From positions 1 through 35,195 of the IMG/VR virus record IMGVR_UViG_3300037840_000127: a stretch of DNA of 35,195 bases; one strand, given 5' to 3'. Made by a program: the position numbers and the translations under genes. This stretch comes from a virus. The notes under the pieces are model-generated. The model worked only from the letters and a program-made list of their open reading frames with translations, had not been told where the DNA came from and searched no databases. Positions 1-35,195 of this stretch are shown one piece after another. Each line of letters opens with the position of its first letter. The first letter of the stretch is position 1.

Positions 1-191
1 AGTTCACCTTGCTGGAAGAAGCGAAGCCGACAGAAGCCGTTTGTTTCGATCCGAGCAAAGACGGAGTAGGGTAGATATGGTCTGGCGCTTGGATACAGTA
101 GTCTTAGAGCCTTTTCGTTTGTTCCGCGATAAGGATCAGCTCCGGGATGCTGGTAGATTAGCTCCGGTGGTTGGGCTGAGTCTAGTAGCAT
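1..191 (-). CDS. Hypothetical protein, partial (runs off left edge)
   Basis: An open frame starts at an ATG (189-191) and stays open to the window edge, giving at least 63 residues beginning MLLDSAQPPELIYQHPGADP. An AGAGGA ribosome site lies nine bases upstream, like the one in front of the preceding gene, and the spacing to that gene (4 nt after its stop) fits the leftward operon. No family is recognised. The opposite-strand frame at 41-385 is judged a shadow. Confidence 0.55.
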   Translation of the reverse strand, partial: MLLDSAQPPELIYQHPGADPYRGTNEKALRLLYPSARPYLPYSVFARIETNGFCRLRFFQQGE

Positions 192-195
192 GTAT

Positions 196-360
196 TTATT
201 CCTCTGGTTCGACTTTGTTTATTAGATTGAGCAGGCGCCGAATTTCACGTCCTGCTTCTAGGTCGGCTTCGTATTGGGCTGCTTCTTCTTTAATTCTTTT
301 TTCTTCCCATTCTTGTAGAAGCTCTTTTCTACGAGCGAGCCTATTTGCTGAGGTACTCAT
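196..360 (-). CDS. Small charged helical protein (54 aa)
   Basis: The frame begins MSTSANRLARRKELLQEWEE and is rich in Glu, Lys and Arg with Leu/Ile spacing expected of one long helix or coiled coil. The ATG abuts the stop of the upstream gene and has an AGAGGA site 6 nt upstream, indicating translational coupling. Its C-terminus (VEPEE) resembles that of the upstream gene product (NEPEE). Function unknown. Confidence 0.6.
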   Translation of the reverse strand: MSTSANRLARRKELLQEWEEKRIKEEAAQYEADLEAGREIRRLLNLINKVEPEE

Positions 361-882
361 TTATTCCTCTGGTTCGTTACAGTAATCGAAGTTTAGCATT
401 TCTTGTGCTTCTTTATAGCTATTGCATTCGTCTAGGTCGTTTTTACAAGCTTCGGCGTATTCTTGTGCTTTGTCTTCGCGAGAGAAGATTAGATGTTCGT
501 TACAGTTGTTTTTGCCTAGACCATGATCGTCTAGATAAGCCGAACTGTTATCTATTATGATGTATTCTTCACCTATAGTTCCGCATTTTTTAGGAGAAGC
601 TGAGTTGATTACTACGTTAGAGACGAATGAAGCTTTGCCGAGGCAGTAGACCATGTAGTATGTTTGGCTTTCTGCGAGATCGTCGGTCGAAGTAACGGCC
701 CACTTACGAAACGTCTCGTAGCGATCGTTCTGATTGTGCTCGTTCTGATTTGTTTCGGTCTCTTTTTCTTCGTCTGGCTCGCCTAGACATTCTAAGCAAG
801 AATAGGTTTCGATCCCGTAAGCGACGACGCGCCTTAGTTCGCGGTTTTCTTTGTCGCAGATGTCGCAAGTTCCGGTTAGCAT
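361..882 (-). CDS. Zinc-ribbon hypothetical protein
   Basis: A 173-residue protein with an N-terminal four-cysteine knuckle (C6, C9, C29, C32: CDIC and CLEC) that should bind one zinc ion. An acidic, Asn/Glu-rich linker follows around residues 36-55, then a Cys-containing region without recognisable motifs. The start has an AAGGAG site 8 nt upstream, and the gene lies 13 nt after the preceding stop. The zinc ribbon suggests nucleic-acid or protein binding, but the target is unknown. Phage early operons commonly carry such small host-interaction proteins, so that role is inference only. Confidence 0.7.
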   Translation of the reverse strand: MLTGTCDICDKENRELRRVVAYGIETYSCLECLGEPDEEKETETNQNEHNQNDRYETFRKWAVTSTDDLAESQTYYMVYCLGKASFVSNVVINSASPKKCGTIGEEYIIIDNSSAYLDDHGLGKNNCNEHLIFSREDKAQEYAEACKNDLDECNSYKEAQEMLNFDYCNEPEE

Positions 883-895
883 AGTTAAGCTCCTT

Positions 896-1192
896 TTATT
901 TGGTTGCTTCTAGAACGCTCCTGCTTTTTAGGTCTCTCTCCAGCATGTCGGCAGCGGCGGCGAACACCTCGGCGTCGGCGCGATACTGTTGCGCATTGCG
1001 CGCGGCTAGGATGACGAACGGATATAGGTCTTCTATGCGTTCGTCCTGCTCTTTCGTCCTAATTTCGGCGAAGATGCATCGCGTGTATTCAGGTCGATGA
1101 CGCTCGATGCCGGCCTCCTCGAACTCGGCGGAGTCCAGCGTGCGGCGCGCAGCTGTGCGGAGTTTAGTGATCAGATTGTCTATGTCTAACAT
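896..1192 (-). CDS. Hypothetical helical protein (98 aa)
   Basis: The start was set at the ATG ending at 1192 (MLDIDNLITKLRTAARRTLD) because a near-perfect GGAGG lies 7 nt upstream. A longer in-frame reading to 1438 would overlap the neighbouring membrane peptide and the ATP-binding gene. The protein looks fully alpha-helical with alternating charged and Ala/Leu residues. No family recognised. Confidence 0.65.
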   Translation of the reverse strand: MLDIDNLITKLRTAARRTLDSAEFEEAGIERHRPEYTRCIFAEIRTKEQDERIEDLYPFVILAARNAQQYRADAEVFAAAADMLERDLKSRSVLEATK

Positions 1193-1206
1193 AGTTAAGC
1201 CTCCGA

Positions 1207-1299
1207 TTAAGCTAGGATTGCGATTAGCAGAGCGAAGATAGCTCCAAAGCCCAGGTAGAGAAAGAGGAACGTAACGAGCTCGCGTAAGATGATTTTCAC
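1207..1299 (-). CDS. Small single-helix membrane peptide (30 aa)
   Basis: A GTG-started frame encodes MKIILRELVTFLFLYLGFGA followed by IFALLIAILA, a basic N-terminus and about 22 uninterrupted hydrophobic residues, i.e. one transmembrane helix. AAGGAG lies 8 nt upstream of the GTG, and the frame fills the gap between the two flanking genes. This kind of peptide could act in superinfection exclusion or lysis control; which, if either, is not visible. Confidence 0.6.
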   Translation of the reverse strand: MKIILRELVTFLFLYLGFGAIFALLIAILA

Positions 1300-1317
1300 A
1301 AGCTAAGCTCCTTCTGC

Positions 1318-2208
1318 TTAGAGCGGCCGGTGGCACGTCGGACAGACTTGTATTTCTTCTTTGTTGAAGCGTTTTCTTACGCTGCTGTGTACGCTTAGGG
1401 GTTTGTCTTGGGCTAGTCTTTGGGCTATCTTGGTCCAAGTCGGTCTTGGGTTGTCTGAGTATAGATAGTCATAATCGAGGCGGGCTTCCATGTTCGTGTC
1501 TGGCGCGTTTAAGGTTGTCTCTAGGATTGTTTCGTTATCTAGCGCGGCTAGGTTTCTGACGATGATTGGGTCGGTGCTCCACGAGGCGGCGGTTCGGTCT
1601 TCGGTTAGGTATAGCTGCTCGGTTATGTTGTAAGTAAAGAGACTTGGTTTGCTTAGATACTGAATAGCTATGTTGCGGTAGAATATATGCTGACCTTCTC
1701 CGGCGTATATCTCTAGGCCGTCTGTCTTAATTATTGGTACTCGGTTTTCTAATAGGAACTCGTTACGAGCTTTGTGAGCTCCTTCGATCTTGGTTCCGCT
1801 TACGATGACGCGCGTTATACCTGCTATCGGCGCGGGCTTTTGTGTTGATTCGCAAATAAAGGTACCTGGCTCGTCTTTGGCATTAGACCATAGCTCGCGA
1901 TAGACCATCCACGGTTCCCAATGTTTGCCGAGTTCGGTTGTGAAGCCTAGCTGGGTTCGATCGTATTTGCTGTATAGGCTGATTATGCCGAACTCTTTGT
2001 TGCGGATATTTACGTTCTCGCAAGAGAAAGTAAATTCGGCTAGGCCACTTTGGAGAGTTATTGTTTCGTTCCAGCGGCTTAAGCAAGCTATGGCGTACTT
2101 TAGGCCGGTTCCGAAAAAGCCGATCGCGTTAGCATTTTCCTTTACGTTGACGCCGATTAGCATTGCTAGTCTGGGGTCGATTTCGCCGTCGTTCTCGAAG
2201 ATAATCAT
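1318..2208 (-). CDS. GHKL/HSP90-like ATP-binding protein
   Basis: A 296-residue protein with three motifs like those of Bergerat-fold (GHKL) ATPases: FENDGEID at 4-11 (G1-like), GFFGTGLKYAI at 30-40 (G2-like) and RELWSNAKDE at 104-113 (N-box-like). In classical GHKL proteins the N-box comes first, so the order here is permuted. I recall this arrangement in phage and integrative-element proteins annotated simply as ATP-binding. A CPTC knuckle (289-292) ends the protein. The start ATG overlaps no neighbour, and the following gene is 18 nt after the stop. Substrate unknown; a chaperone-like or DNA-remodelling role is speculation. Confidence 0.65.
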   Translation of the reverse strand: MIIFENDGEIDPRLAMLIGVNVKENANAIGFFGTGLKYAIACLSRWNETITLQSGLAEFTFSCENVNIRNKEFGIISLYSKYDRTQLGFTTELGKHWEPWMVYRELWSNAKDEPGTFICESTQKPAPIAGITRVIVSGTKIEGAHKARNEFLLENRVPIIKTDGLEIYAGEGQHIFYRNIAIQYLSKPSLFTYNITEQLYLTEDRTAASWSTDPIIVRNLAALDNETILETTLNAPDTNMEARLDYDYLYSDNPRPTWTKIAQRLAQDKPLSVHSSVRKRFNKEEIQVCPTCHRPL

Positions 2209-2231
2209 GATGAGGCTCCTTGGTTGCTTGA

Positions 2232-2468
2232 TTAGAGGTCGATTTCTATTGCTTTGCTTTTAGCTTGGCGTGTCGAGACGAGAGCTGATACTGTTTCGTC
2301 TTGTTTGGTTTCGTCTCGAGTTGTTGAGTCTCGCCTAGTTAGCTGAGCTAGATAAAGATCGCGCTCGAGTTCGGCGCGATTACGCTGATCATACATGGAG
2401 CTGAAGAGCGAGATTAAGGGCTCGATTTGCTGAGCTATTACGTAGGTTCTGATTAGATCATCGTTCAT
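2232..2468 (-). CDS. Hypothetical protein with KAIEIDL C-terminus (78 aa)
   Basis: The product starts MNDDLIRTYVIAQQIEPLIS, is helical in its first half and has a charged Ser/Thr/Arg-rich second half. It ends in KAIEIDL, a tail similar to those of the products at 4925-5185 and 5425-5811. Located between the ATP-binding gene and a 57-residue gene in the leftward operon. No family recognised. Confidence 0.6.
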   Translation of the reverse strand: MNDDLIRTYVIAQQIEPLISLFSSMYDQRNRAELERDLYLAQLTRRDSTTRDETKQDETVSALVSTRQAKSKAIEIDL

Positions 2469-2486
2469 GAGCTAGGCTTTCCTTTT

Positions 2487-2660
2487 CTAGTCTAGGGTTC
2501 CTTCAAACCAACTAAGGAACTCGCTCAAGTTAGCTTCGGCTAAGCTGCTGAGCCTAGCTTTATCTAATATTTGAGTTTTCTTTTGTTTCCAAGTAAGCTG
2601 ACCTTCGTTGACGATTTTATCAAGAAGCTCGAAGAGACTGCTAACAGCTTTGTCGTCCAT
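2487..2660 (-). CDS. Hypothetical small protein (57 aa)
   Basis: The frame begins MDDKAVSSLFELLDKIVNEG and ends in SEFLSWFEGTLD. It has an AAGGAA site 7 nt before the ATG and fits exactly between its neighbours (15 nt after the DUF932 stop). It appears to be a short acidic helical protein. Too short for default ORF cut-offs but well supported by spacing. Function unknown. Confidence 0.6.
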   Translation of the reverse strand: MDDKAVSSLFELLDKIVNEGQLTWKQKKTQILDKARLSSLAEANLSEFLSWFEGTLD

Positions 2661-2675
2661 AGTTGGTTCCTTTAT

Positions 2676-3821
2676 TCAGAGGGCTATTAGCTCGGCCTTG
2701 TTGGGGACGAGCTTGGCTAGCATTGCGCCGGCTTCGCGCTCGATTTTAACTCTCGCGTCGATGTAGACTAGCTCGCGTGCGTAAGCTGTGGCGCCGACGA
2801 TGGCGTCCCAGACTGTTTCGATCGGCCGGCCTTCTTCGAGCATGTGAGTGCTTTTGATTGCGCTTGAGACGCCGAAGCGTGAGTTAAGGAAGCTGTCCAC
2901 GTCTTCTTTGAGCTTAGTTTGCTTAGCTTCTCGTATGGCTTCTGTCATCGGTGCTGGCGAGCTGTTTTTGAGTGTCTTTAAAACCGGTTTGACTTCTTCT
3001 AGCCAACGATGTGGGGCCGCGCTAGTATGTCTGATGCTGATCTCAGAGCTATCTCGCGCGCCCCAAATCATTCGGTTACAGCAAACGTAGTCGAATAGGA
3101 AAGTACCCAGGGTTAAGCGTTTGGCGCCGACTTCGCTGTTGCCGATGTAGAAGCCGCGAGCTAAGCTGGAGCTCTTACCAGCGCGCCTATCTGGAATCTC
3201 GATACGGTTTGTTTCGTCGGCCAGGAAGACCCACATATCTCTATCGCTCGCGTAGAGAGTTGTGTTTTCTTTTGTTACGCTAGTTAGCTTCTTAGAGAAT
3301 TCGCCTGGTACACTCCATTCGCCGCTTACGCCGTCGCCGAACTCACTGACGAGAGTTTCGACGATTTCGTTGTCCCAGACTAGGCCGTAGTTGGGGCCAT
3401 TTAAGGCGCCGAGCCAAACTGATTTGTCTTCGCGCTGGCGAAGGAGAACTGATACGCTCTCGGCTGTTCGTGCGTGGTGTAAACCCCAGTTGAAGTTGTC
3501 CGCGGCTAGAGCACCGGGCATCTTCGAGCGGACGATGTATTCGCCAGGGACGCCGCTTAACGAGCTTAGCTGGTTGTAGCTCCAGTTAGTTAAGCTAGCT
3601 GGGTTTCCGTTCGGCCCCGTTACGGCGATGTCGAATACGTCTGTCGTACTGGGGACGATCGTTAGGTCTCGATTAGCTAGCGTTCGTCGCCGACTATGTT
3701 CGCGCTCGTAGTTCTTGTAGGCGGCGAGGGCGTGTAGACTGGTAAAGCGCTCATCGGCCGGGCGTGTGCTCCACTCGCGGCTGGCTATAGTTAGGGTTGA
3801 GCTTGAGCTTGAGCTAGTCAT
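2676..3821 (-). CDS. DUF932 family protein
   Basis: The 381-residue product resembles the DUF932 (phage/plasmid-like) family, especially in the C-terminal half where RGFYIGNSEVGAKRLTLGTF, a Cys-rich FDYVCCNRMIWG stretch and IRHTS...HRW occur in the order seen in that family. The N-terminus starts with a run of serines. Its ATG overlaps the stop of the upstream gene by four bases (ATGA), indicating translational coupling. DUF932 proteins are widespread on phages and plasmids and their biochemical activity is not established. A role in phage DNA metabolism is only inferred from the early-operon setting. Confidence 0.85.
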   Translation of the reverse strand: MTSSSSSSTLTIASREWSTRPADERFTSLHALAAYKNYEREHSRRRTLANRDLTIVPSTTDVFDIAVTGPNGNPASLTNWSYNQLSSLSGVPGEYIVRSKMPGALAADNFNWGLHHARTAESVSVLLRQREDKSVWLGALNGPNYGLVWDNEIVETLVSEFGDGVSGEWSVPGEFSKKLTSVTKENTTLYASDRDMWVFLADETNRIEIPDRRAGKSSSLARGFYIGNSEVGAKRLTLGTFLFDYVCCNRMIWGARDSSEISIRHTSAAPHRWLEEVKPVLKTLKNSSPAPMTEAIREAKQTKLKEDVDSFLNSRFGVSSAIKSTHMLEEGRPIETVWDAIVGATAYARELVYIDARVKIEREAGAMLAKLVPNKAELIAL

Positions 3822-4138
3822 GATACGTTCTCCACTAGGGGCTTTGAGCTAGTCATGTTTTTCTCCTTAGTTCTCCAGTCTAGATCTTCGTCGGGTAGTA
3901 AATCGTTGGCTAGTATGCGCCAAGCTGCTTCTCTATAACTTGCACGTTGCTTTATCTCATTAGCACGATGATCGTGTATAATACCTGCTAGTATAAGATT
4001 AGTTATTTGGGAAGTCTCTTTGAGTTGCTGTAAGAATCCGGCCCACATGATTAGGTTATTCTGGGCTGATATTACGTCACCTTTATGTACGCTTGGATTA
4101 GTTATGATGCTGGGTTTGATACTGCGTGAGTCTGTCAT
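3818..4138 (-). CDS. Hypothetical protein (106 aa)
   Basis: The start was placed at the ATG ending at 4138 (MTDSRSIKPSIITNPSVHKG), which has an AAGGA site about 9 nt upstream. The longer frame to 4222 would run back into the preceding gene. The middle (MWAGFLQQLKETSQITNLIL) looks helical. The 3' end overlaps the DUF932 start by four bases. No family recognised. Confidence 0.6.
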   Translation of the reverse strand: MTDSRSIKPSIITNPSVHKGDVISAQNNLIMWAGFLQQLKETSQITNLILAGIIHDHRANEIKQRASYREAAWRILANDLLPDEDLDWRTKEKNMTSSKPLVENVS

Positions 4139-4149
4139 GATGCTGATCC

Positions 4150-4371
4150 TTATTTGTGATAGAGACCGATATAGCAGCCGTGTTGTTCTTGACCGTCGAG
4201 GAAGTGCATTCCTTCTGAGCATTGTATATATAGGCCGGTTTCGTGCGACTTGACTACTTGAAGGGAGCTTGGTGCTAAGCAGCTAAAGCCCGCGTCGCAT
4301 TCAAGAATGTCGCCGGGCTTGGTGTCTGATACTCGCGCCCAAGGCCGGTTGAAGTTGTCGAGCTTTGACAT
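4150..4371 (-). CDS. Hypothetical beta-rich small protein (73 aa)
   Basis: A compact product (MSKLDNFNRPWARVSDTKPG ... GCYIGLYHK) with VSDTKPGDILECDAGF, reminiscent of a small SH3-like or beta-barrel fold, and three cysteines and several histidines near its C-terminal half that could bind metal. It begins directly after the stop of the upstream gene. The fold suggestion is weak and no function is claimed. Confidence 0.6.
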   Translation of the reverse strand: MSKLDNFNRPWARVSDTKPGDILECDAGFSCLAPSSLQVVKSHETGLYIQCSEGMHFLDGQEQHGCYIGLYHK

Positions 4372-4372
4372 T

Positions 4373-4741
4373 TTACGTTACTCCACTGATTAGGAGCTTT
4401 TCAAGCTCGCGGGAGACCATTTCTGGGGTTATTTTCTGCCAGTCGTCGCCGACGTGATAGTTATCGTGGCGGTTATAGAAAACTCTTGCGACTATGTAGT
4501 CGCTGAGGCCGGTAAAAACAGTTATCTCGTAGCGACCGGTGTACGGTATTAGCTCGTTCTTGTAAGCTAGGCCGACTAAGCAGCCAACTGAACCACAGCC
4601 GATCGAGCCTTTTGGCTCGATTACAGTACTGAAGTCCCAGGTGAACTTGCCTTTGTTTGTTTGCCAAGTACTTTCGCCGTTCTCGTTTACTTGGCGTGAG
4701 GCGATTAGCTTGATTAGCTTTCTGATGTTATTCGCGTTCAT
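4373..4741 (-). CDS. Hypothetical protein (122 aa)
   Basis: The product begins MNANNIRKLIKLIASRQVNE and contains a Gly/Cys-rich core (GSIGCGSVGCLVG) followed by predicted strands and a final helix (SRELEKLLISGVT). The start is followed closely by the next leftward gene, and a AAGGACT element in the end of the preceding peptide gene can serve as its ribosome site. No family recognised. Confidence 0.65.
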   Translation of the reverse strand: MNANNIRKLIKLIASRQVNENGESTWQTNKGKFTWDFSTVIEPKGSIGCGSVGCLVGLAYKNELIPYTGRYEITVFTGLSDYIVARVFYNRHDNYHVGDDWQKITPEMVSRELEKLLISGVT

Positions 4742-4742
4742 G

Positions 4743-4832
4743 TTAGAGTCCTTTCTTGCCGATTTGTATCAGTACCCAAAGCCAGATAATGCTTATCATT
4801 CCAAATTGAAAGCAGTCTAACAAGTCTTTCAT
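4743..4832 (-). CDS. Small single-helix membrane peptide (29 aa)
   Basis: The frame MKDLLDCFQFGMISIIWLWV followed by LIQIGKKGL has one hydrophobic helix with a basic C-terminus. A GGAG-containing site lies about 9-10 nt upstream, and the peptide abuts the next gene. It is the second ~30-residue membrane peptide in this operon (the other is at 1207-1299), with no sequence similarity between them. Function unknown. Confidence 0.55.
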   Translation of the reverse strand: MKDLLDCFQFGMISIIWLWVLIQIGKKGL

Positions 4833-4924
4833 GATCTTAGCTCTCCTCTTTGCGTAAGTTATAGGTTATGGTTATTTCGTAGCCGGCGCGAGACCAGTTT
4901 GGGCCGAGTTCTACGAAACCTTTG
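4833..4924 (-). other. Orphan coding-like remnant, no start codon
   Basis: On the minus strand this gap is open in the +1 frame relative to the gene at 4925-5185, reading SNKGFVELGPNWSRAGYEIT and on to YNLRKEES before a stop. The frame has no ATG, GTG or TTG, and an in-frame TAG lies just inside the upstream gene. It could be the displaced 3' end of that gene after a frameshift, or chance. Confidence 0.3.
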
Positions 4925-5185
4925 TTAGAGCTCGATACTAGATATAGCTAGGTTTAGCTTTACGTTTGAGCTTACTTTGCTCATTACGTCGCTACGTAGC
5001 TGTTTGCCTTCGGCTGCCCAAAGTCGACCGCGCTCGTAATTCTTCTGATCGGGTTCGGGCCAAGTTTCGTAGGCTGTGTTGTCGTAGTAGCTTAGGCCGA
5101 TCTTGAAGTCAGAGTAGCCTAGACAGAATTGATTGGCTAATCTGGGCCTTATCTTTTTTGCCAGTTTTGTCGTGCCGTTTATCAT
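4925..5185 (-). CDS. Hypothetical protein with AISSIEL C-terminus (86 aa)
   Basis: The product starts MINGTTKLAKKIRPRLANQF, has a Tyr/Trp-rich centre (YYDNTAYETWPEPDQKNYER) and ends AISSIEL. The ribosome site is weak and the start lies inside the run-on 3' end of the damaged upstream gene. A segment at its 3' end is a diverged copy of an 18-bp sequence also found at 5206-5223 and 5425-5442. Function unknown. Confidence 0.55.
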   Translation of the reverse strand: MINGTTKLAKKIRPRLANQFCLGYSDFKIGLSYYDNTAYETWPEPDQKNYERGRLWAAEGKQLRSDVMSKVSSNVKLNLAISSIEL

Positions 5186-5410
5186 GGCTTGGTGCTCGCT
5201 TTCGGTTAGAGTTGTATACTAGCTTAGCCGTTTTCGGGCCGATATCCAACAGTCGCTCGGCTTCAAGAGCGGCTCGAACCGGGGCGGTATCGTGCGTATA
5301 GACCAAATCATATACGGGCAATCGAAGCTGTGGGAAGGCGTCCGCCAACAAGTGACGCACCATGAAAGAGGCACGGAGCCTGGCTTGAAGCTCGGTTGCT
5401 TCTCTGACAC
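5109..5410 (-). pseudogene. Probable frameshifted small gene
   Basis: A good ribosome site (AGGAGAG) and GTG at 5408-5410 open a frame that soon becomes Trp/Cys/Pro-rich and unlike a protein. A second frame in the same stretch reads like a folded protein (from ATG 5361-5363: MVRHLLADAFPQLRLPVYDL, then HDTAPVRAALEAERLLDIGP) but then runs on with basic residues, overlapping the next gene by 77 nt. The end of the good frame contains an exact copy (5206-5223) of the 18 bases that encode ASIQL-stop in the neighbouring gene, but out of frame. One small indel near each end would restore a normal gene ending in SIQL. Alternatively the 84-residue frame (5109-5363) is used as it stands. Confidence 0.4.
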
Positions 5411-5424
5411 AGTTTCTCTCCTAA

Positions 5425-5811
5425 TTAGAGTTGTATACTAGCAATGGCTTTGTCTAGATCGGTCTTAACTAGACGGGCCTTCTTGCTGCTAGATTTCGCG
5501 CCTTTGTCGCTTTCGTTAGATACGTACTTTAAGGCGCTAGGGTAGTTCAAGCTCGTGTACGCGACGATACGCTTGTGCGTGGCTTCGCGCTCGGCGTCTA
5601 GTCGCGCGCGCTCCTCTTTAGCTCGCTCGCGTTCACTTGCTTGCTGCTCGATTAGGTCGCTATAGAGCTCGTAAGGCAAACTTAGCTCGTCGAAAGCTAT
5701 CTTGCGACGGGAGCCGTTTCTGCCGGCTGCCTCGGCGTGAACTTGGCCGGTGCTGTCGAGGAAGAGAGTTATTTGGGGCGCGCGCGGCGCGAGCGAGCTT
5801 GATACGCTCAT
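5425..5811 (-). CDS. Hypothetical coiled-coil protein with AIASIQL C-terminus (128 aa)
   Basis: The start was set at the ATG 5809-5811 (MSVSSSLAPRAPQITLFLDS), with AAGGAG 8 nt upstream, overlapping the previous stop as ATGA. Residues roughly 55-85 form a strongly charged helix (QQASERERAKEERARLDAER) likely to be a coiled coil. The C-terminus is Lys-rich and ends DKAIASIQL. No family recognised. Confidence 0.65.
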   Translation of the reverse strand: MSVSSSLAPRAPQITLFLDSTGQVHAEAAGRNGSRRKIAFDELSLPYELYSDLIEQQASERERAKEERARLDAEREATHKRIVAYTSLNYPSALKYVSNESDKGAKSSSKKARLVKTDLDKAIASIQL

Positions 5812-6230
5812 GAGTGGCACTCCTTTATGAAGAGCACGCGATCGAATGAGCTATTGTCACGTTCTAAATCGGCGCCCATGTGCATAATTAGGACGTTTAG
5901 CGCGATTAGCTGATCGTCGTAACAAGCGTCGCCGGTCATTTTCTTTTTAGTAGTGATTAGACGGTATTCACTGCTTAGAGAGCTGGAAAGCCAATCGTAG
6001 TGGCGTTTAGTAAAGAGAGACATGATGATCTGATCCTCGTTCCATTGACGTAAGATAAACGCGTAGTTGTAGCACGGCGAGAGGAGTTGGTCTAGGGAGG
6101 GTTGTGGCGTTGGACGTGAACGAATGGGGAACGTGTACGATTTTTGGCGAACGTGACATTTGGGCAACACTCTACTTGTGGTTGCTACAAGCCCCGAACG
6201 TAGATTGTTTTGCTCGGCTTTATTTAGCAT
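5808..6230 (-). CDS. Hypothetical protein (140 aa, or 71 aa from an internal start)
   Basis: The long form starts at an ATG overlapping the stop of the HNH-like gene (ATGCTAAATAA arrangement), with AAGAGG upstream. Its first ~69 residues are not convincing as folded protein. An internal ATG at 6021-6023 (MSLFTKRHYDWLSSSLSSEY) has a GAGGA site about 10 nt upstream and opens the convincing part of the protein. The end overlaps the next start by four bases. Which start is used cannot be decided here. Confidence 0.55.
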   Translation of the reverse strand: MLNKAEQNNLRSGLVATTSRVLPKCHVRQKSYTFPIRSRPTPQPSLDQLLSPCYNYAFILRQWNEDQIIMSLFTKRHYDWLSSSLSSEYRLITTKKKMTGDACYDDQLIALNVLIMHMGADLERDNSSFDRVLFIKECHS

Positions 6231-6825
6231 CGTACCTCTTTAGTACCTTGCCAGTTCCGAAGTTGGATCTGGTTTGCATTTTTTGCAGATTGATTCTGCT
6301 TTGTTCGGCCTGAACTAGATCGGCGCATTCTTTACTACAGAATTGTTCTACTCCCGTTTTGGGCCAAAACAGTGAGTTACAGTTGATGCAGTATTTTTGG
6401 CCTTTCTGTAAGCTGTGATCTATTGTTTCGTTCTCGACCTCGGCATTTGTCCAAGCTAAGCGAGCCAGTAAGTGAGCTTTGTTTAGCTTGTCTCGCGGGC
6501 TCAGCTCGTATTCGGGCTTGTTTAGTAAGACACCAGCGTAGCGAGATTTTAGATGCTTTTGAATAGCTTGGCGCTTTAGCGCAATTGTTTTGAAGATAAA
6601 AGGTATAGTTGAGCTGCTTATGATCTCGCACTCGATACAAGATGGGATTAGTAAGAGTAGCTCGGCTTGTTTAAGCTTTTCTATAGGATATGTAGATAGA
6701 TAAGATATAGGTATAAACTCATTGTAATGATTCGCTGCGGCGTTACCGCAGTAGTAACAGAAGCCGAAATGTTCTTGCTTAATGAAAAGCTCTCGGAGCT
6801 CTCTGCGTGAAGTCTTTCGTGCCAT
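6220..6825 (-). CDS. HNH-like zinc-binding protein, probable degenerate endonuclease
   Basis: The 201-residue product has CYYCG at 23-27, a His and Pro-rich stretch at 33-40 (HYNEFIPI) and CIEC at 63-66, followed by a helical region with FKTIALKRQAIQKHLKSRY. This is the layout of HNH endonucleases with a structural zinc, but the normal DH-x-IP core is not intact, so activity is doubtful. A second four-cysteine ribbon (C146, C149, C163, C167) ends the protein. It is the first gene of the leftward operon, downstream of the leftward promoters at 6948-6976 and 7016-7045. Confidence 0.6.
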   Translation of the reverse strand: MARKTSRRELRELFIKQEHFGFCYYCGNAAANHYNEFIPISYLSTYPIEKLKQAELLLLIPSCIECEIISSSTIPFIFKTIALKRQAIQKHLKSRYAGVLLNKPEYELSPRDKLNKAHLLARLAWTNAEVENETIDHSLQKGQKYCINCNSLFWPKTGVEQFCSKECADLVQAEQSRINLQKMQTRSNFGTGKVLKRYDAK

Positions 6826-6947
6826 TGGTGGTTGTCCTCTTGTTGCTGGTGGAAACTCGGGCCGGGTGCTCGGGCCGGTATTGGAGCGCGTATTGAGCTA
6901 GGATGTTGATTTGGGGTTAAGTCTATGATTTTGTTGGAACTTGGGTG

Positions 6948-6976
6948 ATAATAGGCGATTTTTGCCTTGTTGTCTA
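6948..6976 (-). promoter_or_regulatory. Sigma70-like promoter for the leftward operon
   Basis: On the minus strand TAGACA (6971-6976) and TATTAT (6948-6953) are separated by exactly 17 nt; each matches five of six consensus bases. It points at the HNH-like gene starting at 6825 and leaves a leader of about 115 nt. Confidence 0.6.
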
Positions 6977-7015
6977 GGGGCGAAAAGGCTAGGTTTTTCA
7001 AAGACTTAAGGCTAT

Positions 7016-7045
7016 ATTTTATGCTATATACGACTAGTATGGCAA
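7016..7045 (-). promoter_or_regulatory. Second leftward promoter
   Basis: On the minus strand TTGCCA (7040-7045), an 18-nt spacer and TAAAAT (7016-7021). The -10 region sits in TATATAGCATAAAATATAG, which is almost identical to the -10 region of the rightward promoter at 7259-7288, supporting both. Confidence 0.5.
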
Positions 7046-7258
7046 AAACGCGCTCGTACCGGTACGCGTAAGTGTGTCTAGCTGCTTGTTTGTCTGTCTT
7101 GATCTCTCTGTCTGGTGCTTAGTATGTCTTACTGACCTTCTGTGTTTATATAAAAAAAAAATATCTAACTAAAGGGAGGAATTTACCAGCAACCTAAGTC
7201 CCAGGAACATAGTCCCAGGGACACAGACATATACAGACTGGGGGGTAGGTGTCCGTTT

Positions 7259-7288
7259 TTGTGATAATAGGCTTATATAGCGTATAAT
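7259..7288 (+). promoter_or_regulatory. Rightward promoter
   Basis: TTGTGA (7259-7264), an 18-nt spacer and a consensus TATAAT (7283-7288). It shares the TATATAGC-R-TA-W-AATATAG core and a following TTAAG with the leftward promoter at 7016-7045. It would produce a transcript reading into the structured segment at 7541-7826. Confidence 0.55.
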
Positions 7289-7371
7289 ATAGGGGTTAAG
7301 GGCTTGATATAGTTGACTTAATAGAGCTTAAATTGGGGTCGGAATTTTAGTAGCGAATTAGCAAGAGTTAG

Positions 7372-7387
7372 AAGATAAGCTTATCTT
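7372..7387. promoter_or_regulatory. Perfect 16-bp palindrome, possible operator
   Basis: AAGATAAGCTTATCTT is a perfect inverted repeat about 85 nt downstream of the rightward promoter. Its even, spacerless symmetry is compatible with a dimeric repressor site. No repressor gene is identified in the window. Confidence 0.4.
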
Positions 7388-7540
7388 TTCAAGTACTTAA
7401 GGGCCGAAAGTTGCACGAACAGCAAGATGGATCAATATCAGTGTTATTAGCTTAGTTCGGCCCGAAATTTTGATTAGCTCACTGTATAAGCAGCCTAGCA
7501 AGCTTGCCGCTAGGGCGCGAGATTAGCAGCAACATGGCGC

Positions 7541-7563
7541 GTTAGCTCATTAGATGGGCCGAA
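7541..7563 (+). repeat. 23-bp direct repeat, copy 1
   Basis: Identical over 23 bases to 11445-11467 (starts GTTAGCTCATTAGATGGG). Each copy lies upstream of a structured segment that ends in a terminator. A related TTAGCTCA occurs at 7473 before TATAAG. It may be a promoter, operator or shared 5' RNA element. Confidence 0.7.
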
Positions 7564-7826
7564 TATGGGGATCGTAATGTGTGCCGAGCTAGACCCACTC
7601 GCGCGGCTATTGGATATTGATTTTGGCCAATAGGCATTGGCCGTGATGAGCGAAAGCGCCGAGTCGGTACTTAGGGGCGCTCCGAGGCTTTCGCGCACGT
7701 ACGGCCCTCCTAGCGGCCCAATGCCGCCGCGCCGTTGTTCCGTTGACCGCTCTGCTCGCTCGCCTCCGGTTTGCTCGCGCCAAGGCAAAAATAATTCGGT
7801 CGCTCGCGATCGCTCGCGAGATTTTT
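7564..7826 (+). ncRNA. Candidate structured RNA or leader before the 7906 gene
   Basis: The segment can fold into several perfect stems on the plus strand: CTATTGG 7607-7613 with 7627-7633, GCGAAAGC 7650-7657 with 7687-7694 (enclosing a GCC/GGC pairing), and a terminal GC-rich hairpin at 7803-7820 followed by T5. It begins directly after the 23-bp repeat. No convincing protein is encoded. It could be a free small RNA or the attenuated leader of the rightward transcript. Folding was done by eye. Confidence 0.4.
7803..7826 (+). terminator. Rho-independent-like terminator
   Basis: CTCGCG (7803-7808) pairs with CGCGAG (7815-7820) across a six-base loop, followed by ATTTTT. It would end the transcript coming from the 7259 promoter just before the next promoter begins at 7828. 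Confidence 0.55.
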
Positions 7827-7827
7827 G

Positions 7828-7856
7828 TTGACGCACACGCTCTAGCGTGCGATAAA
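7828..7856 (+). promoter_or_regulatory. Promoter with dyad operator for the 7906 gene
   Basis: TTGACG (7828-7833), a 17-nt spacer and GATAAA (7851-7856). The spacer contains a 14-bp dyad, CACGCTCTAGCGTG (7836-7849), in a position where a bound repressor would block polymerase. The predicted transcript would start near 7863, right at a GGTTAG/CTAACC hairpin (7863-7884) that could protect its 5' end. Confidence 0.6.
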
Positions 7857-7905
7857 GATCGCGGTTAGGCGATGTTGTCTAACCGATTAGGAAGGAAGCT
7901 AAGAC

Positions 7906-8511
7906 ATGGCACAAAGCTCAACCGCTCGCGTTCACGAAGTCGGCGAGCACTCGGATAACGTGATGTCGCGCCTTGCCGAGCATGCGTCGCGCTACGTCAA
8001 GATCGTTGCCGGCTATACGGTCGCCGTGAAAGCACCTTATGCGGCCGGTCACGTTTGTTCCGACAAGGACGCCCGCGCACTCAATTGGGCTTACACCAAT
8101 CGCGCCGGAAGCGTCGCGAATTCGGCCGTTACGCGCGGCAAGGAAAGCAAGCTCGACGACGCTGGCAAGATGGCTTACTTGACGGGCTACCTAAACGGTG
8201 GCTATTCGTTTACCGATGACCTCGGTAGCGAATTTTCTAGCTCGCTTCTCGAAACCGCCGCCGATCGGCTTGTATTCGAGCTCGGCGTCAAGCAAGGCAA
8301 GCTTAGCGGCGTCTACTCAGACCACGACACTAGCGTTGAGCGCAATAAGCGCGCCGGCGTCGTCAAGAAAGTCCTTACCGATCCGGGCTTAGCCGATAAG
8401 TATGAAGGCCAAGTTCGCGACATGATCGGAACAATCTTAGCCGAGCGTCACGCTATCCAAACCCGCACGGCCGGAAGCAAAGAAGTCGAGCTTGACATTG
8501 ATCTCGCGTAA
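7906..8511 (+). CDS. Unknown protein in its own transcription unit (201 aa)
   Basis: The ATG follows an extended purine-rich ribosome site (AGGAAGGAAG, 7889-7898), a promoter at 7828-7856 and a 5' hairpin; a strong terminator hairpin follows at 8548-8580. This arrangement suggests high, independently controlled expression. The product begins MAQSSTARVHEVGEHSDNVM, is mostly helical, soluble and mildly acidic at the end (VELDIDLA). Codon use is more G/C-ending than in many neighbours. No family is recognised. As the first rightward gene it may be an early regulator or host-takeover protein, but this is inference from position only. Confidence 0.8.
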   Translation: MAQSSTARVHEVGEHSDNVMSRLAEHASRYVKIVAGYTVAVKAPYAAGHVCSDKDARALNWAYTNRAGSVANSAVTRGKESKLDDAGKMAYLTGYLNGGYSFTDDLGSEFSSSLLETAADRLVFELGVKQGKLSGVYSDHDTSVERNKRAGVVKKVLTDPGLADKYEGQVRDMIGTILAERHAIQTRTAGSKEVELDIDLA

Positions 8512-8547
8512 GCACGGCGCGTTACGACAAGTCGTCTAACGCAAACC

Positions 8548-8585
8548 AAGAGCGGCGGTCATAACTAACCCGCCGCTCTTTACTT
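8548..8585 (+). terminator. Strong hairpin terminator
   Basis: A perfect 11-bp stem, AAGAGCGGCGG (8548-8558) with CCGCCGCTCTT (8570-8580), and an 11-nt loop, followed by TACTT. The A-rich 5' side would also allow termination from the opposite strand. A smaller hairpin (CGTTA/CGAC with GTCG/TAACG, about 8520-8541) precedes it. Confidence 0.7.
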
Positions 8586-8601
8586 AAGGGGAGCCAAGCT
8601 T

Positions 8602-8796
8602 ATGTTCGATGTTTACGGCGCTGGCGATAAGCTAATCGCGTCACATGCTTTATTGCGCGACGCAATCGGGGTGCTCGCCGCCGAAGACAACGCTCTAGCT
8701 TACATTGTCGAGCGCGAGACTAACATCACGCTTGCGATAGACAACGAAGCTAGTAAACTCCGGTTCATGCTCGGTGCGAAAGCGAAAGGAAACTAG
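8602..8796 (+). CDS. Hypothetical small protein (64 aa)
   Basis: The product starts MFDVYGAGDKLIASHALLRD and is a short alpha/beta-like protein without recognised motifs. An AGGGGAG element (8586-8592) lies upstream of the ATG at somewhat long spacing. It sits between two terminator hairpins together with the 8802 gene. Function unknown. Confidence 0.6.
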   Translation: MFDVYGAGDKLIASHALLRDAIGVLAAEDNALAYIVERETNITLAIDNEASKLRFMLGAKAKGN

Positions 8797-8801
8797 ATCG
8801 C

Positions 8802-8972
8802 ATGAAGAAACTTGCACTAGGCGCGCTTAAATGGACGGCCATTGCGATTTGGCTTGACATGAGCGACCGCCTTATTGGCTCGCCACTTGACGCCATGTTC
8901 GCGCGCATACATGCACTAGCATGGCTCGATGGTTATACTAACGTTGTCATGACTTGCGCGGGAGGGAGTTAA
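8802..8972 (+). CDS. Hypothetical small protein, possibly membrane-associated (56 aa)
   Basis: The frame starts MKKLALGALKWTAIAIWLDM, a basic N-terminus and a moderately hydrophobic stretch of about 13 residues that is short for a full transmembrane helix. GCGAAAGGA upstream can act as ribosome site. It lies 5 nt after the previous stop, so the two genes are probably cotranscribed and end at the hairpin at 8995-9039. Confidence 0.55.
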   Translation: MKKLALGALKWTAIAIWLDMSDRLIGSPLDAMFARIHALAWLDGYTNVVMTCAGGS

Positions 8973-8994
8973 AGCTAAGCTAAAGTAATTCGCT

Positions 8995-9039
8995 AAGTAA
9001 AGAGCAAGTAAGCCTCGCGCGTTTACTTGCTCTTTACTT
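8995..9039. terminator. 17-bp perfect hairpin, probable bidirectional terminator
   Basis: 8995-9011 pairs perfectly with 9023-9039 around an 11-nt GC-rich loop. The stem ends in AAGTAA/TTACTT, giving U-rich 3' ends on both strands. It separates the 8602-8972 genes from 9155. Confidence 0.65.
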
Positions 9040-9154
9040 CTAGCTGCTAGAGATTCGATCTCCCCGCAGAGAAGATCCCCACCCTGGCGCCAGCGCCAAC
9101 CGAGAGCGTGTAGCAAAAATACCGGTCGAGCAAAATCTATCAAAGAGGTAGCTG

Positions 9155-9469
9155 ATGTCTTGGTTACATAAACAAGCGAAATATGACTTACTGGGAAACT
9201 ACAGCAACTTCAGGCGCGAGCCATTAACAGCAACCATAATAGGGCGCGAAGTCCTACGTCTATTAGGAAATATTCTGCAAGATGGAGATTACATAAAACT
9301 GGAACGGGCGATTTCTACTAGCTGGTTAGAGTCTAAATATAACAGTTTATCTAAAGAAGAGTTAGAACTAAGTCTAGATGACTTAAGCAAAAAGTACCTT
9401 GAATCCTGGGCTTACGAGTTAGCTATCCCAATGATAGCGCCCGAAATTCTGTACTACTGGGCCGTATAG
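9155..9469 (+). CDS. Hypothetical protein (104 aa)
   Basis: The product begins MSWLHKQAKYDLLGNYSNFR and looks wholly helical with acidic stretches (SKEELELSLDDLSKKYLESW). An AGAGG site lies 8 nt before the ATG. Its A+T-rich codon use differs from the 7906 gene. It is followed by 150 nt without a convincing gene (only 10- and 20-codon frames). Function unknown. Confidence 0.65.
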   Translation: MSWLHKQAKYDLLGNYSNFRREPLTATIIGREVLRLLGNILQDGDYIKLERAISTSWLESKYNSLSKEELELSLDDLSKKYLESWAYELAIPMIAPEILYYWAV

Positions 9470-9620
9470 CTATGATAGACGAAATCATATCGCGAATAGA
9501 GTGAGCTAAGCCTATGAAAATCCTACTCAAATTCGGCTCGGGCCTTGATCTTCCTCGCGCGCGCGTATATTTATAAGGCAACGCGAGCCGAGCCGCGCCG
9601 CGCTTAGAGGACGCCACGCC

Positions 9621-10253
9621 ATGCCCTACGGCCGCTCAAAGGGCCTAAACTCTCCGCCGGCCCATCTTCTACCACCTGGCGTCGAGGCCGGCGCGGTTCG
9701 GCCGCTGTTCATCGAGGCCGGGCGCGAGTTAACAGAAGAAGACCTAGTAGCTCTCTCTATAGCTCCAACACGCGCGATCTTTCCTACTAAGCACGTACGG
9801 GCGATTCATCATCGCCAAGCCCAGCTGGTCGCGCTCGGTCGGCCCGACAACGAAGTAGCAGCAATCTGCGGTACTAGCTCAGCTCGCGTGCGAGACTTAA
9901 GGACTAACCCGGCTTTTGCTGATCTAGTATCCTACTATCAAGAACAAAGAATCGAGCTCGATTACGAGACACACTTACGTATTCAAGGCAAACTCGTAGA
10001 CATTCTTGAGCTAACTACGAATGAGATTCAAGAGCGCCTCGACGACGACGCTAAGCGAGCGGCGATCTCTCTCAGTGAGCTACGTAAGACGGCCGAATTT
10101 GCGGCTGATAGAACTATCGCGCCGCCGCGGGCGACGCAGCAAGGTAACGTCACGCCGCCGACTAAGATAAGCTTGAACTTCGGTTGGGCGCCGAAAAAGG
10201 ACCAGCAAGTCGAAGCTCAGACCATCGACGTAACACCGGAGACAAGCTCATGA
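9621..10253 (+). CDS. Putative terminase small subunit
   Basis: A 210-residue protein with a helix-turn-helix-like segment around residues 65-95 (RQAQLVALGRPDNEVAAICG followed by TSSARVRDL) and then NPAFADLVSYYQEQRIELD, a layout typical of phage small terminases: DNA-binding HTH, then a helical oligomerisation region that ends in a flexible tail. Its position at the head of the packaging region agrees. A GAGGA site precedes the ATG and the end overlaps the next start as ATGA. It would recognise the packaging site and recruit TerL. An alternative is a generic HTH DNA-binding protein. Confidence 0.55.
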   Translation: MPYGRSKGLNSPPAHLLPPGVEAGAVRPLFIEAGRELTEEDLVALSIAPTRAIFPTKHVRAIHHRQAQLVALGRPDNEVAAICGTSSARVRDLRTNPAFADLVSYYQEQRIELDYETHLRIQGKLVDILELTTNEIQERLDDDAKRAAISLSELRKTAEFAADRTIAPPRATQQGNVTPPTKISLNFGWAPKKDQQVEAQTIDVTPETSS

Positions 10254-10462
10254 ACATCAAGATAGTAGAGCTGCTAGAACACATGCTGCTAGAAGCTCGG
10301 CGCGGCGAAGTAGCCAGTATAGCTATCGCAACTGTCAAACCCGACTTGTCTACTGGTAGCACGTTTCTTCTTGGTGACAGTTCTTTTTGCGAACTTGTAG
10401 GTTCAGTATCTATACTTAATCATAGATTAATAACGAGCGGCTTCAAAAGTGAGCTAGACTAG
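10250..10462 (+). CDS. Hypothetical small protein (70 aa)
   Basis: The start is the ATG overlapping the previous stop (ATGA), giving MNIKIVELLEHMLLEARRGE and then VASIAIATVKPDLSTGSTFL. The pattern of helix then beta strands with an Asn-x-Arg (NHRL) near the end resembles small phage proteins of unknown function that sit near replication or packaging genes. No confident family. Confidence 0.65.
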   Translation: MNIKIVELLEHMLLEARRGEVASIAIATVKPDLSTGSTFLLGDSSFCELVGSVSILNHRLITSGFKSELD

Positions 10463-10464
10463 TT

Positions 10465-10983
10465 GTGGCCGCCTTACCAGATACCTTCAGGCCAGCTAGG
10501 AACCTTCGCTGGTCGCGCCACGTCTCGACACGGCCGATTCCCAAGCCGAGCTCTACCTGGAGCAAAGTCGGCCTGGCTTACGAGCGGCGCGTCGTTAGCA
10601 GCTTAGCCGAAGCAGGTATTCGGCTCCTACATAACCCTGGCTTCGAGTTCGAAGACGATAGTGGCTCTAACTATTGCGTTCCGGATATAATCTTACCTAA
10701 CTACGACAACAAGCTGATTATCATCGAAGTCAAGCTAACGTATAAGGTCGAAGCCATCTTGAAGCTGAGGAATCTTTACGCGCCGGTCGTCAGCCTGGCT
10801 TTATCGCGCCCCGTTGTCTGTCTCGTCATCGCTAAGAACGTTACGCCGAACTCGCCTGAACCAGAGCTAACCTTGGAGTCAGCAATATGCCAGAGCGCGC
10901 GGAGCGAAATAGCAGCGGCGGGCCGGCCGGGCGTGGGCTTTCTAGTTCAGTGGCTCGGTCGCGGGATGTTTCCGATCAGATAG
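10465..10983 (+). CDS. PD-(D/E)XK superfamily nuclease
   Basis: The 172-residue product has the active-site layout of restriction-endonuclease-fold nucleases: E40 in the first helix (GLAYERRVVSSL), PD at 73-74 at the end of a strand, then E88-V-K90 (IIIEVKLTYK). The domain is small and has no helicase or DNA-recognition add-on, as in phage Holliday-junction resolvases and VRR/Cas4-like accessory nucleases. It starts at GTG directly after the preceding gene. Placement next to terminase genes suggests a role in resolving branched DNA before packaging (inference). Confidence 0.7.
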   Translation: MAALPDTFRPARNLRWSRHVSTRPIPKPSSTWSKVGLAYERRVVSSLAEAGIRLLHNPGFEFEDDSGSNYCVPDIILPNYDNKLIIIEVKLTYKVEAILKLRNLYAPVVSLALSRPVVCLVIAKNVTPNSPEPELTLESAICQSARSEIAAAGRPGVGFLVQWLGRGMFPIR

Positions 10984-11441
10984 TCTCCAGTCACGTTCTC
11001 GTCCGGGCCAATCCAGAGATGATCGTCGCTTGTCTGGAGTGGGCCGGTTCGGTCTTGCTCAGCATGAACATACGCTCACCCAAGCCAGCTGATTATAAAG
11101 TCTTCTGGCCCGAGTTTCCCAGCGACCCAAACGAGGCTTACGGCTATACGAGCGAGCGCTTACGTATAGCAACGCCAAGAGCAACTGATATTGAGCTCAT
11201 GGAAAACATCTTCACATGGCTAAGCTTAATAGATAACGTAGTTGCGCGGCGCATCGTCTGTATTAGAAGCCTAGTTACGCCCGTAAGTGAGCGCTATGTG
11301 TATCATTGGTCCAAGATAGCTATCTTGCTGCATATGGATCGGCGCGGCGTAAAGAGGCTCCATAACTTAGGTATTCAAGACTTATCTAATAAGCTAACTT
11401 TGGTTAGTGTTCAACAGATTGTTTCAGAAATAACTAGTTAG
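10887..11441 (+). CDS. DUF6362-like protein
   Basis: From about residue 45 the protein follows the DUF6362 pattern: MIVACLEWAGSVLLSM at the start, FWPEFPSDPNEAYGY (Trp-Pro then Tyr-Gly), RATDIELMENIFTWLSLID, VVARRIVCIRS, and a terminal HTH-like WSKIAILLHMDRRGVKRLHN. Such proteins occur next to terminase genes in alphaproteobacterial phages and resemble sigma-region-4/HTH DNA binders. The ATG at 10887 has GGAG 8 nt upstream but gives a 97-nt overlap with the nuclease gene; GTG 10950 or ATG 11019 are alternative starts. Role unknown, perhaps DNA binding in packaging or transcription. Confidence 0.6.
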   Translation: MPERAERNSSGGPAGRGLSSSVARSRDVSDQIVSSHVLVRANPEMIVACLEWAGSVLLSMNIRSPKPADYKVFWPEFPSDPNEAYGYTSERLRIATPRATDIELMENIFTWLSLIDNVVARRIVCIRSLVTPVSERYVYHWSKIAILLHMDRRGVKRLHNLGIQDLSNKLTLVSVQQIVSEITS

Positions 11442-11444
11442 TTA

Positions 11445-11467
11445 GTTAGCTCATTAGATGGGCCGAA
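11445..11467 (+). repeat. 23-bp direct repeat, copy 2
   Basis: Identical to 7541-7563. It begins 3 nt after the DUF6362-like gene and lies about 60 nt before the 14-bp closing stem of the structured segment at 11527-11661. Confidence 0.7.
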
Positions 11468-11526
11468 ATCGGGCCTTCGTAAAAAAGCCCTTGACACCAT
11501 GCCCAAGATCGTGCAAGCCTTAGCGT

Positions 11527-11717
11527 ACAATCGGCGCGAGTTTACGACAGGTACGTGATCGCGATGCTCCGGCCGAGTGCGGTCTAGTTCCCCTGGGACC
11601 GCTTTTCAGCTAGGTAGCTAGCTTGATCCGCTTCCTTCCTTGTCGGTCTCGCGCCGATTGTTCCGGTGCTTGGTGCGAAACTAAAGGAGTGCTGCTTCGG
11701 TAGCACTCCTTCTTTTT
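11527..11717 (+). ncRNA. Candidate structured RNA with 14-bp closing stem and terminator
   Basis: ACAATCGGCGCGAG (11527-11540) pairs perfectly with 11648-11661, closing a 135-nt domain. Inside are GCGGTC 11579-11584 with GACCGC 11597-11602 and a short AGCT/AGCT hairpin (11608-11619). A consensus intrinsic terminator follows at once. No frame in the segment looks coding. A TTGACA (11491-11496) lies upstream, but no -10 at normal spacing was found, so the promoter is unresolved. It may be an independent small RNA or the attenuating leader of the gene at 11738. Confidence 0.6.
11684..11717 (+). terminator. Intrinsic terminator with UUCG loop
   Basis: AAGGAGTGCT (11684-11693) pairs with AGCACTCCTT (11702-11711); the stem continues through a G-U pair to a C(UUCG)G tetraloop, and CTTTTTATT follows. 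It lies only 20 nt before the next start codon. Confidence 0.85.
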
Positions 11718-11737
11718 ATTCGCGAGCGTGAGCTAGC

Positions 11738-12550
11738 TTGATAGAGTTCTCCCAACCTAATCTACCCGACAAGATAGCCCAAAGCGTCTTCAACGAAGCT
11801 AGTATAGCTGCTTGCGAATGGTGCTCGCCGCGTAGTTTCAGGCTCGAAGCCGGCTTAGCTTGGCTAGCGAGCCGAGCGTTTATTGGCGAAAAAGATCAGC
11901 AATTCTGGTTTATCGGCCCCGATTTCGGCGCTTGCGTAAGCGCGATGAACACCCTCAAGGGCGCGCTAACACCAGGTAGCTTTACACCAGCCCAACGCGC
12001 GCCGGCGTTCAACTTAATTAACGGTTCTAGTCTTTACTTCAAGAGCGCCGAAAATATAAACGCCCTCTTTGCTGATGCAGTTTTCGGCGCCGTGATCGAT
12101 CAAGCTATTCACGTTCCGGAGAAAGCCTGGAGCGCGCTACAGAGGACTTTCGCCAACACACATACGCCCTTGCGCGTTCGCTCGACCGTGGCTGGTAGAG
12201 CGAACTGGTTCTACGATTTCGCGCGCCAGGTCGAGCGCGACAATACTAGCGAGCCCGAGCGCTACTTCTTCTCGCGCTTCTCTTGCTATGACGCGCTTGA
12301 AGCCGAGCTGATCGAGCAAGAAGACATAGACTACGCCCGGGCGACTTTGCCAGATCACGTCTTCAGGGCGCTTTACTTAGCAGAAGCCTACGACGACAGA
12401 ATCGAAGCCGCGCACAAAGCCGCTGACGCGAGGCTCATGACCGACACTGAGCTCGCGATCATAGCCAATATAGATCCTAACGAGCTCGACGCGATCAGCG
12501 ACGAAGAGCTAGCGAGTTTAGCTCAGGAAAGATCATGGACGAACGCCTAA
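11738..12550 (+). CDS. Terminase large-subunit-like ATPase domain, catalytically degenerate
   Basis: This 270-residue protein follows the TerL ATPase domain: a strand/loop where Walker A should be (CSPRSFRL, 29-36), FWFIGPDF (56-63), a nucleic-acid loop with NGSSLYFKSAEN (95-106), AVIDQA (118-123) at Walker B, RSTVAGRANWFYD (148-160) at the coupling motif, and the linker pattern FSCYDALEAELIEQEDIDYA to YLAEAYDD (181-220). Walker A lacks GK[ST], and the catalytic Glu after the Walker B Asp is Gln (Q122). The nuclease domain is absent. A complete TerL lies at 15350. It is therefore probably a non-hydrolysing partner or relic. The start is TTG with a weak ribosome site, 20 nt behind a terminator. 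Confidence 0.65.
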   Translation: MIEFSQPNLPDKIAQSVFNEASIAACEWCSPRSFRLEAGLAWLASRAFIGEKDQQFWFIGPDFGACVSAMNTLKGALTPGSFTPAQRAPAFNLINGSSLYFKSAENINALFADAVFGAVIDQAIHVPEKAWSALQRTFANTHTPLRVRSTVAGRANWFYDFARQVERDNTSEPERYFFSRFSCYDALEAELIEQEDIDYARATLPDHVFRALYLAEAYDDRIEAAHKAADARLMTDTELAIIANIDPNELDAISDEELASLAQERSWTNA

Positions 12551-13047
12551 GCAGCTTCGCGAACCGCCTTATCGAGGCGCTAAAAAAGCAATACCTTACT
12601 GCTGACACGAGCCCGAATACGTTCCTCGCTTATGATCCATTAATCCCGAAGTACCTAATCAACAAATTCCATAACATAGTTTGTCAGGTCGAGAGAGCTT
12701 TTCTCGATGAAGTAGACTTGCCTTGGCACGACGATATTGTTAAGGCAGCGGCCGATCCTGGTCGCCTAATTCAGCAGTATGTCGAAGTCATGCTTGCTGG
12801 CAATTATGAATTAGAAAAGGCCCTGGACGGCTTAGAAATAGATAGCTATCTTATAGGGCATAACTTAGCAGTGGCTGCTTCAGACATCGAGTGCTTGTAT
12901 TCATTAGACGTTCCAGGCGGCCTGATTATTGGCTTGCGTATCCGAGCCATTCGCGCGCTCGTGGCCTGGGATATATGTAATGCTGGCTATCGAGCGCGAT
13001 TCGACATAATCGGTAAGAAACGAGATCCAAAACCACTCTCAACTTAG
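12535..13047 (+). CDS. Hypothetical helical protein (170 aa)
   Basis: The ATG (MDERLSSFANRLIEALKKQY) lies 16 nt inside the end of the TerL-like gene, with AGGAAAGATC upstream as ribosome site. The protein looks almost entirely helical and soluble, ending in a basic tail (GKKRDPKPLST). No family recognised. Coupling to the TerL-like gene suggests a joint role. Confidence 0.7.
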   Translation: MDERLSSFANRLIEALKKQYLTADTSPNTFLAYDPLIPKYLINKFHNIVCQVERAFLDEVDLPWHDDIVKAAADPGRLIQQYVEVMLAGNYELEKALDGLEIDSYLIGHNLAVAASDIECLYSLDVPGGLIIGLRIRAIRALVAWDICNAGYRARFDIIGKKRDPKPLST

Positions 13048-13058
13048 GAGTCTAGACT

Positions 13059-13283
13059 ATGGACGACAAAGGCATCACGACCTCGAATATGCGCGGTAAG
13101 ATGAAGGGCGGCTCGATCTTCTCCGACGCGCCGAGTATGCCCCAGGAACACGGCGACAGCGCCATGCAAAACACAGCCGTCGGCAGCGGATCGAGGCCGA
13201 CTAAATCTAAGTTCATGATCGACACTACGGCGCCAAGCGACCCACATACTATGGGCCGGAAAACGCCAGGCGCCCTGGAGTAA
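13059..13283 (+). CDS. Small disordered protein (74 aa)
   Basis: The product (MDDKGITTSNMRGKMKGGSI ... TMGRKTPGALE) is rich in Gly, Ser, Pro, Lys and Met and lacks predicted secondary structure. TAGGAGTC precedes the ATG at good spacing. It is the first of three small low-complexity genes in a row. Function unknown; a minor virion or head protein is possible from position. Confidence 0.65.
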   Translation: MDDKGITTSNMRGKMKGGSIFSDAPSMPQEHGDSAMQNTAVGSGSRPTKSKFMIDTTAPSDPHTMGRKTPGALE

Positions 13284-13297
13284 AGGAATCTTTTTAG

Positions 13298-13630
13298 ATG
13301 CCTTATATTCCAGGTGTCGGGCGGGGCGTACCGGGGATAACTACTCCGACACCTACTATGCCGAGTTTCCCTAAGCGCTCCAAGTCTAGCCAATCTAATC
13401 CCTCTTCACAGGAAGATACTCCTAAACAAAAGGCCGCGGCTGCAAAGCAAGAGGCTGCTACAAGAAAATCACAGCAATATAGAGACTCGCAAGACCCGAA
13501 TAAGACTATGGATTCACGTGGCAACTATGTCGCTAAACCAACACCAAGTGAGCAGAACTATGGTCGCGGTCTTCACAGATATGGCGACGAGTGGGACGGC
13601 CAAACACCAACTACGGATTGGGATAAATAA
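13298..13630 (+). CDS. Small disordered protein with C-terminal WD motif (110 aa)
   Basis: Pro/Thr/Ser-rich N-terminus (MPYIPGVGRGVPGITTPTPT), an Ala/Lys/Gln helix around residues 43-60, and a final YGDEWDGQTPTTDWDK. The same motif recurs in the N-terminus of the next gene product. AAAGGAATC precedes the ATG. Function unknown. Confidence 0.65.
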   Translation: MPYIPGVGRGVPGITTPTPTMPSFPKRSKSSQSNPSSQEDTPKQKAAAAKQEAATRKSQQYRDSQDPNKTMDSRGNYVAKPTPSEQNYGRGLHRYGDEWDGQTPTTDWDK

Positions 13631-13632
13631 CT

Positions 13633-13920
13633 ATGGCTAACGGCAATGGTGGCTCCAACGACATGGGGCCGTATGGTCACGAATGGGATGAGCAGACTAC
13701 TACGTCTGACTGGGACGCGCCTTCCCGGCCGAAGTTCACAGTCGGAAAGAGTATGAAACCTCTTACAGAGAAGACTGATCCTAGTAGTAAGCCTAACTAC
13801 TCGTTCCCAAGTAATCCAAACCCGCGCATGAGTAATAGGGCGCGCGAAAATTGGCAGAATAGAACAAATGCAAATACAGCTGCCAATCGAAAGTCTGATG
13901 CTACGGGCGGCCAACAGTAA
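13633..13920 (+). CDS. Small disordered protein with N-terminal WD motif (95 aa)
   Basis: Residues 14-28 read YGHEWDEQTTTSDWD, matching 10 of 15 positions at the end of the previous product. The remainder is Asn/Pro/Lys/Ser-rich with no predicted fold. It starts 3 nt after the previous stop. The shared motif at the junction suggests an ancient duplication. Function unknown. Confidence 0.65.
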   Translation: MANGNGGSNDMGPYGHEWDEQTTTSDWDAPSRPKFTVGKSMKPLTEKTDPSSKPNYSFPSNPNPRMSNRARENWQNRTNANTAANRKSDATGGQQ

Positions 13921-13935
13921 AGAAAGCCTCTAGTT

Positions 13936-14220
13936 ATGAGCGAAAAGTTCCATCAGGTCACGCCGCTTTTCTGGTACATCAACGCCGATGCTAACGGCAC
14001 TGTGGCGTTGCCGAATCCGGCTGCTAGCGGCGGCCCCGTAGCGCCGATCGGCCTCCAGGTAGCCGTGCTCGATAATATGGGCTTAGCGGCGACGACGAAC
14101 ATTACTATTACGGGGCCGATTAACGGCGGCTCTAGCGGAACCAGCTTGACGACGAACTACGCCTGGGCGCTCTTTATCTGGTCCGGCGCGACTTGGATGC
14201 AACTCGGCCCGGCGGTCTGA
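13936..14220 (+). CDS. Small beta-rich protein, possible virion component (94 aa)
   Basis: The product starts MSEKFHQVTPLFWYINADAN and consists of predicted strands with Gly/Ala/Thr-rich turns (NITITGPINGGSSGTSLTTN) and a final WALFIWSGATWMQLGPAV. This composition is common in phage decoration or fibre-associated proteins, but no family is recognised. It is followed by the next gene after 3 nt. Confidence 0.65.
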   Translation: MSEKFHQVTPLFWYINADANGTVALPNPAASGGPVAPIGLQVAVLDNMGLAATTNITITGPINGGSSGTSLTTNYAWALFIWSGATWMQLGPAV

Positions 14221-14223
14221 GCC

Positions 14224-14814
14224 ATGCTTGATGAGAGGCTGATTACTTTCGCGCGTCGTCACGTGCTTAAGAGGCCGAGAGTTTCAGCGGGCATGCTATG
14301 CCGGGAAGCTCTAGTGATCTTCTCTAAGGAAAACGATCTCGAAGCTCCGGAGCTGGGCCGCTTATTTGGCGAAACGAGTTTTCTAGAGCATGTCGGTAAC
14401 CAGAAACTCTTAGGCAACACAAAGCTCTCTCAGTATGGCGTTTGGTTCTTCGTCGATCCGAAGATGCTCGAAGCGAGTTTAGCCGACCTAGATGCTGATT
14501 ATATTCGGCCGGCTATGGCGTGGCTCAAGTCGTCATTGCCGAATAAAGTTGAGTTTGCTCTGCCGTCGGGCTTCGAGAATCCTAAAGGTGTCGAAAGTAG
14601 CGCCATCGAGAGATTCGACGGCATTGAAATGCGCTGCATTATAGATAAGATACCAACTGACCGGAGCCATACTAAGCAAGCCGGCGCGAACGTACCAGCA
14701 ACATGGATTCGGCGCGAGCGTTGGTATAACGTACACGAAGACGAATTTCAAGCTGACGTACCGCTAGCCTACGCTATTCGCTTCGACGTGCGCGTACTCC
14801 CTACAGTAACATGA
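14224..14814 (+). CDS. Hypothetical protein (196 aa)
   Basis: The product begins MLDERLITFARRHVLKRPRV and looks alpha/beta and globular, with a Trp/Arg-rich segment near residue 160 (ATWIRRERWYNVHEDEFQAD). It is the last gene before the terminator-like hairpin at 14824 and the long structured leader in front of TerL. No family recognised. Confidence 0.7.
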   Translation: MLDERLITFARRHVLKRPRVSAGMLCREALVIFSKENDLEAPELGRLFGETSFLEHVGNQKLLGNTKLSQYGVWFFVDPKMLEASLADLDADYIRPAMAWLKSSLPNKVEFALPSGFENPKGVESSAIERFDGIEMRCIIDKIPTDRSHTKQAGANVPATWIRRERWYNVHEDEFQADVPLAYAIRFDVRVLPTVT

Positions 14815-14823
14815 ATTTCGCCG

Positions 14824-14870
14824 GTCGCTGCTACGCGGGCTTTGTCTCGACAACGGCAGCGGCTTTATTT
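14824..14870 (+). terminator. Terminator-like hairpin after the 14224 gene
   Basis: GTCGCTGC (14824-14831) pairs with GCAGCGGC (14856-14863) over eight pairs including one G-U, and is followed by TTTATTT. The 24-nt loop is long for a classical terminator, so efficiency is uncertain. Confidence 0.45.
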
Positions 14871-15041
14871 CAACCCCTAAGCCCAAAGGACGGCAGAGGA
14901 GAGTGGTCCCCTCCAGCAGGCCATCGTGTCTGTAGCGCGAGCTCTTTGTGTGCTACGAGCTAGTGTCGCAAAGTCGAGCGTTGGCGTACTTGATTCGGAT
15001 GTGCAAGTTGTTTGTAAACTCATTCAAGTACGACGCCAACT
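14871..15041 (+). ncRNA. Structured leader with possible pseudoknot upstream of the TerL gene pair
   Basis: Two strong elements are visible. GTAGCGC (14932-14938) pairs with GTGCTAC (14950-14956), and CTTTG in its loop (14944-14948) can pair with CAAAG at 14969-14973, an H-type pseudoknot. Then 14980-14993 pairs with 15024-15040 over 14 bp with a three-base bulge. The second stem ends 2 nt before an AAGGAG ribosome site. No coding frame is convincing here. It could control translation of the genes at 15054/15096 and 15350 or act as a separate RNA. Confidence 0.5.
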
Positions 15042-15053
15042 TAAGGAGTTTAA

Positions 15054-15353
15054 GTGGGGTATTCCAGAGCTTGTCAGGACATACGTGAGGAACTGATGGC
15101 AGTTCAGACTATTGACATACTTGGAGAGCTCATCGAGACGGGGATACATTTCTATGTATTTCGGCCCGATGTGGATCTTAAGGATCGGTGGATTCCGAAG
15201 CGTTATACTGAATATAACCATGCTTCGCGAACCTTGAATATGCCTGTTTTCGTAGCCAGCAAGTATGGTCTAGCCGGTCAAGCCACGTATAGAGTATGCT
15301 CTTCGGGCGGTATAGAATGGATACCACCAGATAGTTATGCTGTAAAGCAGTGA
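15054..15353 (+). CDS. Hypothetical protein coupled to TerL (99 or 85 aa)
   Basis: The GTG at 15054 has AAGGAG five bases upstream directly after the leader stem. The ATG at 15096 (MAVQTIDILGELIETGIHFY) has GAGG upstream and gives the more protein-like N-terminus; both are plausible. The product is a small alpha/beta protein ending SSGGIEWIPPDSYAVKQ. Its stop overlaps the TerL GTG (GTGA), so TerL translation is probably coupled to it. Function unknown. Confidence 0.6.
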   Translation: MGYSRACQDIREELMAVQTIDILGELIETGIHFYVFRPDVDLKDRWIPKRYTEYNHASRTLNMPVFVASKYGLAGQATYRVCSSGGIEWIPPDSYAVKQ

Positions 15354-16789
15354 ATCTGATTACGCCTTCGGCTGCGGCTGAACTTCTCTTGGCTCGGCGT
15401 TTAGCTAAGCGAAATATGGTCGATTACGTTGAGTATCTTGACCTGGGCTTCGCGCCGGCGCGCCATCATAAGTTCATGTGTGACAAGCTCGACGCCGTTG
15501 AACGTGGTGAGATAGATAAGCTTATGTTGTTCTTACCACCAGGCAGCGCCAAAAGTAAGTACTCGTCAGAGCTGTTCCCGGCTCGATACTTAGGGCTTAA
15601 TCCGACTAAAGCTATCTTAGCTTGCTCACATACTCAGCCGCTCGCGGAACGTTTCGGCCGCCGAGTTAGGAATCTTTTTTCGCAGCCCGAACACGCGGCG
15701 CTCTTTTCTGTCAGTATAGCTAAGGATGAAAAAGCCGCTTCGCATTGGTCAACAGAACAAGAGGGCGAGTACTTAGCAGCTGGCGTCGGTGTTGCTATCT
15801 CGGGCCGGCGTGCTGATCTAGGCTTGATTGACGATCCGGTTAAGAATCGCGAGGATGCCGATAGTCTAAGATCGCAAGAAGCTACTTGGGACTGGTATAT
15901 AAATGATTTCTTGCCGCGCTTGAAGCCTCACGCCGCGCAGATTCTTATCCAGACTCGTTGGAGCGAGGGCGATTTAGCAGGACGAATTCTTGATCGCGAG
16001 GCTTCAGAGTGGACCGTTGTTGAGCTCCCGATGGAAGCTCGCGAGGATGATCCGCTAGGGCGCGAGCTTGGCGAGCGCTTGTGGCCGGAATGGTTCACGG
16101 AGAAGCAAGTCGAGACAGCCAAGCTCGACGCGCGCTCCTGGTCAGCACTTTATCAGCAGAGACCCGTCTCAGAAGAAGGCGAGTACTTTAAGTTAGCCTG
16201 GTTTGGAACCGAGTATGACTCGATCCCGAATAACGCTCACTTCTACGGCGCGAGTGATTACGCGGTTACGGAAGGCCACGGCGACTTTACGGAACACGGC
16301 GTATTCGCGTTAGACGCTTTCGGCAATCTTTATGTTGTTGATTGGTGGCGTGGGCAAACTACTTCTGACGTTTGGATCGAGCATCAACTCGACTTGATTC
16401 ACCAATATGAGCCGCTAAGATGGTTCGGTGAGTCTGGGCCGATTCGGCGCTCGATTGAGCCGTACTTGGCTAATAGAATGGCGCAACGTAACGCGAACGT
16501 CTGGATCGAGTGGTTAGCTAGCGTTAATGATAAAGCCACTCGTTTAAGATCGTTTCAAGCTCTAGCCTCGCGCGGTAAGGTCTTTTTCCCGCGCTACGCA
16601 TCTTGGAAAGCTGAGCTTCTTACGCAGCTTACACACTTTCCGGCCGGTAAACACGACGACGGCGTTGACGTATGCTCGCTCATAGGCCGCGGTCTTGATC
16701 TTGTTCAGGCGCCGAAAATGAAGCGCTGGACGACGAATAGTAATCTAAATACCTCCGAGTCGAATGAACTAGGTTGGTTAGCGAGTTGA
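15350..16789 (+). CDS. terL: Terminase large subunit (ATPase and nuclease)
   Basis: A full-length 479-residue TerL. The N-terminal ATPase has Walker A LPPGSAKS (62-69), Walker B LGLIDD (157-162) followed by the characteristic PVKNREDADS, and a coupling-type QTRWSEGDLAGRIL (201-214). The C-terminal RNase H-like nuclease has D303 (ASDYAV), the central GES (360-362) and HDDGVD (435-440). It cuts concatemeric DNA and pumps it into the prohead through the portal. The start is a GTG overlapping the previous stop. The stop overlaps the next ATG by one base (TGATG). Contrast with the degenerate copy at 11738. Confidence 0.95.
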   Translation: MNLITPSAAAELLLARRLAKRNMVDYVEYLDLGFAPARHHKFMCDKLDAVERGEIDKLMLFLPPGSAKSKYSSELFPARYLGLNPTKAILACSHTQPLAERFGRRVRNLFSQPEHAALFSVSIAKDEKAASHWSTEQEGEYLAAGVGVAISGRRADLGLIDDPVKNREDADSLRSQEATWDWYINDFLPRLKPHAAQILIQTRWSEGDLAGRILDREASEWTVVELPMEAREDDPLGRELGERLWPEWFTEKQVETAKLDARSWSALYQQRPVSEEGEYFKLAWFGTEYDSIPNNAHFYGASDYAVTEGHGDFTEHGVFALDAFGNLYVVDWWRGQTTSDVWIEHQLDLIHQYEPLRWFGESGPIRRSIEPYLANRMAQRNANVWIEWLASVNDKATRLRSFQALASRGKVFFPRYASWKAELLTQLTHFPAGKHDDGVDVCSLIGRGLDLVQAPKMKRWTTNSNLNTSESNELGWLAS

Positions 16790-18978
16790 TGAAAGCTATT
16801 TTTGCTGTTACTCTTTTGCTTGTGTTTGCTTTCTTAACTCCTGAAAGTCAAGCTCAGGGCGTTATACAGCAATTCGGTAATCTTATTGCCGGCGATCTTA
16901 TTATGTCGCAGGGTAACAATCGTGGCGTTGATGCTGGTAACGCCGTTGTACCGACTTTACCTGGTACTCGTCCGTTTGGCGTCGGTATTGTTAATTCTGG
17001 TTTTGGTTTCTGCCAGTGGAACACTGATCCAGGTGCTAATACGGCTTGGAACCAATTATGTTGGGGCTTTAATAGTTCTGGAGCAGGAGTTATTAATTAT
17101 AGTAATATGAATACCACTGCTAATAATCTTCTTCTTCAGGTCAATGGCAATACCGATTTGACACTTAATAATTTTGGCGCTAGTGGTGTTACTCAGCCCT
17201 GTTCAGATGCGAGCACTCTGTTAGCTACTGATGCTTACACACATAATTGTGTCTCTATTACTGGCGGTATTACTGCGGCTAGTAATTCTGTTTTGGAGGC
17301 TACTCCATCAACAGCCACAACTTCTATAGTACGGCTCGGCTTTGATACTCCTGGAGACTCGCCGTCACTTCAGTTTATACCTAGTAATGCAGCATGCTCA
17401 CTGAACGCTGGCGCGGGTGACGGCGGATCGCAAGTCCCATCAGCTGACGGGAAGTGCTGGCTCGCGTCATTTCCGTCTACTGGCGCTGATGCGAGCGAGT
17501 TTGAGGCAGTGGGTGACGGAACCTATACGGGTAGCACTGGGACAGACAATTCCGTCGCACTGCAAAACTGGCTGAACTACGGGATCATTGTGGGAAACAA
17601 GCTCACTTTGCAGTGTAAGACTTATATGTTTAGGACGCCACTGGCGGTGGCGGCGATTCCCATATCGCTGCATGGAGGAGGATCGGGTTGTGGCGGTCTG
17701 CGCTATTTCGGGAGCAGCACGACGGCGAATTTGATTACAATGGGAACAGTTGGCACACCAACAAACACGCCAACGATTTCTGGACTCCGGGTTTCCTCGG
17801 CGACGATGATGACGGGCGGGACTGGGCTTACTTTGAATAGTCCGAACCAAGCTGTGCTCGACGACGTAAGCATGAATACGCAGTTCGGCGATTTCCCGGC
17901 GACGCTGTGGAATGGTTTGGCGATTGTCAACGGCAGCGTGAAGTACACCAATTTTGACGATAATGGGCAAAATGATGTCATACAATGCTACACTGCCTCG
18001 GGTGCGACGCTAGAGAGCGTGGATGAACGCATTGCTGGTCCCGGCAAGATTGCCGAGGGCGCGATCGGATTTCACCAGGGCGGCGGTTGTGGGGGCGTCG
18101 TGGTTGGCGCGAACGTCGATGTTATTGCCAATACGCAGAATATCGTACAGGACAACACACTCAACGCCTCGGCGCCCAACTCGCAGCTCTTCATGCACGG
18201 TGTCCTCGATACGCCGACCGAGGACAACCTGGTTGTCAACGACACCGTTCAGGGCGGCGGCCAGGAGTTGATTTTTGATGGCTGGGCCGCCTCGGCCCCG
18301 CGCTATGGCATCCGCATCGAGGCTTATCCGCATGGAATCGTGCATATCCCGTCTGGGCAAATCATTGCAAATGTTCAAGACGGTATCCGTTTAGAGGACA
18401 ATACGGCATCGCTCGTAATAGGCGCTCCGCTGATTGATAGCAATGGATCGGCTGGCGGCGGCTATGGACTCGACTGTACGGTTGCGGTCAACATTACCGG
18501 CATGAACTCGCTGCCGTTCAATAATTATGCTGGCCACGACATTAACGCAACGAATTGCCATTCTGGCGGTGTACTTTCGTCGTCTGCGGTCTCGTGGATA
18601 CCAGGCCTCACCTTCGCCAGCGGCTCGGGTTGGACTTATGAAGCGAATGTTGGTTCGTTTCAGGTCGTCGGTGGTGTGGCGACGATGAATTTCTATATTC
18701 AGTTTTCAGCATTGGGTACTGCTTCTGGACAGGCGTCCTTGAATCTTCCGGTAACATGCCTTGGTAATTCAATGGCCCGCGGGGATGTTGGAATGCTTTC
18801 GAAGGCTACTGGGATGCAGACGTTGCTGTCATGGCCGATTGGACTTTCTGCCGATGGGGCCAATGCCGCCCTATTTACTGAATTGAATGTCGCGCAGACG
18901 GCATCCCAACAATTGACGGCAGCCAATTTCACAGCATCCTCTGCGATTGAAGGGCAGTTAAGCTGCCCGATCTACTAG
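16789..18978 (+). CDS. Tailspike-like protein with signal peptide
   Basis: The start was set at the ATG overlapping the TerL stop, because it opens a clear signal peptide: MKAIFAVTLLLVFAF then LTPESQAQG. The 729-residue body has Asn/Gly/Ser/Thr-rich strand repeats typical of right-handed beta-helix spikes, a lyase-like GDGTYTGSTGTDNSVALQNW around residue 245 that resembles the pectate-lyase-like start of spike beta-helices, and a C-terminal jelly-roll-like domain (WIPGLTFASGSGWTYEANVG, then a strand-rich end). It probably binds or degrades a host surface polysaccharide. From about 17,400 onward codon choice becomes richer in G/C, suggesting a foreign receptor-binding part. A signal peptide is unusual for a virion protein. 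Confidence 0.7.
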   Translation: MKAIFAVTLLLVFAFLTPESQAQGVIQQFGNLIAGDLIMSQGNNRGVDAGNAVVPTLPGTRPFGVGIVNSGFGFCQWNTDPGANTAWNQLCWGFNSSGAGVINYSNMNTTANNLLLQVNGNTDLTLNNFGASGVTQPCSDASTLLATDAYTHNCVSITGGITAASNSVLEATPSTATTSIVRLGFDTPGDSPSLQFIPSNAACSLNAGAGDGGSQVPSADGKCWLASFPSTGADASEFEAVGDGTYTGSTGTDNSVALQNWLNYGIIVGNKLTLQCKTYMFRTPLAVAAIPISLHGGGSGCGGLRYFGSSTTANLITMGTVGTPTNTPTISGLRVSSATMMTGGTGLTLNSPNQAVLDDVSMNTQFGDFPATLWNGLAIVNGSVKYTNFDDNGQNDVIQCYTASGATLESVDERIAGPGKIAEGAIGFHQGGGCGGVVVGANVDVIANTQNIVQDNTLNASAPNSQLFMHGVLDTPTEDNLVVNDTVQGGGQELIFDGWAASAPRYGIRIEAYPHGIVHIPSGQIIANVQDGIRLEDNTASLVIGAPLIDSNGSAGGGYGLDCTVAVNITGMNSLPFNNYAGHDINATNCHSGGVLSSSAVSWIPGLTFASGSGWTYEANVGSFQVVGGVATMNFYIQFSALGTASGQASLNLPVTCLGNSMARGDVGMLSKATGMQTLLSWPIGLSADGANAALFTELNVAQTASQQLTAANFTASSAIEGQLSCPIY

Positions 18979-19035
18979 ATGGCCTACGACGAGAATCTTC
19001 GTGTCCTTGCTGAGTTAGCTAACGACAACATTTGA
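18979..19035 (+). CDS. Possible 18-residue peptide
   Basis: An ATG immediately after the spike stop opens MAYDENLRVLAELANDNI. It has no own ribosome site and may be translated by reinitiation, or be the remnant of a gene disrupted when the spike gene was inserted. Confidence 0.25.
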   Translation: MAYDENLRVLAELANDNI

Positions 19036-19045
19036 GAGATGTAAT

Positions 19046-19234
19046 ATGCCAGCTAAACATGAAGAAATGCCGTTCAAGACTTATCCGGGACGGTCTAGGC
19101 CGAAAGAGATCGAGGATCGACCAGAAGAGAAGCATGGCCGAAGCTTGATGACGCAGCACGATCCGCAGCCCGACTGGGGTCGAGATATAGAGAATAAACT
19201 TGCTGCTAAGCGGCGCCTTACTAGAACGCCATGA
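19046..19234 (+). CDS. Small charged protein (62 aa)
   Basis: The product (MPAKHEEMPFKTYPGRSRPK ... LAAKRRLTRTP) is rich in Lys, Arg, Glu and Pro and probably disordered. GAGAG precedes the ATG. Its stop overlaps the next start (ATGA). No family recognised. Confidence 0.6.
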   Translation: MPAKHEEMPFKTYPGRSRPKEIEDRPEEKHGRSLMTQHDPQPDWGRDIENKLAAKRRLTRTP

Positions 19235-19476
19235 GCGAAATTAAGAAAAGCACGTTCAGCGAATACTCGTTCTATTCGATCTTGCTCGACTCGGATGCAC
19301 TTAGGATCAGCGTCAGCGATGGTCGAACAGGCGAGTACTTCGCGATTGTTCCTAAGCCGAGCTCCGGTAAGTCACTCAGTAAAGTCCGCGAAGCAACTCT
19401 TAACGCCATTGAAGCGTATATGGACGCCGGTTATCTTCCTGGTGAAGTTAAGGTTGACTTGAAGGTAGACTTGTGA
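19231..19476 (+). CDS. Hypothetical small protein (81 aa)
   Basis: Starts MSEIKKSTFSEYSFYSILLD and looks like a small alpha/beta protein with strands at residues 20-45 and a helix (SLSKVREATLNAIEAYMDAG). Coupled to both neighbours by 4-nt overlaps. Function unknown; it lies just ahead of portal. Confidence 0.65.
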   Translation: MSEIKKSTFSEYSFYSILLDSDALRISVSDGRTGEYFAIVPKPSSGKSLSKVREATLNAIEAYMDAGYLPGEVKVDLKVDL

Positions 19477-19625
19477 AGACAATTAAAGAAGCCAAGCTTA
19501 AGATAGATAAAGCTCCGAAGCTTAAGGAAGTTAAGGTTCCTAAGACACCGGCTATGTTGAGGACGCGCGTTTCTAGATCGGGTTCGTCTAGCAAAGGCTC
19601 TGGCGGCGGTAAAAAAGGCTACTAA
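19473..19625 (+). CDS. Small basic protein (50 aa)
   Basis: A GTG overlapping the previous stop (GTGA) opens MKTIKEAKLKIDKAPKLKEV, ending in a Gly/Ser/Lys-rich tail (SSSKGSGGGKKGY). About one residue in three is Lys or Arg. It fills the gap between its neighbour and portal exactly. Possible nucleic-acid binding; function unknown. Confidence 0.6.
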   Translation: MKTIKEAKLKIDKAPKLKEVKVPKTPAMLRTRVSRSGSSSKGSGGGKKGY

Positions 19626-19626
19626 G

Positions 19627-22600
19627 GTGCAAGATCCTGAAAAGCCCTTGAACGACGGCGCAATAAGATTGCCGACAGTCACGCCAGGTATGAATAGGAT
19701 TGCCCCGACTTCGCTTAATGATAGTCAAGACGGTAAAGTCAGATTTCTTAGAGCCGAGACTAAAGATCAAGTCGAAGAAGACAATGAAATCTTAGGACGT
19801 GCGAGAAAACGTCTTGAGCGCTGTATCTCAGCAGAGGCCGATAACCGTCGCGACGGGCTTGACGACGACAAGTTCTATTCTGGCGATCAATGGCCCGCGG
19901 ACGTTCGCGCCCGGCGTAATTCTGAGAAGCGCCCGTGCTTGACTATGAACAAGCTTCCGGTGCTTGTTAAGCAAGTTACTAATGATCAGCGCCAGAATAG
20001 ACCGACCATAGATTATCATCCTATTGGCGATCGCGGCGACATCGATGTCGCTAGAATCTATCGCGGTCTTGTTCGTGATATAGAACGCCAGTCTAGAGCC
20101 GATAGAGCTTATGATACTGGTTATGAGTCGGCCGCGCGTAAAGGCTGGGGTTATTGGCGGATTATAACCGAATATGAGGCGCCAGATACGTTTGATCAAG
20201 TAATTCGCGTTAAGAGAATTCGGAATGCCTATTCGGTTTATCTCGACCCGGATAATACCGAAATCGACGGTTCTGACGCCAAGTTCGGTTTCATAACTGA
20301 AATGATCGAGCGTGATGAGTTCAAGCTTAAGTGGCCAAAAGCTGATCCTATGCCCTGGGTTATGGGTGGCTTCGGCGATAGCTTAAAGAATTGGGTTGAT
20401 CAATACGCGATCAGAATAGCAGAGTATTATGAGATTATTCAAGAAGAACGCGAGCTGGTTTTGCTTGAGAACGGCTTCGAGGGCTGGCGCGATGAGCTTA
20501 AGAAAGAAGTCCTAGACAAGTTCTCGATAGTTAGCTCGCGCCGGTCGCTTGTTCCTAAGATTTGGTGGTATAAGATAACCGCTAAGGATATTTTGGAGCG
20601 AACAGAGTGGCCCGGTAGGTGGATTCCTATCGTAAAAGTGATTGGCGATGAGATTGATATTGAGGGCCGAGTTAAGCTCTGGGGCATTATACGTCAAGCC
20701 AAAGATGCACAGAGAGCATACAATTATTGGCGTTGTCTTTCTATAAGCACTCCTATTCCTACGCCTTCTGGTTGGACTACAATGGGTCAACTCAAGACTG
20801 GTGATAAAGTATTTGATGAAAACGGAGCAGTCTGTAATATTATAGGAGAAAGTCCAGTTCATATTAATCGCGAATGCTTTCGTGTAGAGTTCGGTAATGG
20901 CACGCACATAGTTGCTGATGCTGATCATCCGTGGAAGGTGCTGGATAAAGTTCAAAAGGTAAGCAAAATAGTTTGGGTTCCTCGGGTAGTTAATACCCGC
21001 GATTTAAAACCGGGAGATCATTTTATATCACAGGCTGCTCCGCTGAATTTACCAGAGTCTGATTTTGCAATACACCCTTATTTACTTGGTGTGTGGCTTG
21101 GTGATGGACTGACTTCTGAACCTCAAATATCAGCTGGTGATTTAGATGTGGAGGAAACTCGGGAGAATATAGCGAAATTAGGATATCCTGTTGGACCTAT
21201 TCGTGTAGATCATACTGCAAATGTATTTTCAGTACTGGGAGTACGACACTACTTTACTGAATTGGGGTTGTTAGGAAATAAGTATCTCCCCCAGAAGTAT
21301 CTCAGGGCTTCAGAGTCTCAACGCTGGGCTCTGTTACAAGGCCTTATGGATACTGATGGCTCTATTAATACCAAGACATATCAGTGTTCGTTTACGACTA
21401 CTAATCAAAAAATTTCCGATGGAATGATGGAGTTGTTGACTTCTCTTGGTATTAAAGGAGCCATAATCTATCGCAATCGTGGTATGATGAGACTTCCCGG
21501 TAATGTAGTCCGTGAATGTGCTGATAGTCACCAGATTTCATTTTCATGTCCTTGGTGGGAAGAAGTATTTAGATTGCATCGTAAAGCGTCTATACAAAAT
21601 AAAGAAAGGCCGACGCATAAGTTAAGGACTAAGGGTCCACATAAAATTGTGGCGGTTGAAAGAACAGTATCGACTCCTGTAAAATGTATCAAAGTAGATA
21701 GTGAATCGCATCTTTTCTTAGCTGGAAAGGGTATGATTCCAACACATAATACTTCGGAAATGGAGCGCGTTGCGCTAGCTCCGAAAGCTCCGTTTATTAT
21801 AGCAGAGGGTCAGCTAGAAGGTTACGAAGGTTCTTGGAAAGAAGCCAATAATAAGAGCTTTGCTTTCTTGCCTTATAAGGCTACAGAGATTCACGGCCAT
21901 ATGGTTCCACCGCCCCAGCGTCAGCAACCCGTTGGTGTAGACGCCGGCGTGGTTAGTGCTGCTCAGAGCGCCGCGCAAGATATGTTAACTACAACGGGAG
22001 TCAGATTTGACGCGACTCTTAACGAACGTACTTACGATGAAAGCGGTCGAGCTTTGCGCGAACTTAGACGCTCTGGCGATATAGGTAGCTTTAACTTAAT
22101 TGATAATCTTATGCACAGTCTTCGTCATACGGGCGAGATCTTTGCTGATCTAATTCCTAAGATTTATAATCGCCCGAATCGTGTCCTTACGATACTTCGT
22201 GACGACGATACTGACGAGCAAGTTAGAGTCGATCCGTTTGGTTCTAAGCCCGTTCACGAGGATCAGAATCCTGAAACGCAGCGCGTTATGCGCGCGTTCG
22301 ACCCGACTTATGGTAAGTACGCGGTCGCGGTTACGATCGGCCCGAGTTATGCGACAAGGCGTATCGAGACAGCTGAGTCTATGATGGACTTTCTAAGAGC
22401 CATTCCGACGAGTGCGCCACTTATAGCTGATCTCGTCGCCAAGAATCAAGACTGGGAAGGCTCAGAAGAAATCGCCACTCGTCTTGCGAAGACTCTTCCA
22501 CCGGGGCTTAATCAACCAGAGATGCGCGATGTAGCCCCCGAGATTCAAGCTATGTTAGGTCAGCTGCAGAATCAGCTACAGCAGATGACGCAAGAGCGGC

Positions 22601-22854
22601 AGCAACTTATCTCGCAGCTTAACGATCGTAATCAAGACCGCCAGTTGGCGCGCGAGAGGATTAATCGTAACTTCGAGGTTCAGCTACTTGGCGTCGTTCA
22701 AAAAGCTCAAGCCGCGGCGACTAAGGTAGCTGCTGAAGATCGGCGCGCTGAGGCTGATCATCTTCACGATCTTGCTAAAGAAGTCCTAGGCTTATATACG
22801 GACCTAACTAAAGGCTCTGGTGAGAGACAAGAGGGAGCCATTAGTAATGGCTAA
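19627..22854 (+). CDS. P22-type portal protein interrupted by an intein
   Basis: The 1075-residue reading frame consists of a 369-residue N-extein, a 339-residue intein (370-708) and a 367-residue C-extein. The joined exteins give 736 residues, close to the 725 of P22 portal. P22-portal-like features are the N-terminal FYSGDQWPADVRARR, LTMNKLPVLVKQVTNDQRQN, the junction region YNYWR|TSEMERVALAPKAPF and a long Gln-rich C-terminal coiled coil (about residues 975-1060). Portal forms the dodecameric DNA entrance of the head and docks TerL and the gp4-type proteins. Start GTG is one base after the previous stop, with a weak ribosome site. Virion assembly requires intein removal. Confidence 0.92.
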   Translation: MQDPEKPLNDGAIRLPTVTPGMNRIAPTSLNDSQDGKVRFLRAETKDQVEEDNEILGRARKRLERCISAEADNRRDGLDDDKFYSGDQWPADVRARRNSEKRPCLTMNKLPVLVKQVTNDQRQNRPTIDYHPIGDRGDIDVARIYRGLVRDIERQSRADRAYDTGYESAARKGWGYWRIITEYEAPDTFDQVIRVKRIRNAYSVYLDPDNTEIDGSDAKFGFITEMIERDEFKLKWPKADPMPWVMGGFGDSLKNWVDQYAIRIAEYYEIIQEERELVLLENGFEGWRDELKKEVLDKFSIVSSRRSLVPKIWWYKITAKDILERTEWPGRWIPIVKVIGDEIDIEGRVKLWGIIRQAKDAQRAYNYWRCLSISTPIPTPSGWTTMGQLKTGDKVFDENGAVCNIIGESPVHINRECFRVEFGNGTHIVADADHPWKVLDKVQKVSKIVWVPRVVNTRDLKPGDHFISQAAPLNLPESDFAIHPYLLGVWLGDGLTSEPQISAGDLDVEETRENIAKLGYPVGPIRVDHTANVFSVLGVRHYFTELGLLGNKYLPQKYLRASESQRWALLQGLMDTDGSINTKTYQCSFTTTNQKISDGMMELLTSLGIKGAIIYRNRGMMRLPGNVVRECADSHQISFSCPWWEEVFRLHRKASIQNKERPTHKLRTKGPHKIVAVERTVSTPVKCIKVDSESHLFLAGKGMIPTHNTSEMERVALAPKAPFIIAEGQLEGYEGSWKEANNKSFAFLPYKATEIHGHMVPPPQRQQPVGVDAGVVSAAQSAAQDMLTTTGVRFDATLNERTYDESGRALRELRRSGDIGSFNLIDNLMHSLRHTGEIFADLIPKIYNRPNRVLTILRDDDTDEQVRVDPFGSKPVHEDQNPETQRVMRAFDPTYGKYAVAVTIGPSYATRRIETAESMMDFLRAIPTSAPLIADLVAKNQDWEGSEEIATRLAKTLPPGLNQPEMRDVAPEIQAMLGQLQNQLQQMTQERQQLISQLNDRNQDRQLARERINRNFEVQLLGVVQKAQAAATKVAAEDRRAEADHLHDLAKEVLGLYTDLTKGSGERQEGAISNG
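20734..21750 (+). mobile_element. Intein with LAGLIDADG homing endonuclease in portal
   Basis: Codons 370-708 of the portal frame. Block A starts with C370 (CLSISTPIPTPSGWTTMGQL), block B includes H434 (ADADHPW), the two endonuclease motifs are LLGVWLGDG (D493) and LQGLMDTDG (D577), and block F ends in GKGMIPTHN with H707-N708 followed by T709 as the +1 extein nucleophile. All residues needed for splicing and both endonuclease acidic residues are present, so both activities are probably intact. The DNA is visibly richer in A+T than the exteins, consistent with recent invasion. Exact boundaries follow from motif and extein continuity. Confidence 0.93.
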
Positions 22855-23044
22855 AGTTACTATGCCTGGTGCTGATAAGTGGCGCGCCGAAGAAGACCTT
22901 CATCATATGACTCATGCTGAGGAAGTCCGGCGCGATCCTAAGCGCTTGGATGCCGTTAAGAAACTAGCGGCTGAGAAGAAGTCTCACTTAGCTAGAGTTG
23001 CTTCGACGAGCGCGCGCAAGCCGGCTTCAAGGAAAACAAAATGA
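22847..23044 (+). CDS. Small charged helical protein (65 aa)
   Basis: The ATG at 22847 overlaps the portal stop by 8 nt with GGGAG upstream; an earlier TTG-type start inside portal is less likely. The product (MAKVTMPGADKWRAEEDLHH ... SARKPASRKTK) is highly charged with a basic tail. Its stop overlaps the next start. Function unknown. Confidence 0.6.
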   Translation: MAKVTMPGADKWRAEEDLHHMTHAEEVRRDPKRLDAVKKLAAEKKSHLARVASTSARKPASRKTK

Positions 23045-23289
23045 GTGTTGTATCGTTCGAGAAACCACTATATGAAGCCAAGCGCTTCGAAGTCGATCTT
23101 AATGGTAGTAAGTTCGTAGCATCAGGTACTCTTTGCGGTCATGTTGATTTTGTAGTACCTAAGCGCGGTACTTACACGTTAAGCCCCTATGAGATTCTAA
23201 AGCTAACTAAGATGCTTCAAGACGCAAGTGAGGACGTACTAAGCAATTCGGACCCGGAAGGTGATCCGAGACTCTATGATTCTAAGTAA
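23041..23289 (+). CDS. Hypothetical beta-rich small protein (82 aa)
   Basis: Starts MSVVSFEKPLYEAKRFEVDL, with alternating strands (GSKFVASGTLCGHVDFVVPK) then a helix (YEILKLTKMLQDASEDVL). Lies between portal and scaffold genes with 4-nt coupling upstream. No family recognised. Confidence 0.65.
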   Translation: MSVVSFEKPLYEAKRFEVDLNGSKFVASGTLCGHVDFVVPKRGTYTLSPYEILKLTKMLQDASEDVLSNSDPEGDPRLYDSK

Positions 23290-23304
23290 GTAAGGAGAAT
23301 TATC

Positions 23305-24480
23305 TTGCCCGCCGATATTTTGCCAGCAAACGCCCCGGCCCTTAGTGCCACTAGTGATATGCCAAGTGCTATTCCAGTACAGCCAACTACGACTGTAGTC
23401 ACAGAGCCTGTAGCTGATCCAGCAACTGCTCCTGCTGTAGATCCAGCAGTCACTCCAGCTCCGGCTCCGACTGCTCCGACGAGTCCAGCTAGAGAACCGA
23501 TTGGCGTTCGTCTTTCAGAGATTACACGCCAGAGAAGAGAAGCCGAAGAGCGCGCTCAGAGATTAGAGAATCTTGTTACTCAACAAGGCGAGCAGTTAAC
23601 GCGAGCTCTAGAAGCCATCTCTAAGATTGGAACTAACACGCAAGCTCAGGCTTCGACTACGCCTCAAGATATCTCTACTAGACCGACTCGCGATGCTTAT
23701 TCTGACCCGGAGAGTTATGAAGCAGCGCTTGTTACTTGGGCCTCGTCGGAAGCGGCTTCGCGAGCCGCGGCTGAGATGGAGCGCCGGCAGGCTGAAGCTG
23801 AAGAAGCCCGCGCCGAAGCTGCTAGAGTCGCCGAGGCTAATCGCGTAGAGCAAGTTCGGCTCTATACGGAGCGCCAGCAAGCCGACGCGCTTAGAACATC
23901 TTGGGAAACTAAGCGTGAAGCGGCGCTAAGTAAGTACGAAGACTTCATTGAAGTTGCCGAGAGCCCAAACGTGCCGATTAGCGACGCGATGGCTCTTGTT
24001 ATTATGAACTCCGACGATGGTGCCGAGATCGCGTACTATCTTGGTAAGCATCCTGACGAAGCGGCGAAGATAGCAGGCATGGTTATTCCAGGCCAAGTCT
24101 ACCCACCGGGAACGCCGAGAGCTGGTTTGCCAATGTCAGACGGTATTAAGCAGGCCGTAGCAATGGGCCGATTAGCTACTAAACTCGGTCTAGAAGCTCC
24201 GGTTACAGCGGCGGTTACTAATAGCTTAGCAGCGCCGGCTACTGCTACTCCAGCGCCAGCTAGTACTACGGCTGCTATTCCGGTTACGACTGTTGTAGCT
24301 ACGCCACCCGCTGTTGTTCTCGCCCCGGCTCCGCCGAATCCGATCTCAGGCTCGAACGCGAACGCGACGACGCGATCGCTAGCTGAAGTTGGTAACGAGG
24401 GAACTATGGAAGAGTATGCGGCACGTAGGACGCCGGAGATACTCGCCGCGCGTCGGCCCGGCGGTCGGGCACTACACTAG
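23305..24480 (+). CDS. Putative scaffolding protein
   Basis: A 391-residue protein with a Pro/Ala/Thr-rich, probably disordered N-terminus (to about 65), a long charged helical region (about 70-215, including ITRQRREAEERAQRLENLV and EMERRQAEAEEARAEAARVA), a short folded part (GAEIAYYLGKHPDEAAKIAG) and another Pro/Ala-rich stretch. Extended helical, low-complexity proteins placed between portal and coat are scaffolds in P22-like phages; they guide coat assembly and leave the head. The TTG start has TAAGGAG at 7-nt spacing. The C-terminus ends in RRPGGRALH, a basic region suited to bind coat. Confidence 0.7.
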   Translation: MPADILPANAPALSATSDMPSAIPVQPTTTVVTEPVADPATAPAVDPAVTPAPAPTAPTSPAREPIGVRLSEITRQRREAEERAQRLENLVTQQGEQLTRALEAISKIGTNTQAQASTTPQDISTRPTRDAYSDPESYEAALVTWASSEAASRAAAEMERRQAEAEEARAEAARVAEANRVEQVRLYTERQQADALRTSWETKREAALSKYEDFIEVAESPNVPISDAMALVIMNSDDGAEIAYYLGKHPDEAAKIAGMVIPGQVYPPGTPRAGLPMSDGIKQAVAMGRLATKLGLEAPVTAAVTNSLAAPATATPAPASTTAAIPVTTVVATPPAVVLAPAPPNPISGSNANATTRSLAEVGNEGTMEEYAARRTPEILAARRPGGRALH

Positions 24481-24500
24481 TTTAGCTTTGCTTAGCCTAA

Positions 24501-24710
24501 CTGGAGGGTTCTTATTCCAGGCGGGGTGCGCCAGCACCTCTTCGCCGAAGGGCGTTAACCTTAGCTGAACCAAACAGCTTAGCGAGCGCAAGCGAGCTTT
24601 TGGGCTTATCCGTGGAGACGTAACTCAACCTGATAGCTGACGAGCCCTGAGAACGCTCGTTCCCTTTCCTTTTTACTAGAGAGCGCGAGTCTAGCCCTCT
24701 CTACGGAGAC
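24501..24710 (+). ncRNA. Structured leader upstream of the coat gene
   Basis: Consecutive hairpins are visible: CTGGA/TCCAG (24501-24505, 24516-24520), GGGGTGC/GCACCTC around GCCA (24523-24540), CGCC/GGCG around GAAG (24543-24554), AGCTG/CAGCT (24563-24579), GGGCT/AGCCC (24602-24606, 24643-24647) enclosed by CGAGCG/CGCTCG (24583-24588, 24654-24659), then a pyrimidine tract CCCTTTCCTTTTT, and finally TAGAGAG/CTCTCTA (24677-24703) directly before the coat ribosome site. No coding frame. It may regulate coat level or be processed as an RNA. Folding was by eye. Confidence 0.45.
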
Positions 24711-24715
24711 GCCCC

Positions 24716-25918
24716 GTGGCAGATAATAGTCTTCTTACTCCGAGCATTATCAGCAAAGAGACGCTGGTAATTCTCGAAAACAACCTTGTTATGGCTGGCA
24801 AGGTTAACCGGCAGTTTGAGAATCAGTTCGTCAAGATCGGTTCTAGCTTGACAATTCGCAAGCCGAATAGGTTCCAGATCAGTACCGGCCCGGGCTTGCA
24901 GATTCAGAACGTAACCGAGCCTTCTACTAGTATTACGATCTCGAATCAGCGTCACGTTGACTTTCAGTTCAATTCGAACGAACTTACGCTTACGATCGAG
25001 GAGTTCAGCGAGCGCTATCTTAAGCCGGCCGCAGCTACGCTTGCGAATAGGCTAGATTTCGACGTTATGTTGAATTTTAACCAGATTTGGAACGTAGTCG
25101 GAACCGCCGGAACGATTCCGAGCTCGTACTCCAGCGTCGCGGCTGTTGGCCAACGCATGGACGAGGGCGCGGTTCAGCAGGATGGCCGTTGTCTCGTTCT
25201 CGGGCCGCAAGCATATTGGAGCCTAGATGCGGCTCTGATTTCACTTTATGTTCGAAGCGTTGCTGAACCGGCCCTTAAGGGCTTCCTTGCTAATATCGCT
25301 AACTTCGAAATCTATGGCGATCAGAACGCGCAGAGTCAGCTCACTGGCGCTTACGGTGGTACGCCACTTGTCAATGGCGCGAATCAAACAGGAAGCAATC
25401 TTGTTACAACGGGTTGGACCGCTAGCGTAACAGGCTTGCTTAACGTCGGCGATGTGATTACGCTCGCCGGTGTTCATGCTATTAATCCTCAGTCACGTAC
25501 TAGTACGGGCTCGCTTGAGGATTTCGTCGTTACCGCGCCAGTTAACTCCGACTCTGGTGGCAACGCTACTATTTCGATAAGCCCGCCGATTACGTTGGCT
25601 GGTCCGGCGCCTGGTAATCCATATCAGACCGTGGACGTAAGCCCGGCCAATTTGGCCGCTATTACGCTCGTACTGACTAGTGGCGCTACTACGTATCCGC
25701 AGAGCCTCGGTTTCGTTCGCGACACTTTCGGGCTTGTTACGGTTCCGATGGAGATACCAGAAGGGGTCGATTTCGCCGCACGAGAGACTTATAAGGGCGT
25801 GTCGATGCGTATTATCCGGGCTTATGATATCCAGAATGACGTCTTCCCGGCTCGCATGGACATCTTGTATGGCACAGCAACCTACTATCCTGAAATGGGA
25901 GTTAGGTTGACCTCATGA
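24716..25918 (+). CDS. P22-type major coat protein
   Basis: The 400-residue product matches the P22 coat family in order and length (P22 coat 430 aa): LVMAGKVNRQFENQFVKIGS followed by LTIRKPNRF near the start (E-loop/N-arm region), a telokin-like insertion in the middle (GDVITLAGVHAINPQSRTST, then VTAPVNSDSGGNATISISPP) and the conserved C-terminal SMRIIRAYDIQNDVFPARMD followed by ILYGTATYYPEMGVRL. It forms the icosahedral shell around the scaffold. Start GTG with CGGAG 7 nt upstream, after a leader hairpin. The stop overlaps the next ATG. Confidence 0.9.
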   Translation: MADNSLLTPSIISKETLVILENNLVMAGKVNRQFENQFVKIGSSLTIRKPNRFQISTGPGLQIQNVTEPSTSITISNQRHVDFQFNSNELTLTIEEFSERYLKPAAATLANRLDFDVMLNFNQIWNVVGTAGTIPSSYSSVAAVGQRMDEGAVQQDGRCLVLGPQAYWSLDAALISLYVRSVAEPALKGFLANIANFEIYGDQNAQSQLTGAYGGTPLVNGANQTGSNLVTTGWTASVTGLLNVGDVITLAGVHAINPQSRTSTGSLEDFVVTAPVNSDSGGNATISISPPITLAGPAPGNPYQTVDVSPANLAAITLVLTSGATTYPQSLGFVRDTFGLVTVPMEIPEGVDFAARETYKGVSMRIIRAYDIQNDVFPARMDILYGTATYYPEMGVRLTS

Positions 25919-26259
25919 TGAATCAAGCCCACTCTATGCTAGTTGCAACTAGCCCACCTAATTCGCCAGTACAAGCTAAGCCTAGTGTTCGAGCTAGCGG
26001 CGGAAACCCGACTGGTTTTCCAGACTATCGGCCGATTAATAAACTCCCGCGTGATGAGCAGAGAGCTCTTCTTGCTCGCGCTGCGCGGCCAGTTTTGTAT
26101 CAGGTCGTAGTGGAAGATCAAAAAGGAAATCCGCTGCGAGTTAGCCCAAAGTGCTCGTCGCAGACAGCTCAAGCTCTCGCTAGCGCGATTAATACTCAAG
26201 TGGCACTCGGCCGAGAGAAGCTCTGGTCGAACGCTACTGTTGTCTTAGCTTCTTTCTAG
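25915..26259 (+). CDS. Hypothetical protein after coat (114 aa)
   Basis: Begins with ATG ATG overlapping the coat stop; the product MMNQAHSMLVATSPPNSPVQ has a disordered N-terminus and a small alpha/beta C-terminal half (RPVLYQVVVEDQKGNPLRVS, SSQTAQALASAINTQVALGR). Position after coat suggests a head-completion or decoration role, unproven. No family recognised. Confidence 0.65.
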   Translation: MMNQAHSMLVATSPPNSPVQAKPSVRASGGNPTGFPDYRPINKLPRDEQRALLARAARPVLYQVVVEDQKGNPLRVSPKCSSQTAQALASAINTQVALGREKLWSNATVVLASF

Positions 26260-26271
26260 GAGTCAGGTACG

Positions 26272-27363
26272 ATGCCCGTCGCAGGTACTGTTGAACAGAA
26301 GAATCCTCGCCAACTCAGTGATGGCAACACGGCCGGGACTATTCTTGGCCAGAGCGCGAGCGATAGTATTAGCTTTTACAATGCTACACCGAGCCCGCAG
26401 ATTCTTCAGGGCTCGCTCGCTGGCGCGAATGGCTTGTTGAAGACTTATACTACGTCGCAGACACCGGCCACGGTCGCAGCTAACACGACTAATGAGTATG
26501 CTATGACCGTGACTGGTGTAGCTGCGACGGATATGGTCGTGGCTGTTGTTAAGCCCACGAGTCAAGCCGGGTTGGCTGTCGGAACAGCACGAGTTTCGGC
26601 AACTAATACTGTTAACGTTTCGTTCGGTAACGTAACGTCAGCTACTATTACGCCGACGACGACCGAGGCTTATCTCGTTGTTACAGCCTCGGCCGCGCTT
26701 CAGTTCCCGAGCGTGACGTTGTCGCCAGCTTCTGTCGCGGCTGCTACTACGGTTGAGCAGACTTTTACTGTTAATGGCGTTCAGCCCGGCATGGTCGTGG
26801 CTGTTACTAAGCCGACGCTTCAAGCAGGGTTGCTTGTTACTGGTGCTCGTGTCGTAGGGCCGAATCAAGTCGGTGTTACGTTTATGAACGTCACGACAGC
26901 AACGGTCATTACTCCGACGGCGGGCGAGGCGTATCTGTTCTTTGCTGCGCGCGGGCTTAGAGTTCAGCCCATTATGCAACGTATCTTGGCAAGTTTGACG
27001 CCGGTTTCGGTCGCCGCGAATACTACGGCAGAGCAGACGTTTACTGTCATAGGTCTTGTTTCGGGTCAGCCTGTTGAGGTTAGCAAACCTAGCCAGCAGA
27101 AGGGTCTCGCCCTTACGGGCGCGCGAGTGTCAGCAGCTAATACGCTCGCGCTCAATTTTGCTAACGTGACCGCGAGTGCTATTACGCCGCCAAGCGAGCA
27201 GTACGTGATCGGTTTTTATCCCGATACTATTCCCGCGGCGGGTAGTGCTAATACTCAGTTGGCTGCTATGGGTCCCGAGCCTGGTCTCGTCATGGGAGCT
27301 ATGGGCCTGATGAGTAATAATGAAGCTTTCGGAGCTATCGCGGCCGATTCACCAGCAGTCTAG
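26272..27363 (+). CDS. Head-fibre/decoration-like protein with three tandem beta repeats
   Basis: The N-terminus has DGNTAGTILGQSASDSISFY followed by NATP, a pattern of phage head-fibre and capsid-associated proteins. It is followed by three beta-sandwich-like repeats at about 65-137, 152-224 and 245-315, each with SVAANTT-type start, TFTV-x-G, VAV-x-KP, LxxxGARVxxxNxxxxxFxNVT and AITP. The repeats are diverged but align without gaps over most of their length. Ig-like repeats of this type commonly decorate phage heads. AGGAGTC precedes the ATG. Surface display of the repeats is inferred from family behaviour and position. Confidence 0.65.
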   Translation: MPVAGTVEQKNPRQLSDGNTAGTILGQSASDSISFYNATPSPQILQGSLAGANGLLKTYTTSQTPATVAANTTNEYAMTVTGVAATDMVVAVVKPTSQAGLAVGTARVSATNTVNVSFGNVTSATITPTTTEAYLVVTASAALQFPSVTLSPASVAAATTVEQTFTVNGVQPGMVVAVTKPTLQAGLLVTGARVVGPNQVGVTFMNVTTATVITPTAGEAYLFFAARGLRVQPIMQRILASLTPVSVAANTTAEQTFTVIGLVSGQPVEVSKPSQQKGLALTGARVSAANTLALNFANVTASAITPPSEQYVIGFYPDTIPAAGSANTQLAAMGPEPGLVMGAMGLMSNNEAFGAIAADSPAV

Positions 27364-27373
27364 GCTTGTCTTT

Positions 27374-28123
27374 ATGAAAGTCGTCTTCTCTATGCCGACT
27401 TATAGTCGACATCCTTGTGAAGAAATTAAGATGAGCTCGCTAGCGACACAGTATCTATTCTTACAGCACGGGATAGATACTGTGTTCCGCGATCTCGGTG
27501 GCGATCCGTATCTACCTAAAGCACGTAATACGCTCGCCAGTGAGTTCCTACTTGATCATAAGGATGCCGATTATTTGTTCTTCGTTGATGACGACGTTGG
27601 TTGGCCTGCCGAGGCGGCTTTGAGACTCGTCAAGCATGACGCTGACGTTTGTGTTGGCATTTATCCTAAGAAGAACGATGATGAAGAATGGCCTGTCGAG
27701 CTTATCTTTGAGAAGAAAGCCGATGGCAGTACGGCGCCGATCGAGCAGAACGGGCTTTATTTAACAGCACTCGCGCCTACGGGCTTTATGTGTATTAGAC
27801 GCAACGTTCTTGAGTCTTGTGCTGAAGATAGCGGTCGATATCCTCGCGATGACGCTAAGAAAGGCGTTGTCTGGAGTTGGGATATCTTCAGAACAGGCTT
27901 CGTTCCAGATGAGCCGAATGGTAAAGTTGGCCGCTGGTGGGGCGAGGATTTTTTCTTCTCGATTATGGTCCGTAATCTTGGCTTCCAGATTTGGACTGAT
28001 CCTGATATTGACTTTACACATCGAGGCACGAAAGCCTGGAAAGGGAACTTTAACGTAGCTCTTAAAAAGAAGATAATCGAGTTAAGTCAACCTAAGTTGG
28101 CTTTTTCTATAGCAGCCGAATAA
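27374..28123 (+). CDS. Glycosyltransferase, GT-A fold
   Basis: Start placed at ATG 27374 (MKVVFSMPTYSRHPCEEIKM), since the upstream in-frame ATG lies inside the preceding gene. The 249-residue protein has a nucleotide-sugar-binding N-terminus and a DxD-type metal motif, FFVDDDVGWP (72-74 are Asp), then GIYPKK, TGFMCIRR and WGEDFFFSIMVRNLG, a pattern common in phage GT2-like enzymes (the EDFFF part fits the catalytic-base region). It should transfer a sugar from a nucleotide-sugar. Target unknown: virion proteins are plausible because of the location, host surface glycans or DNA are alternatives. Confidence 0.8.
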   Translation: MKVVFSMPTYSRHPCEEIKMSSLATQYLFLQHGIDTVFRDLGGDPYLPKARNTLASEFLLDHKDADYLFFVDDDVGWPAEAALRLVKHDADVCVGIYPKKNDDEEWPVELIFEKKADGSTAPIEQNGLYLTALAPTGFMCIRRNVLESCAEDSGRYPRDDAKKGVVWSWDIFRTGFVPDEPNGKVGRWWGEDFFFSIMVRNLGFQIWTDPDIDFTHRGTKAWKGNFNVALKKKIIELSQPKLAFSIAAE

Positions 28124-28134
28124 GGAACTTAGTT

Positions 28135-28455
28135 ATGATGAACTTCTCTATTAATGATGATAATATTATAGCTTTGGCATTGCAAAAGCTACGGGTCTAT
28201 CTTCCTAAAGAGACTATTACTGATGCTGATTCTAGTCTTGCCCAAACTGTATTCTTAAACATGTTTAATGATGAAAGCTTGATTAATGAATTATCTACTC
28301 GTTTAGCTCCTTTTTTTGGAGTTGAAGTTATAGATAAGCAGAATACACGTCTAGCATGTCTTCATGCCGCTCCATTTGATATGGATGCTGCGGAACGTGT
28401 GAAGGTAGCGCAAATCTACTATGATTTCGTTACGAATTCTAAGGAGACTGAATAA
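28135..28455 (+). CDS. Diverged gp4-N-terminus-like protein (106 aa)
   Basis: Residues 9-45 (NIIALALQKLRVYLPKETIT and onward to FNDESL) resemble the N-terminal segment of the three gp4-type proteins downstream, for example AIVTDALQKLNLYSPGEVPL. The rest (RLAPFFGVEVIDKQNTRLAC) differs and the protein is less than half their length. It may be a truncated and re-purposed paralogue, or similar by chance. AAGGAAC precedes the ATG. Stop overlaps the next start by one base. Confidence 0.55.
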   Translation: MMNFSINDDNIIALALQKLRVYLPKETITDADSSLAQTVFLNMFNDESLINELSTRLAPFFGVEVIDKQNTRLACLHAAPFDMDAAERVKVAQIYYDFVTNSKETE

Positions 28456-29264
28456 TGGCAGTCGAGCCTGGTTATCCTATTACGCTCGTTCACCCTCAGC
28501 ATCGCGCCGCGACTATCGCGACGGGAAATATGCTGTCTAGTCCAGAGCAGTTTCCAAACGTAACGGTCAACGGTGCTCAGCATGAAGCCGAGTATCGAGC
28601 TAAAGGCTATCTTCGCTTCGGTGAGCCACAAGCTATTATGAAGGATCATCATGAATATCCTAAGATGATGCGCCATGCTGAGTATGTGGCCGAAGTTCCA
28701 GCTAGAATTGAAGCTAAGATCGAAGACGGGCGAATCACGGGGACTTTTGTTGTACCCGCGAAGCCGGCTAAGTTTCCTGACGTGACGGTTAATAACGAGA
28801 AAGAAGAAGAAGCTTGGTCTGAAAAGGGCTATAAACCCGCTGGTGAATATAAGCGCGACGCTCTGGAAGCCGTGCTTAATGGTACGATAGACGAGGAAGA
28901 ATATAATCCTGATGAGTACCCGAAGTGGGAAAAAGACTCGGAAGGCAAACCTAAGCTGATAGTACGTGATCCGAATAAGCCTGATCTTACGCTTACGCCG
29001 GATTATCCGCGTTGGGAAGACGGCGTACTTGTTCATGACCCGAGATTTCCTCAAGTACCTGATCCTGGTAAGTACCCGATGTGGGTTCATAAAGATGGCA
29101 AGCCAAGTAAGGATAGCGTTCTAGTTAAGACGCCTGCTGAAGAGTTTTCTATTCGGGCTAAGTGGGCTCCTGTCGAAGAAGAGAAAGAAGAAGAGAACGT
29201 TAAAGTAGCTAAGGCTGAAATTGTCGAAGCTCAACCTAGTAAGCGTCAAGCTAAGGTTAGCTAA
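28455..29264 (+). CDS. Hypothetical virion-region protein with internal repeats (269 aa)
   Basis: Two copies of a 25-residue motif occur at 33-57 (FPNVTVNGAQHEAEYRAKGY) and 107-131 (FPDVTVNNEKEEEAWSEKGY). The middle holds several YPxW elements (YPKWE, YPRWE, YPMWV). The C-terminus is Lys/Glu-rich and probably coiled or disordered. Similar Glu/Lys/Trp-rich proteins lie near head genes in other phages, but no function is known to me. Start ATG overlaps the previous stop. Confidence 0.65.
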   Translation: MAVEPGYPITLVHPQHRAATIATGNMLSSPEQFPNVTVNGAQHEAEYRAKGYLRFGEPQAIMKDHHEYPKMMRHAEYVAEVPARIEAKIEDGRITGTFVVPAKPAKFPDVTVNNEKEEEAWSEKGYKPAGEYKRDALEAVLNGTIDEEEYNPDEYPKWEKDSEGKPKLIVRDPNKPDLTLTPDYPRWEDGVLVHDPRFPQVPDPGKYPMWVHKDGKPSKDSVLVKTPAEEFSIRAKWAPVEEEKEEENVKVAKAEIVEAQPSKRQAKVS

Positions 29265-29266
29265 CT

Positions 29267-29983
29267 TTGTCCGAGACTCCCGTTACGGCGAATGATATTA
29301 TTACTGACGCTGTTCAGAAACTTAACGTCTACGCACCTGGCGAGACTCTCTCATCGGCTGACGCTAATCGAGGCTTTCAAGCTCTGCTAGATTTGATTGA
29401 CCAGTGGACTGATGATTCTATATATCTTTATCAATTACTACCTATAGAGCTTAATTTAGAAAATGGTGTTTCAGTTTATACTATAACTCCTGGAGCTGGT
29501 ATTGCAATTCCATCTCGTGTTGCACTTGGTTCAGATCAGGTCACTATTGTAGAAGGTCCTACAAGTTCTTACGCTAATTCCGTTAGCTCTATAGAATGGA
29601 ATTTACTTTATTCATCTTATCTGACTTTGCCTCCTGCTACGCCTCTTGCTATGTGGTACGAAACTAGTACACCCGCGAATGTTGCCAGGTTCTCTCCGAT
29701 CCCTAATGCTAATATGGTAGCTACTTTTAATGGTTGGTATTCTTTACCTACATTTATAGATTTAAGTACAGATTATGTATTAACGCCTGGTGAGCAGTTA
29801 GCACTTACATCTAACCTAGCGATTTTTCTTAACTCGTACTTTGGTAGTACACAGGTTACACAGGAGCTTCTAGCACAAGCTCAGCAGAGTAAGACAACTC
29901 TAACTTATACTAATCGATTGTCTAGAGCACTGTCTAAGCGCAATGTCGAACCTTCCGCGCCTGGTAACGTTTCGAAGCCATAG
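29267..29983 (+). CDS. P22 gp4-type tail accessory factor, paralogue 1
   Basis: The 238-residue product has the gp4-type N-terminal helix (ANDIITDAVQKLNVYAPGET), LIDQWTDDSIYLYQLLPIEL, a central beta region with MWYETSTPANVARFSPIPN, and a helical end (QSKTTLTYTNRLSRALSKRN). P22 gp4 (166 aa) binds the portal after packaging and begins the tail; these are longer relatives. The start is TTG. The product is about 55-60 percent identical by eye to paralogue 2 and less to paralogue 3. Adjacent paralogues may form a mixed ring or have split roles. Confidence 0.75.
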   Translation: MSETPVTANDIITDAVQKLNVYAPGETLSSADANRGFQALLDLIDQWTDDSIYLYQLLPIELNLENGVSVYTITPGAGIAIPSRVALGSDQVTIVEGPTSSYANSVSSIEWNLLYSSYLTLPPATPLAMWYETSTPANVARFSPIPNANMVATFNGWYSLPTFIDLSTDYVLTPGEQLALTSNLAIFLNSYFGSTQVTQELLAQAQQSKTTLTYTNRLSRALSKRNVEPSAPGNVSKP

Positions 29984-29986
29984 ATT

Positions 29987-30721
29987 ATGGCAGAAAACCT
30001 CGTAAGTGCTAGTGCTATTGTTACTGATGCATTGCAAAAACTAAACCTGTATTCTCCCGGCGAAGTGCCGTTGCAAGCCGATTTATTACGAGGTTATCAA
30101 GGCCTGATCGATCTCGTTGACCAGTGGAATGACGATAGTATATTTCTTTATCAGCTTGTTCCGATTACTATTAATCTACAGCCAAGTATTATGAGTTATA
30201 CTATAGGGCCGCGATCCAATGTTCCGGTATCGTCGCCAGCTTACGTTCCAGTAGGGCCGAATCAAGTCCAGATAACGGCGATCAGAAACAATAATTCTAT
30301 TGTTTCTTACGCTAGTTCTATAACTAGCTTGGAATGGTATGCGCTTTATAAACCCAAGCAGACGGATTTTCCAACAACGCCACAAGTTATGTGGTACGAT
30401 CCGAGGATACCGTGGGCTATTGCTGCTTTTGCGCCAGTACCTGATATAGCTATGACAGCAGTGTTTAATGGCGCTTATCCGCTACCAAACTTCGAGAGCT
30501 TGACCGATACGTATATTTTGGCACCTGGGCAGCAAGTCGCTCTTGGAGCTAATCTTGCTGTGTTTCTTAATCCATATTTTGTAGGTACACAAGTATCGCC
30601 TGCTTTACTAGCACAAGCTCAGCAAAGCAAAACGACGCTAACTTATACGAATCGTCTTTCACGAGCTATGTCTAAGCGCAATATTGAGCCATCCGCGCCT
30701 GGGAATAGCCCCAGACAATAG
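29987..30721 (+). CDS. P22 gp4-type tail accessory factor, paralogue 2
   Basis: The 244-residue product begins MAENLVSASAIVTDALQKLN and closely follows paralogue 1 in every segment: LIDLVDQWNDDSIFLYQLVP, SSITSLEWYALY, MWYDPRIPWAIAAFAPVPD and LLAQAQQSKTTLTYTNRLSR. The last ~50 residues are nearly identical, indicating recent duplication or gene conversion. It starts 3 nt after the previous stop. Role as for paralogue 1: portal-proximal neck ring. Confidence 0.75.
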   Translation: MAENLVSASAIVTDALQKLNLYSPGEVPLQADLLRGYQGLIDLVDQWNDDSIFLYQLVPITINLQPSIMSYTIGPRSNVPVSSPAYVPVGPNQVQITAIRNNNSIVSYASSITSLEWYALYKPKQTDFPTTPQVMWYDPRIPWAIAAFAPVPDIAMTAVFNGAYPLPNFESLTDTYILAPGQQVALGANLAVFLNPYFVGTQVSPALLAQAQQSKTTLTYTNRLSRAMSKRNIEPSAPGNSPRQ

Positions 30722-30732
30722 GAGATAGAGTT

Positions 30733-30891
30733 ATGAAACATAGTAAAGCACACCCAGGTTTCAAAGCTATTGAGAAAAAGATAGCTGGCAAAGTCGATAA
30801 TCCTGGTGCCATCCTGGCCGCTGCGGCTAGAAAAGCTTCGCCAGCGGCTAAGAAAGCTAACCCGCGCTTGAAGAATGTTAAAGGTAAGTAA
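30733..30891 (+). CDS. Small basic phage protein (52 aa)
   Basis: A short frame with AGGAG at good spacing encodes MKHSKAHPGFKAIEKKIAGK, then GAILAAAARKASPAAKKANPRLKNVKGK. I recall this GAILA-A-ARKASPAAKKANPRLK pattern as a recurring small phage protein of unknown function, usually in virion operons. Highly basic with a likely helix. Confidence 0.75.
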   Translation: MKHSKAHPGFKAIEKKIAGKVDNPGAILAAAARKASPAAKKANPRLKNVKGK

Positions 30892-30902
30892 AGACTAGCT
30901 TT

Positions 30903-31631
30903 ATGGACACAGCCGCTCAGATTGTCGAAGACGCGTTTCAGAGTATTCAAGTCTACAATCCCGGTGAGCTAATCTTACCTGCGGATATGGCCCGCGGGTT
31001 TAAGACTCTCAATGATATGTTAGAGTCTTGGAGTAATGAGTCGCTTACTTGTTACGCTACACTAGAACAGAGCTTGACGTTTATTCCCGGCACGTATCAG
31101 TACACGATCGGCCCCGGCGCGATGATTGATACTGTTAGGCCGATTAGGCTTAGACACGGTTTCGGAACCGCGTATGTGTTTGATCAGACCTCGAATCGGT
31201 ATCCATTAGAGGTTATTACGCAGGATAGATGGAATCAGATAGGTAATATTCTCCAAGTTAACGCGAATATTCCGATGTATCTTTGGTATGATCCGCAGAT
31301 GCCTTGGGGGATCTTGAACTTCTTTCCGATTCCGAATATTGGTTGGCAAGTTTTCTTTGATAGCTATCTTCAGCTTCAAAGATTTGATGATCTTACGGTC
31401 GAGATTAATTTGCCGACTGGCTATAGTATGGCGCTTAAGCGCAATCTGGCGCTAGAGCTCGGGCCGTATTATCCTAATGCTGTTGTTACGCCGCGCTTAC
31501 AGACAGCGGCCGAGAACTCGAAAGCCAATGTTAAGCGCTCAAATTACAGAGAAACGATAGCTCAGTACGATAGCGAGATAGTCAGCAGAGCTAAGGCTAC
31601 TTACAACATCTATAGAGACACAGGTGTTTAA
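30903..31631 (+). CDS. P22 gp4-type tail accessory factor, paralogue 3
   Basis: The 242-residue product is the most diverged of the three but keeps the pattern: AAQIVEDAFQSIQVYNPGEL, MLESWSNESLTCYATLEQSL, TYQYTIGPGAMIDTVRPIRL, MYLWYDPQMPWGILNFFPIP and a helical C-terminus. It resembles stand-alone gp4-like proteins of other podoviruses more than paralogues 1-2 do, so it may be the ancestral copy. RBS is weak (AAAGACTAGCTTT before ATG). Probably the portal-proximal neck protein. Confidence 0.75.
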   Translation: MDTAAQIVEDAFQSIQVYNPGELILPADMARGFKTLNDMLESWSNESLTCYATLEQSLTFIPGTYQYTIGPGAMIDTVRPIRLRHGFGTAYVFDQTSNRYPLEVITQDRWNQIGNILQVNANIPMYLWYDPQMPWGILNFFPIPNIGWQVFFDSYLQLQRFDDLTVEINLPTGYSMALKRNLALELGPYYPNAVVTPRLQTAAENSKANVKRSNYRETIAQYDSEIVSRAKATYNIYRDTGV

Positions 31632-31633
31632 GC

Positions 31634-31909
31634 ATGTCTGAGTTTAAAGTAGTCGAGTTCCCTGAAACGGCTGTCAACGTATGTGAACGACTTCGCAACT
31701 TGGCTAATCGAATCGAGTCCGGTAAGTATGGTACAATTAGATTTGCTGCTGTAGCTCTTATAGACTCGACTGATAGCATTGTTACATTTGGATTCGGCAA
31801 TGTTAGTGATATAGAATTGACGGGGGCTTTTTCTAGAGCATCGGTTATTGCTGGCTGTTGTATAGATGATATTGAAACTAAAGAAGATGAAACGCCGGGC
31901 GCGGCTTAA
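31634..31909 (+). CDS. Hypothetical protein (91 aa)
   Basis: Starts MSEFKVVEFPETAVNVCERL with a helix (RNLANRIESGKYG) and beta strands (TIRFAAVALIDSTDSIVTFG), the kind of alpha/beta domain seen in small phage proteins beside neck genes. Three cysteines. It starts right after paralogue 3. No family recognised. Confidence 0.65.
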   Translation: MSEFKVVEFPETAVNVCERLRNLANRIESGKYGTIRFAAVALIDSTDSIVTFGFGNVSDIELTGAFSRASVIAGCCIDDIETKEDETPGAA

Positions 31910-31915
31910 TTTCTT

Positions 31916-33457
31916 ATGATCTCGTCTCAGTCTCCAGTTCCGATTCGCAGTCCGATTTTCGGCCCGGCTTATATGAGTCGAGCAGGGAACTTGGCTGATC
32001 AAGAGTGCATAAATCTTTACGCCGAAGTCGTTGAGACTAAGACCGGAAAAGAAATTGGCGCTCTTTATGGTACGCCTGGGCTCACGCTACAAGCCACGCT
32101 CGGTAACGGCCCCATACGAGGTATGCACGTAGCGAACTTGGCTACGGGCGCGCCGAATACGGTCTCAGCTGGGCCTTTGCTTTATGTCGTTAGCGATACG
32201 AGCTTGTACTCGTTAGACTCGTCGTTTAATCAGACTCTTCTTGGCTCGGGTATTGGTACTGATCCAGGTCAGACTGGTGGTCAAGGCGGTTACTTATGGT
32301 CTCTACAGAATATTCAGCCTGGTTTCTCAATCATATCACTTCCATTTACGCCGACGAACTCCGATACGTTCGTAACTATGGCCGATAACGGCTTCGACCT
32401 AGCCGTCTTTATTGGTATGACTATAGCACAGCTAGACGGTTTCGGCCTTATTAATCAGCCCGGTACGTATAACTTCTTTCAGTCTAACGAAGTTGACTTT
32501 AGTAATTGGCCCGCGCTTCAGTTTGCTCAAGCGTCGGGCGATCCTGATAATATTTCGGCGCTTATTCAGACCAGGCGCGAAATCTTTGTCCTTAAGCAAG
32601 TAAACAGCGAAGTCTGGAATAACGTCGGTACGCCGAACTTTACGTTCGCGCGAGAGCAAGGGCCGTATATGGAAGGCGGCTGTTTGTCACCAGCGAGCTT
32701 AGCTAAGCTTGGGGAGACATTTTTCTTTCTCGCCAAGAACCGTCAAGGTGAGAGTATAGTCGTTAAGCTAATCGGGTATAACTTTCAACGTGTTTCGACG
32801 CACTCGATCGAGCGCGAGATTCAGTCTTGGCCCGATAAGGGCGCCTCAGCGGTCGGCTTCTCTTATCAGCAAGAGGGTCACGTTTTTTACGTTCTTTCGT
32901 CTACGTTAGGAGATCAGACTTGGGTTTACGACGACACGACTTCGGCTTTGGCTGGCGTGCCGATGTGGCATCAGCGAGAGGCTTATGACCCGAACCCTAG
33001 CGTCTTGACTAGACATTGGGCCAATAATTCGGCTAGTTTCGCTGGACTTAACTTGGTCGGTGACTATCGCAATGGCAATATATACTCGTATGATTTAAGT
33101 AATTATACTGATAATGGTAATCAAAAGATTTGGACCCGATCTTATCGGGCTTTGCCTCAACGAACGGGTAAGATAGTTAAGTTCTATTCGCTTTCGCTGG
33201 ATATGGAAACCGGAATAGGCGTTCCGGCTGGAACTAATCCACAAGTTCAGCTCACTTGGAGCGACGACGGCGGCCATACTTGGGGGCCGATCTTGATGAG
33301 AGCAGCTGGATCTACGGGTGCTACTTCGCAACGGGTTAAGTTCAATAGACTCGGCGCGCTTAAAGCCGCTGACGGCTATGATAGAATATTTAAGATATCC
33401 AGCTCGGATCAGTTTCAAGCGGCTATAATCGGCAGCTTAATTGATACCGGACAATAA
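31916..33457 (+). CDS. P22 gp10-type packaged-DNA stabilisation protein
   Basis: The 513-residue product has the gp10-type start: PIRSPIFGPAYMSRAGNLAD then QECINLYAEVVE (9-40) and ALYGTPGL (49-56), followed by repeated beta-strand blades (VQLTWSDDGGHTWGPILMRA, QRVKFNRLGALKAADGYDRI). P22 gp10 (472 aa) plugs the neck below gp4 to keep DNA in the head and receives the tail needle. Here it follows the gp4 paralogues as expected. Length fits the family. Confidence 0.8.
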   Translation: MISSQSPVPIRSPIFGPAYMSRAGNLADQECINLYAEVVETKTGKEIGALYGTPGLTLQATLGNGPIRGMHVANLATGAPNTVSAGPLLYVVSDTSLYSLDSSFNQTLLGSGIGTDPGQTGGQGGYLWSLQNIQPGFSIISLPFTPTNSDTFVTMADNGFDLAVFIGMTIAQLDGFGLINQPGTYNFFQSNEVDFSNWPALQFAQASGDPDNISALIQTRREIFVLKQVNSEVWNNVGTPNFTFAREQGPYMEGGCLSPASLAKLGETFFFLAKNRQGESIVVKLIGYNFQRVSTHSIEREIQSWPDKGASAVGFSYQQEGHVFYVLSSTLGDQTWVYDDTTSALAGVPMWHQREAYDPNPSVLTRHWANNSASFAGLNLVGDYRNGNIYSYDLSNYTDNGNQKIWTRSYRALPQRTGKIVKFYSLSLDMETGIGVPAGTNPQVQLTWSDDGGHTWGPILMRAAGSTGATSQRVKFNRLGALKAADGYDRIFKISSSDQFQAAIIGSLIDTGQ

Positions 33458-33460
33458 CCA

Positions 33461-34186
33461 TTGAGTAATGCTCCGCCAGTCAATATTATTCCGACAGCTA
33501 ACTATCCTATGTTGGCGGCTAACGGCACGGTTAATAACGTCTGGTATAGATGGTTCGCCGCTCTACAAAGCGCCGTGGCTAAGCAGCTACCGATCGGTAC
33601 TATATTCGCTAGTGCTAGCGAGAACGTGCCGATAGGAGCTTTGCCGTGCGATGGCAGGGAAGTTAGCCGGAGCGTTTATTCGGACTTGTTCAATGAGATC
33701 GGCACGTCCTGGGGCTCCGGCGATGGCCGATCGACGTTTAATATTCCGTTGATAGACGATTTCGTGCGTGGTTCTAATGGTGGCGCGATTGGCTCCCGGG
33801 GCGGCTCGGCGTCTTCGACGTTAAGCTCTGATAACTTGCCAGTACAAGACGTTACGATACACGACCCAGGCCATACACACGCTTTTGTCGGAGACCCACA
33901 TACGCACTCGGTTAGCGATCCGGGGCATGATCACGCTTCGATCGTAAGCGCCAGTAACGGTACTTCCGGTTCGAATGCTGTCGGCGAAATAGCAGGTAAT
34001 ACTGGCTCTTCAGTGACTAATATTGTTATTGACGATACGACAGCTACAGGCACGAACGCCATCGAGACGACGGGTATAACTGCTAGTGTCGGTTCAGATA
34101 GTCCGACGCCTATAGATGTCGTGCCGCCGTATGTTGTTATTCAGTGGATGATCTATACTGGCGTAGGCCAGTCAGCAGGAGGCTAG
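33461..34186 (+). CDS. Phage tail-collar domain protein
   Basis: The 241-residue product has an N-terminal segment (MSNAPPVNIIPTANYPMLAA, then WYRWFAALQSAVAKQ) like an adaptor of the gp10-neighbouring fibre, followed by a tail-collar domain at about 43-105: PIGTIFASASENVPIGALPC then DGREVSRSVYSDLF and STFNIPLIDDFVRG. A Gly/Ser/His-rich stretch (HDPGHTHAFVGDPHTHSVSD) follows, as in trimeric fibre tips where histidines bind metal. The TTG start abuts gp10-like gene. It is probably a tail fibre or needle-tip. Confidence 0.8.
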   Translation: MSNAPPVNIIPTANYPMLAANGTVNNVWYRWFAALQSAVAKQLPIGTIFASASENVPIGALPCDGREVSRSVYSDLFNEIGTSWGSGDGRSTFNIPLIDDFVRGSNGGAIGSRGGSASSTLSSDNLPVQDVTIHDPGHTHAFVGDPHTHSVSDPGHDHASIVSASNGTSGSNAVGEIAGNTGSSVTNIVIDDTTATGTNAIETTGITASVGSDSPTPIDVVPPYVVIQWMIYTGVGQSAGG

Positions 34187-34193
34187 TTAAGCT

Positions 34194-34376
34194 ATGCCAA
34201 AGCGAACAGCGTCGGGTAAGAAAACTAAGATCGCGGACTTCGAGGCTAAGGTTGACGCTAGTAAGCTTCCAGGTGGCAAGAGCGAGAAGTTTGCTATAGC
34301 GAATAAGGTCGGCCTCATGCACGGAAATAAAGTTACGTCCCGTGGCGCGATGGCAGCTAAGAGTAAGAAGAAGTAA
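34194..34376 (+). CDS. Small basic protein (60 aa)
   Basis: MPKRTASGKKTKIADFEAKV to GLMHGNKVTSRGAMAAKSKKK, strongly Lys-rich with the pattern KLPGGKSEKFAIANKVGLMH, which I recall in small phage proteins of unknown function. GTTAAGC precedes the ATG, so the ribosome site is weak. Could bind DNA in the virion. Confidence 0.65.
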   Translation: MPKRTASGKKTKIADFEAKVDASKLPGGKSEKFAIANKVGLMHGNKVTSRGAMAAKSKKK

Positions 34377-34385
34377 GCTCGTACT

Positions 34386-34961
34386 ATGCTCTCTTTTATG
34401 ATACTTGCTCAGCCACGATCGAGAACGAAGTGGCTAGCTGAGTATCTAAGCTCATACGGAGCTAGGGTCGAACACGATGCGGCTCTAGGTTGTTCATCGG
34501 TAGACGAGTACGTGAGTAAGATATCTAATCTTGACGGTACTGTCGAGACTAGCGCCGTGCTTGGCTATCGACTTTGGCAGAACGCGTTTCCTCGCGCGCG
34601 CTTTATTGTCGTACATAGGACGGTCTTAAGTGTAGCGCGATCTATTGAGCAGCTAGGTTTGGTTCCCGATTGGTCTTTTCTTTATTTACAAGAACTTATG
34701 TTAGGTAAGTTTATTAGTCAGTATAAGTCTATATTCTTCACGTTCGAGGGTTTAAGTAAGTTTGAGAATAGGCGGAGATTATGTGAGTTTACTATTGGTA
34801 GCTTTGATCGCAAACACGATGAGCTCTTTGCGGCGAAAAACATACAGATAGACGCTCAAGAGCGCTTAAAGACTCTTGAAGAGAACTCAGCTCGCTTTGT
34901 TAGCTTTTATAATGATATCGCTAAGAAACTCGTTTATTTAGAGAACAACGAGAAATGCTAA
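34386..34961 (+). CDS. Sulfotransferase-like protein
   Basis: The 191-residue product has a P-loop-like PAPS-binding motif near the start (AQPRSRTKWLAEYL, 8-21) and ARFIVVHRTVLSVARSIEQL (71-90), where R78 and S86 are spaced as the 3'-phosphate-binding Arg and Ser of sulfotransferases. The protein is shorter than typical enzymes (about 250-300 aa), and the histidine or aspartate general base is not obvious. It could sulfate a virion or host-surface glycan; no substrate is visible. The stop overlaps the next start. Confidence in family moderate, in activity low. Confidence 0.6.
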   Translation: MLSFMILAQPRSRTKWLAEYLSSYGARVEHDAALGCSSVDEYVSKISNLDGTVETSAVLGYRLWQNAFPRARFIVVHRTVLSVARSIEQLGLVPDWSFLYLQELMLGKFISQYKSIFFTFEGLSKFENRRRLCEFTIGSFDRKHDELFAAKNIQIDAQERLKTLEENSARFVSFYNDIAKKLVYLENNEKC

Positions 34962-35195
34962 CTGATTTTAGATCGCGCTGGGAAGATTACGAAGACTCGC
35001 ATTCGTGTTTCTTTCTTGCTGGTATCTTCGGCGGTGCCGGTCTAGGAGCTTTACTTGGCGGCGGTATAAGTGCTATAGGCTCGGTAACAGCAGCTAGTGA
35101 ACAAGCAGCGGCTCAGCAGAATGCTCTTAATTTTCAACAAGGTGTTTATAGTCAGTCTCAGAGTGAATTGGCGCCATATTACTCGGCGGGTACTA
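34955..35195 (+). CDS. Ejection-type protein, partial (runs off right edge)
   Basis: An ATG overlapping the previous stop opens MLTDFRSRWEDYEDSHSCFF, then a Gly/Ala-rich hydrophobic stretch (AGIFGGAGLGALLGGGISAI), AASEQAAAQQNALNFQQGVY and SELAPYYSAGT. The Gly-rich membrane-active segment followed by Gln/Ala helix and L-x-PYY-x-x-G is what N-termini of podoviral DNA-ejection proteins (P22 gp7/gp20-like) look like. At least 80 residues are seen. The hydrophobic part could help cross the host envelope. Confidence 0.6.
   Translation, partial: MLTDFRSRWEDYEDSHSCFFLAGIFGGAGLGALLGGGISAIGSVTAASEQAAAQQNALNFQQGVYSQSQSELAPYYSAGT

Follow-up and report, generated by a model that had tools for sequence, protein, structure and literature searches.

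The window (the whole 35,195-nt virus record analysed here) belongs to a bacterial virus known solely from metagenomes. Pfam and PHROGs assign it a P22-type portal, a phrog_283 major head protein and, at 15350, a large terminase (TerL; phrog_38 / Terminase_6N) whose best named-phage match is Pseudanabaena phage Pam1 (48%). The portal gene (19627-22854) is interrupted by an intein that has a LAGLIDADG endonuclease domain. The locus described here lies between a DUF6362 gene (10887-11441) and a TerL-like gene (11738-12550). Three viral contigs (L001, L002 and L003) share this neighbourhood, with 96-98% identity in the 11738 protein; the RNA locus is covered in L001 and L002, while L003 starts past it. 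The features of the locus are:

11445-11467, plus strand: 23-bp element GTTAGCTCATTAGATGGGCCGAA, an exact copy of 7541-7563; possible regulatory site
11491-11496, plus strand: TTGACA, a possible -35 element read from the sequence; absent from the listed promoter-like sites
11527-11540, plus strand: 5' arm of the 14-bp closing stem; perfect inverted repeat, invariant in the window, L001 and L002
11545-11551, plus strand: 5' side (CGACAGG) of the 7-bp second stem, pairing with 11638-11645 in the three-sequence consensus fold
11552-11629, plus strand: inner branched region, of uncertain fold
11630-11640, plus strand: CU-rich strand GCUUCCUUCCU, invariant, its core largely unpaired; proposed seed, antisense to 7889-7899
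11638-11645, plus strand: 3' side of the second stem in the same consensus fold, overlapping the end of the CU-rich strand
11642-11647, plus strand: GUCGGU, proposed second pairing block, with 7882-7887
11648-11661, plus strand: 3' arm of the 14-bp closing stem; perfect inverted repeat, likewise invariant in all three
11684-11717, plus strand: intrinsic terminator with a 12-bp stem, UUCG loop and U-run
11738-12550, plus strand: gene for a dead TerL ATPase domain, its nuclease domain missing; probably outside the RNA unit

The first-pass annotation described a perfect 14-bp stem that encloses a 135-nt domain, and both lie exactly where it placed them. The arms (ACAATCGGCGCGAG and CTCGCGCCGATTGT) are perfect and have 107 nt between them; such a pair is rare but not unique, as the window has eight inverted repeats of 12 nt or longer within 250 nt, this one included. 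The segment 11521-11720 folds with -88.4 kcal/mol (z = -5.4, with none of 200 shuffles as stable), and the full 11445-11740 stretch with z = -5.1. The inner 107 nt, folded alone, are unremarkable (z = -1.2), so it is the outer stem and the terminator that supply the thermodynamic signal. As the minus strand of the segment folds equally well (z = -5.9), the strand of the RNA is assigned from the T-run. This run follows the terminator hairpin (AAGGAGTGCTGC-TTCG-GTAGCACTCCTT, then CTTTTTATT, 11684-11720), whose 12 pairs are the most of all terminator-like sites in 7000-20000 and which is found where the UUCG-looped terminator had been reported. The fold of 11661-11720 has z = -3.6, and the TTG start codon of the 11738 gene comes about 20 nt past the T-run, also as reported.

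Constraint on the RNA is evident from the two contigs that cover it. The window differs from each of L001 and L002 at 7 of 192 sites (3.6%), compared to 12-32% at the 4-fold sites of the neighbouring genes, so the RNA is under strong purifying selection. The 5' boundary is sharp in L001, where 11442-11524 is 54% identical versus 94% inside the RNA. Within the 135-nt domain, differences among the three sequences are confined to the inner branched region (11552-11629), and all pairs of the 7-bp stem are kept in the consensus fold. The covariation check, based on three sequences of which two are nearly identical, gives no two-sided, five one-sided and no pair-breaking changes, each of the five being to or from a wobble pair. 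Judged from these alignments, conservation of the RNA sequence is clear, while conservation of its structure is compatible with the data but unproven, since no two-sided change occurs among the three sequences. A discrete non-coding unit with its own terminator and evolutionary constraint, as expected of a small regulatory RNA, is thus present, and it is very probably a real, functional structured RNA. By these comparisons, the RNA is restricted to this clade and protected by selection.

The promoter of the RNA is less distinct. No convincing -10 box was noted in a scan for promoter-like sites and by inspection upstream. The TTGACA is also found in L001, about 32 nt before CAATCGG and amid diverged surroundings; this kept hexamer is the sole hint, and suggests that the RNA may have a promoter of its own. 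The 23-bp element at 11445-11467 has two copies, both intergenic, where none is expected by chance, and is perhaps a candidate regulator-binding site; a palindrome (TTCGGCCCGAA) at 7456 is related to it.

The 11738 gene had been called a dead TerL-like gene, and comparison bears this out. The P-loop, STKAGKT in intact relatives, reads SPRSFRL or SPKSARV in the window and in L011, a virus with a homologue of the gene; VIDE is replaced by VIDQ or VLDQ, such that the catalytic Glu is lost, and the nuclease domain is missing. Since the protein is 57-58% conserved with its L011 homologue, the gene appears to be kept dead instead of decaying, and its product looks like a retained pseudo-ATPase. The dead domain is conserved alongside the intact TerL (15350). 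A predicted structure model of it (mean pLDDT 37) is too poor for use.

A structured domain, a terminator and a start codon 20 nt on form the usual layout of an attenuator, and the first-pass annotation offered two functions that tie the RNA to the 11738 gene, along with that of an independent small RNA; of these the last is supported. A cis-acting leader (attenuator or riboswitch) of the 11738 operon is very unlikely, as the RNA is not constantly adjacent to this gene: in L002 the terminator and the 11738 homologue are parted by a 114-aa gene that has a good ribosome site of its own, and in L011 the homologue is present without the RNA, with a different small gene and a plain terminator ahead of it. 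No antiterminator pairing is evident in the predicted folds, as seen without a dedicated search, and the riboswitch families of Rfam are unmatched. The same two arrangements in L002 and L011 indicate that the RNA, of about 190 nt, probably stands alone; its sequence constraint, its own terminator and its persistence when separated by a gene from 11738 agree with this. The other suggestion, a packaging RNA that partners the TerL-like ATPase in the manner of phi29, is tempting in that a structured phage RNA lies near a packaging-ATPase-related gene, as in phi29, and nothing more than this proximity speaks for it. The packaging genes here are of another type (an ordinary tailed-phage terminase, the phrog_38 / Terminase_6N TerL, and a P22-type portal in the same phage, not a phi29-type motor), the neighbouring ATPase is catalytically dead, the Rfam family of the phi29 pRNA is unmatched, and related phages with a homologous TerL are without the RNA in the stretches searched. 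A packaging role of this kind is extremely improbable, and the link to packaging RNA is corrected here as unsupported.

A possible target of the RNA is noted 3.6 kb away. The features of this second locus are:

7541-7563, plus strand: the 23-bp element again, here upstream of gene 7906; kept in loci L008 and L010
7882-7899, plus strand: proposed target site ACCGAU-U-AGGAAGGAAGC in the Shine-Dalgarno region of 7906, by complementarity to the RNA
7906-8511, plus strand: proposed target gene (201 aa), which matches no family

Over 11 nt the CU-rich strand is perfectly complementary to AGGAAGGAAGC at the 7906 ribosome site (7889-7899), a sequence with a single sense-strand occurrence in the window. 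The adjoining GUCGGU pairs with ACCGAU in the window (one G-U) or ACCGAC in the relatives (all Watson-Crick). Together these form 11 + 6 pairs across a small interruption, kept in three of three phages, and the core of the strand is largely unpaired in all three folds. By contiguous helix, 7906 is the best among 48 start regions; neither gapped pairing scores nor unrestricted duplex energies single it out or rank it first. Ribosome sites are purine-rich and are thus easily matched by a CU-rich strand. The chance of the match is 0.07 when the whole RNA is shuffled, 0.26 by a helix-energy null, and 0.005 when the exposed strand is considered alone, the last being optimistic because the strand was chosen after the match was seen. 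With a chance of about 0.005-0.26 depending on the null, 7906 is a lead only. The L011 virus, where the RNA is absent, has a 7906 homologue without that ribosome-site sequence; this fits a target, as a single case. By complementarity, 7906 is a plausible and testable target, though somewhat less likely than not to be one.

Several observations surround this gene. Upstream, a promoter-like TTGACG-N17-GATAAA is read from the sequence, and a non-coding 70-nt block (7691-7760) is about 90% identical in both relatives versus 61-82% in its flanks. The region 7541-7830, which has the 23-bp element and ends in a terminator-like hairpin, was considered as a paralogous RNA and rejected (z = +0.9, no fold in common). 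The predicted structure model of the 7906 protein (mean pLDDT 43) is too poor for use.

The reading proposed is that 11525-11717 encodes an independent phage small RNA, about 190 nt long, built of the 14-bp closing stem, the 7-bp stem, the inner branched region and the intrinsic terminator. It would either be transcribed rightward from a promoter just upstream or be processed out of the transcript that comes before it, as the 3' part of that transcript; its 5' end is a predicted one. The CU-rich strand (11630-11640) and GUCGGU (11642-11647) would then pair in trans with the Shine-Dalgarno region of the 7906 mRNA (7882-7899), such that ribosome binding would be blocked and less 7906 protein made once the RNA accumulates. 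We give this reading as a whole, a small RNA acting in trans as antisense to the 7906 Shine-Dalgarno, a probability of roughly 0.4. A further step would make a feedback circuit: in the course of infection the RNA, at the end of a rightward block, would shut off translation of 7906, the gene that heads this block, and the 23-bp elements at 7541 and 11445 would coordinate both loci. Such a circuit is improbable.

Other explanations share part of this evidence. The RNA comes after the stop codon of the DUF6362 gene (11441) and could simply close the transcript that precedes it, as a terminator plus a folded 3' UTR that stabilises the message of DUF6362 and the genes before it, with no activity in trans. 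L011 does have a plain terminator at the equivalent position, behind its nuclease gene; however, near-invariance over about 110 nt, the unpaired strand included, is unneeded for a terminator or stabiliser, and in L001 the upstream UTR diverges while the RNA does not, which makes this explanation unlikely. Both strands fold alike and terminase-related genes are nearby, as would suit a DNA site (a pac/cos packaging site or a protein-binding site) in which the inverted repeat acts as DNA and the terminator follows by chance. While pac sites can occur near terminase genes, a strong terminator and sense-strand features reside at this same locus, and the non-coding block 14801-15053, which lies closer to TerL, exceeds it in conservation; a DNA site is quite unlikely. 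The evidence for a constrained RNA applies equally if the main target of the stand-alone RNA is in the host (an mRNA, a small RNA or a titrated protein) and the 7906 match is a coincidence. Phage RNAs often act on the host (PMC12197685) and the 7906 nulls leave room for chance; the sole specific match found is in the phage, and a host target is somewhat unlikely.

The small RNA proposed here has parallels among known regulatory RNAs. The c4 antisense RNA of phages P1 and P7 is structured and has, in an exposed loop, a complementary stretch directed against a ribosome site on a phage mRNA (PMC12197685). The RNA of the window similarly exposes a complement to a phage ribosome site, with pairing that is predicted, but is without an Rfam match, and its proposed target is 3.6 kb off and not an antirepressor. 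The sar RNA of phage P22 blocks translation initiation of the ant mRNA by base pairing (PMC12197685). A similar block of a phage mRNA by pairing is proposed here, in a phage that has a P22-type portal, while the RNA locus is separate from the proposed target and this target is not ant. The RNA described here is much more structured than P22 sar RNA. OppZ and CarZ of Vibrio cholerae are autoregulatory RNAs derived from 3' UTRs by RNase E processing (PMC7398697). Like these, the RNA lies with a terminator at the end of a gene block and would pair with an upstream transcript to inhibit translation; OppZ and CarZ are by contrast bacterial and RNase E-processed. A transcript shared by 7906 and the RNA would make an OppZ/CarZ-like feedback loop, but such a transcript is doubtful because of possible terminators at 8551-8585 and 8995-9039. 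The former (approximate coordinates, past gene 7906) is a GC-rich hairpin with a T-rich tail, and the latter a perfect 17-bp inverted repeat (AAGTAAAGAGCAAGTAA); both are terminator-like.

The RNA is a new family of a familiar kind, outside Rfam, where no match reaches the gathering score and none is credible up to E = 10. Blastn against a phage collection gives zero matches, viral contigs scanned three times for exact patterns, each time with different conserved blocks, yield nothing beyond L001 and L002, and covariance-model searches of the fetched loci find these same two contigs. A match in L033 rests on a terminator hairpin and is not counted as a relative, and no carrier genome is among the genome contigs scanned with the dead-TerL and TerL alignments. 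Membership in known classes was also considered and rejected: (i) c4 antisense RNA (no match at the gathering score and none to the family up to E = 10), (ii) 6S RNA (Rfam family unmatched), (iii) type III toxin-antitoxin RNA or ToxI (no Rfam antitoxin match, a dead TerL domain in place of a ToxN-like gene downstream, and no PADLOC match on the neighbouring genes), (iv) retron ncRNA (Pfam, PHROGs and PADLOC show no reverse transcriptase in the genes around the RNA), and (v) transposon ends (the 14-bp arm is found just as this pair across all fetched loci).

Few phage small RNAs are known outside the model phages, and annotation of phages from metagenomes mostly stops at proteins. The clear boundary, constrained core and one specific, testable target described here indicate that comparison of a handful of contigs can reveal such RNAs. 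Another non-coding region of the same virus, 14801-15053, just upstream of the gene pair 15054/TerL, has no match in Rfam and is 98% identical over 239 nt, above the RNA itself. Within it, 14921-15040 shows no difference (100% identity) in L008, L009 and L010, and a long hairpin spans about 14980-15041 (z = -2.5); this region is possibly a packaging site or a leader RNA.
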